The notes below the pieces were generated by a model. It was not told the DNA's origin. It saw only the letters and a list, made by a program, of their open reading frames with translations, and did not search any database. The translations under genes and the position numbers were made by a program. DNA of 45,463 nucleotides from Chitinophagaceae bacterium (GTDB lineage Bacteria > Bacteroidota > Bacteroidia > Chitinophagales > REEL01). Positions 1 to 45,463 of the stretch are shown here, one piece after another (the first letter of the stretch is position 1; each line of letters starts with the position of its first letter). The DNA is taken from NCBI GenBank assembly GCA_007695095.1, contig REEL01000119.1, positions 1 through 45,463 on the forward strand. Reading direction: 5' to 3'.

Positions 1-56
1 ATGAGTTAAAGAGGTTTTATAACCCTTTTTTTAACAAGAAATCCCTTCCCTCTTTC

Positions 57-124
57 TGTCATGCTGACGATAGGAAGCATCTCCGTATTAATTAGGAGAC
101 TCTTCGCTGCCACTCAGAGTGACA
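57..124. repeat. degenerate extragenic palindromic repeat (element A)
   Basis: The ends TGTCATGCTGA (57-67) and TCAGAGTGACA (114-124) form an imperfect inverted repeat (9 of 11 positions). Nested inside is TCTCC (80-84) against GGAGA (95-99), so the whole element can fold as one hairpin. It shares the 12-mer GATAGGAAGCAT (69-80) with a second element at 342-454. No gene overlaps it. From memory, similar TGTCATGCTGA/TCTTCGCTGC-type elements are scattered between genes in many Bacteroidota genomes; that comparison is recall, not a search. The function is unknown. Confidence 0.55.
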
Positions 125-184
125 ACCGGTGTCAGGTAGCTTCCCCTACATTTGCCATTTTCCATCATAATTTTTCCATTTTTC

Positions 185-224
185 TTGGGTCTTGGTCTTC
201 TTGGAATTTGGACTCTTGGGTCTT
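185..224. repeat. TTGGGTCTTGG-type short repeat block, copy 1
   Basis: This T/G-rich block contains TTGGGTCTTGGTCT (185-198) and CTCTTGGGTCTT (213-224). Both strings recur exactly in the block at 528-596, about 340 bases away and in the same orientation. It lies in gene-free DNA. Exact recurrence of a 14-mer and a 12-mer in a 600-base stretch is unlikely to be chance. I see no coding potential or protein-binding signature. Confidence 0.55.
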
Positions 225-341
225 TTTCTGCTTTTTATCAAGGAAAAAGATTGTAGAGAAAAAGGATGTATTTTCGATTATAATTGAGGTTTGTAGGTGA
301 AATAATGCTCTTACTAAGGGTCTAAGAGACGCTTAGATCAG

Positions 342-454
342 GATAGGAAGCATATTTTTCCATTTCAAGCTCATTCTATTCAGGAGATTACCACACGCGA
401 CTTGAGAACATGTACAAAACCCAATATTTACGGTAGTCGCGCTCGTAATGACGG
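342..454. repeat. degenerate extragenic repeat (element B)
   Basis: The element begins with GATAGGAAGCAT (342-353), an exact match to 69-80 in element A. It contains a perfect 7-bp inverted repeat, CGCGACT (396-402) with AGTCGCG (435-441), and ends in CGTAATGACGG. The boundaries are approximate. It looks like a diverged or composite relative of element A. No ORF of substance covers it. Confidence 0.45.
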
Positions 455-527
455 AAATTTTTTAGGTTTTCCCTTTTAATAGCTCGCTAATAAAATTGCC
501 GTCCTTAAATTTTAGAATTCTTGAAAT

Positions 528-596
528 TTGGGTCTTGGTCTCTTGGGGCTTGGGTCTTTCTACACTGCCTCCTGCCTACTTCCCCTCTTGGGTCTT
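528..596. repeat. TTGGGTCTTGG-type short repeat block, copy 2
   Basis: TTGGGTCTTGGTCT (528-541) and CTCTTGGGTCTT (585-596) repeat exactly the strings at 185-198 and 213-224, with another CTTGGGTCTT at 549-558. The block sits immediately downstream of the stop of the leftward lipid kinase gene at 605. Apart from these repeats and elements A and B, I see nothing in the gene-free stretch 1-604. Confidence 0.55.
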
Positions 597-604
597 ACGA
601 AGCA

Positions 605-1540
605 TTACCCCTCATCATTAAACTCATTGTAGCAAGTTACTTTCAATGCCTGCTTAACGATACTGATTTCGGCATTTAAGTTTCCGATAAATTCACCATC
701 TGTTTCTATCAAAACATTTTCTTTGCTTTCTATGCTCAGTTTCTCGGTTCTGTAGGTGTTTACTTTCGGATGTTTAATAAAACTGCCTGAAAACAGAAAT
801 AAAATGTTTCTTACTACTTCCATAGCCGGCAAGTCTTTAATTACTGTTAAATCAAATAATCCGTCTCCGGGATTCGCTGCCGGACCAAATTTCATACCTC
901 CTCCGGCATATTTGCAAATACAAACACTCACATTGTATATGTTCTCATATATGTAAATGTCGTTAAAAGTGATTTTTAAACGACTTGAACGGTAAGCTCT
1001 CAATGACTTTAACAAAGCCAGTATATACGAGATTTTTCCGCCTTTTAAAGAGAGATTTGCTTTTTTTGTAACGATTCCGGCAAATCCAATGCTGGCTATA
1101 TTCGCAAAGTACCTCTCTGTTTGCACTCCGTCTTTTTGGAAACTTATTTTCCCGCTGTCCTGAAAAATGTATTGCGGGTCTTTTAATGTGTTGACAAACG
1201 CTTTGGTATTGGTAGGGATTTTCATGGTTTTAACCCAGTCATTACCCGTTCCAACAGCAAACATACTTATCAAAATTTCTTCTGAGGGCTTATGCTTTTG
1301 CTGTAAAACACCATTAACAACTTCATTCAGCGTGCCATCTCCTCCCACCACACAAATCTTTTCAGCTCCATTGCTAATACATTCGATAGCCAATTTCGTA
1401 GCATCTCCATTTCCAATGGTAAAAAATTCTTTAAATTCTATATTGTTATTTATTAAAACCCTTTTGAGTTTTGGCCATTTTTTGATTCCTTTGCCACCTC
1501 CTGAAACAGGATTTATAATAAAAAACCAGGCATCTACCAT
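605..1540 (-). CDS. diacylglycerol kinase family lipid kinase (YegS/DagK type)
   Basis: A 311-residue protein with the DAGK catalytic fold: an N-terminal nucleotide-binding strand-loop (IINPVSGGGKG, about residues 8-18), the family glycine motif VVGGDGTLNEVVNG (about 64-77), and AVGTGNDW (about 95-102). Members phosphorylate diacylglycerol, sphingoid bases or related lipids with ATP at the inner membrane face. The substrate cannot be read from sequence; YegS-like kinases use several. The C-terminal half, with DGxFD-like and ETDGE motifs, matches the usual beta-sandwich domain, and the length is normal. The ATG at 1540 precedes the conserved N-terminal strand directly. It is transcribed alone, divergent from rpmH, with no clear promoter upstream. 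Confidence 0.85.
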   Translation of the reverse strand: MVDAWFFIINPVSGGGKGIKKWPKLKRVLINNNIEFKEFFTIGNGDATKLAIECISNGAEKICVVGGDGTLNEVVNGVLQQKHKPSEEILISMFAVGTGNDWVKTMKIPTNTKAFVNTLKDPQYIFQDSGKISFQKDGVQTERYFANIASIGFAGIVTKKANLSLKGGKISYILALLKSLRAYRSSRLKITFNDIYIYENIYNVSVCICKYAGGGMKFGPAANPGDGLFDLTVIKDLPAMEVVRNILFLFSGSFIKHPKVNTYRTEKLSIESKENVLIETDGEFIGNLNAEISIVKQALKVTCYNEFNDEG

Positions 1541-1645
1541 AAAAAAAATTGAGAAGGCAAATATGATAAATTAATTTTAAAATAAATATTGATACATCGC
1601 TTATTTAAGATTATGGAAGATTTATGCTAAAATGTTTTCTAAAAG

Positions 1646-1677
1646 TTTGTTTAAGAACACTCGAATAAATATCTTTG
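1646..1677 (+). promoter_or_regulatory. Bacteroidota-type promoter for rpmH
   Basis: TTTG (1646-1649), a 20-base spacer, then TATCTTTG (1670-1677) match the Bacteroidota sigma-ABfr consensus TTTG-N19-21-TAnnTTTG exactly. The start codon of rpmH is about 100 bases downstream, implying a leader of roughly 90 bases. Confidence 0.6.
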
Positions 1678-1775
1678 CAATCCTTTTAAAAAGTGAGCAG
1701 ATTATTTTTTGCACATTGTTGTTTTGACAGGACATAGGTTCAAATAGGTTTGAGCCGATAAATAAAATTTAAATT

Positions 1776-1931
1776 ATGAAAAGGACATTTCAACCTTCAA
1801 TAAGAAAAAGAAAGAATAAGCACGGTTTTCGTGATCGCATGAGCACTAAAAATGGTCGTAAAGTACTTTCAAGAAGAAGAGCTAAAGGAAGAAAAAGACT
1901 TACAGTTTCTGACGAAAGAAAGCTGAAGTAA
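1776..1931 (+). CDS. rpmH: 50S ribosomal protein L34
   Basis: A 51-residue, strongly basic protein beginning [18 protein letters not shown] and continuing with the L34 core [20 protein letters not shown], ending in DERKLK. These are the invariant landmarks of bacterial L34, a component of the large ribosomal subunit. The length is typical (44-53 residues). The ATG at 1776 is the only sensible start. It is followed by rnpA, the classic conserved rpmH-rnpA pairing, but with a hairpin and T-run in between (1953-1995) that probably limits readthrough. A consensus promoter lies upstream at 1646-1677. dnaA, often nearby in other phyla, is not in this window. Confidence 0.97.
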
Positions 1932-1952
1932 ATCTTTTTTTGAAAAATTTAT

Positions 1953-1995
1953 AAAATATCTGCTATTAAAATATTTAAGGGCAGATATTTTTTTT
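1953..1995 (+). terminator. hairpin plus T-run between rpmH and rnpA (attenuator candidate)
   Basis: AAAATATCTGC (1953-1963) pairs perfectly with GCAGATATTTT (1981-1991), an 11-bp stem with a 17-base loop, followed directly by a T-rich tract. This has the form of an intrinsic terminator, placed between two genes usually co-transcribed. The A/T-rich stem suggests partial rather than complete termination; that is inference. Confidence 0.6.
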
Positions 1996-2034
1996 ATTTT
2001 TAGTCGTTGATATTTTTAAACGAAAGCCGACAAT

Positions 2035-2433
2035 TTGAAAACATACGGTCTTTCAAAAAAAGAACGGCTAAAGAATAAGCCTCTCATTAAAGCTCTCTTT
2101 GAATCCGGAGAGCACCTAACTATCAGCCCCATAAAGTTCCTTTGGTTGCGAACAGAGTTTCAGGAGCCATACCCCGCTCAGGTGATATTTGCCGTTCCCA
2201 CAAAAACATTTCGTAAAGCTTTTGAAAGAAATAAAATTAAACGTCTACTAAGGGAAGCATATCGCTTACACAAACCTGAAATTTATAAAATTTTTAACAG
2301 TGATGAATCGCAGTATGCATTAGGCCTGATTTTTATTAGCCGTAAAAAAGTAACTTTTGAGGTTATCTGCAAATCTTTGGAGCTTTTCATTAATCACTTA
2401 AAAGAAAATAAAGCATTTTCAACCCGGGAGTAG
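2035..2433 (+). CDS. rnpA: ribonuclease P protein component
   Basis: A 132-residue basic protein with the RnpA signature FERNKIKRLLREAYR (about residues 63-77), the RNR-type motif that contacts the RNase P RNA, preceded by a VPTKTFRKA strand. It assists the catalytic RNA in 5' maturation of pre-tRNAs. The start is a TTG at 2035, giving MKTYGLSKKERLKNK, the usual RnpA N-terminus; no ATG lies nearby in frame. The poor start codon and the terminator-like hairpin upstream both fit low expression relative to L34. The gene that commonly follows rnpA (membrane protein insertion efficiency factor YidD) is absent; an aminotransferase gene follows instead. Confidence 0.93.
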   Translation: MKTYGLSKKERLKNKPLIKALFESGEHLTISPIKFLWLRTEFQEPYPAQVIFAVPTKTFRKAFERNKIKRLLREAYRLHKPEIYKIFNSDESQYALGLIFISRKKVTFEVICKSLELFINHLKENKAFSTRE

Positions 2434-2513
2434 CTGAAATTCATCAATATAGCGCTGATTTTAATTTCATGGGTATTTTAGATAACTTTACAGAGAGTTA
2501 AAATAAATTAAAA

Positions 2514-3683
2514 ATGAATATTCAATCAGGCAATTTCACAATAAATGCTCGTTTGAAAGATACCGGTACCAGTATTTTTTCAGTAATGTCAGCAAAGGCA
2601 GCAGAACATCAGGCAATTAATTTATCACAGGGTTTTCCCGATTTTGACGGTCCGGCGGCCTTAATTGAAAATGTGTATCGACACATGAAGTCAGGTAAAA
2701 ATCAATATGCGCCAATGCCCGGCGTGCCGGAGTTACGAAATGAAATTGCCAAAAAATACAATACACAATATCAGTCTGATTTTAATCCCGAAAGTGAAAT
2801 AACCGTTACAGCCGGCGCTACTCAGGCTATTTTTACTTTTATAATGAGTGTAGTCGGAAAGGGAGATGAGGTTATCTTATTCTCTCCTGCATATGATTGT
2901 TATGCTCCTGCAATTCGTTTAGCCGGCGGAATACCGGTTTTTATTAATCTCAGTGAGCCCGATTTTTCAATTGATAAGGAAAAGCTTGAAAAGGCATTTA
3001 ACAGCCAAACAAAATTGATTGTCATTAATAACCCTCATAACCCTTGCGGCTCTGTTTTACCGGAAAGTGATATTCATTTTATAGCAGAGTTAACTAAAAA
3101 TACAAATTGCCTGATTTTGAGCGATGAGGTATATGAACATATTGTTTTTGATGAAAATCGCTTTAAACCCATGAACCTCTATGATGGACTGCAAGACCGC
3201 ACTCTTTCTGTTTATTCATTTGGAAAAAGTCTGCACTTTACCGGTTGGAAAATTGGATATGCAATAGGTTCTCCGCAGCTCACTAAAATTTTTAGAAGTG
3301 TTCATCAGTATAATGTGTTTAGTGTAAATACTCCCATGCAATATGCTTTAGCCGATTTTTTAAAGGATAATGAAACGCATTTGGATATATCAGATTTTTA
3401 TCAAAAAAAACGTGATTTTTTCTATAATGGTTTGCTAAAAAGCAGGCTGAAGCCATTAAAGAGTTCAGGTACATATTTCTTGCTGGCAGACTATTCTGAG
3501 ATTTCTGATATGGCTGATACGGAGTTTGCCATTCATCTGACGCAAAAATTTGGAGTTGCTTCTATTCCGCTAAGTCCATTTTACCCTACCGATGATAAAC
3601 CAAAAGGGAAATACTTGCGTTTTTGTTTTGCTAAGCAAGAATCAACTTTAAAACAAGCACTGGAAAATTTATGGAAAATTTAA
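2514..3683 (+). CDS. class I/II PLP aminotransferase, methionine/glutamine-type (YbdL/KAT-like)
   Basis: A 389-residue fold-type I aminotransferase. The Schiff-base lysine is K238 in SFGKSLHFTGWKIGY; other landmarks are NNPHNPCGS (about 172-180), the SDEVYEHIVFD strand and a C-terminal LRFCFAK arginine. The ASIPLSPFY and FTGWKIGY wording is characteristic of the methionine aminotransferase/kynurenine aminotransferase (glutamine transaminase K) branch. The likely reaction is transamination between methionine or another bulky amino acid and a 2-oxo acid, possibly regenerating methionine from its keto acid with glutamine as donor. The gene overlaps the next one by 13 bases, and that neighbour is the expected partner omega-amidase. 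A weak -7-like TAACTTTA lies just upstream. The exact substrate is inference. Confidence 0.85.
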   Translation: MNIQSGNFTINARLKDTGTSIFSVMSAKAAEHQAINLSQGFPDFDGPAALIENVYRHMKSGKNQYAPMPGVPELRNEIAKKYNTQYQSDFNPESEITVTAGATQAIFTFIMSVVGKGDEVILFSPAYDCYAPAIRLAGGIPVFINLSEPDFSIDKEKLEKAFNSQTKLIVINNPHNPCGSVLPESDIHFIAELTKNTNCLILSDEVYEHIVFDENRFKPMNLYDGLQDRTLSVYSFGKSLHFTGWKIGYAIGSPQLTKIFRSVHQYNVFSVNTPMQYALADFLKDNETHLDISDFYQKKRDFFYNGLLKSRLKPLKSSGTYFLLADYSEISDMADTEFAIHLTQKFGVASIPLSPFYPTDDKPKGKYLRFCFAKQESTLKQALENLWKI

Positions 3684-4447
3684 ATGTAACTCTTGTACAG
3701 TTTGATATAGTATGGGAGAAAAAAATAGAAAATTTAAAAAAACTGGATCTTTTATTATCAAAAAATATAAAGGAAACGGATTTGATTATTTTACCGGAAA
3801 TGTTTACAACCGGATTTAGTATGCGTCCTGAAAGATTAGCAGAAAGCATGAGTGGAAGTACAATTCAGTGGATGAAAAAAGTTGCGGAGGAATTTAATGC
3901 AGTAGTTTGCGGTAGTTTAGTTATAGAGGAAAACACCAATTATTTTAACAGAATGATTTGGATGCGTCCGGATGGCAGTTATAGTCATTATGATAAAAAA
4001 CACTTGTTTTCATTAGTTGCAGAGCAAAATCATTATACAGCCGGAAATAGTCAAACTACTGTAAGTTTAAAAGGTTGGAATTGTTCGCTTCAGATTTGCT
4101 ACGATTTAAGGTTTCCTGTTTGGTGCAGAAATAACAATCATTATGACCTGCAAATATTTGTAGCCAACTGGCCGGACAGAAGAATAGATGCCTGGAAAAC
4201 ATTGCTCAAAGCCAGAGCTATTGAAAACCAGACTTATATTGCCGCAGTTAACAGAGTAGGTTATGATGGAAATCAGATTTACCATTCCGGATACAGTTCT
4301 TTAATATCCCCGGACGGTGAAATTGTATGGAATGCTGCCGACAGTGAAGACGTTTCTACCATTGAACTAAACAAAGAGCATTTAGTCTCTTACAGAGATA
4401 AATTTCGTTTTTTAAACGATAAAGATAAATTTACTATTCACGAATAA
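3671..4447 (+). CDS. nitrilase-superfamily amidase, probable omega-amidase (YafV/NIT2-like)
   Basis: A 258-residue carbon-nitrogen hydrolase with the complete Glu-Lys-Cys triad: E43 in ILPEMFTTGFS, K109 in YDKKHLFS, and C143 in LQICYDLRFPVW. The YDKxHLF and CYDLRFPVW wording is typical of omega-amidases, which hydrolyse alpha-ketoglutaramate or alpha-ketosuccinamate to the dicarboxylic keto acid and ammonia. Its first 13 bases overlap the preceding aminotransferase gene, so the two are almost certainly translationally linked. Together they make a glutamine transaminase/omega-amidase couple in which removal of the keto-amide pulls the transamination forward. The protein is cytoplasmic, with no signal peptide, and of normal length. 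Confidence 0.85.
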   Translation: MENLNVTLVQFDIVWEKKIENLKKLDLLLSKNIKETDLIILPEMFTTGFSMRPERLAESMSGSTIQWMKKVAEEFNAVVCGSLVIEENTNYFNRMIWMRPDGSYSHYDKKHLFSLVAEQNHYTAGNSQTTVSLKGWNCSLQICYDLRFPVWCRNNNHYDLQIFVANWPDRRIDAWKTLLKARAIENQTYIAAVNRVGYDGNQIYHSGYSSLISPDGEIVWNAADSEDVSTIELNKEHLVSYRDKFRFLNDKDKFTIHE

Positions 4448-4464
4448 AAGGTTTTTAAAAATAT

Positions 4465-4815
4465 ATGGAAAAAGCTATTTTAACGAAAAGCAATATAGAG
4501 GATGAATTTAGAAAAGTGCAGGTAAGGGTTTTTCGGCAGTTTAAGAAAAATCCTGATTTGAATGCTATTTTATTTTTAATCGGAATAAGGGAATTGGGAA
4601 TTATCAAAAAGAAATTTTCTAAAGAAGAAAAACAAGACCTTATGCACATAGCCATTTGCAGACTTTTGAGTGAGGAAGGCTATTTTTTACTTGAAGGACA
4701 GGATAGCGATGGCTGGCCACATTGGAAACAAAATGAGTCCTTACCAAAACTTAGCCTGGAGGATCAGGAATTTCTTTTAAAAAAACAAGTTATTAGATAT
4801 TTTGAAAAGATTTAA
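4465..4815 (+). CDS. conserved hypothetical protein, Bacteroidota family
   Basis: A 116-residue soluble protein with no motif I can tie to a function. Recognisable stretches are [13 protein letters not shown] (about 34-46), [19 protein letters not shown] (about 51-69) and the aromatic segment DSDGWPHW. Short proteins with this wording recur in Bacteroidota genomes as conserved hypotheticals, from memory. It starts 17 bases after the omega-amidase gene and ends 41 bases before the cyclophilin start, so it probably belongs to the same transcript. It has no signal peptide, membrane segment or cysteine cluster. Predicted content is mostly helical. I do not assign a role. Confidence 0.75.
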
Positions 4816-4856
4816 CTTTGCACCAATATTCAATTTTTAAACATAAACATAAATTT

Positions 4857-5513
4857 ATGAAACTACTAAGCTTACATTTTTTCTTATTGACTATCTTTGT
4901 CGCCTGTCAGGCAGGTACAAACGGTAATGCTGAGACTTCATCATCTGAAAGGACAGAAACTGCCGATAGGACAGAAACTGCGGAAAGAACGGAAACAATT
5001 ACAAATCAAAACACAGAAATGGAAAGAACAGAAAGAACAGGCAACAATCGCTATGTAATCATAGAAACAAACCATGGCACTATTAAAGGTGAGTTATTTG
5101 AAGATAAGTCTCCAATTACAACAGAAAACTTTATTAAACTGGCTAAAGACGGTTTTTACGATGGTCTTATTTTTCACAGAGTAATACCTGACTTTATGAT
5201 TCAGGGTGGTTGTCCTGACGGAACCGGAAGAGGTAACCCCGGTTATTCTATTCAGGACGAGTTTCATCCGGAGTTAAAGCATGATAGCCCGGGAATTTTT
5301 TCAATGGCTAATGCAGGCCCAAATACCGGAGGTAGTCAGTTTTTTATTACAACGGTTGCTACTCCATGGTTAGATGGCAGACACAGTATTTTTGGAAAAG
5401 TTTTGGAAGGAATGGAAGTTGTTAAAACTATAGAAGGCGTTGAGCGCAATCGTCAGGACAGACCGATGGAAGATGTTATCATGAAAAAAGTCACTATAGT
5501 AGACGAACTTTAA
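4857..5513 (+). CDS. lipoprotein cyclophilin-type peptidyl-prolyl isomerase
   Basis: A 218-residue protein starting at the ATG at 4857 (MKLLSLHFF), chosen because it gives a clean lipoprotein signal ending in IFVAC. A TTG 39 bases upstream would only add a hydrophilic tail before the signal. After the lipid-anchor cysteine comes a low-complexity linker of TETAERTET-like units, then a cyclophilin domain: [13 protein letters not shown] with the catalytic arginine, [12 protein letters not shown], and the [12 protein letters not shown] strand. It should catalyse cis-trans isomerisation of prolyl bonds in the periplasm, aiding folding of exported proteins. The linker is encoded by a short tandem repeat (4950-4981). 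glpD starts 15 bases after its stop. Confidence 0.92.
4950..4981 (+). repeat. 18-base-period tandem repeat in the cyclophilin linker
   Basis: AGGACAGAAACTGC occurs at 4950-4963 and again at 4968-4981, one 18-base period apart, with further diverged copies to about 5040. It encodes the repeating [12 protein letters not shown] linker. Such an in-frame repeat can change length without disrupting the enzyme domain. Confidence 0.7.
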
Positions 5514-5528
5514 ACCACACTTACATTT

Positions 5529-7193
5529 ATGAGTGAAGCTTCTAAAGCAGTATCTTTTTCCAATTTAAACAGGCATCAATTACTGGATAACATACAAAAC
5601 ACTAAGTGGGACGTAATTATTATTGGTGGCGGAATTACAGGAGCGGGTACTGCTTTAGATTTAGCTTCAAGAGGATTTAAAACACTTGTTTTAGAAAAAA
5701 ATGATTTTGCTTTCGGTACCAGCAGCCGGTCTACAAAGCTAATTCATGGCGGACTGAGATATCTGAAGCAAATGGAGTTCAAGCTTGTCAGAGAAGTAGG
5801 ACTCGAAAGAGCTATTGTTCATAAGATAGCTCCGCATTTAGTTATTCCGGAGAAAATGTTATTGCCCATATTTGAAAAGGGAAATTTAGGTAAGTGGATG
5901 ACTTCCTTTGCCCTTTCAGTATATGATTATCTGGCAAATGTTCAAAAAATTGATAAAAAGAAGCGTTTAGGCAAAAAAGATACACTTCTTAATGAGCCTT
6001 TACTGAAAGAATCACTGGTTAAAAGTGGATTTTTATATAGTGAGTATCGCACTGATGATGCCCGTTTGGTTATTGAATTGTTAAAAACGGCTGCTGTCTA
6101 TAATGCATCGGCTGTCAATTACATCAATGTAAAAGGGTTTATCTATAAAGAGGGTAAAATTTCAGGTTTAGTTGCGGAAGATAAAATCAATAATTCTGAG
6201 CTTGAGCTAAATGCTGATTTTGTAATTAATGCAGCCGGTCCCTGGGTTGATAATTTAAGAAAATTAGATGGTTCGCTGAGTCAAAAGCGATTGCAGTTAA
6301 CCCGTGGAATACATTTAGTATTTCCAAAAGAAAAAATACCTATTAAACAATCCATGTACTTTGATTCTGCTGATGGCAGAATGATATTTGCAATCCCACG
6401 CGAAAGAATAGTTTATTTAGGAACTACCGATACGGTATATGATAAAAATCCTGATAACCCTTTCGTAACAAAAGAGGATGTTAAATATTTATTAAAAAGT
6501 ATAAACAGAGTTCTAAAGGGAGTTGACTTGACCGAGTCTGATATTGAATCCAGCTGGGCAGGATTAAGACCTCTGATTTTTGAAGAGGGCAAGGAGCCCT
6601 CAGAACTTTCGAGAAAAGATGAAGTGTTTATATCTGAATCCGGTCTGATATCTATTGCCGGCGGCAAGTTGACAGGTTACCGCAAAATGGCAGAGCGTCT
6701 CACTAACTATATAGTTAAACAAAAGGGACTCAAATATGAAGATTATCCCTGCAAAACAGATAGCATTAAGCTGGTAGGAGCCGAAAAAGCAGATGACAAA
6801 ACATTTATGGCACTACAGTTTGATAAATGGATTGAGCTCGTTGGAAAAGGTGAAGAAGTGCCTTATATGATTTATTTTCATCGTTACGGAACACAATTAT
6901 ATTCTATAATAGAAAAAGCATTAAAAAATGTACGTTCCGGATTACACCCCTATAATGCTCTTTTGATGGCCGAAGTTGAATATTCAGTTCATTTTGAAAT
7001 GGTTTATCACCCCAATGATTTTTTAATCAGAAGAACGGGCAATCTTTATTTTGAAAGGCCTTTTTACATGAATAAAACAGAAGCTGTTTCCGGTTGGATA
7101 GCTTCCTTTCTAAACATTGATGAAGAAACTCAAAAGGAATGGGAAAAGGCTGTGAAAAAAGAGTTTGATGAGGTTATGAATTTTATCGGCTGA
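5529..7193 (+). CDS. glpD: FAD-dependent glycerol-3-phosphate dehydrogenase
   Basis: A 554-residue flavoprotein oxidising sn-glycerol 3-phosphate to dihydroxyacetone phosphate and passing electrons to the quinone pool at the inner membrane. The FAD dinucleotide fold DVIIIGGGITGAG lies at about residues 28-40, followed by the family signature TSSRSTKLIHGGLRYL (about 64-79) and a second FAD contact near the C-terminus of the DAO domain (ISIAGGKLTGYRKMA). The C-terminal alpha-helical domain is present, so the length is normal. The ATG at 5529 follows the cyclophilin stop by 15 bases, suggesting co-transcription. No glycerol kinase or facilitator gene is in the window, so the glycerol regulon is not clustered here. 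Confidence 0.94.
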   Translation: MSEASKAVSFSNLNRHQLLDNIQNTKWDVIIIGGGITGAGTALDLASRGFKTLVLEKNDFAFGTSSRSTKLIHGGLRYLKQMEFKLVREVGLERAIVHKIAPHLVIPEKMLLPIFEKGNLGKWMTSFALSVYDYLANVQKIDKKKRLGKKDTLLNEPLLKESLVKSGFLYSEYRTDDARLVIELLKTAAVYNASAVNYINVKGFIYKEGKISGLVAEDKINNSELELNADFVINAAGPWVDNLRKLDGSLSQKRLQLTRGIHLVFPKEKIPIKQSMYFDSADGRMIFAIPRERIVYLGTTDTVYDKNPDNPFVTKEDVKYLLKSINRVLKGVDLTESDIESSWAGLRPLIFEEGKEPSELSRKDEVFISESGLISIAGGKLTGYRKMAERLTNYIVKQKGLKYEDYPCKTDSIKLVGAEKADDKTFMALQFDKWIELVGKGEEVPYMIYFHRYGTQLYSIIEKALKNVRSGLHPYNALLMAEVEYSVHFEMVYHPNDFLIRRTGNLYFERPFYMNKTEAVSGWIASFLNIDEETQKEWEKAVKKEFDEVMNFIG

Positions 7194-7219
7194 GTCGGTA
7201 ATTAATTTACGCATGAGTT

Positions 7220-7606
7220 ATGAAACATAATAAAATTTTAGCCATTATAGCCCTCTCGGGTTTTTTATCGGTAATGATTGGTGCAATGGCAGCTCATTGG
7301 CTTGATGATATTATAGATGAACAAGCTATTAAAAATATTGAAACGGCATTATTATTTCAAATCTTCCACACGCTTTCCGCTTTAATCATTTTGCTTCTTT
7401 GCCTTCAGTATAAAAATATTAGCATCATAATTCCTAAATTGATGCTTTTCGGGATATTGCTTTTTTCCGGGAGCATTTACTTACTGGCATTCAGTGAGTA
7501 TATACCTTCTTTTGTTAGAGGAATAGCCGGCCCCGTGACACCTGTCGGGGGGATATTGTTTTTGGTAGCCTGGGGGATATTACTTTTTAATTCTTTGAAA
7601 AAATAA
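7220..7606 (+). CDS. DUF423 family small membrane protein
   Basis: A 128-residue hydrophobic protein with about four membrane segments (roughly residues 5-27, 41-62, 70-92 and 103-125). The N-terminal GFLSVMIGAMAAHWL and the later IAGPVTPVGGILFLVAW are hallmarks of the DUF423 (YgdD) family, whose members are inner-membrane proteins of unknown function. Family length is about 120-130 residues, so this copy is complete. It lies 26 bases after glpD, probably at the end of the same transcript, and a bidirectional terminator follows its stop by 4 bases. Confidence 0.9.
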   Translation: MKHNKILAIIALSGFLSVMIGAMAAHWLDDIIDEQAIKNIETALLFQIFHTLSALIILLLCLQYKNISIIIPKLMLFGILLFSGSIYLLAFSEYIPSFVRGIAGPVTPVGGILFLVAWGILLFNSLKK

Positions 7607-7610
7607 AAAA

Positions 7611-7637
7611 AGGGAAGCTGTTTAATATAGCTTCCCT
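7611..7637. terminator. bidirectional intrinsic terminator
   Basis: AGGGAAGCT (7611-7619) pairs perfectly with AGCTTCCCT (7629-7637), a 9-bp stem with a 9-base loop, flanked by an A-run on the left and T-rich DNA on the right. It sits between the convergent DUF423 gene and the large surface-protein gene ending at 7664, and can serve both. Confidence 0.8.
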
Positions 7638-7663
7638 TTCGTGTGTTTTTAATAAACCAATCT

Positions 7664-10600
7664 TTATTTAAGAAGGTGAATCGTTCCGGTTTTATCACGC
7701 TCTACCATTTCATCATCTTCATAACGAACAAAGTAAACGTATGTACCATTTGGTTGAAGGCTGCCTTTAAAGGTTCCGTTCCATCCCATCTGGTCGTCAT
7801 TTGTTTCAAATACCAACTCACCCCAACGATTAAAAATCCGGAAGTACTTTAAGTTATAACGCCCAATCAAGAACACATTAATCGTAGCATTTTCACCTCC
7901 TCTGCCTGGAGCAAAAGCATTAGGTACGAATATGTCAGAAAGGAATTCTACTTCAATGAAAACAGAATCTGTACCTGTACAGCCATTCATGTTTGTCGCT
8001 GTAACATAATACCAGGTTGAACTATCAGGAGTTGCTATAGGTGAGCAACTATTGGCATTATCCAACCACATATCAGGTGACCAAACACAATCACTGGCAT
8101 CTATTGCTTCTAATTGAACGGTTTCACCCTGGAATATAGTTGTGATTCCTGTTTCTGAATCCGGTTGCGGATCTACAGTGGTAGCCGTAAGTGCCGGTGT
8201 GAATACAGTTGCTTCTATGCTATCTGTAATAGAACACCCCTCAGGACTGGTAGCTGTAAGGTAGTAAAAGCTTGAAATGTCATCTTCTGTATTATTTTCT
8301 AAAGAGATAATTGTATTTCCTACATTTGGATTATCTATTCCTTCTTCAGGTGACCAAACATAAGTATAACCCGGTAACCCTTGCGTTCCAATAGAAGCGG
8401 TTTCTCCCGGACAAACAAAAACATCTGTTCCGGCATCAACTTCAGGTATGCTTAAATCTACGGTTACTTCAGCAGAATTTACACAAGTAGTAGCTGTATT
8501 TATTACTGTTACGGTATATGTGGTTTCTACATCAGGAAACACTAATGGATTCTGTGTTTCTGTATCAACTATATTTACATCCGGTGACCAACTGTAATCA
8601 TTTCCTCCTGAAGCTGTCAGTTGAATCGTATCACCTAAACAAATCAGGGTATCATTAGAAACATTTACAGTAGGTAAAGGATTAACATTTACCAGAACAG
8701 TGTCGGTAATTACACAAATACCTTCTACAACTGTTACTACATATTGCGTATTTGTTTCTGGGAATACGGTTGGATTAGCAGAAGTGGTATCATCTATGAA
8801 GCTATTGGGAGTCCAGCTGTAATCAGTAGCTCCACTTACAAATAATTGTACTGAATCTCCTATACAAATATCCTGTTCATCACTTACGATAAGTTCCGGT
8901 ACAGGAATTACTTCTATTGTTATGGTATCAGAAACCGGAGGGCAATTATTAGAAGTTCCGGTAACTACATAAGTTGTTGTAGTCGTAGGGAAGGCCACAG
9001 GGTTTGAAATGTTAGCATCCGAGAGACCGGTAGCAGGCTCCCAGGTGAAATTTGGTGCACCACTTGCGCTTAGCTGTATAAATTCACCCTCGCAAATTGT
9101 AACAGTATCGGCATCGGGTAAAAGTGTCAGACTCAGCTCTGTAGCAACGCTTACTTCTACCGTGTCAGAAGCTACACAAAAATCATTTTCACCGGTTAGT
9201 ATATACTGAATAGTAGAAGTTGGAAACACTTCCGCATTAACTACTGTTGGGTCTGTCATAAAAGTGGAAGGAGACCAGTAAGAAGTGTCTGCATCTGAAA
9301 AAGCCTGAGTAAGTATTAGGGTATCATTCGTACAAATAATTTGATCCGGACCGGCAGATACCTGCGGTATTGGGATGACATTTACCATTATCTCGGCTGT
9401 ATCCGGCGGACATAACCCGATTCGACCGACTACAGTATATAGTGTTGAGTCTAAGGGGTTGGCTATCGGGTTCTTAATATTCGGGTCACTAAGAGTTGCT
9501 TCCGGAGTCCAATTATATAAAAAGGCACCCGAAGCATCTAATTGTACTGTTTCTCCTGCACAAACAGTTGTATCAGCGAATGGAACTTGTACATCAATAT
9601 TATCCTGAATAAATAAAGTTATACTTTGAAAGGCTTGACCTGTACACGGGTTTATAAGACTTAATGTTAAGCTGTCACCTCCTAAGTTTAATGAATCAAC
9701 AAGCACTTCAACGAGTAAGGAGACTGAAGTGTCACCCGGTTGAATAACTACACTGTCCGGTAAAGGATTGTAGTTAATGCCCGGCAGAGCCGTTCCGCTT
9801 TGATCAAAAAATATGGTAATAGGGTCTGAGCTTGTAAAGTTAGTAGAAAACTCAATAATCCCATTATTACAACCCGCTACAGCGAAAGGAATACCGGCTT
9901 CGGTGGTTACATCTAAAAATATTTCAGGACTACTTATCTCCTCAATAAATACACCTGAATTGAATGCGCCGTCAAAAACATCTGCCACAGCCAGTTTTAA
10001 AGTATAGGTTTGGCAAGGAACTACTTCAATCTCTGCCGTTAAAATGGTAGTTATACCATCAAATACTATAGATGAAAATGTTGGTGAGCCGGCTAATTCG
10101 TTATTGACAAATAAACTGGAGTATGCCAGTGATTCACCGGGGCCCGTACATCCACCTGTGCCAAAGATACCCGGCACTCCGGAGTTTATTGAATTAATGG
10201 CAACAGGTAAATTCGTGCCCGGAATGATTGCTATATTTTCCTGATTATAGTTTCCTCCTGCCGGATCCGGTCCGGTGATAAAAAACCCGAAAACATCATT
10301 AAATTCTGAACAAACGTAGTCCGGATATTCTTCCGAGCCAAATCTATATCTGAATCTAAGAGTGTCACCCTGAGGAATTACATTAAATTCCATAACACAA
10401 GCATCGTTTGTTGTTTGTGGTGCAACCAATTGGTTGAGAGTCGGATCCCCCGGAGTGCCTACTGTAGTACTCATAAAGAAGCTGGAAGGGTTAGCAACGT
10501 CGGTAACAATACCGGTAGTTAATAAAACACCCTCAGATATTCCCAGATTAGAGGTTCCTTCTTCAAAGCGGCCATAGGAATTTCCCCCACAGGTTATATT

Positions 10601-10753
10601 TACATTGGAAATAGTAACCCCTGAACCAACAAGGCTTTGCGCAAGTTGAACATCTGTTAATGTTTGGTCAATGACCAATTGACTCTTTACGGGTTTGTTA
10701 ATTAAAACAAACATAAAAACTAAAAAAAGTAGTATCGATGATTTTTTATTCAT
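7664..10753 (-). CDS. choice-of-anchor L protein with Ig-like repeats and type B T9SS C-terminal domain (paralogue 1)
   Basis: A 1029-residue exported protein. Domains in order: signal peptide (1-24); choice-of-anchor L domain (about 30-275, core FRYRFGSEEYPDYVC and FNDVFGFFITGP); a Calx-beta-like segment (about 285-385, GINYNPLPDSVVIQPGD); seven Ig/PKD-like repeats of about 75 residues (about 393-935), each with a CxG(D/E)xVQLxASG...YxWxP pattern; and a type B sorting domain (about 940-1029, FRIFNRWGELVFETN, GTYVYFVRY). It is therefore a likely T9SS substrate on the cell surface. The C-terminal domain is odd: the usual PxGDGxND-type loop reads PGRGGENATIN. It is about 85% identical to the neighbouring paralogue across the anchor domain. 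Its own promoter is at 10772-10803. Adhesion or matrix function is plausible but unproven. Confidence 0.9.
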   Translation of the reverse strand: MNKKSSILLFLVFMFVLINKPVKSQLVIDQTLTDVQLAQSLVGSGVTISNVNITCGGNSYGRFEEGTSNLGISEGVLLTTGIVTDVANPSSFFMSTTVGTPGDPTLNQLVAPQTTNDACVMEFNVIPQGDTLRFRYRFGSEEYPDYVCSEFNDVFGFFITGPDPAGGNYNQENIAIIPGTNLPVAINSINSGVPGIFGTGGCTGPGESLAYSSLFVNNELAGSPTFSSIVFDGITTILTAEIEVVPCQTYTLKLAVADVFDGAFNSGVFIEEISSPEIFLDVTTEAGIPFAVAGCNNGIIEFSTNFTSSDPITIFFDQSGTALPGINYNPLPDSVVIQPGDTSVSLLVEVLVDSLNLGGDSLTLSLINPCTGQAFQSITLFIQDNIDVQVPFADTTVCAGETVQLDASGAFLYNWTPEATLSDPNIKNPIANPLDSTLYTVVGRIGLCPPDTAEIMVNVIPIPQVSAGPDQIICTNDTLILTQAFSDADTSYWSPSTFMTDPTVVNAEVFPTSTIQYILTGENDFCVASDTVEVSVATELSLTLLPDADTVTICEGEFIQLSASGAPNFTWEPATGLSDANISNPVAFPTTTTTYVVTGTSNNCPPVSDTITIEVIPVPELIVSDEQDICIGDSVQLFVSGATDYSWTPNSFIDDTTSANPTVFPETNTQYVVTVVEGICVITDTVLVNVNPLPTVNVSNDTLICLGDTIQLTASGGNDYSWSPDVNIVDTETQNPLVFPDVETTYTVTVINTATTCVNSAEVTVDLSIPEVDAGTDVFVCPGETASIGTQGLPGYTYVWSPEEGIDNPNVGNTIISLENNTEDDISSFYYLTATSPEGCSITDSIEATVFTPALTATTVDPQPDSETGITTIFQGETVQLEAIDASDCVWSPDMWLDNANSCSPIATPDSSTWYYVTATNMNGCTGTDSVFIEVEFLSDIFVPNAFAPGRGGENATINVFLIGRYNLKYFRIFNRWGELVFETNDDQMGWNGTFKGSLQPNGTYVYFVRYEDDEMVERDKTGTIHLLK

Positions 10754-10771
10754 TATTTAAACTTTAGGGTT

Positions 10772-10803
10772 CAAATCTAATTAGCTTATTAGAACTTTTC
10801 AAA
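10772..10803 (-). promoter_or_regulatory. Bacteroidota-type promoter for surface-protein paralogue 1
   Basis: Reading leftward, TTTG (10800-10803) is followed after exactly 20 bases by TAGATTTG (10772-10779), an exact fit to TTTG-N20-TAnnTTTG. The start codon is 19 bases beyond the -7 box, giving a very short leader. It lies in the 83-base gap between the paralogues, so paralogue 1 need not depend on readthrough from paralogue 2. Confidence 0.65.
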
Positions 10804-10836
10804 TGTTATTTAAAAAAAATTAAACAAAAAATTACA

Positions 10837-13800
10837 TTATCTTAATAATGTAACATTGCCTTTTATGATTTCTGTGTCACCTGTATGATCTCTTACAATT
10901 AAGTAATATACATAAACGGCAACCGGTTGTTCTGCTCCCTGAAATGTGCCGTCCCATCCAATGTTTTCATCGGTAGTTTCAAACAATAATTGTCCCCAGC
11001 GATTGAAAATCTTAAACTCTTCTAATTGATAGGTGCCGGTAAGTATAGGCTTTAGCACGTCATTTAATCCATCGCCATCCGGAGTAAAACCGCTTGGTAC
11101 TATTACTCCTTTTTCAAACTCTACAAAAATAGTAACGGAAGCTATAGCATCACAACCATCCGGACTAAGGCTTGTAACTGTATAAGTAGTGGTGGTATCC
11201 GGGCTCATAGAAACTGAACAGGAAAGAGGATTGTCAATCCCTGTTGTCGGGGACCAGCTACAGTCTACTCCATCAATTACATTTACAATTGCTGATTCAC
11301 CTTCCATAATTACATAATTACCTTGATTGTCAGCAGGTGGAGATACCACAAATATATCTGCCTGAGCAGATGGAAAGACCGTTACTGCGACTGTGTCATA
11401 TGCTACACATCCGTTTGCATCTGTAACTGCAAACACGTAATCTTCTATTAAATTAGAAGAACCGGGATTAGTAAGGCTTACTTCCGGATTTAGGATTTGG
11501 GCATTTGAGAGTCCACTAGTTGTTATCCATTCATAAGTATTTCCGGCTGCCGGGGATTGTGCATTTAAAAATCCGGAATCTCCTGTACAGAAACTGATAT
11601 CTTCACCGGCATCTGCAACAGGACCTTCAATAGTTACTGTCATTGAGTCTATATTGCTGCAACCGGTTAATGTATTTGTACCTACTACATAAAAAGTAGT
11701 CGTATTTTGTAATTCAGCTGTTGGGTTTTGCGTATCCGGATTGTCCAATAAATCTTCCGGTGACCAACTATAAACATTTGCTCCGGATGCGGATAATGTA
11801 AATTCTTCATTTGTGCAGGCGGTAAAATCATCTGCCGCAATAACATCCGGTAAATTATTGACTTCTACTGTTACAGTACCGGTAACATCACAAATGGCTG
11901 TGGTAGTTACAAGTGTATAGGTAGTAGTTGTTTGAGGGAAAGCTAAAACAGTCGAAACATCATCAGCTGAGAGGCTATTTGACGGAGACCAGGAGTATGT
12001 ATCCCCACCTTGTGCAGAGAGTTCAACTGTATCACCAATACAAATTACCTCATCTTGTGGTAACTGAAGGCCCGGGACAGGTATAACATTAACTGTAACA
12101 GAATCAGTTACCGGTGGACAATTATTTGAAGTAGCGACTACAACATAAGTCGTAGTATCTGTAGGTGTTGCTATAGGATTTGCTGAGTTTGGATTGTTCA
12201 AGCTTGCTGTTGGAGTCCATGAGTAATTTGCACCTCCGGTAGCAAAAAGTTGAACACTGTTTCCTTCACAAATGGAAGTATCTGCACTTACAGATAAATT
12301 TAATTCTGTTTCAACAAATATAATCATTGAATCTGTAAACGAGCAACCATTGTTGTCACCGGTAAAAAAATACTCTGTACTTACGGTTGGAAAAGCAACC
12401 GGATTTACAACATTCGGATCTACTAAACTGCCGGTCGGTTCCCAGCTCACACTATTAGCATCACTTATTGCATCACTGATTACGACCGAATCACCCTGAC
12501 AGATGGTTAAATCGGGACCGGCAAAAACAAAGGGCTGTGGGCTCACATTTATGGTGATTTCTGCTGTGTCGGGCGGACAGAGCCCAATCCGCCCTACGAC
12601 TTGATAAATGGTTGTATCTGTTGGGGTAGCAACAGGGTCGGCTATATTCGGGTTGTCAAGACTGTTAGTGGGTGTCCAATTATATAAAAAGGCACCTGAA
12701 ACACCCAATTGCACGCTTTCTCCTTCACATATTGTAGTATCTGTAAATGGCACTTCAATTTCAATTTGATTTTGAATGAATAAAACGACACTGTCAAATG
12801 CTTGATTTGTACATGGATTAATAAGACTTATAACTATTGAATCTCCACCTACACCGAATGTGTCTATTAGGGGTACTACTGTAACTGTTGCGGATGTATC
12901 TCCCGGCATTATTGTTACACTATCCTGAAAGGGTTCATAATTAATACCCGGGACAGCATCTCCTCCAATACTATAAAAAACAGTGATGGGATCCTGACTG
13001 GTAAAATTTGAAGTAAAAGTTAATATCCCATTATTGCAACCTGCGATAGCAAAGGGAGTGCCTGCTTCTGTTTCTATGCCTAAGGTGATTTCCGGGCTGG
13101 TTAACTCCTCAATGAAAACACCTGAATCAAAAGCTCCGTCAACGACATCTGCAACGGCAAGCTTTAGCGTATACGTTTCACAGGGAACCACTTCAATTTC
13201 AGCAGTTAAAGTAGTGGTGATGCCATCAAAGGCTATTGTTCCAAAGGTAGGAGATCCGGGTAACTCATTGTTTACATATAAGGCAGAATAAGCCAATGAC
13301 TCACCTGGACCATTACATCCACCGGCCCCAAATATACCCGGTATTCCTGAATTAATTGAGTTAATCGCAACCGGTAAATTAGTTCCGGGAATAATAGCGA
13401 TATTATTTTGATTATAATTTCCTCCGGCAGGATTTGGCCCGGAAATAAAAAATCCGAAAACATCATTAAACTGAGAACATACATAATCAGGATATTCTTC
13501 AGAACCAAATCTATACCTAAAACGTAGGGTGTCTCCTTGAGGGATTACATCAAACTGCATGACACAAGCATCATTAGTTGTTTGTGGAGCTACTATTTGA
13601 TTTAATGTCGGGTCTCCGGGTGTGCCAATAGTTGAACTCATGAAAAAGCTGGAAGGGTTGGCCACTTCTGTAACATTTCCGGTTGTTAATAATACGCCTT
13701 CAGGTAATCCGATATTTGATGTTCCGGCTTCAAAGCGACCGTATGAATTTGCTCCGCAAGTTATAGTTACATTTGAAATTGCAACCCCTGAGCCTACTAG

Positions 13801-13920
13801 ACTTTGTGCCAGTTGCTGGTTTGTTAACGTTTGGTCAATGATTAACTGTGCATGTATTGTATTATGTACAAAAAAGCTGAAACAGAAAATGAACAGAAAC
13901 TTATGTAGATTAGCATTCAT
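10837..13920 (-). CDS. choice-of-anchor L protein with Ig-like repeats and type B T9SS C-terminal domain (paralogue 2)
   Basis: A 1027-residue exported protein collinear with the downstream gene. It has a signal peptide ending near residue 25, a choice-of-anchor L domain (about 30-275, same FRYRFGSEEYPDYVC and FNDVFGFFISGP cores, no gaps relative to its paralogue), a Calx-beta-like segment, about seven Ig/PKD-like repeats with conserved cysteine pairs and YSWSP motifs, and a type B C-terminal domain (IVPSGFTPDGDGLNDV, FKIFNRWGQLLFETT). The sorting domain here has the canonical PDGDGLND loop that paralogue 1 lacks. It is probably exported by the T9SS and exposed on the cell surface. Similarity to the paralogue falls from about 85% in the anchor domain to clearly less in the repeats. 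Its likely promoter is at 14003-14034. Confidence 0.9.
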   Translation of the reverse strand: MNANLHKFLFIFCFSFFVHNTIHAQLIIDQTLTNQQLAQSLVGSGVAISNVTITCGANSYGRFEAGTSNIGLPEGVLLTTGNVTEVANPSSFFMSSTIGTPGDPTLNQIVAPQTTNDACVMQFDVIPQGDTLRFRYRFGSEEYPDYVCSQFNDVFGFFISGPNPAGGNYNQNNIAIIPGTNLPVAINSINSGIPGIFGAGGCNGPGESLAYSALYVNNELPGSPTFGTIAFDGITTTLTAEIEVVPCETYTLKLAVADVVDGAFDSGVFIEELTSPEITLGIETEAGTPFAIAGCNNGILTFTSNFTSQDPITVFYSIGGDAVPGINYEPFQDSVTIMPGDTSATVTVVPLIDTFGVGGDSIVISLINPCTNQAFDSVVLFIQNQIEIEVPFTDTTICEGESVQLGVSGAFLYNWTPTNSLDNPNIADPVATPTDTTIYQVVGRIGLCPPDTAEITINVSPQPFVFAGPDLTICQGDSVVISDAISDANSVSWEPTGSLVDPNVVNPVAFPTVSTEYFFTGDNNGCSFTDSMIIFVETELNLSVSADTSICEGNSVQLFATGGANYSWTPTASLNNPNSANPIATPTDTTTYVVVATSNNCPPVTDSVTVNVIPVPGLQLPQDEVICIGDTVELSAQGGDTYSWSPSNSLSADDVSTVLAFPQTTTTYTLVTTTAICDVTGTVTVEVNNLPDVIAADDFTACTNEEFTLSASGANVYSWSPEDLLDNPDTQNPTAELQNTTTFYVVGTNTLTGCSNIDSMTVTIEGPVADAGEDISFCTGDSGFLNAQSPAAGNTYEWITTSGLSNAQILNPEVSLTNPGSSNLIEDYVFAVTDANGCVAYDTVAVTVFPSAQADIFVVSPPADNQGNYVIMEGESAIVNVIDGVDCSWSPTTGIDNPLSCSVSMSPDTTTTYTVTSLSPDGCDAIASVTIFVEFEKGVIVPSGFTPDGDGLNDVLKPILTGTYQLEEFKIFNRWGQLLFETTDENIGWDGTFQGAEQPVAVYVYYLIVRDHTGDTEIIKGNVTLLR

Positions 13921-14002
13921 AAATCATGAATTATTAGTTAGTTTTAAAGTTGATTGTTTTAAGATTACAATTTTTTAATTTTGCTGAAGACAATCAATAC
14001 TA

Positions 14003-14034
14003 CAAACTTAACAAATTCTTAATAAATATTCAAT
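14003..14034 (-). promoter_or_regulatory. candidate promoter for surface-protein paralogue 2
   Basis: Reading leftward, ATTG (14031-14034) and, after 20 bases, TAAGTTTG (14003-14010), which matches TAnnTTTG exactly. The start codon is 83 bases downstream. The -33 element is one base off TTTG. Confidence 0.45.
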
Positions 14035-14183
14035 TTACTTGCTTTACAATGTTTAATACAAATTTTGCTGAAATTAAAGTTCATAAAAAGGCTCTTAAAT
14101 TCAATGTTTCAGACGATTGTAAAGTAAAAAAATAATTTATGCAAATTCATGCCCTTTCTTACTTTAGACAAATTGACAAATAA

Positions 14184-15644
14184 ATGGGATTAATTGCATC
14201 ACAGGGTATTAAAAACTCAATTTGGTCCTATATTGGAATGCTTGTCGGCTATTTGAATGTAATATTGTTACTACCCAATATACTACCGCTGGAGCAAGTC
14301 GGTCTAATCAGAGTACTTATAGACGTTTCTGTGATTTTTGCCCATATATGTGCTTTTGGTATGGCAAATGTACTTATCAGAAATTATCCTGCCTACAAAG
14401 ATTCCACTAAAATGAGATCCGGATTTTTCGGCTTTATGCATATTTGGATTTTCATTGGTTTTTTAATTTTTAGTTTCCTGTTTTTTCTTTTTAAAGAGCC
14501 CATACTTGATTTGGTTCGCACAGAGTCGCCTCTCGTAATTGATTATTACTTACTTATCTTTCCGATAGCCCTTTTCTCCCTTTACTTTAATATGCTTGAT
14601 ATTTACTCCAGAGCAAATCTTTCAAGCGTTTATCCCTCTTTTTTGAGAGATGTAATTTTAAGAATTGCCCTTTCCGTTTTATTAGTCTTTTATTATTTTC
14701 AGGAGTTTAATTTTGAGTTATTCCTGTTGTTTTTTACAGCTACCTATTTTTTAATAGCTTTAATGCAATTTCTTTTTTTAAAGAAAAAAAACTGGTATAC
14801 CCTTTCGTTCGTTTCTGACTTTTTTAGCACTCAAAAGCTTAAACCGGTTCTCAAATATGGGTTTTTTACTTTAATGGCCGGTTTGTCCAGCATTTTAATT
14901 GCTATGATTGATACAGTTATGTTAACCGGTTTAGTGGGCTTAGATGCTGTGGCAATTTACGCAACTTCTTTTTTTATGGCTGCCGCTATTACTGTTCCGG
15001 CCAGATCTCTGTATAAAATTGTTTTTCCAATAGTTTCTGATAAATGGATGCATCACAAAAGAGAAGATGTTTTAAGCATTTACAGAAAAACTTCTGTAGC
15101 TAATGTGTTGACCGGAGGCTTTATTTTTCTTTGGGTAGTTGTCAACCACCAATATATTTATAAAATGATGCCTGATGTTTATGCACAGGGCTTTATCGTT
15201 TTTATTTATGTTGGTATTGGAAAACTGTTTGAAGCTTCAGCAGGTATAGGGTTTATGATTTTATCTGTATCAGAAAAATATAAGTTTGATACCTTCTTCA
15301 ATCTGTTGTTATTAATTCTGGCGGTTGTACTAAACTATTTTTTAATCTCTGCATACGGTTTAAGCGGAGCTGCGATTGCCAGTTTTCTTTCATTAGTCAT
15401 CATCAATACACTAAGATTAATTACAATTGCTTACTTTTTTAAGCTTTTTCCCTTTTACAGTAAAACCATTTTGGCTTGTGTAATTTGTATTGTCTGTTTC
15501 TTTGCAGGCTGGATTATACCGGAATTTTCATCCTTTTGGGTAAATATAATAATTAAATCTTTTGTTATGTTTGCTGTTTTTGTATTTTTATGTTGGAAGA
15601 CAAATATTTATAAATTATTTAACGAGGAGTTAAAGTCTGTTTAA
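14184..15644 (+). CDS. polysaccharide flippase-like membrane protein (Wzx/MVF-MATE superfamily)
   Basis: A 486-residue polytopic protein with 12-14 predicted membrane segments. It begins GLIASQGIKNSIWSYIGMLVGYLNVILLLP, the usual opening of oligosaccharide flippases in Bacteroidota, and has the LTGLVGLDAVAIYATSFFMAAAITVPARSL segment typical of the family middle. Members move lipid-linked oligosaccharide repeat units or related lipids across the inner membrane; the substrate here is unknown. No glycosyltransferase or polymerase gene is adjacent, so it is not inside an obvious capsule or O-antigen cluster. A -7-like TACTTTAG lies at 14160-14167, 17 bases before the ATG. It diverges from the surface-protein pair. 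Confidence 0.85.
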   Translation: MGLIASQGIKNSIWSYIGMLVGYLNVILLLPNILPLEQVGLIRVLIDVSVIFAHICAFGMANVLIRNYPAYKDSTKMRSGFFGFMHIWIFIGFLIFSFLFFLFKEPILDLVRTESPLVIDYYLLIFPIALFSLYFNMLDIYSRANLSSVYPSFLRDVILRIALSVLLVFYYFQEFNFELFLLFFTATYFLIALMQFLFLKKKNWYTLSFVSDFFSTQKLKPVLKYGFFTLMAGLSSILIAMIDTVMLTGLVGLDAVAIYATSFFMAAAITVPARSLYKIVFPIVSDKWMHHKREDVLSIYRKTSVANVLTGGFIFLWVVVNHQYIYKMMPDVYAQGFIVFIYVGIGKLFEASAGIGFMILSVSEKYKFDTFFNLLLLILAVVLNYFLISAYGLSGAAIASFLSLVIINTLRLITIAYFFKLFPFYSKTILACVICIVCFFAGWIIPEFSSFWVNIIIKSFVMFAVFVFLCWKTNIYKLFNEELKSV

Positions 15645-15777
15645 GCATATATAGTAAGGGTTTGGTTAAGGTATAAAGTTAAGAAGAATAATGCTTATAG
15701 ATAATGAAATTTGTAAAATATATTTTTTGGCATAAAATCTGTTTACCAACTAAATTATTCATAAAAATTCTTAAAAA

Positions 15778-16773
15778 ATGAAAGCATTAAATTTACTAAT
15801 TTTAATTTGTCTTGTAACTGCAGGAAGTCTGTTTGCACGTCCTACATGTGATTTAGTCTTTTTCACGGAAGAAGGTGAAAGGTTCTATGTTGTATTAAAC
15901 GGTGTTCGGCAAAATGATAGTCCTGAGACAAATGTTGCACTAAGAGATTTACAGCCCAACAGTTATCGTGTAAAAATTATTTTTGAAGATGAGGAATTAG
16001 GCGAAGTAAATCGTACAATCCACCCTGAAGCAGGCCATGAGTACATCATGAATATCAGGGAGCGTCGTGAAACGGGTGTCGGTCAGAAGTTTAGAAGAAT
16101 TGCTACAGATTTAAATGCCCGTAGAGATGATGCAGACGATGATCGTGAACTTTATGTGTTGAGAACACTGGATGTGAATGTCCTCCCGGTTGAGCATACT
16201 CCTCCTGCCCAACAGCAAAGCAGACAACAAGCACCGGTATCCCATCAACAACACGGAGGTAGTGGAAATGTGACTGTTACAGAAACACATACCCACGGTA
16301 CAAATCCTAATGGTGAAAGCGTGCATATTTCAGTAGATATGCAGATGGGCGGAATGGGTGTTGATATGCAAGTTAGAGAACACCATTCTCACTCGACACA
16401 CCATCATACTACAACTACGACTACCAGTGCAGAACCTGTACCCGTTTCTCCAATTCCGGGATATAACGGACCTATAGGTTGTCATTACCCAATGGCTCCG
16501 GCTGATTTTCAAAGAGCAAAATCTTCTATTTCATCTCAGTCTTTTGAAGACAGTAAAATGAATATTGCCAAGCAAATGACCAGAAGCAATTGTTTGACAG
16601 CAGGTCAGGTTAGAGAAGTAATGACTTTATTTACATTTGAAGAAACCAAACTTGAGTATGCAAAATTTGCTTATGACTATACCCACGATCTGGGGAATTA
16701 CTATATGGTAAATGATGTTTTTACCTATTCATTCTCTGTGGATGAGTTAAATGAGTACTTAATGAGCAGATAA
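15778..16773 (+). CDS. secreted His-rich DUF4476 domain protein
   Basis: A 331-residue exported protein with a signal peptide (about 1-20, cleaved near FA/RPT). The first third is a beta-rich, PEGA-like segment (FYVVLNGVRQN, LQPNSYRVKIIFED). The middle (about 145-225) is low-complexity: Gln-rich, then His/Thr-rich with runs such as HHSHSTHHHTTTTTTS. The C-terminal 90 residues (FQRAKSSISSQSFEDSKMNIAKQ... FTFEETKLEYAKFAYDYTHD... FSVDELNEYL) match DUF4476, a Bacteroidota domain of unknown function. The His-rich stretch could bind metal ions, but nothing else supports a metal role. It is monocistronic, ending at a strong terminator (16802-16835). Confidence 0.85.
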   Translation: MKALNLLILICLVTAGSLFARPTCDLVFFTEEGERFYVVLNGVRQNDSPETNVALRDLQPNSYRVKIIFEDEELGEVNRTIHPEAGHEYIMNIRERRETGVGQKFRRIATDLNARRDDADDDRELYVLRTLDVNVLPVEHTPPAQQQSRQQAPVSHQQHGGSGNVTVTETHTHGTNPNGESVHISVDMQMGGMGVDMQVREHHSHSTHHHTTTTTTSAEPVPVSPIPGYNGPIGCHYPMAPADFQRAKSSISSQSFEDSKMNIAKQMTRSNCLTAGQVREVMTLFTFEETKLEYAKFAYDYTHDLGNYYMVNDVFTYSFSVDELNEYLMSR

Positions 16774-16801
16774 TTTTCACCCTTATTTGTCGCTAAAAAT
16801 A

Positions 16802-16835
16802 AAAAAGGCGGGTAAAATGAATTACCCGCCTTTTT
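16802..16835. terminator. strong bidirectional intrinsic terminator
   Basis: AAAAAGGCGGGTAA (16802-16815) pairs perfectly with TTACCCGCCTTTTT (16822-16835) around a 6-base loop: a 14-bp stem with A-run and T-run flanks. It lies between the convergent DUF4476 and IscA-type genes. Confidence 0.9.
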
Positions 16836-16856
16836 ATTGATTAAATACTATGATAG

Positions 16857-17198
16857 CTATGCTGAAAAAGAACTTCCGCAACCGCAGGTTTCGTCTGCAT
16901 TCGGGTTATTAAAAATAAATCCCCGGGCATTAAGACCATCCTGATAATCGACTTGCATTCCACTTAGGTATAAACCATGAGCTTTTTCAATGAAAACTTT
17001 AAGGCCATCCTGTTCAAAAACAGCATCGTTATCCTTTTTTTTATCAAAACCCATGATATAGGAAAATCCTGAACAACCACCTCCTTTTACTCCTATACGT
17101 AATCCTTGTTCTTCAGGTAAATTATGCTCTTTGAATAATTTTTTTAATTCCTGAATAGCTCCATCAGTAATTGATACTAGATTTTTATTTTCAACCAT
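16857..17198 (-). CDS. A-type iron-sulfur cluster carrier (IscA/SufA/ErpA family)
   Basis: A 113-residue HesB/IscA-fold protein with the three conserved cysteines of A-type carriers: C42 in KGGGCSGFSY, and C105 and C107 in DETCGCGSSF. Such proteins receive Fe-S clusters from the scaffold and deliver them to apoproteins. The length and motif spacing (C-x62-C-x-C) are normal. Which subtype it is cannot be decided from this window, as no suf or isc genes are adjacent. The ATG at 17198 directly precedes the conserved N-terminal helix. A -7-like TAGTTTTG (17227-17234, reading leftward) is a plausible promoter. Confidence 0.93.
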   Translation of the reverse strand: MVENKNLVSITDGAIQELKKLFKEHNLPEEQGLRIGVKGGGCSGFSYIMGFDKKKDNDAVFEQDGLKVFIEKAHGLYLSGMQVDYQDGLNARGFIFNNPNADETCGCGSSFSA

Positions 17199-17226
17199 AT
17201 TTTTAAAATTTGTGTAGATTACACAA

Positions 17227-17234
17227 CAAAACTA
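17227..17234 (-). promoter_or_regulatory. candidate -7 element for the IscA-type gene
   Basis: Reading leftward, TAGTTTTG matches TAnnTTTG exactly, 28 bases before the start codon. No clear -33 TTTG lies 19-21 bases upstream. Confidence 0.35.
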
Positions 17235-17257
17235 AGTATTTTATAGTTCATAGGCTT

Positions 17258-17265
17258 TAATTTTG
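17258..17265 (+). promoter_or_regulatory. candidate -7 element for the 17311 gene
   Basis: TAATTTTG matches TAnnTTTG exactly and lies 45 bases before the ATG at 17311. It would be divergent from the leftward candidate at 17227-17234. No clear -33 element. Confidence 0.3.
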
Positions 17266-17310
17266 TACATTCGTCTGTCAAATTAGTGTCATTTTAAAGT
17301 ACTTAAAACC

Positions 17311-17841
17311 ATGTCAGAAGCCATATTTGATATAATGAAGATTACAATACCGGCAATTATTGTTTTTGCCACTGCGTATTTTGTAACAAAAAAAATCCTG
17401 GAAACAGAGTATAAAAAAATTCGTCTTGAAATGCAGATTGCAAGACAAAAAGAAGGCTTACCGGTCAGGCTTCAGGCTTATGAACGCTTAAGCTTATTCA
17501 TTGAAAGGATTTCACCGGTAAATTTAGTGCAAAGGATACGTCAACCTCAAATGACGTCCAAGCAAATGCAAATGGCTTTGATTAGCTCTATCAGGGCAGA
17601 GTATGAGCATAATATCACACAGCAAATTTATGTTTCTCCCCAGCTTTGGGCAGAAATCTGCCTTATAAGAGATGATGTGGTCAAATTGGTAAACATGTCT
17701 GCATCAGAACTTCCGGAAAATGCAGGAGCTAAAGATTTAAGCAGAATCCTCTTAACGAAAGTTATGGAAGAAGAAGACAGTTTCTCTAAGGAAAGAGTAG
17801 TAGAAATAATGAAAAAGGAAGTGAAAGAGTTGTTTGGATAA
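17311..17841 (+). CDS. conserved membrane-anchored protein, Bacteroidota family
   Basis: A 176-residue protein with one N-terminal membrane segment (about residues 9-26, ITIPAIIVFATAYFVTKKI) and a mostly helical, charged cytoplasmic domain. Landmarks are RLQAYERLSLFIERISPVNLV (about 53-73), the ISSIRAEYEHNITQQIYVS stretch and a final MKKEVKELFG. This wording recurs in Bacteroidota as an uncharacterised family; I cannot assign a function. The position of the anchor at the extreme N-terminus without a cleavage site suggests a signal-anchored protein facing the cytoplasm. It is transcribed alone, convergent with the small lipoprotein gene. Confidence 0.8.
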   Translation: MSEAIFDIMKITIPAIIVFATAYFVTKKILETEYKKIRLEMQIARQKEGLPVRLQAYERLSLFIERISPVNLVQRIRQPQMTSKQMQMALISSIRAEYEHNITQQIYVSPQLWAEICLIRDDVVKLVNMSASELPENAGAKDLSRILLTKVMEEEDSFSKERVVEIMKKEVKELFG

Positions 17842-17930
17842 GAAACCTGTAAATTCAACTTCCTGTAATTGCATTATTCAACAACAGGATTTCTTTAAGA
17901 GGGAAATCTGTTCAGATATTAAAATCTATT

Positions 17931-18197
17931 TTAGTAGTGATTATGTCTTTCTTTAAAGTCAAAAATCCAAATAGTATCGCCGTCTACAATTTTCTTTGTT
18001 TGTTCCGGCTCACCAACCGCTTCAAAATATTTTGTTTCTCCATCTATTTCATGAGCGTAAACTGTTGCATCAGGATTTTTTAAATGTAGCGTGTCTCCTT
18101 CATCTGTGATATAAATGCTTTTATCAGTTTTTATATCAGTGTCGGTACAAGAAATCATTAGAAAAAAAAGAGGGATAAGAGCAATTGTATTTTTCAT
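17931..18197 (-). CDS. small lipoprotein, unknown function
   Basis: An 88-residue protein with a clear lipoprotein signal: MKNTIALIPLFFLMISC, lipobox M-I-S-C, lipidation at C17. The mature part is acidic and beta-rich, with two similar halves around DKSIYITDEGDTLHLKN and IVDGDTIWIFDFKE, each holding a (D/E)GDT(L/I) turn. I do not recognise the family. It is separated from the exb genes by a terminator at 18231-18260, so it probably has its own promoter; a weak TATATTTA lies between. Codon use looks like its neighbours. Confidence 0.7.
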   Translation of the reverse strand: MKNTIALIPLFFLMISCTDTDIKTDKSIYITDEGDTLHLKNPDATVYAHEIDGETKYFEAVGEPEQTKKIVDGDTIWIFDFKERHNHY

Positions 18198-18230
18198 AAT
18201 TTAATTTTACTATAAATATAAGTAAAATAA

Positions 18231-18260
18231 AAAAAACTGCTAAGTTCTCAGCAGTTTTTT
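18231..18260 (-). terminator. intrinsic terminator after the exb operon
   Basis: AAAAAACTGCT (18231-18241) pairs perfectly with AGCAGTTTTTT (18250-18260), an 11-bp stem with an 8-base loop. It lies 31 bases beyond the stop of the last exbD gene and ahead of the small lipoprotein gene. Confidence 0.85.
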
Positions 18261-18290
18261 AGTGTTATATATCTTAAAATTTATAAAAAA

Positions 18291-18758
18291 TCAGTCTAAA
18301 TCAGGCAATGCAGCATAGTTTATTTTCAATGCATCACTTTTTCTCAACTCCTGTTTAACGTCACTAACAATACCCATTCTAACTTCCTGATCAACTCTTA
18401 GAGACCATGTCATGGCCGGTATAAGTCTTTCATCTACTTTATTTCTCTCCATTTCAACAAATAGTGCTATATCTTGCGGCGTTGAAAAGGCATCATTAAG
18501 CTGTATTCTGGGTGCTGTTCCTAATTGCTCAACATATTGTCTGGTTGGAGGGCCGATATAGATATTGCTCACAAGTGATTTAGGCTCTATAACTGTTATT
18601 TCAGATGCCTGAGGTAAGGTAACTCTTACCTTCAACTCCAATTCCCTAATCACGGTTACAACCATAAAAAAGAACAGTAGAATGAAAATAATATCAGGTA
18701 AAGAAGCGGTATTTATACCCGGCTTCCCTTTCCCTTTATCTTTTTTGAATTTACTCAT
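18291..18758 (-). CDS. exbD: biopolymer transport protein ExbD (second copy)
   Basis: A 155-residue protein with a short basic N-terminus, one membrane helix (about 21-39, LPDIIFILLFFFMVVTVI) and a periplasmic domain. D22 in the helix start corresponds to the proton-pathway aspartate conserved in ExbD/TolR/MotB. With ExbB it uses the proton gradient to drive TonB-dependent transport or a Tol-like function. It is the last gene of the block exbB-membrane protein-exbD-exbD and follows the other exbD by 14 bases. Having two different exbD genes is common in Bacteroidota. No tonB gene is in the window. Confidence 0.9.
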   Translation of the reverse strand: MSKFKKDKGKGKPGINTASLPDIIFILLFFFMVVTVIRELELKVRVTLPQASEITVIEPKSLVSNIYIGPPTRQYVEQLGTAPRIQLNDAFSTPQDIALFVEMERNKVDERLIPAMTWSLRVDQEVRMGIVSDVKQELRKSDALKINYAALPDLD

Positions 18759-18772
18759 AGTTCAGAATTAGT

Positions 18773-19315
18773 TTAATTTGAAACATCTTTTGGTTCTGCT
18801 TCAGAGATTCTCATTGGGTATTCGCTTCTTACAACACTCCGCAAATCCTCCGGTAAATCATCATAAAGTCTACCATACATACGTTGACTGTACTCATTTC
18901 TAAGTTCGGTATAAGCGGCTTTTAACTCATTCTGAACTTGAATGTACATATTGTAAGAGGTTCCTCTGTCATTTTGAAGAGAAATAACGGCATCATCCGG
19001 GCTATCAGATTTTCTTGGGTCACGACCTCTGTTATCAATAAACTCTTTAGAAGTTTGTCTCAACTGATTAATACTCAAAGGCTCATCTCTAACCAACAAC
19101 TGATCATTTGCATTAATCAAAATTACTAAAGTGTTTCTTTGATTAATATCAACTACCGGAGGTGGTTCATCTGACCATGGTGGTAGCCTGTGAAGTATAC
19201 CTCTGTCACTCTCGATGGTTGTTGTTACCAAAAAGAAAATTAAAAGCAGGAAAGCTATATCAGCCATTGAACCTGCATTAATTTCCTGAGATGGTTTTAT
19301 TTTACTTCTTGCCAT
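18773..19315 (-). CDS. exbD: biopolymer transport protein ExbD (first copy)
   Basis: A 180-residue ExbD: basic N-terminus, one membrane helix (about 18-35, MADIAFLLLIFFLVTTTI) with the conserved aspartate D19, and a periplasmic domain of about 140 residues. It is longer than the second copy because of an insert including NRGRDPRKSDSPDD (about 94-107). The two copies are clearly different proteins, not a recent duplication. It pairs with ExbB, encoded two genes upstream, to form the proton-driven motor; the ExbD proteins may form a heterodimer in the ExbB pore. That is inference from the known 5:2 architecture. Confidence 0.9.
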   Translation of the reverse strand: MARSKIKPSQEINAGSMADIAFLLLIFFLVTTTIESDRGILHRLPPWSDEPPPVVDINQRNTLVILINANDQLLVRDEPLSINQLRQTSKEFIDNRGRDPRKSDSPDDAVISLQNDRGTSYNMYIQVQNELKAAYTELRNEYSQRMYGRLYDDLPEDLRSVVRSEYPMRISEAEPKDVSN

Positions 19316-19342
19316 AAATGTAATATTGTTTGGCTATCTGAA

Positions 19343-19666
19343 TTATTTAAAAACATTCATTACTTCTGTTACCACGCCGGCTACAATTGTAATTCCGGCA
19401 AGTAAATAAAAAGTTATAATACCGGCTCCTACCATTTGCACACCGCTGGGGGAAATACTAAATTTTTCTTCCATACCGGGGAATGTAAAGTCACTGGATG
19501 AAAGAGCATAGCCTATTCCGAAAACAACGGCAACTACTACTACTCCAACCACACTCCACAGTGCTTGTTTGGGATCTCTTAAGAGATGCATAACTCCAAA
19601 CACAATTGCTGTAATTGCACAAATAGCTATTAATACATAAGCTGCGTAAATTGCAAAATCAATCAT
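19343..19666 (-). CDS. small membrane protein of the exb cluster
   Basis: A 107-residue protein with three predicted membrane segments (about 5-27, 35-55 and 80-103) and a short exported loop, SSSDFTFPGMEEKFSISPSG. It has no match to a characterised family that I can name. Its position, 2 bases from exbB and 27 bases before the first exbD, indicates an accessory subunit of this motor; I recall similar small membrane genes in Bacteroidota exb clusters. The function is unknown. Confidence 0.75.
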   Translation of the reverse strand: MIDFAIYAAYVLIAICAITAIVFGVMHLLRDPKQALWSVVGVVVVAVVFGIGYALSSSDFTFPGMEEKFSISPSGVQMVGAGIITFYLLAGITIVAGVVTEVMNVFK

Positions 19667-19668
19667 AA

Positions 19669-20535
19669 TTATTGTTTTTTGACTACGTCATATTTTACAA
19701 GAATATCAACAAAAGAAATTGTTGCATCTTCCATATTGTTTACTAATCCATCTATTTTAGAAACGATGTAGTTGTAAAAAATTTGAAGAATAATGGCTAC
19801 TATAAGACCAAATACGGTTGTTAAAAGTGCTACTTTAATACCACCTGCAACTAAAGATGGAGAAATATCACCTGCTGCTTCAATTGCATCGAATGCTCCG
19901 ATCATACCAATTACCGTACCCATGAATCCTAACATCGGGGCCAAACTGATAAAGAGTGAAATCCATACCAATCCTTTTTCTAAAAGTCCCATTTGAACAG
20001 ATCCATAAGAAACGATGGATTTTTCAACTACATCGACACCTTCTTTAACTCTGTCGAGCCCCTGATAGAAAATGCTGGCTACCGGACTTCGGTCGGCTTT
20101 GCAAATTTCCTTTGCTGCATCAACATTGCCATTTTTAAGTTCATTTTCAACCTGTTCCAATAGTTTTTTGGTATTGGTAGAAGCTAAATTGATGGTAATA
20201 ATTCTTTCTAATGAAAAAGCTAATCCTAAGATTAAACAGATAAGAACTATACCCATAAATTCAGGACCACCTTCAATGAAGTATCTTTTGATTATCTGAT
20301 GACCTCTCAGTTGCTCTTCTTCATCAGCTCCCGGAGTCGCAAGGTCGGCTAATTCAGGAACTTCTTCCTCAACTACTTCCTGAGCCTGTTCAGTTTCCTC
20401 TTCAATCATTTCAATTTCTTCATTCATCAAGTCTTCGTCTGCTGCGTCTTGTTCGGCAAACAAATTCATAGGAGCAATAAAAATGCTCATCATTAATACC
20501 AGGTTGAAAAAAATCGTTTTTTTCATAGTGTTCAT
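19669..20535 (-). CDS. exbB: MotA/TolQ/ExbB proton channel family protein
   Basis: A 288-residue protein (from ATG 20535) with an N-terminal signal-like segment (MKKTIFFNLVLMMSIF), a Glu-rich stretch of about 40 residues, then the ExbB core: one membrane helix (EFMGIVLICLILGLAFSLERI), a cytoplasmic domain and two C-terminal helices containing APMLGFMGTVIGMIGAFDAI and the VALLTTVFGLIVAI segment. It forms the pentameric proton channel of the ExbBD motor. An open frame continues upstream through tRNA-Ser, so a longer start must be rejected; the next internal ATG (20526) is an alternative. It starts 38 bases after the tRNA gene on the same strand and may share its promoter. Confidence 0.9.
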   Translation of the reverse strand: MNTMKKTIFFNLVLMMSIFIAPMNLFAEQDAADEDLMNEEIEMIEEETEQAQEVVEEEVPELADLATPGADEEEQLRGHQIIKRYFIEGGPEFMGIVLICLILGLAFSLERIITINLASTNTKKLLEQVENELKNGNVDAAKEICKADRSPVASIFYQGLDRVKEGVDVVEKSIVSYGSVQMGLLEKGLVWISLFISLAPMLGFMGTVIGMIGAFDAIEAAGDISPSLVAGGIKVALLTTVFGLIVAIILQIFYNYIVSKIDGLVNNMEDATISFVDILVKYDVVKKQ

Positions 20536-20573
20536 TTTGCAATTAAAAATGTTTAAAATGTGTGTTCTCTTTG

Positions 20574-20662
20574 CGGAGAGGGAGGGATTCGAACCCTCGG
20601 TACAGTTACAACTGTACACACGCTTTCCAGGCGTGCACCTTAAGCCACTCGGTCACCTCTCC
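20574..20662 (-). tRNA. tRNA-Ser (anticodon GGA)
   Basis: An 89-base class II tRNA. The acceptor GGAGAGG pairs with CCTCTCC, with discriminator G; the T arm is GAGGG/CCCTC around TTCGAAT; the anticodon loop CTGGAAA gives GGA (at 20626-20628), reading serine UCC/UCU. The long variable arm GTACAGTT...AACTGTAC, typical of tRNA-Ser, is nearly perfectly paired. CCA is not encoded. Confidence 0.95.
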
Positions 20663-20734
20663 GGCAATATAATGAATCCAAAAGTCTTAAAAAAGGGTTA
20701 AATATCAAAAGGTTCATTAAAAAAAATAAAATAA

Positions 20735-21526
20735 TTAATCTGATAAATTAAAAAGTTTCAATGCTGAAAGTGTCGTTTCCTCAATAACAGTCGATGTATC
20801 AAGCTTTTTTGCTTCTGAAATCTTTTTTGCAATCAAAGGAATAAAACTACTTTCATTTCGCTTCCCCCGAAAAGGCATTGGTGCCAAATAGGGCGAATCA
20901 GTCTCCAAAACGATTTTATTTAAAGGAATATTTTGCAATTCAGTTGCTAATTTACTGTTTTTAAAAGTGACTACTCCTCCAATTCCTAAAATAAACCCCA
21001 ATGAGATAATTTCCCGGGCTTCTTCTTCTGTGCCACTAAAACAATGAAATATACCTGTTAGACTTCCATCTTGCGCTGATTTAATTTCTGCAATTAAATC
21101 AGCACTTGCATTTCGGTTATGCAAAACTAATGGTAATTTATATTTTTTCGCCCATTCTATATGTTTATTTAATGCTAACTTTTGTTCTTCCTTAAAACTT
21201 TCATCCCAAAAGTAGTCTAAACCGGTTTCACCAATGGCAAATATTTTCGGGTTTTTGCCTTCCATACTTTTATCAATTTCTTTCTCCAAAAGTTCTAAAC
21301 TTTCTTTGTAATCTTCTTTTACAGAGCAAGGGTGAAGACCTAACATAGAATAACAAACTTCCGGCCATTGTTTTTGCATTTCAAACATTGGCTGTACAGA
21401 CGCTAAATCTATATTCGGTAAAAAGATTTTTTTTACTCCCTGAGCGATAGCCCGTTCAATCATTTCTTTTCGGTCATTGTCAAACTCCCTGGCATATAAG
21501 TGGGCATGGGTATCTATTGAATACAT
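20735..21526 (-). CDS. TatD family metal-dependent hydrolase
   Basis: A 263-residue TIM-barrel metallohydrolase. Metal ligands are visible: THAHL (H7, H9), the glutamate in AIGETGLDYFWD (E100), a histidine in LPLVLHNRNA, a second in GIFHCFSG, and the late aspartate in VLETDSPYLAP. The last motif is the TatD signature. Family members are DNases or uncharacterised phosphodiesterases, some acting in DNA repair; the name does not imply Tat secretion. The length is normal. It follows the deacetylase gene by 16 bases, so they are probably co-transcribed, with tRNA-Ser next on the same strand. Confidence 0.93.
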   Translation of the reverse strand: MYSIDTHAHLYAREFDNDRKEMIERAIAQGVKKIFLPNIDLASVQPMFEMQKQWPEVCYSMLGLHPCSVKEDYKESLELLEKEIDKSMEGKNPKIFAIGETGLDYFWDESFKEEQKLALNKHIEWAKKYKLPLVLHNRNASADLIAEIKSAQDGSLTGIFHCFSGTEEEAREIISLGFILGIGGVVTFKNSKLATELQNIPLNKIVLETDSPYLAPMPFRGKRNESSFIPLIAKKISEAKKLDTSTVIEETTLSALKLFNLSD

Positions 21527-21542
21527 AAGGTTAAAGAGGTTT

Positions 21543-22160
21543 TTACACTAAGTCACTGATTTTACCAGTTTTCCATTTCATTTCTTTCAAAAAAGCTAAA
21601 TATTCCGGTAAAACATTTTTCAAATTTACTAAAGATTTATCGTTTTCGTGAAAAACTATGATGTCTCCGCCTTTGGTGATTTTTTTAAGGGTACCTAAAA
21701 TTTCAGCAGCACTTAAGTTGGTATCATAATCTCTGCTGAGGATGCTCCAAAAAACTATTTTGTTTTTTTTGATTAAATGTAAAAGTTGAAACAAACCTAT
21801 TTTACCGTAGGGCGGTCTGAAAAAATTAGTTTCTAATGCATCGGCACATTTATCGTAATTTTCAAAATAAACTTTGTTATTTGTACTCCAGCCATTTAAA
21901 TGATGCCAACTATGACTACCGATAAAGAAATTTAAATCTCTTACTTTTTTCGTCAAATCAGGAAATTTTTCAACCTGATTACCCAGGAAGAAAAAACTTC
22001 CGGTCATATTATTTTTATTCAGTTCATTTAAGATAAAATCTGTGCTTTCAGGATGAGGTCCATCATCAAAAGTGAGATAAACTGTATCTGATTTACCTTT
22101 AAAAATCAAATTATCATTGAAAAGTCGGAGATAATTAAACAGATATAGCCTTTTTGCCAA
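21543..22160 (-). CDS. polysaccharide deacetylase (NodB homology domain)
   Basis: A 205-residue protein that is almost entirely a NodB domain: LTFDDGPHPEST (about 29-40, catalytic and metal aspartates), SHSWHH (82-87, metal histidines) and RPPYGK (115-120). Family members remove N-acetyl groups from chitin-like or peptidoglycan glycans in a metal-dependent way. There is no signal peptide or membrane anchor from the chosen start, so the site of action is unclear. The start is a TTG (22158-22160), as no ATG precedes the domain in frame. It diverges from the large SprB-repeat gene and lies just upstream of tatD. Confidence 0.85.
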   Translation of the reverse strand: MAKRLYLFNYLRLFNDNLIFKGKSDTVYLTFDDGPHPESTDFILNELNKNNMTGSFFFLGNQVEKFPDLTKKVRDLNFFIGSHSWHHLNGWSTNNKVYFENYDKCADALETNFFRPPYGKIGLFQLLHLIKKNKIVFWSILSRDYDTNLSAAEILGTLKKITKGGDIIVFHENDKSLVNLKNVLPEYLAFLKEMKWKTGKISDLV

Positions 22161-22252
22161 AATTCACTATTAGAGAAAAAAATTTCTTAAAATTAGAAAA
22201 AAAATTCTACTTTCGGATAAAATTTTCTTTCGTTACTAAATTTAAAAAAACC

Positions 22253-25200
22253 ATGCTGTTACTTAATAAAAAATGCATTTTTATTTTTATATGTTTTGCT
22301 TTATTGTTGAATTTCAAACCGGTCTTTTCACAATGTGTTAGTAATAATATTACCGGAGACTTAATAATAACTTCAAATACAAATTTATCAGGTACATATA
22401 CAGTAAGCGGTATTTTTAGAGTAGATCCCGGAGTAACGGTAACAGTTACTCCATTTTCAGTAAACGGATGTGGTGAGTTAATAGTTTTTGCTGATGAGAT
22501 AGAAGTTTTAGGTACTATAGATGCGAATCATTCAGGTTTTTCAGGTGGTGAAGGTGGTTTGCCGGGTGGTTGCTGGGCAGAAGGAAACTTCACTGACTGC
22601 CGTGGAATCAGTGATTGCTGGACTAAAGATAACTGTCGTTCATTACGAACGGTAGGTGGTTTTGCCGGTGCAGAGGGTATGGGCCCCGGTCGTGGGTTAG
22701 GCGGTGATAACGGGAATGATGGATTGGGGTCAAAGCAAAGCTGTGGTACATTTGGGGATAATGGAGGAAGAGTTCACGGAAGTGGCGGAGCCGGTGGCGG
22801 TGGCGGAGGAAGTTATGGTGGAGTCGGAGGAGATGCAACTGTCGGAGGCAGCGGAGGTGGAGCAAGTGTATCCAATCAAACAAGCTGTGGAGGTTTTGGA
22901 GGTGGTACTGCCGGTGCGGGAGGAAATCAATTACTGCCGTATCAGTTGGATCAGTCTTATGATATAAATATGGGCTCCGGTGGCGGAGGTGCAGGCGGCG
23001 GAGGAAGAGGCCGGCAGGCAGGTACTCCGGGTGAGGCAGGCGGAGCCGGTGGAGGATTAGTGAGACTGCAGGCAAATAGTGATATTACAGTTAGCGGTAC
23101 AATATTGGCAAACGGACAAAATGGTGGCAACGGTGGAAATGGTGGCCAACCCGGTCGTTCACCAAGATGCTGTGATGATGCTTGCAACGGTATGAATGAA
23201 GCTACATTTACCGGTGGTGGAGGTGCAGGAGCAGGATCCGGTGGTGGTTCCGGGGGTGGAATAATGTTGGAGAGTCTTGCCGGAACAGCCAATATAACAG
23301 GTAATTTACAGGCATCAGGTGGAAATGGCGGGAATGGCGGAAACGGTGGAACTCCTGCATTTTCAGATAGTCATAATGCTTTATTTTGCAGCTCTACATC
23401 AGGTAGCTCTTCAGTTGGCAGTTCTGCCGGTAATGGTGGAGGCGGTGGAGGCGGCAGAATTAAAATATTTGTAAATCCCTGCCTAAATAATGTTATTACA
23501 CCCACTCTTGAAACAGATGGCGGTAATGGAGCTTCTAATGGAGCAAACGGTAGCTTTTTTCAGGGAGCTAATCCAAATGCAGTTTTGCCTTTGGCAGATG
23601 CCGGTACAGACGCCACAATTTGTGATGGAGACGTCACAACTCTAAGCGGACAAGGTTCCGGAGGTGTAGGTGTTTTATCTTATTCTTGGAGCCCGTCTAC
23701 CGGTTTGAGCGCAACAAATATTCCGAATCCGCAGGCAAATCCGGGAAGTACTACTACATATACACTAACGGTAACTGATGCCAATGGATGTCAGGGGACT
23801 AGTGATGTAACCGTTTTTGTGACCAACTCAATTAATGATAATATCATTGCTGAAAATCAATTTTTGTGTGGCCCCGGAATTGCAGATACTATTACTGGGC
23901 TCATTCCAACCGGAGGAACGGGTAGTTATGGCTATCAATGGGAAACCAGTATAAACAATGGCGCTACCTGGTCAAATATTGGTGGAGCAAATAGCCCAAA
24001 TCTTTTACCCGGACAGATTACTCAAAATACATGGATTAGAAGAATTGTAACATCCGGTCCTTGTTCTTCTGTTAGTAATATTGTTGAGATTACCGTTTCT
24101 TCTCAACTCTTTGTTGATGCAGTAAATGTAAATGATGTGAGTTGTTTTAACGGTCAGGACGGAAGTGCAACTGTAACTGTTTCAGGTGGAGCCGCTCCTT
24201 TTTCTTATAACTGGTCTTCAGGAGATACTACTTCTATAGCCGGTGGATTATCAGTTGGAACTTATACGGTTACAGTTTCAGATCAGGCTGGTTGCGAAGT
24301 TATTGAGAGTTTGGCTGTTTCTCAACCTGATTCTATAATGCTTGAGCTGGTTTCAACAGATGCAACCTGCAACGGTGCATCAGACGGCTCAATTGATTTG
24401 ACTGTAAGTGGTGGAGTGCAACCTTACTCTTATTTATGGAGTAATTTTCAAATCACGCAAAATATAAATCAAATTTCGGCGGGCACTTATGTGGTAGTTG
24501 TAACTGATGCTAATGGTTGTCAGGAAGTTGCTCAGACAACAATTGAAGAATCAGCTCCTTTAGAAATTACAGCTGATAAAACAGATGTACTTTGCAACGG
24601 AGAGAATACAGGAAGTATAGAGCTCACTGTATTAAATGCTACCAATCCGGTAAATTATCAATGGTCAGATGGAAACTCTTCCTCTGTAAATTCAGATTTA
24701 TCTGCCGGCAGTTATCAGGTTACGGCTACAGATGCTAATGGATGCGAGGCAACAGCATCTTTTTCAATACAGGAACCCTCTGCCATTATTGCTGAAATCG
24801 ACGGGCAAAATTTACTTTGTTTTGGAGACCAAAACGGATGGGTAAGTGTAAATGTTCAAGGTGGAAATCCGGATGTAAATGATGGATATACTTACAATTG
24901 GAGTGCCGGTGTAAATCAGACAGGGCATATAGCGGATAATTTAGAGGCCGGCAGTTACAGTGTTACTATAACAGATAATAATAATTGTGAGATAGTTAAG
25001 TCAATTACATTAACAGAACCGGATTTGATTGAAGTATCTGCTTCGGTAACGGATGCAGCTTGTTTTGGAGAAAACAATGGATCAGTGGAATTAGCAGCTA
25101 CCGGTGGTAACGGCGCTCCTTTTACTTACAGTCTTGATGGTATAGCATTTACTCCGGATACGGATTTTAGCAATTTAAATGCCGGAATCTATAATGGTGT

Positions 25201-25792
25201 AGCTAAAGATAATAAGGGATGTACCGATTTTGTAACCTTTGAAATTTCTCAACCGGAGGAAATAATTATAAACACAGGTCCGGACTTATTTATTAGCAGT
25301 GGAGAAACGGTAACTCCTGAAATTGCAATTATGCCGGAGGGTATTCAGGCAGACAGTATTAGCTGGAGCCCTCAACAAGGTCTGAGCTGTTTTGATTGTC
25401 TGATTCCTGATTTTTCTCCCGGACAAACTACTTTATATACCATTTCTTTTTGGGATGAGGACGGCTGTTATAGCGAGGCAAGTATTACTGTATTTGTAGA
25501 ACAAAGAGAAGAGTATAAGATTTACATTCCAAATGCATTTAGTCCAAATTCAGACGGAACTAATGATATTTTTCAGGTATTTGGTTACGACATTGAACTA
25601 TTGGAAATGCGAATTTTCAATCGTTGGGGAGCAGAAGTGTACACCAATACAAATATGAGTTTAAGTGACGGATGGGACGGTACTTATAATGGTTCGGAAG
25701 CTACCGGAGGAACTTATGTTTATGTGGCGAATGTTCGATTCACAAATGGTGTGGAAAGAACCCTGAGAGGTAGTCTTGTTCTGATTCGTTAA
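22253..25792 (+). CDS. glycine-rich SprB-repeat surface protein with type B T9SS C-terminal domain
   Basis: A 1179-residue exported protein. The ATG at 22253 is chosen because it starts the signal peptide (MLLLNKKCIFIFICFALLLN, cleaved after VFSQ); an upstream in-frame TTG would add a basic, non-signal tail. Order: beta-helix-like start (about 30-90), a Gly-rich region (about 90-400, many GGxGG runs), an Ig-like repeat (about 450-525), a further Ig-like domain, then five SprB-type repeats (about 620-1010), each with a xCxGxxxGxxxxxVxGGxxPxxYxW pattern and an AGxYxVTVTDxxGC ending, then a type B sorting domain (FSPNSDGTNDIFQV, MRIFNRWGAEVYTNT). SprB repeats are named for the gliding adhesin of Flavobacterium; an adhesive role is inference. 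A terminator follows at 25828-25856. Confidence 0.88.
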   Translation: MLLLNKKCIFIFICFALLLNFKPVFSQCVSNNITGDLIITSNTNLSGTYTVSGIFRVDPGVTVTVTPFSVNGCGELIVFADEIEVLGTIDANHSGFSGGEGGLPGGCWAEGNFTDCRGISDCWTKDNCRSLRTVGGFAGAEGMGPGRGLGGDNGNDGLGSKQSCGTFGDNGGRVHGSGGAGGGGGGSYGGVGGDATVGGSGGGASVSNQTSCGGFGGGTAGAGGNQLLPYQLDQSYDINMGSGGGGAGGGGRGRQAGTPGEAGGAGGGLVRLQANSDITVSGTILANGQNGGNGGNGGQPGRSPRCCDDACNGMNEATFTGGGGAGAGSGGGSGGGIMLESLAGTANITGNLQASGGNGGNGGNGGTPAFSDSHNALFCSSTSGSSSVGSSAGNGGGGGGGRIKIFVNPCLNNVITPTLETDGGNGASNGANGSFFQGANPNAVLPLADAGTDATICDGDVTTLSGQGSGGVGVLSYSWSPSTGLSATNIPNPQANPGSTTTYTLTVTDANGCQGTSDVTVFVTNSINDNIIAENQFLCGPGIADTITGLIPTGGTGSYGYQWETSINNGATWSNIGGANSPNLLPGQITQNTWIRRIVTSGPCSSVSNIVEITVSSQLFVDAVNVNDVSCFNGQDGSATVTVSGGAAPFSYNWSSGDTTSIAGGLSVGTYTVTVSDQAGCEVIESLAVSQPDSIMLELVSTDATCNGASDGSIDLTVSGGVQPYSYLWSNFQITQNINQISAGTYVVVVTDANGCQEVAQTTIEESAPLEITADKTDVLCNGENTGSIELTVLNATNPVNYQWSDGNSSSVNSDLSAGSYQVTATDANGCEATASFSIQEPSAIIAEIDGQNLLCFGDQNGWVSVNVQGGNPDVNDGYTYNWSAGVNQTGHIADNLEAGSYSVTITDNNNCEIVKSITLTEPDLIEVSASVTDAACFGENNGSVELAATGGNGAPFTYSLDGIAFTPDTDFSNLNAGIYNGVAKDNKGCTDFVTFEISQPEEIIINTGPDLFISSGETVTPEIAIMPEGIQADSISWSPQQGLSCFDCLIPDFSPGQTTLYTISFWDEDGCYSEASITVFVEQREEYKIYIPNAFSPNSDGTNDIFQVFGYDIELLEMRIFNRWGAEVYTNTNMSLSDGWDGTYNGSEATGGTYVYVANVRFTNGVERTLRGSLVLIR

Positions 25793-25827
25793 AAAATATC
25801 TTTGTTGTAAAGCAATTTAGTTTAAAG

Positions 25828-25856
25828 AAACCCACTTTTTATTAGGTGGGTTTTTT
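25828..25856 (+). terminator. intrinsic terminator after the SprB-repeat gene
   Basis: AAACCCAC (25828-25835) pairs with GTGGGTTT (25846-25853) around a 10-base loop, continuing into a TTTTTT tract. It lies 36 bases past the stop codon. Confidence 0.85.
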
Positions 25857-25922
25857 GCTTAATGCTAAAAAAATTCTTTTTTTTGAACTATTAATAAGGA
25901 CGTATACTCCAAAAAAATATTT

Positions 25923-28391
25923 ATGCAAAAATTTGATTTTAAAAAATTGTATCCCCATCTGATAGCCATAGGGGTTTTCATTTTCATAGCTTTTGCTTAT
26001 GCCAGCCCGGTAATGCAAGGAAAGGAGTTGCGCCAGGATGACATTGTTCAATGGAGAGGTGGTGCGCAAGAGAGCATTGATTTTAGGGAAGAAACAGGTA
26101 AAGAGCCTTTGTGGACAAACTCTATGTTTGGAGGAATGCCCGGTTATATCATTGATGTAAACTTTCCCAAAAATGTTTTGAGTCATATCCACACTTTTTT
26201 AATGAAAAATATTTTTCCAAGACCGGCTAATTTTATTTTCTACTATCTGCTTGGGTTTTACATACTCTTGCTTGGTTTTGGAATGTCTCCTTTTGTAAGT
26301 ATGATTGGCGCATTTGCTTTTTCGTTTGCCTCCTATAATTTTATAATTATTGAAGCGGGGCATAATAATAAAGTGCGAAGTATGATCTACCTGGGGCCGG
26401 CACTAGCCGGAATCTGGATGGCTTACAGGGGGAAGCTTATTTTAGGTGCAGCTGTTGCAGCTTTCTTCCTCGGGCTCATGATTCATATGGACCATATTCA
26501 GGTGGTTTATTATCTGATGATGATGATATTAATTTTTGGAATAGTCTATTTAATATATGCAATCAAAGAGAATTCTTTAAATCAATTTTTAAAAGTTACC
26601 GGTGTTTTATTTATTGCAGCTTTATTAGCTCTTGGAGCTAACACGGCCAGAATATGGGTTTTGCTTGACCACAGTAATGACACTATGAGGGGCGGTCAGT
26701 CAGAACTAGTTGATGAAAGTGAACGCAGAAGCAGTGGATTGGATAAAGATTACGCTTTGATGTGGAGTTATGGAAAGTTAGAGACTATGACTTTTTTAAT
26801 CCCTAACTTTTACGGAGGTGGAAATGCAATTGATATTGGCGAAAACAGTAGTACCTATCAGGCATTAACATCTAATAATGTACCACCGGCACAAGCGCGA
26901 AGCTTTGTTGAAAATGCACCTATGTACTGGGGTGACCAGCCGTTTACTTCCGGTCCGGTTTATATGGGAGCTATTGTTTGTTTGCTTTTTGTAATGGGAT
27001 TAGTTCTTATTAAAGGACCGTTTAAAGTTTGGCTTTTAGTTACGGTAATAATTACACTATTTCTTTCCTGGGGTAAAAACTTTGAATTTTTTACTGATTT
27101 GTTTTTTTACTATTTCCCCCTATATAATAAGTTCAGAGCAGTAACCATGATTTTAATGATTACTCAGGTGGCGATGGCATTGCTTGCTTTTGCTACTTTA
27201 TGGAATATAATTAATTTAAAATACACTAAAGATCAACTTATAAATGCCTTAAAAATCGGATTGGGTGTTACCGGTGGATTAGCGGCCGCTTTTGCTATTC
27301 TCGGAGGAATATTTTTTGATTTTAGAGCAAGTGTTGACAGCCAACTGCCTCAATGGATAGTCAGTGCCATACATGATGACAGAGCATCTATGTTGCGAAT
27401 GGATGCTTTCAGGACTTTATTTTTTGTTGCAGCAGCATCAGCAGCTATTTTCTTCTTTTATCAGAAAAAACTAAGCCAAAATGTGTTTTTAGGCATACTG
27501 GCTTTATTATTTGTAATTGATATGTGGCCCGTAAACAAGCGTTATTTTAATAATGACGATTTTTTAAACCCTGCCGAGTACGAGCAGATTTTTGCTCCTA
27601 CACAAGCTGATTTACAGATTTTACAGGATCCGGATATTCACTACAGAGTATTTAATACAACCAGAAGTCCGTTTAATGATGCAATAACCTCTTATCACCA
27701 CAAGTCAGTAGGTGGTTATCATCCGGCTAAGCTTTTGCGTTATCAGGATTTAATAGATGAGCATCTAAGGGAATTTTACATGCCGGTATTAAATATGCTA
27801 AATACTAAGTACTTTATAGTTCAGCAAGAAGAGGGAGCTCCGCCAACAGCTCAATTGAATCAATCGGCATTGGGAAATGCATGGGTAGTAAACGAAGCCC
27901 GAATAGCTGAGACGGCCAGAGAAGCAATCGACTTTTTAGGTGAAATAAACACTGGAAATACGGTTGTGATTGAAAGTAGAGAAAGGGATTATGTTAATGA
28001 CTTTGATTTTAGCAGCGGAAGGGGAGAGATAAATCTGTTGTCATATTCTCCTTTGGAACTTGTTTATGAAGCTGATATACAGCAAAACGCCTTTGTGGTT
28101 TTTTCTGAAATATATTATAATGGTGAAAAGGGTTGGAATGCTTATTTAAATGGGGAAAAAGTTGACCATATCAGGGTGAACTATGTTTTGAGAGGGATGA
28201 AGCTGCCCGCCGGCAATCATGAATTAGTTTTCAGATTTGAACCAAGTGTGTATTTTGTCAGCAGTAATATTACGCTTGTCTTTTCCCTAATATTATGCTT
28301 ATTTTTTATTGGGACTTTGATATGGTATTTTGGGTTTTCCGATAGAAAAAAAGTCCCGGAAGAGAAAAAATCATTGTTTACTTTTGATTAA
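25923..28391 (+). CDS. YfhO family multi-pass membrane protein
   Basis: An 822-residue protein with about 12 membrane segments and a long exported loop and C-terminal beta domain. The N-terminus (LYPHLIAIGVFIFIAFAYASPVMQGKELRQDD) and the FREETGKEPLWTNSMFGGMPGY loop are typical of the bacterial YfhO family, whose characterised members act as GT-C-type enzymes or glycosylate lipoteichoic acid. In Bacteroidota they are uncharacterised but widespread. The C-terminal part (VFSEIYYNGEKGWNAYLNGEKVDHIRVNYVLRGMKLPAG) is the usual final domain. Its stop overlaps the next gene's ATG by one base, so a joint function with that glycosyltransferase in a glycan pathway is likely. Confidence 0.87.
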   Translation: MQKFDFKKLYPHLIAIGVFIFIAFAYASPVMQGKELRQDDIVQWRGGAQESIDFREETGKEPLWTNSMFGGMPGYIIDVNFPKNVLSHIHTFLMKNIFPRPANFIFYYLLGFYILLLGFGMSPFVSMIGAFAFSFASYNFIIIEAGHNNKVRSMIYLGPALAGIWMAYRGKLILGAAVAAFFLGLMIHMDHIQVVYYLMMMILIFGIVYLIYAIKENSLNQFLKVTGVLFIAALLALGANTARIWVLLDHSNDTMRGGQSELVDESERRSSGLDKDYALMWSYGKLETMTFLIPNFYGGGNAIDIGENSSTYQALTSNNVPPAQARSFVENAPMYWGDQPFTSGPVYMGAIVCLLFVMGLVLIKGPFKVWLLVTVIITLFLSWGKNFEFFTDLFFYYFPLYNKFRAVTMILMITQVAMALLAFATLWNIINLKYTKDQLINALKIGLGVTGGLAAAFAILGGIFFDFRASVDSQLPQWIVSAIHDDRASMLRMDAFRTLFFVAAASAAIFFFYQKKLSQNVFLGILALLFVIDMWPVNKRYFNNDDFLNPAEYEQIFAPTQADLQILQDPDIHYRVFNTTRSPFNDAITSYHHKSVGGYHPAKLLRYQDLIDEHLREFYMPVLNMLNTKYFIVQQEEGAPPTAQLNQSALGNAWVVNEARIAETAREAIDFLGEINTGNTVVIESRERDYVNDFDFSSGRGEINLLSYSPLELVYEADIQQNAFVVFSEIYYNGEKGWNAYLNGEKVDHIRVNYVLRGMKLPAGNHELVFRFEPSVYFVSSNITLVFSLILCLFFIGTLIWYFGFSDRKKVPEEKKSLFTFD

Positions 28392-29716
28392 TGAATGCGC
28401 AATCTGAGAAGCCAAAAATACTGATTATCACTTACTACTGGCCACCGGCCGGTGGTATTATGGTACAGCGTGTTCTAAAGTTTTGCAAATACTTATCAAA
28501 ATTGGGTTGGGAGCCGGTTGTTTTGACAACTAAAAAAGGAACTTATCCAATTGTCGATTATCAATTGTTGGAAGAAATAGACCCATCTCTAAAAGTATAT
28601 AAAACGAAAAGTTTCGAACCTTTAGCTATTTATGCCCGTCTAAAAGGAGGAAAAAATGAGACGGTTCCAGTCGGAATGCGAGGAATGGAAAAGGACTCAT
28701 CTTTTTTAACAAAATTAGCCACATATATAAGAGCCAATTTTTTTATTCCGGATGCCCGCAAAGGATTTGTTTCTTATGCTTACAAAAGTGCTTTAAAAAT
28801 CATTGAAGATGAAAATATACGAGCGATTTTAACTACCGGGCCTCCTCACAGCACGCATCTGGCGGGACTGAAACTAAAAGAAAAAATCGGTTTGCCCTGG
28901 TTGGCTGATTTTAGAGATCCCTGGGTTAATATTTATTATAATCAGTTTTTGCCAAGAACAAAATCAACTCAAAAGAAAGACCTTAACTTACAAAACAAAG
29001 TGCTTAAGCAAGCTGATGTTACATTGGCAGTTGGCCGAACTTTAATGAATGAATTGACTCCTGAGGCAAAAAAGGTAGAGCTTGTTTATAATGGATTTGA
29101 TGAAGATAATTTCCCTGAATCACTTTTTGTCGAAAATCCGCAGGATAAGTTTTTGCTTTTATACCCCGGCAATTTATTACCCGGACAGGATTTAAAAGTG
29201 GTATTGAATGCAATTCAATCTTTAATCGAAAAAAATGAATCCTTTAAAAAAGACTTTTGTTTTGACTTTACCGGAAATTTGGACAATGAGACCCGTCATC
29301 TTTTCAAAAGTTTCCCTCACCGGGAAAATGTAAAAGTCAGTGATTATGTGCCATACAATGAGATAATTAAAAAAATGGTACAAAAATCTTCTCTTTTGTT
29401 GCTTTTGGCGCAAGACATTCCTCAAAAGCCGCCACCCCCGGGAAAACTTTTTGATTTTATAGCTGCCCGTACAACCGTACTTGGGGTAGGTCCAGAAAAT
29501 TCTGATGCCAGAGAAGTAGTTTTGGATTCCGGTATTGGTAAAATGTTTCTGTCAACGGAGCAAATGCAAATTGAAGATTTTTTACTGGCTAACTATGAGA
29601 AATGGAAAGAAAATGCTCAGCAAAAAACTTTCCTGACAATGACTGATAAAATGAAAAACTACAGTCGTGAAAACCAAACAAAACGATTGGTTGAAATCCT
29701 GAATACTTTAGTTTAA
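28391..29716 (+). CDS. glycosyltransferase, GT4-like (GT-B fold)
   Basis: A 441-residue cytoplasmic glycosyltransferase. It opens KILIITYYWPPAGGIMVQRVLKFCKYLSKLGWEPVVLT, the Rossmann start of Bacteroidota GT4-like enzymes. TTGPPHSTHLAGLKL and WLADFRDPWVN mark the acceptor domain; LLYPGNLLPGQDLKVVLNAI starts the donor-binding domain. The C-terminal PPPPGKLFDFIAARTTVLGVGP segment holds the nucleotide-sugar contact region. The donor and acceptor are unknown. ATG overlaps the YfhO stop (TAATG), so the pair is translationally coupled. The stop codon overlaps that of convergent folP (29713-29716). Confidence 0.85.
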   Translation: MNAQSEKPKILIITYYWPPAGGIMVQRVLKFCKYLSKLGWEPVVLTTKKGTYPIVDYQLLEEIDPSLKVYKTKSFEPLAIYARLKGGKNETVPVGMRGMEKDSSFLTKLATYIRANFFIPDARKGFVSYAYKSALKIIEDENIRAILTTGPPHSTHLAGLKLKEKIGLPWLADFRDPWVNIYYNQFLPRTKSTQKKDLNLQNKVLKQADVTLAVGRTLMNELTPEAKKVELVYNGFDEDNFPESLFVENPQDKFLLLYPGNLLPGQDLKVVLNAIQSLIEKNESFKKDFCFDFTGNLDNETRHLFKSFPHRENVKVSDYVPYNEIIKKMVQKSSLLLLLAQDIPQKPPPPGKLFDFIAARTTVLGVGPENSDAREVVLDSGIGKMFLSTEQMQIEDFLLANYEKWKENAQQKTFLTMTDKMKNYSRENQTKRLVEILNTLV

Positions 29717-30585
29717 TCCGGTTGACTGTATTCATCCAGTAAATTGTGAAGTTTACATACCTGAACAGCTTCTTTCACATCATGAACCCGCAAAATGTCA
29801 GCCCCTTTTAAAAGAGAGATAGTATTTGACCAGCTGCTTGCATTTAAAGCATTTTCCGGTTTTATATTTAAAGCTTTACAAAGCATAGATTTTCTTGAAG
29901 TACCCGCCAGAATCGGTCTGTTTAAATTTTTAAAATAATCCAGATGAGCAAGTAATTTAAAGTTATGTTCCATAGTTTTTCCAAAACCAAAGCCCGGATC
30001 AATAATTATATCATTTATACCGGATTGACTCAGTTGTTCTGTTTTTTGTAATAAAAATTTAAAAACATCTGCTAAAACATCTTTGTACTGAGGATTTTTC
30101 TGCATGTTAGCAGGGTTTCCCTGCATATGCATTAAAATGTAAGGAACCTTGTATGCCGCGGCTACTTTGATGATTTCTGGGTCAATTTCTCCGGCAGAGA
30201 TATCATTTATGATATGCGTCCCTTTGTCCAGAGCGAATTTGGCAACATCTGAACGATAGGTATCCACAGAAATTAAAGTATCAGGAAAGTTTTTTGCAGT
30301 AAAAGTAAGGGCATATTCAATTCTGTTTATTTCAGTTTTGCTGTCAACAGTTTCCGAACCCGGCCTTGAAGACATGCCTCCAATATCTATTATGTCTGCC
30401 CCATCCTCTATCATAGTTGAAATCCTTTTTTCAATCTCTTTTTCGTTTTGGTAGTTTCCTCCATCGAAAAATGAATCAGGAGTCGTATTTAAAATACCCA
30501 TGACTAATGGTTTTGAAAGAGTAATTAATTTTCCTCCGGCATTAATCGTGTAATTTTTATTAAAAAAACTATCTTTATCACCCAT
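29713..30585 (-). CDS. folP: dihydropteroate synthase
   Basis: A 290-residue TIM-barrel enzyme condensing para-aminobenzoate with dihydropterin pyrophosphate in folate synthesis. Signatures: VMGILNTTPDSFFDGG (about 28-43, pterin-binding start), ADIIDIGGMSSRPGS (second motif), DTYRSDVA, NDISAG, IIDPGFGFGKTMEHN and the C-terminal LRVHDV. The length is normal. It is convergent with the glycosyltransferase gene, sharing stop-codon bases, and divergent from the DUF1599 gene across 39 bases. A -7-like TACTTTTG sits at 30608-30615, reading leftward. Confidence 0.95.
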   Translation of the reverse strand: MGDKDSFFNKNYTINAGGKLITLSKPLVMGILNTTPDSFFDGGNYQNEKEIEKRISTMIEDGADIIDIGGMSSRPGSETVDSKTEINRIEYALTFTAKNFPDTLISVDTYRSDVAKFALDKGTHIINDISAGEIDPEIIKVAAAYKVPYILMHMQGNPANMQKNPQYKDVLADVFKFLLQKTEQLSQSGINDIIIDPGFGFGKTMEHNFKLLAHLDYFKNLNRPILAGTSRKSMLCKALNIKPENALNASSWSNTISLLKGADILRVHDVKEAVQVCKLHNLLDEYSQPD

Positions 30586-30607
30586 AACTTTTTGTTTAAT
30601 TAAGTTT

Positions 30608-30615
30608 CAAAAGTA
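30608..30615 (-). promoter_or_regulatory. candidate -7 element for folP
   Basis: Reading leftward, TACTTTTG matches TAnnTTTG exactly, 22 bases before the folP start codon, in the 39-base divergent gap. No clean -33 TTTG at the right spacing. Confidence 0.4.
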
Positions 30616-30624
30616 AATAAGAAA

Positions 30625-31191
30625 TTGGCTACAAAAACTATATCACAATATAAAAAGGCAATAAAAAAATGCCAGGATATTTTTTTAAAGAAAACCCATG
30701 ATTACGGGACATCCTGGCGGGTAATGCGATTAGCTTCACTTACGGATCAGATTTTTATTAAGGCCAAGCGAATTCAGACGATACAAGAGACCGGACAGCA
30801 AAAGGTTGAAGATGACATAGCCTCAGAGTTTATCGGAATCATTAATTATGGGATTATAGCGCTTATACAGTTAGATTTAAAAGATAAAGAAGTGAATGGA
30901 GAAAGTGGAATGCTGGAAGTTGGTGAAGCAAAAACCCTTTATGACAGCAAAGCTGAAAAAGCTATGCGTTTGATGGAAAATAAAAATCATGACTATGGCG
31001 AAGCGTGGCGGGATATGCGTATTGGCTCTTATGTAGATTTGATTTTAATGAAAATTATGCGCATTCGTCAGATTGAAGACCATGGTGGAAAAACCATTAT
31101 TTCAGAGGGAATTGAGTCCCATTATGTTGATATAATAAACTATGCAGTTTTTGGATTGATAAAAATCGACGAGACAAACGAAAATAACTAA
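30625..31191 (+). CDS. DUF1599 protein with an internal domain duplication
   Basis: A 188-residue soluble protein of two tandem homologous halves: KKTHDYGTSWRVMR...IINYG (about 22-75) and NKNHDYGEAWRDMR...IINYA (about 118-175). Both carry HDYGxxWRxMR, a spaced MK(A/I)xRI, and a final IINY. This is DUF1599; I recall the domain also being described as nucleotide-modification associated, so a nucleotide or nucleotide-related role is possible, but this is weak. The start is TTG 30625. It lies divergent to folP and 67 bases before the BT_3928-like gene, a neighbourhood I recall as conserved in Bacteroidota; in others triosephosphate isomerase follows, but not here. Confidence 0.83.
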   Translation: MATKTISQYKKAIKKCQDIFLKKTHDYGTSWRVMRLASLTDQIFIKAKRIQTIQETGQQKVEDDIASEFIGIINYGIIALIQLDLKDKEVNGESGMLEVGEAKTLYDSKAEKAMRLMENKNHDYGEAWRDMRIGSYVDLILMKIMRIRQIEDHGGKTIISEGIESHYVDIINYAVFGLIKIDETNENN

Positions 31192-31258
31192 AACAATGCA
31201 CGATACAAAAAAACGTTATTCAGCAAGATTTAAATTATGAAATTTTAAAAAAAATAAG

Positions 31259-32383
31259 ATGAAGTGGATTGTACAATTTTTCAGATTCATTGTTGGGGGT
31301 CTGTTTATTTTTTCCGGTTTTATAAAAGCAGTTGACCCTTTAGGTACTGCCTATAAAATGGAAGAATATTTTGCTGTTTTCGGCATGGATTTTATGATTC
31401 CTCTGTCGCTGGCTTTTGCAATTTTTATGATTGTACTGGAGGTTGTCTTAGGTGTTGCCTTGCTCATAGGCTTTATGACAAAGTTCACCATCATTTTATT
31501 GTTATTGATAATTATCTTTTTTACATTTTTAACAGGTTACACTACTGTTACCGGCAATGTTACTGATTGCGGTTGTTTTGGCGATTTCCTGCCTTTAGAG
31601 CCCTGGCAGTCATTTTTAAAAGACATAGTTTTACTGATTTTTATAGCGGTTCTATATATCGGGCAGAAACACATAAAGCCTTTACTCCCTTCGGCGGCGT
31701 CCAATCCTTTAATGGGAATAGTGTTTATATTGTCTACTTTATACTGTTTTTCGAATTTTTATACTGATTTGCCTCAGTTCGATTTCAGACCTTATGCAGT
31801 AGGGAAAAACATCCCGGAGCAAATCCCGGAATACATGCCGGAAGATAAAAGGCCGGTCTACGAATTTATTTTCATTTATGAAAACCCGGAAACCGGAGAG
31901 AAAAAAGAGTTTGATATGGCTAACTTACCGGGGGCTCCCTGGGAGTATGTTGACAGAGTTGATAAGTTAGTGAGCGGTGAAGAAGGAAAAATAATTAATT
32001 TCAGAACGACTGATGAGTTTGGGAATGAAGTTAGAGAGGATTTGCTTTTTGATGAAAATTACAGCTTTATGGTTGTCGCATGGGATTTAAATAAAACCAG
32101 AAGCAGAGTTTTTGAAGAAAAAATTAATCCACTGGCTGAGAAAGCACAGGATGCCGGTTACCATTTTTATGCTTTGGCTTCAAACTCAAGAGAATCAATA
32201 GAAGAATTCAGGCATGAACATCAGGCAGCTTTCCCTTTTTATGAGGGAGACCCGATTTTTTTGAAAACAATTATTAGATCTAACCCCGGTTTATTAGTTT
32301 TGAAAAATGGAACCGTTAAAGGGAAATGGCACCATAGAAGAATACCTGATTTTGAGAAAATTCAACAGGAGTATTTAAAATAA
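31259..32383 (+). CDS. BT_3928-like membrane protein (DoxX/MauE-like with thioredoxin-like C-terminus)
   Basis: A 374-residue protein. The first 160 residues hold four to five membrane segments resembling DoxX/MauE (FRFIVGGLFIFSGFIKAVDP; TVTGNVTDCGCFGDFLPLEPWQSFLKD with a CGC pair at about 103-105). The C-terminal half (about 200-374) is soluble and includes SFMVVAWDLNKTRSRVFEEKI and YHFYALASN, resembling a thioredoxin-like fold without the CxxC active site. The MauE-like cysteine motif suggests a redox role, but no redox partner is nearby. It follows the DUF1599 gene by 67 bases and precedes the ABC permease by 4 bases. Confidence 0.85.
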   Translation: MKWIVQFFRFIVGGLFIFSGFIKAVDPLGTAYKMEEYFAVFGMDFMIPLSLAFAIFMIVLEVVLGVALLIGFMTKFTIILLLLIIIFFTFLTGYTTVTGNVTDCGCFGDFLPLEPWQSFLKDIVLLIFIAVLYIGQKHIKPLLPSAASNPLMGIVFILSTLYCFSNFYTDLPQFDFRPYAVGKNIPEQIPEYMPEDKRPVYEFIFIYENPETGEKKEFDMANLPGAPWEYVDRVDKLVSGEEGKIINFRTTDEFGNEVREDLLFDENYSFMVVAWDLNKTRSRVFEEKINPLAEKAQDAGYHFYALASNSRESIEEFRHEHQAAFPFYEGDPIFLKTIIRSNPGLLVLKNGTVKGKWHHRRIPDFEKIQQEYLK

Positions 32384-32387
32384 AGAT

Positions 32388-33446
32388 TTGCTAAATTATT
32401 TATTAAAAAGATTAGGTTACGGGATATTAGTACTTTTTGGAGTAGTAGTCATTGTGTTTTTTTTATTCAATGTATTACCGGTAGATCCTGCCCGTCTTAC
32501 ATTAGGTCAGCGCGCTGACGTTTCTTCCATTGAAGCCATCCGGAAGGAACATGGATTTGATAAGCCTTTGCCTGTTCAATTTTTGATGTATTTAGGCGAT
32601 TTAATGCCTGTTTGGGTGCATGGCAGCAGTCCGGAAGAAAAAGAAAAATATGGTTACGCAGCATTGTTTCAGGTAGGAGGTGAAAAGGCTTTGGTGGTTA
32701 AATGGCCATATCTTCGAAGGAGCATACAAACCGGCAGGCCGGTATCTGAAATTTTAGCAGAAAAAATACCACCAACAATGATATTAGCCATAACAGCCAT
32801 TTTACTGGCAAGTTTTGTGGGAATATTTTTAGGAATTATTGCAGCGATAAACCATAATAAATTTATAGATAATGCCGCGGTGACTTTGTCTATCATTGGT
32901 ATATCTCAACCTTCCTATTTTTCAGGAATTATACTCGCCCTCTTGTTTGGCTTTCTTTGGCATGACTATACGGGGCTCAACCATGTTGGGTCATTGTTTG
33001 AATTAAATGATTATGGGGAGGATATAATCGTATGGAAAAACCTTATTCTGCCGGCAATTGCATTAGGAATAAGGCCTATAGCTATTATCACTCAGCTTAC
33101 CCGAAGTTCAATGCTGGAAGTTTTATCTCAGGACTACATCAGAACAGCTAAGGCAAAGGGCTTGGCTTTTTCAAAAATACTTTACAAGCATTCCTTAAAA
33201 AACGCTCTAAATCCTGTAATAACTTCAGTTTCCGGTTGGTTTGCAGCATTGCTTGCAGGCGCTTACTTTGTTGAAATTATATTTGATTTTAAAGGATTGG
33301 GGTATGAAACTGTGCGTGCTCTTATGAATTTTGACTTTCCGGTAGCTATGGGATCTGTTTTATTTACAGCAGCAGCCTTTGTTCTGATAAACATTTTGGT
33401 AGATATTATTTATGCAATTCTGGATCCCAGAATACGTGTAGGTTAG
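32388..33446 (+). CDS. ABC transporter permease, oligopeptide/dipeptide type (DppB/OppB-like)
   Basis: A 352-residue inner-membrane permease with six membrane segments and the EAA loop YIRTAKAKGLAFSKILYKHSLKNALNPVI (about 245-275) that contacts the ATPase subunits. The opening LLKRLGYGILVLFGVVVIVFFLFNVLPVDPAR is the classic DppB/OppB start. It lacks its normal partners: no second permease, ATPase or substrate-binding gene is within the window. It begins with TTG at 32388, 4 bases after the BT_3928-like gene, so it is translated from the same message. A segment between the first helix and the core (VHGSSPEEKEKYGYAALF) is longer than in E. coli DppB, from memory. Confidence 0.9.
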   Translation: MLNYLLKRLGYGILVLFGVVVIVFFLFNVLPVDPARLTLGQRADVSSIEAIRKEHGFDKPLPVQFLMYLGDLMPVWVHGSSPEEKEKYGYAALFQVGGEKALVVKWPYLRRSIQTGRPVSEILAEKIPPTMILAITAILLASFVGIFLGIIAAINHNKFIDNAAVTLSIIGISQPSYFSGIILALLFGFLWHDYTGLNHVGSLFELNDYGEDIIVWKNLILPAIALGIRPIAIITQLTRSSMLEVLSQDYIRTAKAKGLAFSKILYKHSLKNALNPVITSVSGWFAALLAGAYFVEIIFDFKGLGYETVRALMNFDFPVAMGSVLFTAAAFVLINILVDIIYAILDPRIRVG

Positions 33447-33555
33447 AACACAAAACTACTTTCAATCAATCTTTACTGAAGAATCATTTTTTTAATCGGT
33501 GGGATTAAAAGTCGCATATCTCTCTTTATATCGAACATCTCCAATTTTTTCTTGT

Positions 33556-33563
33556 TAACTTTG
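33556..33563 (+). promoter_or_regulatory. candidate -7 element for hutU
   Basis: TAACTTTG matches TAnnTTTG exactly, 16 bases before the hutU ATG, which would give a short leader. No clear -33 element. Confidence 0.4.
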
Positions 33564-33579
33564 GACATAAAATAGTATT

Positions 33580-35220
33580 ATGGAAACTAAAGTATATAAA
33601 TCACCAACCGGCACAAATTTGAACTGTAAAGGATGGGTGCAGGAAGCGGCCTACAGAATGCTACTGAACAATCTGGACCCTGAGGTTGCTGAAAAGCCTG
33701 AAGAACTTATCGTTTACGGAGGAATAGGCAAAGCTGCCAGGACTCATGAGGATTTAGAAAAAATATTAAAAATACTCACCACCTTAGAAGAAGATGAAAC
33801 TTTGTTAGTGCAAAGCGGTAAACCCGTGGGTGTATTGAGAAGTCATAAAGATGCTCCGCGAGTATTGATTGCCAATTCAAATTTAGTTGGAAAATGGGCC
33901 AATTGGGATCATTTTCGGGAGCTGGAAAAGAAAGGCTTGATGATGTATGGTCAAATGACAGCGGGAAGCTGGATTTATATTGGTTCGCAAGGAATTTTAC
34001 AGGGCACTTATGAAACCTATTTGGCTTTAGCTAAAAAACATTTCAGCGGAAGTTTAAAAGGGAAATTTAATGTTACTGCCGGATTAGGCGGAATGGGCGG
34101 GGCTCAACCACTATCAATTACTATGAATGAAGGAGTTTGTTTAGTTGCAGAAATGGAAGAATGGCGGGTGAAAAAAAGACTTGAAACCCGTTATATCGAT
34201 GAGATTTCTAATGATGTAGACGAGGCAATTGACTTGGCACTGAAAGCAGTAAAAGAGCAAAAGCCCTATTCGGTAGGTGTCGTTTGCAATATAGTAGATT
34301 TGCTAAAAAGATTAATTGAGCGAGATATTATTCCTGATACATTGACAGATCAAACATCCGCTCATGATGAGTTGTTCGGGTATTTTCCCGAGGGTTTGAG
34401 TGTAGCAGAGGCGAATGTAATGCGTGAAGAAAATCCCGAAAAATATAAGCAATTGTCTTTAGACACTATGGTAACTCATGTTGAGCTTATGATAGATATG
34501 CAAAAAAAGGGAGCAATCGTTTTTGATTACGGAAATAATCTGAGAGGCCAGGCGCATGCACACGGACTTGAAAATGCCTTTTCTTTTCCGGGTTTTGTAC
34601 CGGCATATGTGAGGCCATTGTTTTGCGAAGGGAAAGGCCCTTTCCGCTGGGTGGCATTATCAGGAGATCCGGAAGATATTTATACTACCGATAAAGCCCT
34701 GATGAATTTATTTCCTCAAAATGAAGGTTTGATAAGATGGTTAAAAATGGCTAAAAAGCAGATTTCTTTTCAGGGTTTGCCGGCACGAATTTGCTGGTTA
34801 GGAATGGGAGAAAGAGAGCAGGCCGGCATTTTATTCAATAACCTTGTTAAAGACGGGAAGGTAAAAGCGCCAATTGTAATTGGCAGAGACCATTTAGATA
34901 CAGGTTCTGTAGCTTCTCCAAACCGCGAAACCGAAGGGATGAAAGATGGTTCAGATGCTGTTGCAGATTGGCCGATTTTAAATGCACTAGTAAATACTGC
35001 CGGCGGAGCGAGTTGGGTATCTTTTCATCATGGGGGAGGAGTAGGAATGGGTTATTCTTTACATTCAGGTATGGTAATAGTAGCTGATGGTACTGAAGAT
35101 GCTGAGAGAAGATTGCGCAGAGTTTTACACAATGACCCGGCTACAGGAGTTATCAGACATGCAGATGCCGGTTATCTTACAGCCAGAGAAACCTCCGGAA
35201 AGTTTAAGTTAGATTTGTAA
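33580..35220 (+). CDS. hutU: urocanate hydratase
   Basis: A 546-residue cytoplasmic enzyme converting urocanate to 4-imidazolone-5-propionate in histidine degradation, using tightly bound NAD. Landmarks: [31 protein letters not shown] (about 123-141), the NAD-binding [12 protein letters not shown] (about 166-177), the catalytic C405 in [30 protein letters not shown] and [18 protein letters not shown]. The length matches the family (about 550). The ATG at 33580 matches the usual N-terminus. The other hut genes (hutH, hutI, hutG) are not in the window, and the flanking genes are unrelated, so this copy is not in a hut operon here. Confidence 0.95.
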
Positions 35221-35240
35221 GAACAGATTTTAAGTTTAAA

Positions 35241-36278
35241 CTATTTTTTTGTTTCCGGATAATTCGGTAAATCTGATTTTAAGACAACCTGAGATTTTTC
35301 AACTATATCTTTAGTTATATTGTCTATGTCTGATGCGGAGGCATATAAAAGTTCCAATACTTTTTCTCTTTCAGAATCTTTAATCATATTTGTTTTTAAT
35401 AGATCTACCAAGCCTAATAGTCTGGCTACAGGGGCTCTTACGACATGCGATTGTGTCCAGGCTATTTCACGTAATCTACTATTTTGTTGGTCTATTTCTT
35501 TTAAATGAAAAGTCCTCTCTGTTACATCTGTGGCAATGACTATTTCAGCTTTTTTATCTTTAAAATGTATGCTGTTTTTGATAATTTCAACAAAAATGAT
35601 GCTTTTATCTTTCTTTTGGTGGCAGATCGGCTCAATAGTCAGCAGGTTATTTCTGATGGCAGGTTTTATTTTCAATTTTTTAAAAAGTAAATTGTCCTTA
35701 GGCTTAATGTCACTTTCAGTCATTTCCAGAAATTCTTCTTTGGTATAGCCATAGTGTTTAATGGTAGCTTTGTTTACGTCTAAGAAGCCTTTTGTTTTTG
35801 CATCACTTACCCACATTGGAGCAGGACTTGAATGAAATAAATTCACATACCTTTTTTCAGATTCACGTAAAGACTGAACAAAGCGATGTCTTTCCAATGC
35901 GTAAAGAATGCTTTTGTACAAAATCAAAGCATTGATAGTATCTTTAATTAGATAATCTGAAAATCCTAAAGACAATGAATTTGTTGCAAAATCTAAATCT
36001 GTATAGCCGGTTAAGATTATTACAGGAGTAATTTCACTTATAAGTCCGGCTTTTTGTGTAATGATTTCTTTAGTAACATCCGGGAGTGAGAGATCCAGCA
36101 AAATAATATCAAAAAAATAGTTTTTATTATCGAGCTTATTCAGGCACTCTTTAAACTTTTTTACATGAGTAATTTCTGCGTTCGGCATATACTCTTCAAT
36201 ATATTCTTCTACAAGCAGAAAATCTCCCGGGTTGTCTTCTACCACTAAGATTTTATATACATTCTCTTGAAATGTCAT
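35241..36278 (-). CDS. receiver-PAS-DHp signalling protein lacking an ATPase domain
   Basis: A 345-residue protein: an N-terminal receiver domain (1-125) with acidic pocket E14/D15, phospho-acceptor D62 in IILLDLSLPD and K112; a PAS domain (about 144-255, LFHSSPAPMWVSDAKTKGFLDVNKATIKHYGYT); a short coiled linker; and a DHp-like helix with H278 in AWTQSHVVRAPVARLLGL. The protein ends at 345, so the HATPase that normally follows in this Bacteroidota family is missing. The stop is genuine at 35241, with no downstream in-frame catalytic domain. It could act as a phosphotransfer protein or be phosphorylated in trans by the kinase two genes upstream. It is the last gene of a three-gene operon with one-base overlaps. 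Confidence 0.85.
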   Translation of the reverse strand: MTFQENVYKILVVEDNPGDFLLVEEYIEEYMPNAEITHVKKFKECLNKLDNKNYFFDIILLDLSLPDVTKEIITQKAGLISEITPVIILTGYTDLDFATNSLSLGFSDYLIKDTINALILYKSILYALERHRFVQSLRESEKRYVNLFHSSPAPMWVSDAKTKGFLDVNKATIKHYGYTKEEFLEMTESDIKPKDNLLFKKLKIKPAIRNNLLTIEPICHQKKDKSIIFVEIIKNSIHFKDKKAEIVIATDVTERTFHLKEIDQQNSRLREIAWTQSHVVRAPVARLLGLVDLLKTNMIKDSEREKVLELLYASASDIDNITKDIVEKSQVVLKSDLPNYPETKK

Positions 36279-36718
36279 TAAGCGTTTCCTTTTGGAAGTT
36301 TAACAAGCTGAAACCAAAAATCTTCTATAGTATAAATAGCACTCAGGAATTCACTCATTTCGACAGGCTTTGTGATGTAGCAGTTTGCATGATGCTCATA
36401 AGACAAATCTATATCGGTTTTAGAGGAAGATGTGGTTAGCATAATAACCGGTATTTTTTTTGTTTTTTTATTACTTTTAATGACTTCTAATACTTCGTGA
36501 CCATTTTTTTTAGGTAAATTCACGTCGAGCAGAATCAAATCGGGTGCTTGTTGATTAACATATTTACCTTTTTGAAATAAATAATCCAAAGCTTCCTTCC
36601 CGTTTTTTACAACATCTACTCTATTGATGATTTTTCTTTCTTCCAGAGCTTCAATAGTTAAAATTATATCTCCTTCATTATCTTCTACAAGAAGTATGTG
36701 AGCGCTCTTCATAATCAT
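36278..36718 (-). CDS. response regulator, single receiver domain (Rcp1-like)
   Basis: A 146-residue stand-alone receiver: acidic pocket E12/D13 in LLVEDNEGD, phospho-acceptor D65 in LILLDVNLPKKNG, T95/T96 in VIMLTTSS and K117 in CYITKPVE. The wording matches the Rcp1 group, receivers partnered with phytochrome-like kinases in cyanobacteria and with PAS/GAF kinases in Bacteroidota. It has no DNA-binding or enzymatic output, so it must act through protein contact or as a phosphorelay step. It is flanked by the sensor kinase (upstream) and the receiver-PAS-DHp protein (downstream), with TAATG overlaps on both sides, so all three are translationally coupled. Confidence 0.93.
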   Translation of the reverse strand: MIMKSAHILLVEDNEGDIILTIEALEERKIINRVDVVKNGKEALDYLFQKGKYVNQQAPDLILLDVNLPKKNGHEVLEVIKSNKKTKKIPVIMLTTSSSKTDIDLSYEHHANCYITKPVEMSEFLSAIYTIEDFWFQLVKLPKGNA

Positions 36719-39700
36719 TATTTTTTTAAGGTAAAGTAAAATGTACTTCCTTCATTCGGTGTTGATTCAACTCGAATTTTACCTCCCATATTATCAATAA
36801 TCTTTTTTACAATGGCCAGACCCATACCGGTTCCACTATATTCCTCTTTGTCATGAAGTCGCTGAAAAATAATAAATATCTTTTCAAAATATTCCTCTTC
36901 AATGCCAATGCCATTATCTTTTACTGAGAATTCCCAATATTCATCTTCTTCTTTACTGTTTATTTCTATAATAGGTTTCACTTTTTCCCTACTATATTTT
37001 ATAGAATTGTCAATTAGGTTATGGAAAATTTGAGTTACAGGGGTTTTGAAGCTGTAAATTTCAGGTAGTTTATTTTTGATTAAAGTAACAGCCTTTTGAC
37101 CTATTAACTCTTTTCTCAGAGTTGAATAATCATCTATGATTTTATTTATGTTTACGGCTTCTTTTATTTCGTTTAATCGGCCAACTCTTGAAAAATGCAG
37201 GAGATCCAGAATAATTTGTCGCATTCTCTTAGCTCCATCTACAGCAAAAAAGATATACTGACGAGCTTTTTCATCTAATTTATCGTTATATTTTTTTTCC
37301 AATTGGGATAAAAAGCGAGTAACCATTCTTAATGGCTCCTGAAGATCGTGAGACGCAATGTAGGCAAATTGTTCCAGCTCAGCATTGGAAATTTGAAGCT
37401 CTCTTGAATGATTTCGAAGCTTTACATTCAGACTTCGGAGTTTTTTTTCATAATTTTTTCTGAAAGTTATATCTGTCATTGCCCCAATCATTCTTTCTAC
37501 CTCGTTTGATTTGTTTCGAACAACAATACCTCTGTCTACTACATATGCATATGATTCATTGGATTTTTTAAAGCGGTATTCTGCTTCAAAATGTTTTTCG
37601 TCATTCAATTGTATTACTTCATTAAGGTTGCCTATCACTCTTTCCAAGTCTTCAGGATGTATTCTGTCTGTCCAGGTTTTTAAATTAGGCTTATGGTCTT
37701 CAATTTTATATCCAAAAAGCGTTTCAAATCCTTTTCCCCAACTCAGGGTTTTCTTTTTAAAATCCCAGTCCCAGATTGCATCATTAGTTGCTTCTGCTGC
37801 AATTTCAAAGCGTTCATTGCTTTGACGTAACTTTTCTTCCGCTATTTTTCGGGTAGTTATATTTTTAAAATACGTAGAAAGTCCTTTTTTTGAAGGGTAA
37901 ATGCTTAACTCCATCCAAATATTCAATGAGGGATAAAACTCTTCAAAATGAACAACCACTCCGGATTTCATTGCTTTTTGATATTTTTTGAAAAAGCTGA
38001 GTTCTTCAGAATCTGAAAAAACTTCCCAGAGATTTTCACCTAAAATATTTTGTCGTTTAACTCTTAAGATTTTTTCTGCTTCTCTATTCCAGTAGGTTAT
38101 CATCCAGTTTTTGTCAATTGTAAAGAAGCCGTCTTTGATACTTTCCAGTATCGTATTTTTTTCATTTAAAATGGTTTTTAACTCAATTTCCGCCTTTTTT
38201 TTTTGATTTATATCCTGAAAACTTCCGCTTAGCTTAACACATTTATTGTTTTCATATTCAGCGCGACCAATTATTCTTATCCAGACTTCTCTTTTTTTAG
38301 CGGTGATTATGGGCATTTCAAAGTCAATAGGCTTCTTATTTTCAATGCAATCAGTAAAAATTTTATTGATGGTTTTCTGATAGTTTTCTTTATAAAAACC
38401 TATGGTGTTTGTAGTGTCCGGCACAAAATCATCATCTACTTCATGGATTTGCCTGGTTATGTCTGACCAGTAAACTGTGTTTTTAACCAAATCTACTTCC
38501 CAACTGCCAATTCTGGCTAACTTATTAGCATTGTCTAATAAATTCTGCATGTTTTTCTGTTCGGTTATATCCCTTCCGTAACAAAATGCAAGCCCTTCCT
38601 CTCGGATTAGGTCAGATGAACTCCATGCAATCCATTTTATATCTCCGGATTTAGTGATATAGCGATTGACAAAGTTGTTAGAGTGCCTTTCTCCACTTAT
38701 TGTTTCTTTAAATTCTTTTAGGGTATCTTTTGTGTCTGTTGAAAAGACAAAGTTTTCAAATGGTTGAGAAGTTAATTCAATATCTGTATATCCCATCAGC
38801 TTTGTAAAAGCCGGGTTAACTTTTCTAAAGTGTCCTTCCGGACCTGCTATAGCCAAGATGTCAGGTGAATGTTGAAAAAAGCTGTTTAGTTCGATCTCGG
38901 ATTGTTTACGAATTATTTCAGAACCAATAAAATTTCCCATTTGCTTTAATACATCAGTAAAATATGGGTATAATCTATTAGACTTTTCAATGCCGCATAC
39001 CAAAACACCTATAATCTCTTTGTTGTGAAAAAGGGGTATGCCAAACACTTTAGTCAGCCCGGATTTTTGAGCAGCTTTTTTTCGAATGAATAAGTTTTTT
39101 TTATCTACATTATCCCAAATATTAGACTTTTTAGTTTCCCAAACGGTTCCGGGCAATCCTTCTCCCCGAAAAAAGCTTTTTACAGACTGACTTTTTGCAT
39201 AAAATGTGTAGCCAACAGTTGTGTTTGTAAACGTAGCTGCTTGTAAAAGTTTTGAGGAAGTTGAATCTGTTAACCAAATTTCAGTCAGATTGAATTCGCC
39301 AAATTTGTATATATATTGTAAAAGCTTTTTTAAACAGCCTTTAATTGTTTTTTCCCGGTTGAAAATATTACTGATAGCATCTACGATTTTTTTGCGATTT
39401 TCCTGAATTATTTGTTCTGTTCTGTCATTACATACCATCAGGCAACATTTTTTTCCTTCAAGGAGTAGTTCGCTTGTAGTGATTTCTACTTTCACTACTT
39501 TTTGGTCACCGACTAAAAGTGTATGGAGCTCTTTTTGTTTGAGATTTGATAAATCTAAAGTTTCTTGAGAAAGTTTTTGTAAACCTATTTCGGCTAAACC
39601 CATTTTTTTTATTTCATTTGCGGAGAAACCAAATAGCTTTTTGGCAGCAGCATTAGCATCTAAAAATTTATTTTCTTCATAACTGAAAAGTAATACAGCC

Positions 39701-40284
39701 TGAGGGCTGCTTCGAAAAAGGGTTTCATACTTTAGTTTTGAATTTTTAATGTCTAAACGACTTTTCCTTAATTCTAATAGTGCAACAACCTGATTTGCTA
39801 AGTTCTTTAAAGCTCTTTTTTGATAATCGTTTATCTTTTTTTCTTTATTATCAACCACACATAATGTACCTATTGGATTTCCCCGGGGAGTAATTAAAGG
39901 AACTCCGGCATAAAATACAAAATTTGGCTTTCCGGTAACTAAAGGGTTGTTTTTGAATCGGTTGTCTTTTCTTGCATTTAAAACGATGAAAATATCATCA
40001 GGGCTTTTTACTGCATGTTTGCAAAAAGAATGTTCAATGGGTGTTTCATTTATATCTATTCCATAGCCGGACTTAAAAAATTGTCTTTCAGTATCAAGTA
40101 AACTAACAAAGGAAATAGGTACATTACAAATATGCGCGATCAACTCAGTTATGTTATCATACTCTTTTTCAGGCAAAGTGTCTAGTATATTATATGCCTG
40201 CAAAGTGTTTCTACTTTGAATGTATGTATTAGTTCTAGTCATTTTTAAAGAAGTTATCTCAAACCAATTATTAAAGTTAGTCAT
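36718..40284 (-). CDS. multi-sensor hybrid-free histidine kinase (GAF, PAS x5, HisKA, HATPase)
   Basis: An approximately 1188-residue soluble kinase without signal peptide or membrane segments. Order: GAF (about 25-175), PAS (185-295), GAF (about 305-465), then four PAS domains (about 470-585, 590-700, 710-820 and 825-950), a coiled linker, HisKA with H979 in IASHDLQEPLRMV, and an HATPase (N-box HNLIDNSIKYS, G-box NGIGI and GTGMGLAIV). SHDLQEPLR is typical of phytochrome-like kinases. No bilin-binding phytochrome domain is visible, so the signal is unknown. A TTG at 40293 would add three residues; a later ATG at 40242 (MTRTNTYIQ) also fits family N-termini. Head of a three-gene operon. Confidence 0.9.
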   Translation of the reverse strand: MTNFNNWFEITSLKMTRTNTYIQSRNTLQAYNILDTLPEKEYDNITELIAHICNVPISFVSLLDTERQFFKSGYGIDINETPIEHSFCKHAVKSPDDIFIVLNARKDNRFKNNPLVTGKPNFVFYAGVPLITPRGNPIGTLCVVDNKEKKINDYQKRALKNLANQVVALLELRKSRLDIKNSKLKYETLFRSSPQAVLLFSYEENKFLDANAAAKKLFGFSANEIKKMGLAEIGLQKLSQETLDLSNLKQKELHTLLVGDQKVVKVEITTSELLLEGKKCCLMVCNDRTEQIIQENRKKIVDAISNIFNREKTIKGCLKKLLQYIYKFGEFNLTEIWLTDSTSSKLLQAATFTNTTVGYTFYAKSQSVKSFFRGEGLPGTVWETKKSNIWDNVDKKNLFIRKKAAQKSGLTKVFGIPLFHNKEIIGVLVCGIEKSNRLYPYFTDVLKQMGNFIGSEIIRKQSEIELNSFFQHSPDILAIAGPEGHFRKVNPAFTKLMGYTDIELTSQPFENFVFSTDTKDTLKEFKETISGERHSNNFVNRYITKSGDIKWIAWSSSDLIREEGLAFCYGRDITEQKNMQNLLDNANKLARIGSWEVDLVKNTVYWSDITRQIHEVDDDFVPDTTNTIGFYKENYQKTINKIFTDCIENKKPIDFEMPIITAKKREVWIRIIGRAEYENNKCVKLSGSFQDINQKKKAEIELKTILNEKNTILESIKDGFFTIDKNWMITYWNREAEKILRVKRQNILGENLWEVFSDSEELSFFKKYQKAMKSGVVVHFEEFYPSLNIWMELSIYPSKKGLSTYFKNITTRKIAEEKLRQSNERFEIAAEATNDAIWDWDFKKKTLSWGKGFETLFGYKIEDHKPNLKTWTDRIHPEDLERVIGNLNEVIQLNDEKHFEAEYRFKKSNESYAYVVDRGIVVRNKSNEVERMIGAMTDITFRKNYEKKLRSLNVKLRNHSRELQISNAELEQFAYIASHDLQEPLRMVTRFLSQLEKKYNDKLDEKARQYIFFAVDGAKRMRQIILDLLHFSRVGRLNEIKEAVNINKIIDDYSTLRKELIGQKAVTLIKNKLPEIYSFKTPVTQIFHNLIDNSIKYSREKVKPIIEINSKEEDEYWEFSVKDNGIGIEEEYFEKIFIIFQRLHDKEEYSGTGMGLAIVKKIIDNMGGKIRVESTPNEGSTFYFTLKK

Positions 40285-40448
40285 TTTACACAATATATAA
40301 ATTAAAAGTTTAAAAAATTGAAATTGTTTTTTAGGATTATACTAATTTTCTAAATATTTTCTATAGCTATTCTTTGTGTTTCTTGCTTTTTTGAAAATCG
40401 ATAATTCTGTTTTACTTTTAAGAAAGTTTTTCAAATAAAAAGTATAGC

Positions 40449-41828
40449 TTGTATTGCATAATAGATATTGAAACGACCGGTGGGAATCATAGTACAGGAA
40501 AAATAACCGAAATTGCTGTTTATAAACACGATGGCCAAAAAATTATTGATGAGTTTATAAGTCTGGTAAATCCGGAGACGGAAATTCCAAGATATATAAG
40601 TTTTTTGACCGGCATTACTGAGGAAATGGTTGCCGATGCACCGAGGTTTTTTGAAATAGCCAAGCAGATAGTTGAAATTACCGAGGGGAATATTTTTGTT
40701 GCTCATAATGTTAATTATGATTACAGTTTTATTTGCAAGGAATTTAAAGAACTCGGTTATGTGTTTTCAAGGGAAAAGATATGCACAGTTAGAAAAAGCA
40801 GACAGCTATTTCCCGGTTTACCCTCTTACTCTTTAGGTAAATTATGCTCCAGTCTTGGAATTTCTGTACACGACAGACATAGGGCGGCCGGTGATGCATT
40901 GGCTACCGTTGCACTATTTGAAAAGCTTTTAAAGCTTGAGCCGAAGATGAAGACTCAAACTGTCACTTCTTATAAGTATTTCTCGGGCTTAGAATCAAAA
41001 ACTTATTATCAGGAAATTAATCACTTACCGGAAAAAACAGGTATTTATTATTTTCGGAATGAGAAGGATGAGATTATTTATATCGGCAAGAGCAAAAACA
41101 TTAAAAAAAGAGTTTTAACTCATTTGAGGCTCAGCAAATCTGAGCGGACAATACTTATGCAACAGGAGATTCACTCAATAGATTATGAACTGACTGGCTC
41201 AGAGTTGGTATCTCTGATAAAGGAATCAGGAGAAATAAAAAGGTTTCAGCCCCGCTATAATCGTGCGCGAAGGAAAGAAAACTATCCCTTTGCCATATAC
41301 AGTAGTGTTGATTTGTTTGGGTATATACATTTTACCTTTGGAAAAACCGATTCAGCGAAAAAGCCAATAGCATTATTTGCTTCTAAAATGGAGGCCGGGA
41401 AAAGAATGTTGCAATTATGTGAAGCTTTTGAACTTTGTTACGGACTTTGCGGAGTGGGCGATTGCAGTAAGAGTTGCATTCACTTTTCAATGGGTAATTG
41501 TTTGGGTGCCATGAAACAAAAAGAAAAGTCTGAAAGCTATAACCGCCGTGCAGAAAAGCTAATTGCTACACTTGAATATGATTTGCCGGATGCTGTGCTT
41601 ATTGATAAAGGAAGATCGGAGGAGGAAATGAGTTGTGTTTTAGTTGAAAATGGAGTTTTTAAAGGTTATGGTTATGCGGATAAAAACTATGTAAGGAGTA
41701 TAGAAGATTTGCGGGATTGCATTCAGCTGATGGAAGAAAACAGAGATATAAAAAGCATTTTGAAACACTTTATCAGTAAAAACAAAGTTGAAAAAATAAT
41801 TCCTTTGAATGATATGACTACTTTGTAG
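40449..41828 (+). CDS. DnaQ-type exonuclease fused to a GIY-YIG nuclease domain
   Basis: A 459-residue fusion. Residues about 1-165 form a DEDDh 3'-5' exonuclease (Exo I YCIIDIETTGG with D6/E8; AHNVNYDYSFICKEF; HRAAGDALATV, with the Exo III histidine-aspartate). Residues about 195-275 form a GIY-YIG domain (TGIYYFRNEKDEIIYIGKSKNIKKR), the UvrC N-terminal endonuclease fold. The C-terminal part has a cysteine cluster (ELCYGLCGVGDCSKSCIHFSMGNC) like the zinc or Fe-S region that follows in UvrC/Cho relatives. A DNA-repair or proofreading role is likely; this arrangement is known in Bacteroidota and other bacteria as a Cho-like fusion. The start is TTG 40449, as no better start is in frame. Confidence 0.88.
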   Translation: MYCIIDIETTGGNHSTGKITEIAVYKHDGQKIIDEFISLVNPETEIPRYISFLTGITEEMVADAPRFFEIAKQIVEITEGNIFVAHNVNYDYSFICKEFKELGYVFSREKICTVRKSRQLFPGLPSYSLGKLCSSLGISVHDRHRAAGDALATVALFEKLLKLEPKMKTQTVTSYKYFSGLESKTYYQEINHLPEKTGIYYFRNEKDEIIYIGKSKNIKKRVLTHLRLSKSERTILMQQEIHSIDYELTGSELVSLIKESGEIKRFQPRYNRARRKENYPFAIYSSVDLFGYIHFTFGKTDSAKKPIALFASKMEAGKRMLQLCEAFELCYGLCGVGDCSKSCIHFSMGNCLGAMKQKEKSESYNRRAEKLIATLEYDLPDAVLIDKGRSEEEMSCVLVENGVFKGYGYADKNYVRSIEDLRDCIQLMEENRDIKSILKHFISKNKVEKIIPLNDMTTL

Positions 41829-41903
41829 TGGTTGGGAGGGATAAAAGTGTCTTATATCTCACAGGCCTGTTTTGTGCAATGGGTCACCCAAAATCAAGAT
41901 TTT

Positions 41904-43013
41904 TTACAAGTTAGCGACAACTTCTTCAAAGTCAATCGTAGATAAAATGGCTTCTAATTTACGTACATACTTTCTTTTTCTAACTGCCGGAGCATAAACA
42001 AAGCCATCTACCATATAAATTTTGTTTTTGGACTCATCAAACCAGGTATAGTTTAAAAATGGACCGCCCATAAAATCATTTTCCATGCGCCAAAGCCCTC
42101 TGGTAACCATTATATTTTTATTATTGATTTGAATTTCCGTTTCAAAATGTCGGAGGTTATGCTCAGTTTTCATGAAAGCTCCCGGGGTGGGGGTTTCGAC
42201 AAATTTACCTAACTCATCACGCAGATGAATTCCCGGATTTCGCCCTAATGTGTCCCGGGATACGTCTTTTCCATAAATAAATAAATGCATGCTTGCATCA
42301 TCTATGTCTCTACGCAACCAGTAATAGGATTGTTCATCGGTTTTAGCAGTTAGAAATTCCCCGGGAATCTGCATTTTTATACCGGTATTTTTGTGAATAT
42401 CATTCATTAAACGAGGTTGTTTTTCTTTAAAGAAAGTCAATGCCCGGTATCTTTTTAGCTCATGCTCCTGAATTAGGGAAATAATATTATCTGCCTGATT
42501 TTCCATAAGTTCTGCAAGAGTTTCTCTGTTTTTTGGAAAGAAAAATAAAACCAATTGAGGCTTTGCCCAGACTTCCCGCTTAAAAAAGTACAAAAAGTCG
42601 GGATTTTCTAAAATATTACTGCTATTGCTTTCAGAAATGTTTCTGCGGATAAACTGAGCCATTTCTGTATTTTCATCCTGAGTGGCAATGAAAACTATAT
42701 TTCTAATTCGTCTGAATAAATTACTAAACTCATCATAGCTCACATGTCGCATGTCAAAAACAGGTTCTATCTGCGGCAAACCAATAAAATCCCGTTTAAA
42801 CACAGCCTCAGCAACTTCCTTATGATTCATTGCCCACGCTCTGCTGTCTGCTATAACCAAAATTTCATCATTCGATCCGTGAGCCGGAGGCAGCATTCCC
42901 AATCTGCTTGCCTCATCTTCTTCACAGGCAACCATAAGTATAATCAAACTGCAAAACAGACTGAGTCGAAAGATATTTTGAATAGGTTTTGTTTTTTCTA
43001 AAAATGAATTCAT
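41904..43013 (-). CDS. DUF4837 family lipoprotein
   Basis: A 369-residue exported lipoprotein: signal with lipobox M-V-A-C (SLIILMVACEEDE, lipidation at C30), then a soluble domain matching DUF4837, a Bacteroidota family of unknown function. Recognisable stretches are SNDEILVIADSRAWAM near the start, DENTEMAQFIRRNI, ENPDFLYFFKREVWAKPQLVLFFFPKN, LRRDIDDASMHLFIY and TRGLWRMENDFMGGPFLNYTWFDESKN near the end. It is probably outer-membrane anchored. It lies 48 bases downstream of recG on the same strand and may be in its transcript. Confidence 0.85.
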   Translation of the reverse strand: MNSFLEKTKPIQNIFRLSLFCSLIILMVACEEDEASRLGMLPPAHGSNDEILVIADSRAWAMNHKEVAEAVFKRDFIGLPQIEPVFDMRHVSYDEFSNLFRRIRNIVFIATQDENTEMAQFIRRNISESNSSNILENPDFLYFFKREVWAKPQLVLFFFPKNRETLAELMENQADNIISLIQEHELKRYRALTFFKEKQPRLMNDIHKNTGIKMQIPGEFLTAKTDEQSYYWLRRDIDDASMHLFIYGKDVSRDTLGRNPGIHLRDELGKFVETPTPGAFMKTEHNLRHFETEIQINNKNIMVTRGLWRMENDFMGGPFLNYTWFDESKNKIYMVDGFVYAPAVRKRKYVRKLEAILSTIDFEEVVANL

Positions 43014-43061
43014 TTTATATTCTTTAATAAGGTAAACGGAAATTTTATTTAAAAATGTATA

Positions 43062-45179
43062 TTAAGATATTTTACTCCAGTCGATTTCCTGCTCCCGATA
43101 AGTTTTAGATATAACCCATCTTATCGTTTGATTACTTTTATCTTTCAATAAAGGATCTTTTTCCATAATTATTTCTGCCATGTCTCTGGCTGTTTTCAGA
43201 ATCGGATAATCTTCAGAAAGATTTACCTGTATCCATGAGGCCGCACCGCTTTGCCGGGTTCCATCTAAATCTCCACCGCCTCTCAACTCCAGGTCTGCTT
43301 CTGCAATTTTAAAGCCATCTGTAGTTTGAGTCATTGTTTGAATTCGTTTCCTGGCATCCTGAGATAAGTCATCTTTAGTCATTAAAATACAGTATGATTT
43401 TTCTGCTCCCCGACCGACTCTTCCCCTTAGCTGATGCAGCTGTGAAAGTCCAAAACGCTCAGCACTTTCAATTACCATAACACTGGCATTAGGCACATTT
43501 ACACCTACTTCAATTACTGTCGTGGCTACCAGAATTTGGGAATGTCCTTCTGCAAAACGTTTCATTTCGTAATCTTTGGTTTCCGCTTTCATTTGACCAT
43601 GTATTATACCTACCTGATACTCCGGAAGTGGAAATGCGCGACTGATGCTTTCAAACCCATCTTCTAAATCTTTATAATCCATTTTTTCCGACTCTTTAAT
43701 TAACGGATATACCACGTAAATTTGCCGGCCTTTTTCAATTTCTCTTTTCATAAATCCGAAAAGTTTCAAACGTTCCCCATCAGTTGCATGAAAAGTGCTG
43801 ATTTCTTTCCGACCGGGTGGTAGTTCGTCTATCATGGATACATCCAGCTCGCCATACTGTGTTAAAGCAAGTGTACGGGGAATGGGTGTGGCAGTCATTA
43901 CCAAAATATGAGGCGGAGGATCATTTTTTCTCCAGAGTTTTGCTCTTTGTGCAACTCCAAAGCGGTGTTGTTCATCTATAACAACCAGTCCCAGGTTTTT
44001 AAAAATTACGCTGTCTTCAATTAAAGCGTGCGTGCCTATGAGTAAATCGATATCACCATTTTCCAGAAGCGTTTTTATCTGCTTTTTTTCTTTGCTTTTA
44101 GTGCTGCCGGTAAGCACCACTGTTTTAAGTGGCAATCCTTTTAAAAATTCCTGCAGGCTTAAAAAGTGTTGCTTAGCCAGTATTTCTGTTGGAGCCATTA
44201 TGCAGCTTTGATATCCGTTGTCAATTGCAATGAGCATGACCATTAGGGCTACCAATGTTTTGCCGCTTCCCACATCTCCCTGCAAAAGCCTGTTCATCTG
44301 TTGACCGGTAAGAAAATCTTTTCGAATTTCTTTTATGACTCTTTTTTGAGCATTTGTTAGTTCAAAAGGCAGATTATTCTCATAAAATTGATTAAAAGTA
44401 TCACCCAATTCTTTAAAAACATGCCCTTTAAAATGTACTTTTCTTATGTGTTTTGAAAAAAGAGACCGAAATTGATTGTAAAACAATTCTTCATACTTCA
44501 GCCTTTTTGTAGCTCTTTCAGCGAGGGATAAGTCAGTTGGAAAGTGCTTATGTTTTAACGCTTCATACTTATTAGGTAAGTTGAATTTTTGAATCATATA
44601 TTCGGGGAGAGTCTCTAAAATATCATTTTGGTTTACATTTTCAAAAATCGTTTTTATCAGAACTTCAATTTGTTTAGAGTCCAGACCATGTCGTTTCATT
44701 TTGTCTGTGGTGTTATAAACCGGTTGCCAGATTGATTTGGGTGTTTGGTTTTGCAAGTCTGTTTCGACTTCCGGGTGTGCGACACTGACTTTACCCTTAA
44801 AAACATTCGGCTTCCCAAAAAAAGCATAATTCGTACCGGGTTTTAATTTTCCGGCCCACCATTTCACTCCTTTAAACCAAAGCAGCTCAGCCTGACCGCT
44901 GCCATCACTCACTATAGCGGAGAGTCTTTGTTTACGACCCATTCCAATAACATTCATTTGAACTATCTGACCTTTAAACTGAACGGGATGCTGCAAGCCG
45001 GACAGCTCTCTGATGCTGTAATATCTGGTTTTGTCAATATATTTATAGGGAAAGTAAAAAAGCAGATCTTCAAAGGAAAAGACTTGAATTTCTTTTTTTA
45101 AAATATCTGCTTTATGCGGGCCTACTCCCTTGAGGTATTCGATAGAACTTTGCAGATTTTTAGAAACAAACCCTTTCAT
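43062..45179 (-). CDS. recG: ATP-dependent DNA helicase RecG
   Basis: A 705-residue superfamily 2 helicase that remodels stalled replication forks and recombination intermediates. The N-terminal part has an HhH-like segment (LKGVGPHKADILKKE, about 17-31) and the OB-fold wedge domain (about 60-150). Helicase motifs: Walker A GDVGSGKT (301-308), motif II VVIDEQHRFGVAQRA, motif III VMTATPIPRTLALT, the QVGIIHGQMK motif, motif VI QLRGRVGRG, and the RecG-specific C-terminal ADLELRGGGDLDGTRQSG. The length is typical (about 690-700). A -7-like TAACTTTG at 45199-45206 precedes the ATG. It is divergent from the tRNA. Confidence 0.97.
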   Translation of the reverse strand: MKGFVSKNLQSSIEYLKGVGPHKADILKKEIQVFSFEDLLFYFPYKYIDKTRYYSIRELSGLQHPVQFKGQIVQMNVIGMGRKQRLSAIVSDGSGQAELLWFKGVKWWAGKLKPGTNYAFFGKPNVFKGKVSVAHPEVETDLQNQTPKSIWQPVYNTTDKMKRHGLDSKQIEVLIKTIFENVNQNDILETLPEYMIQKFNLPNKYEALKHKHFPTDLSLAERATKRLKYEELFYNQFRSLFSKHIRKVHFKGHVFKELGDTFNQFYENNLPFELTNAQKRVIKEIRKDFLTGQQMNRLLQGDVGSGKTLVALMVMLIAIDNGYQSCIMAPTEILAKQHFLSLQEFLKGLPLKTVVLTGSTKSKEKKQIKTLLENGDIDLLIGTHALIEDSVIFKNLGLVVIDEQHRFGVAQRAKLWRKNDPPPHILVMTATPIPRTLALTQYGELDVSMIDELPPGRKEISTFHATDGERLKLFGFMKREIEKGRQIYVVYPLIKESEKMDYKDLEDGFESISRAFPLPEYQVGIIHGQMKAETKDYEMKRFAEGHSQILVATTVIEVGVNVPNASVMVIESAERFGLSQLHQLRGRVGRGAEKSYCILMTKDDLSQDARKRIQTMTQTTDGFKIAEADLELRGGGDLDGTRQSGAASWIQVNLSEDYPILKTARDMAEIIMEKDPLLKDKSNQTIRWVISKTYREQEIDWSKIS

Positions 45180-45198
45180 TTAATTTTTTTAAATCTAT

Positions 45199-45206
45199 CA
45201 AAGTTA
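45199..45206 (-). promoter_or_regulatory. candidate -7 element for recG
   Basis: Reading leftward, TAACTTTG matches TAnnTTTG exactly, 19 bases before the recG start codon. No clear -33 TTTG. Confidence 0.4.
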
Positions 45207-45270
45207 TTAAAACCTTTGTGGCATAGAAGAAAAACTTTTAAAAAAGAATAGTAATTTCATTAAAAAAAAT

Positions 45271-45278
45271 TACTTTTG
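45271..45278 (+). promoter_or_regulatory. candidate -7 element for the CAT-anticodon tRNA
   Basis: TACTTTTG matches TAnnTTTG exactly and ends 13 bases before the first base of the tRNA, the expected spacing for a short leader. No clear -33 element. Confidence 0.5.
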
Positions 45279-45291
45279 TGTTCCGTTTCAA

Positions 45292-45365
<74 letters not shown>

Positions 45366-45463
45366 CTTTTTTTTCAAAAACTCCTTCTTCAAGAAACGAA
45401 TCCTTACTAAGAGAAAAAGCATTAAAAAGTGGAAAGGGAAGAGCGTGGATAAAAGATAATTTA

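Follow-up and report, generated by a model that had tools for sequence, protein, structure and literature searches.

An ATPase-free DHp protein in a Bacteroidota operon is probably a built-in phosphorelay step

What does a signaling protein do when its histidine box resembles that of a kinase yet the ATPase domain is missing? Such proteins are easily misnamed, and the archaeal proteins with HisKA and no HATPase are, in the pertinent part of one survey, mostly annotated as kinases (PMC5847659). The question is raised here by an operon in the window, the whole 45,463-nucleotide stretch of Chitinophagaceae DNA that was analyzed (contig REEL01000119.1). The operon consists of three minus-strand ORFs, which encode a sensor kinase, a lone receiver (RR1) and a protein with a receiver (REC) domain, a PAS domain and a DHp-like hairpin, hereafter DHp* (Table 1). 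DHp* makes a testable case: the histidine is found in every close homolog examined, and most REC-bearing members share their operon with a kinase and receivers. The comparisons below indicate that the design is shared by many close relatives in the phylum and is probably a built-in relay step, not a broken kinase.

Table 1. Features of the operon and their positions in the window
Feature	Position	Strand	Basis or detail
Sensor histidine kinase: two GAF and five PAS regions, HisKA, HATPase_c	36718..40284	-	ORF, Pfam, NCBIfam, hydropathy; ATG start, 1188 aa (alternative TTG nine bases further out, 1191 aa)
HisKA/DHp domain of kinase	37183..37377	-	Pfam PF00512, 32.7 bits, residues 973-1037 of the 1191-aa ORF
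HATPase_c (CA) domain of kinase	36724..37041	-	Pfam PF02518, 92.8 bits, residues 1085-1190
RR1, lone receiver, 146 aa, Rcp1/RcpA family	36278..36718	-	Pfam Response_reg, 74.1 bits
REC-PAS-DHp* protein, 345 aa, without ATPase domain	35241..36278	-	ORF, Pfam, AlphaFold2 model
REC domain, residues 10-114	35937..36251	-	Pfam PF00072, 43.4 bits
Codon of Asp62, predicted phospho-acceptor	36093..36095	-	D in 32 of 34 aligned REC-bearing DHp* proteins
PAS domain, about residues 143-254	35517..35852	-	Pfam PF00989, 24.1 bits; TIGR00229, 50.3 bits
DHp* module, helical hairpin, residues 253-334, EIAWTQSHVVRAP box	35277..35522	-	AlphaFold2 models, family profile
Codon of His278, predicted phosphoryl carrier	35445..35447	-	sequence, position, His in 76/76 homologs

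A sequence-only reading of this DNA had described the operon as joined by one-base stop/start overlaps and headed by a cytoplasmic kinase with seven sensor domains, and both descriptions hold. The kinase/RR1 and RR1/REC-PAS-DHp* junctions each read TAATG. The first overlap may not be in use by RR1, because 9 of the 13 receiver homologs printed start at the equivalent of Met3, so that the true start of RR1 is perhaps at 36712. The seven sensor domains are our own reading of the Pfam and NCBIfam matches, with one of the regions (about residues 594-705) lacking a separate entry among those matches. The highest 19-residue hydropathy means of the three proteins are 1.62 (within the first GAF of the kinase), 0.79 and 1.31, in agreement with a cytoplasmic location. 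The kinase has the HisKA box ASHDLQEPLRM, and its HATPase_c is the sole ATPase domain detected by Pfam in the operon. RR1 resembles RcpA (PDB 1k68, E 7.4e-37) and Rcp1 (1i3c, E 1.8e-33) over nearly its whole chain and on this basis is an Rcp1-type response regulator. It thus shares a sequence family with the receiver of Cph1/Rcp1-type pairs, whereas the kinase here has GAF/PAS sensors and no PHY domain listed in the Pfam scan.

The third protein ends before any ATPase domain, and Asp62 and His278 sit where they had first been placed when their positions are compared with those in homologs. No HATPase was found in the 345 residues by the Pfam scan, so the CA domain that follows the DHp in HisKA histidine kinases is missing; in the AlphaFold2 model (pLDDT 84.5 and pTM 0.52 at full length, pLDDT 89.4 for the hairpin alone) the chain stops 11 residues past the second helix. 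The HisKA match is below the cut-off of 26.9 bits (20.8 bits for the protein, 24.9 for its DHp* domain), and with a limit of E 1, nine of nine DHp* members match the HisKA model, the best of them with E 2.3e-8. Together with the conserved histidine, these matches suggest a HisKA-like DHp with a phospho-acceptor-type histidine. No HPt domain (PF01627) is among the Pfam matches up to E 1, and DHp* is modeled as a two-helix hairpin, not with the four helices that an HPt has in a single chain. A fold search with the hairpin returned nothing at E 0.001 or below; its alignment with HK853 (4jav; Z 8.6, 83 aligned residues, rmsd 2.5) is unspecific, since unrelated hairpins score alike.

We opened 155 unique domain matches at Bacteroidota loci, a sample that leans to the best matches. 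The counts leave out domain or C-terminus duplicates, ORFs truncated where a locus stops, genes whose flanks were short (marked '?') and, in the tree, incomplete domains with many gaps. The ATPase is consistently missing: none of the 77 unique matches scoring at least 60 bits carries a catalytic domain after the histidine, and in all 77 the chain ends 0-58 residues past the DHp* domain. His278 is kept in the short form as well, beyond what chance would give: among the unique kinase-less matches of at least 60 bits, His is present in 76/76, Arg at H+3 in 76/76 and Pro at H+5 in 75/76. On both points by which the sequence-only reading could have failed, the outcome thus favors it. In a domain tree, which is a guide only since its alignment relied on a profile made from kinase-less seeds, one branch (support 0.862) parts 88/90 kinase-less from 57/57 kinase-bearing domains. 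Because of this separation, DHp* does not appear to be a recently decayed kinase; as judged from these sequences, it is a distinct and widespread family in which the kinase-less state is old. The pattern of change within DHp* is of the purifying type, with pN well below pS in five gene pairs from other genomes (from 0.064 vs 0.490 to 0.197 vs 0.758). Two genomes (G217 and G303) each yielded at least seven kinase-less copies. Six short peptide patterns sought in genome contigs led to one distant locus, in a Pontibacter, and 3 of 72,556 plasmid records match, in Emticicia, Bernardetia and Persicobacter; the lineage of the Emticicia plasmid is Bacteroidota. Two of the three plasmid-borne relatives are labeled PAS proteins and the third has no annotated feature.

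The genomic neighborhood differs between DHp* genes with and without REC. A kinase lies upstream of 29/33 REC-bearing genes vs 3/21 without REC, and RR1 directly upstream of 21/34 vs 0/37, so that REC looks like the kinase input of the DHp* protein. The Asp62 equivalent is present in 29/29 kinase-linked REC-bearing genes and lost in two of the other five; the REC acidic pair is altered in 3 of the 29 (L124, L126 and L128). In a tree of REC-PAS regions (27 from DHp* and 18 from kinase forms), neither form makes a single clade; the C-termini are intermingled, though with weak support, a hint that modules may have been exchanged.

A second lone receiver, RR2, lies directly 3' of 14/34 REC-bearing and 9/65 REC-less DHp* genes, and is absent from the operon and the window. 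The lone receiver directly after DHp* is RR2 in 19 and RR1 in none of 87 cases, vs 1 RR2 and 16 RR1 of 33 after SHDLQEP kinases, 6 RR2 and 5 RR1 of 18 after SHDLR-type kinases, and 7 RR2 and no RR1 of 10 after SHN[LV]R kinases, which thus have the RR2 type in common with DHp*; the RR1 and RR2 profiles derive from genes in these same positions, so that the figures are guides only. Adjacency to RR2 as such is not a DHp*-specific enrichment (19/87 vs 16/85 complete kinases, p = 0.71), and the receiver type alone differs. Nor is there a clear difference between REC-PAS complete kinases (3/19) and REC-bearing DHp* (14/34, p = 0.07), where both p values treat related genes as independent and serve as guides only. 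Among the places opened in the source genome, no orphan RR2 was identified, because the best match (100.5 bits) sits behind another kinase.

We consider it fairly probable that the REC-PAS-DHp* protein acts in a multi-step phosphorelay, from kinase to Asp62, to His278 and to a receiver. The operon would encode a cytoplasmic relay in which the kinase autophosphorylates and then passes the phosphoryl group to two receivers, its Rcp1-type cognate RR1 and Asp62. From Asp62 it would move within the protein to the DHp* hairpin, at His278, in a step possibly gated by PAS, and on to the aspartate of a receiver, which would be RR2 where encoded and RR1 or an unlinked receiver in the source genome. From this proposed route, DHp* would be a transfer-only DHp that shares its chain with an input receiver of its own and with PAS. 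The observed basis of the proposal is the gene order, the domains, the absent ATPase, the conserved His and Asp, the separate clade and the neighbor preferences; each phosphotransfer step, its direction, the dimerization and the PAS gating are what we infer. Speaking against the proposal are the absence of RR2 here and its modest frequency after DHp* elsewhere, the lack of an RR2 enrichment over complete kinases, the SHDLR-type kinases that are followed by either receiver, the altered acidic pair in a few kinase-linked proteins and the unspecific fold match. Of the two roles first offered for His278, transfer site and docking decoy, the former is strengthened by the kinase neighborhood of the REC form and by its invariant Asp62 equivalent in kinase-linked homologs. 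The final target, which had been left without a candidate, narrows to RR2 in some relatives; RR2 is not in the window, so none is fixed here.

It is unlikely, in our estimate, that DHp* is instead half of a split kinase, in which His278 is phosphorylated directly, in trans and with ATP, by a CA domain that belongs to the operon kinase or to another one, DHp* passes the group on to a receiver, and REC would act only as a regulator. A CA domain supplied separately can phosphorylate the isolated DHp domain of EnvZ, and the complete kinase upstream of most REC-bearing genes is what such a scheme would use. There is also a precedent in LvrA/LvrB, where REC phosphorylation is described, in the parts of the reports concerned, as switching a DHp-CA module (PMC13269768, PMC5863495). 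Yet the acid at H+1 that is needed for HisKA autokinase activity (PMC3510030) is Glu in just 14/76 DHp*, with Val/Ile/Leu in 46/76 and Asn in at least one more, vs Asp/Asn/Glu in 57/57 kinase-bearing domains; by this alignment the autokinase-requisite acid is dispensable in DHp*. Furthermore, the REC-less genes, which would be neediest of a kinase, are those that seldom have one upstream.

An improbable role, too, is that of a docking or dimerization module that serves as a decoy or scaffold by forming homo- or heterodimers or by binding to receivers, with the histidine not phosphorylated in the working cycle. DHp domains dimerize, and the weak sequence matches include a chain of RetS (E 0.0013), a kinase that acts by binding another kinase. 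Archaeal REC-PAS-HisKA proteins have likewise been proposed, in the survey section on them, to work via protein-protein contacts (PMC5847659). A decoy needs no nucleophile, whereas the histidine is kept throughout while H+1 and other positions vary, and the decoy half of the first reading becomes less likely. We give still less credence to DHp* as a phosphatase of RR1~P or RR2~P, although this was suggested for the archaeal proteins (PMC5847659) and PhyT was at first taken for one (PMC5898713), as far as the portions cited go. Thr/Asn at H+4, without which four HisKA kinases lose phosphatase activity (PMC3510030), occurs in 1/76 DHp*; this is a weak point, dropped as a strong argument because the kinases of the same loci rarely carry it either (8/57). 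A truncated, decaying kinase is very improbable and is ruled out by clade, chain length and purifying selection: a parallel operon of the source genome (L002/L052) does have a third gene that encodes a complete REC-PAS-kinase, but with the DHp* profile the DHp of that paralog reaches 20.8 bits, vs 118 for the one in the window.

Returning to the relay, its parts have known counterparts: a HisKA-without-HATPase class, uncharacterized, is already known in archaea, and Spo0B, ChpT and PhyT are functional analogs. Spo0B and ChpT, dimeric histidine phosphotransferases derived from kinases to which DHp* may be likened as transfer-only, keep a degenerate catalytic part and are not known to have REC or PAS. 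No degenerate CA-like C-terminal domain, a trait of all three analogs, follows DHp* in the window or in the homologs, given where their chains end. Genome context is consistent with a receiver-to-receiver transfer like theirs. PhyT of Sphingomonas melonis passes phosphoryl from a single-domain receiver to a regulator via one histidine, as is proposed here; it is a membrane protein that its authors suspect arose through catalytic-domain degeneration, the passages on it speak of no REC fused to it, and Spo0B and ChpT are named there as degenerated kinases (PMC5898713). The archaeal class, which includes REC-PAS/GAF-HisKA proteins such as AF_1472 and is described in the relevant pages as without experimental study, shares with DHp* proteins the N-terminal REC and/or PAS/GAF, the C-terminal HisKA-like domain with conserved His and the lack of HATPase, so that by domain makeup the protein in the window belongs to it; unlike here, the hosts are archaea, and an operon with kinase and receivers is not described for them in those pages (PMC5847659). 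A family of this type had been noted earlier in A. fulgidus, in the part of that work concerned (PMC1183210). LvrB of Leptospira, third among the full-length fold matches, comes from an operon of a kinase (LvrA) and a REC-headed DHp protein that likewise has no DNA-binding domain, and the kinase phosphorylates the REC Asp; unlike the DHp* protein, LvrB keeps its CA domain, autophosphorylates and has no PAS, according to the sections cited (PMC13269768, PMC5863495). The clostridial sporulation phosphotransfer proteins entered in the relevant part of a review have HATPase (PMC11210211).

More tentatively, and at somewhat less than even confidence, DHp* proteins may form a class, spread across the phylum Bacteroidota, of DHp phosphotransferases that are gated by sensors and have no ATPase domain. 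The His-Asp-His-Asp operon form would comprise kinase, Rcp1-like receiver, REC-PAS-DHp* and RR2, and the signal would be read a second time at transfer, since both middle stations are in one protein with a PAS sensor between them; the REC-less forms would be stand-alone sensory phosphotransferases linking unlinked two-component systems. If the relay is true, these proteins would be a missing relay layer in the signaling maps of Bacteroidota.

The three operon genes encode a sensor kinase, a lone receiver (RR1) and a protein with receiver (REC), PAS and DHp domains, and the long ORFs that flank them on both sides lie on the opposite strand.

Operon genes in the window
Feature	Position	Strand	Type
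Sensor kinase, 1188 aa	36718-40284	minus	ORF
Lone receiver RR1, 146 aa	36278-36718	minus	ORF
REC-PAS-DHp protein, 345 aa	35241-36278	minus	ORF

By our reading of the domain scans, the kinase has two GAF and five PAS regions, followed by HisKA and then HATPase_c, in agreement with the seven sensor domains of the sequence-only reading. None of the hydropathy peaks of the operon proteins is clearly transmembrane (maximum 1.62), as expected from the proposed cytoplasmic location. The described one-base stop/start overlaps are present as TAATG at both junctions, but the one between the kinase and RR1 may be unused, because the equivalent of Met3 is the start in 9 of the 13 receiver homologs printed. 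By sequence, RR1 is a member of the Rcp1/RcpA family. In the third protein the domain scan finds Response_reg, PAS and a sub-threshold HisKA match and no HATPase, which bears out the claim that the ATPase is missing. Elsewhere in the same genome, a parallel operon (L052, contig C127) contains a GAF/PAS-type kinase, a lone receiver and, as the third gene, a complete REC-PAS-HisKA-HATPase kinase; the receiver carries Ser at the second position of the acidic pair (FIESNEGG). The window also encodes an RNase_T/DnaQ-like exonuclease fused to a GIY-YIG (UvrC-like) domain (40449-41828, plus strand) and three large proteins (7664-10753 and 10837-13920, minus strand; 22154-25792, plus strand) that carry CHU_C domains for type IX secretion; two that are neighbors have Ig_7 domains and one has SprB repeats. 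Such type IX secretion and SprB domains are in keeping with a Bacteroidota origin.

A profile of this kinase-less histidine-box module (DHp*) was built from nine C-terminal domains and run against 395 genomes from the phylum, 198 from the order and that of the window. Among the matches listed, 33 of the 395 phylum genomes have one that scores 62 bits or more; 10 of these genomes are labelled outside the class of the window, and the match opened in each genome is kinase-less in all 33. The window's own genome has a single DHp* domain (122.1 bits; the next match reaches only 36.4). We classified 155 unique domain hits from the loci fetched up to that stage. At 60 bits or more, 77 hits are without a downstream catalytic domain versus 0 with one, and the proteins end 0-58 residues past the domain; the missing ATPase is thus consistent among the homologs opened at this score. 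Between 50 and 60 bits, 11 hits are without and 6 with a catalytic domain; below 50 bits, 55 are with, 5 without and 1 is cut off. The five are L017, L100, L095 (a 72-aa ORF), L023 (an ORF stopping shortly after a canonical box) and L128, where a kinase is divided between two ORFs. The L128 kinase lies upstream of a REC-PAS-DHp* gene (L128:3-5630), its 1738-aa part ending past the DHp and a 136-aa CA domain following one base later in the next ORF; the gene is either frameshifted or naturally split. The module has expanded in G217 (L134, L147, L150, L154, L160) and G303 (L072, L148, L151, L153, L158, L161, L167), two genomes from a single family that lies outside the class of the window: each has no fewer than seven kinase-less DHp* genes scoring 60 bits or more, and most of these encode large, multi-PAS proteins.

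Among 76 unique kinase-less domains scoring 60 bits or more, the equivalent of H278, the predicted phosphoryl carrier, is His in all 76, so the histidine is kept in the short form. Arg is found at H+3 in 76/76, Pro at H+5 in 75/76 and Trp at H-4 in 60/76. In HisKA kinases, according to PMC3510030, the acid at H+1 is needed for kinase and not phosphatase activity, and Thr/Asn at H+4 for phosphatase and not kinase activity. H+1 is Asp/Asn/Glu in 57/57 kinase-bearing domains from the same loci; in DHp* it is Val/Ile/Leu in 46/76, Glu in 14/76 and Asn at least once (L075). Thr/Asn at H+4 occurs in 1/76 DHp* versus 8/57 kinases, a weak argument because so few kinases have it. In a domain tree (90 kinase-less and 57 kinase-bearing sequences, 81 positions), a single branch (support 0.862) contains 88 of the kinase-less and 0 of the kinase-bearing sequences, leaving L128 and L100 outside, in an alignment made to a profile of kinase-less seeds that may favor this split. 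Five gene pairs, all from genomes other than the window's, have a DHp* pN much lower than pS (0.064 against 0.490 for the closest pair).

AlphaFold2 predicts REC, PAS and a hairpin for the 345-aa protein (pLDDT 84.5, pTM 0.52), with arms at residues 253-295 (broken after 279) and 301-334; the C-terminal region modelled alone gives the same hairpin (pLDDT 89.4). The best whole-chain fold matches are 4gcz (a blue-light photoreceptor), 4i5s (a sensor kinase) and 8vc9 (LvrB). The hairpin alone matches HK853 no better than unrelated hairpins do, and the fold assignment therefore rests on sequence, the HisKA model being matched by 9/9 DHp* members.

"HisKA, no HATPase" proteins, including REC-PAS/GAF-HisKA ones such as AF_1472, are described in archaea, with partners unknown, in PMC5847659. 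Judged by titles and abstract openings, the top-ranked entries of a literature collection with few subscription journals include no paper recognized as describing the DHp* family in Bacteroidota.

Gene neighbors were compared across three sets: REC-bearing DHp* proteins (34 unique, scoring 50 bits or more), DHp* proteins that lack REC (65), and REC-PAS complete kinases. Among genes with enough flank, a kinase lies upstream within 2.2 kb in 29/33, 3/21 and 10/17, respectively; RR1 is directly upstream in 21/34, 0/37 and 8/20, and RR2, a second lone receiver type absent from the window, directly downstream in 14/34, 9/65 and 3/19. Of 87 DHp* genes, 19 have a lone receiver of RR2 type directly after them and 0 one of RR1 type; of 33 SHDLQEP kinases, 16 have RR1 and 1 has RR2 in that place. 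Several points caution against reading too much into the RR2 link: overall it is no commoner after DHp* than after complete kinases (19/87 versus 16/85); SHN[LV]R-type kinases also take it (7/10), and SHDLR kinases take either receiver (5 RR1 and 6 RR2 of 18). A longer version of the operon is present at L046:3747-7071 and L047:5642-8951, where the gene for a REC-PAS protein stands between RR1 and a REC-PAS-PAS-DHp* gene; in L046 this protein has an EIHDEVGQ histidine box. The equivalent of Asp62 (D62), the predicted phospho-acceptor of REC, is present in 32/34 REC-bearing DHp* proteins, including all 29 kinase-linked ones, three of which have an altered acidic pair. The two exceptions, L134 and L167, are among the five not kinase-linked or not judgeable; both have also lost the conserved Lys of REC and retain the DHp* His.

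REC presence tracks a kinase neighbor, loss of the Asp is seen only where no kinase neighbor is demonstrated, the His is invariant, and the acid needed for autokinase activity varies freely. The data fit a relay, each phosphotransfer step of which we infer, in which the operon kinase would feed phosphoryl groups to the REC of the REC-PAS-DHp* protein and H278 would hand them on. LvrA/LvrB is a case in which the REC of a REC-DHp protein can be phosphorylated by the kinase from its operon (PMC5863495, PMC13269768); LvrB, as described there, retains a catalytic domain, unlike the window's protein. The relay would resemble that of PhyT (Pak-SdrG-PhyT-PhyR; PMC5898713), except that the window's protein joins input receiver and DHp in one chain, with PAS between them.
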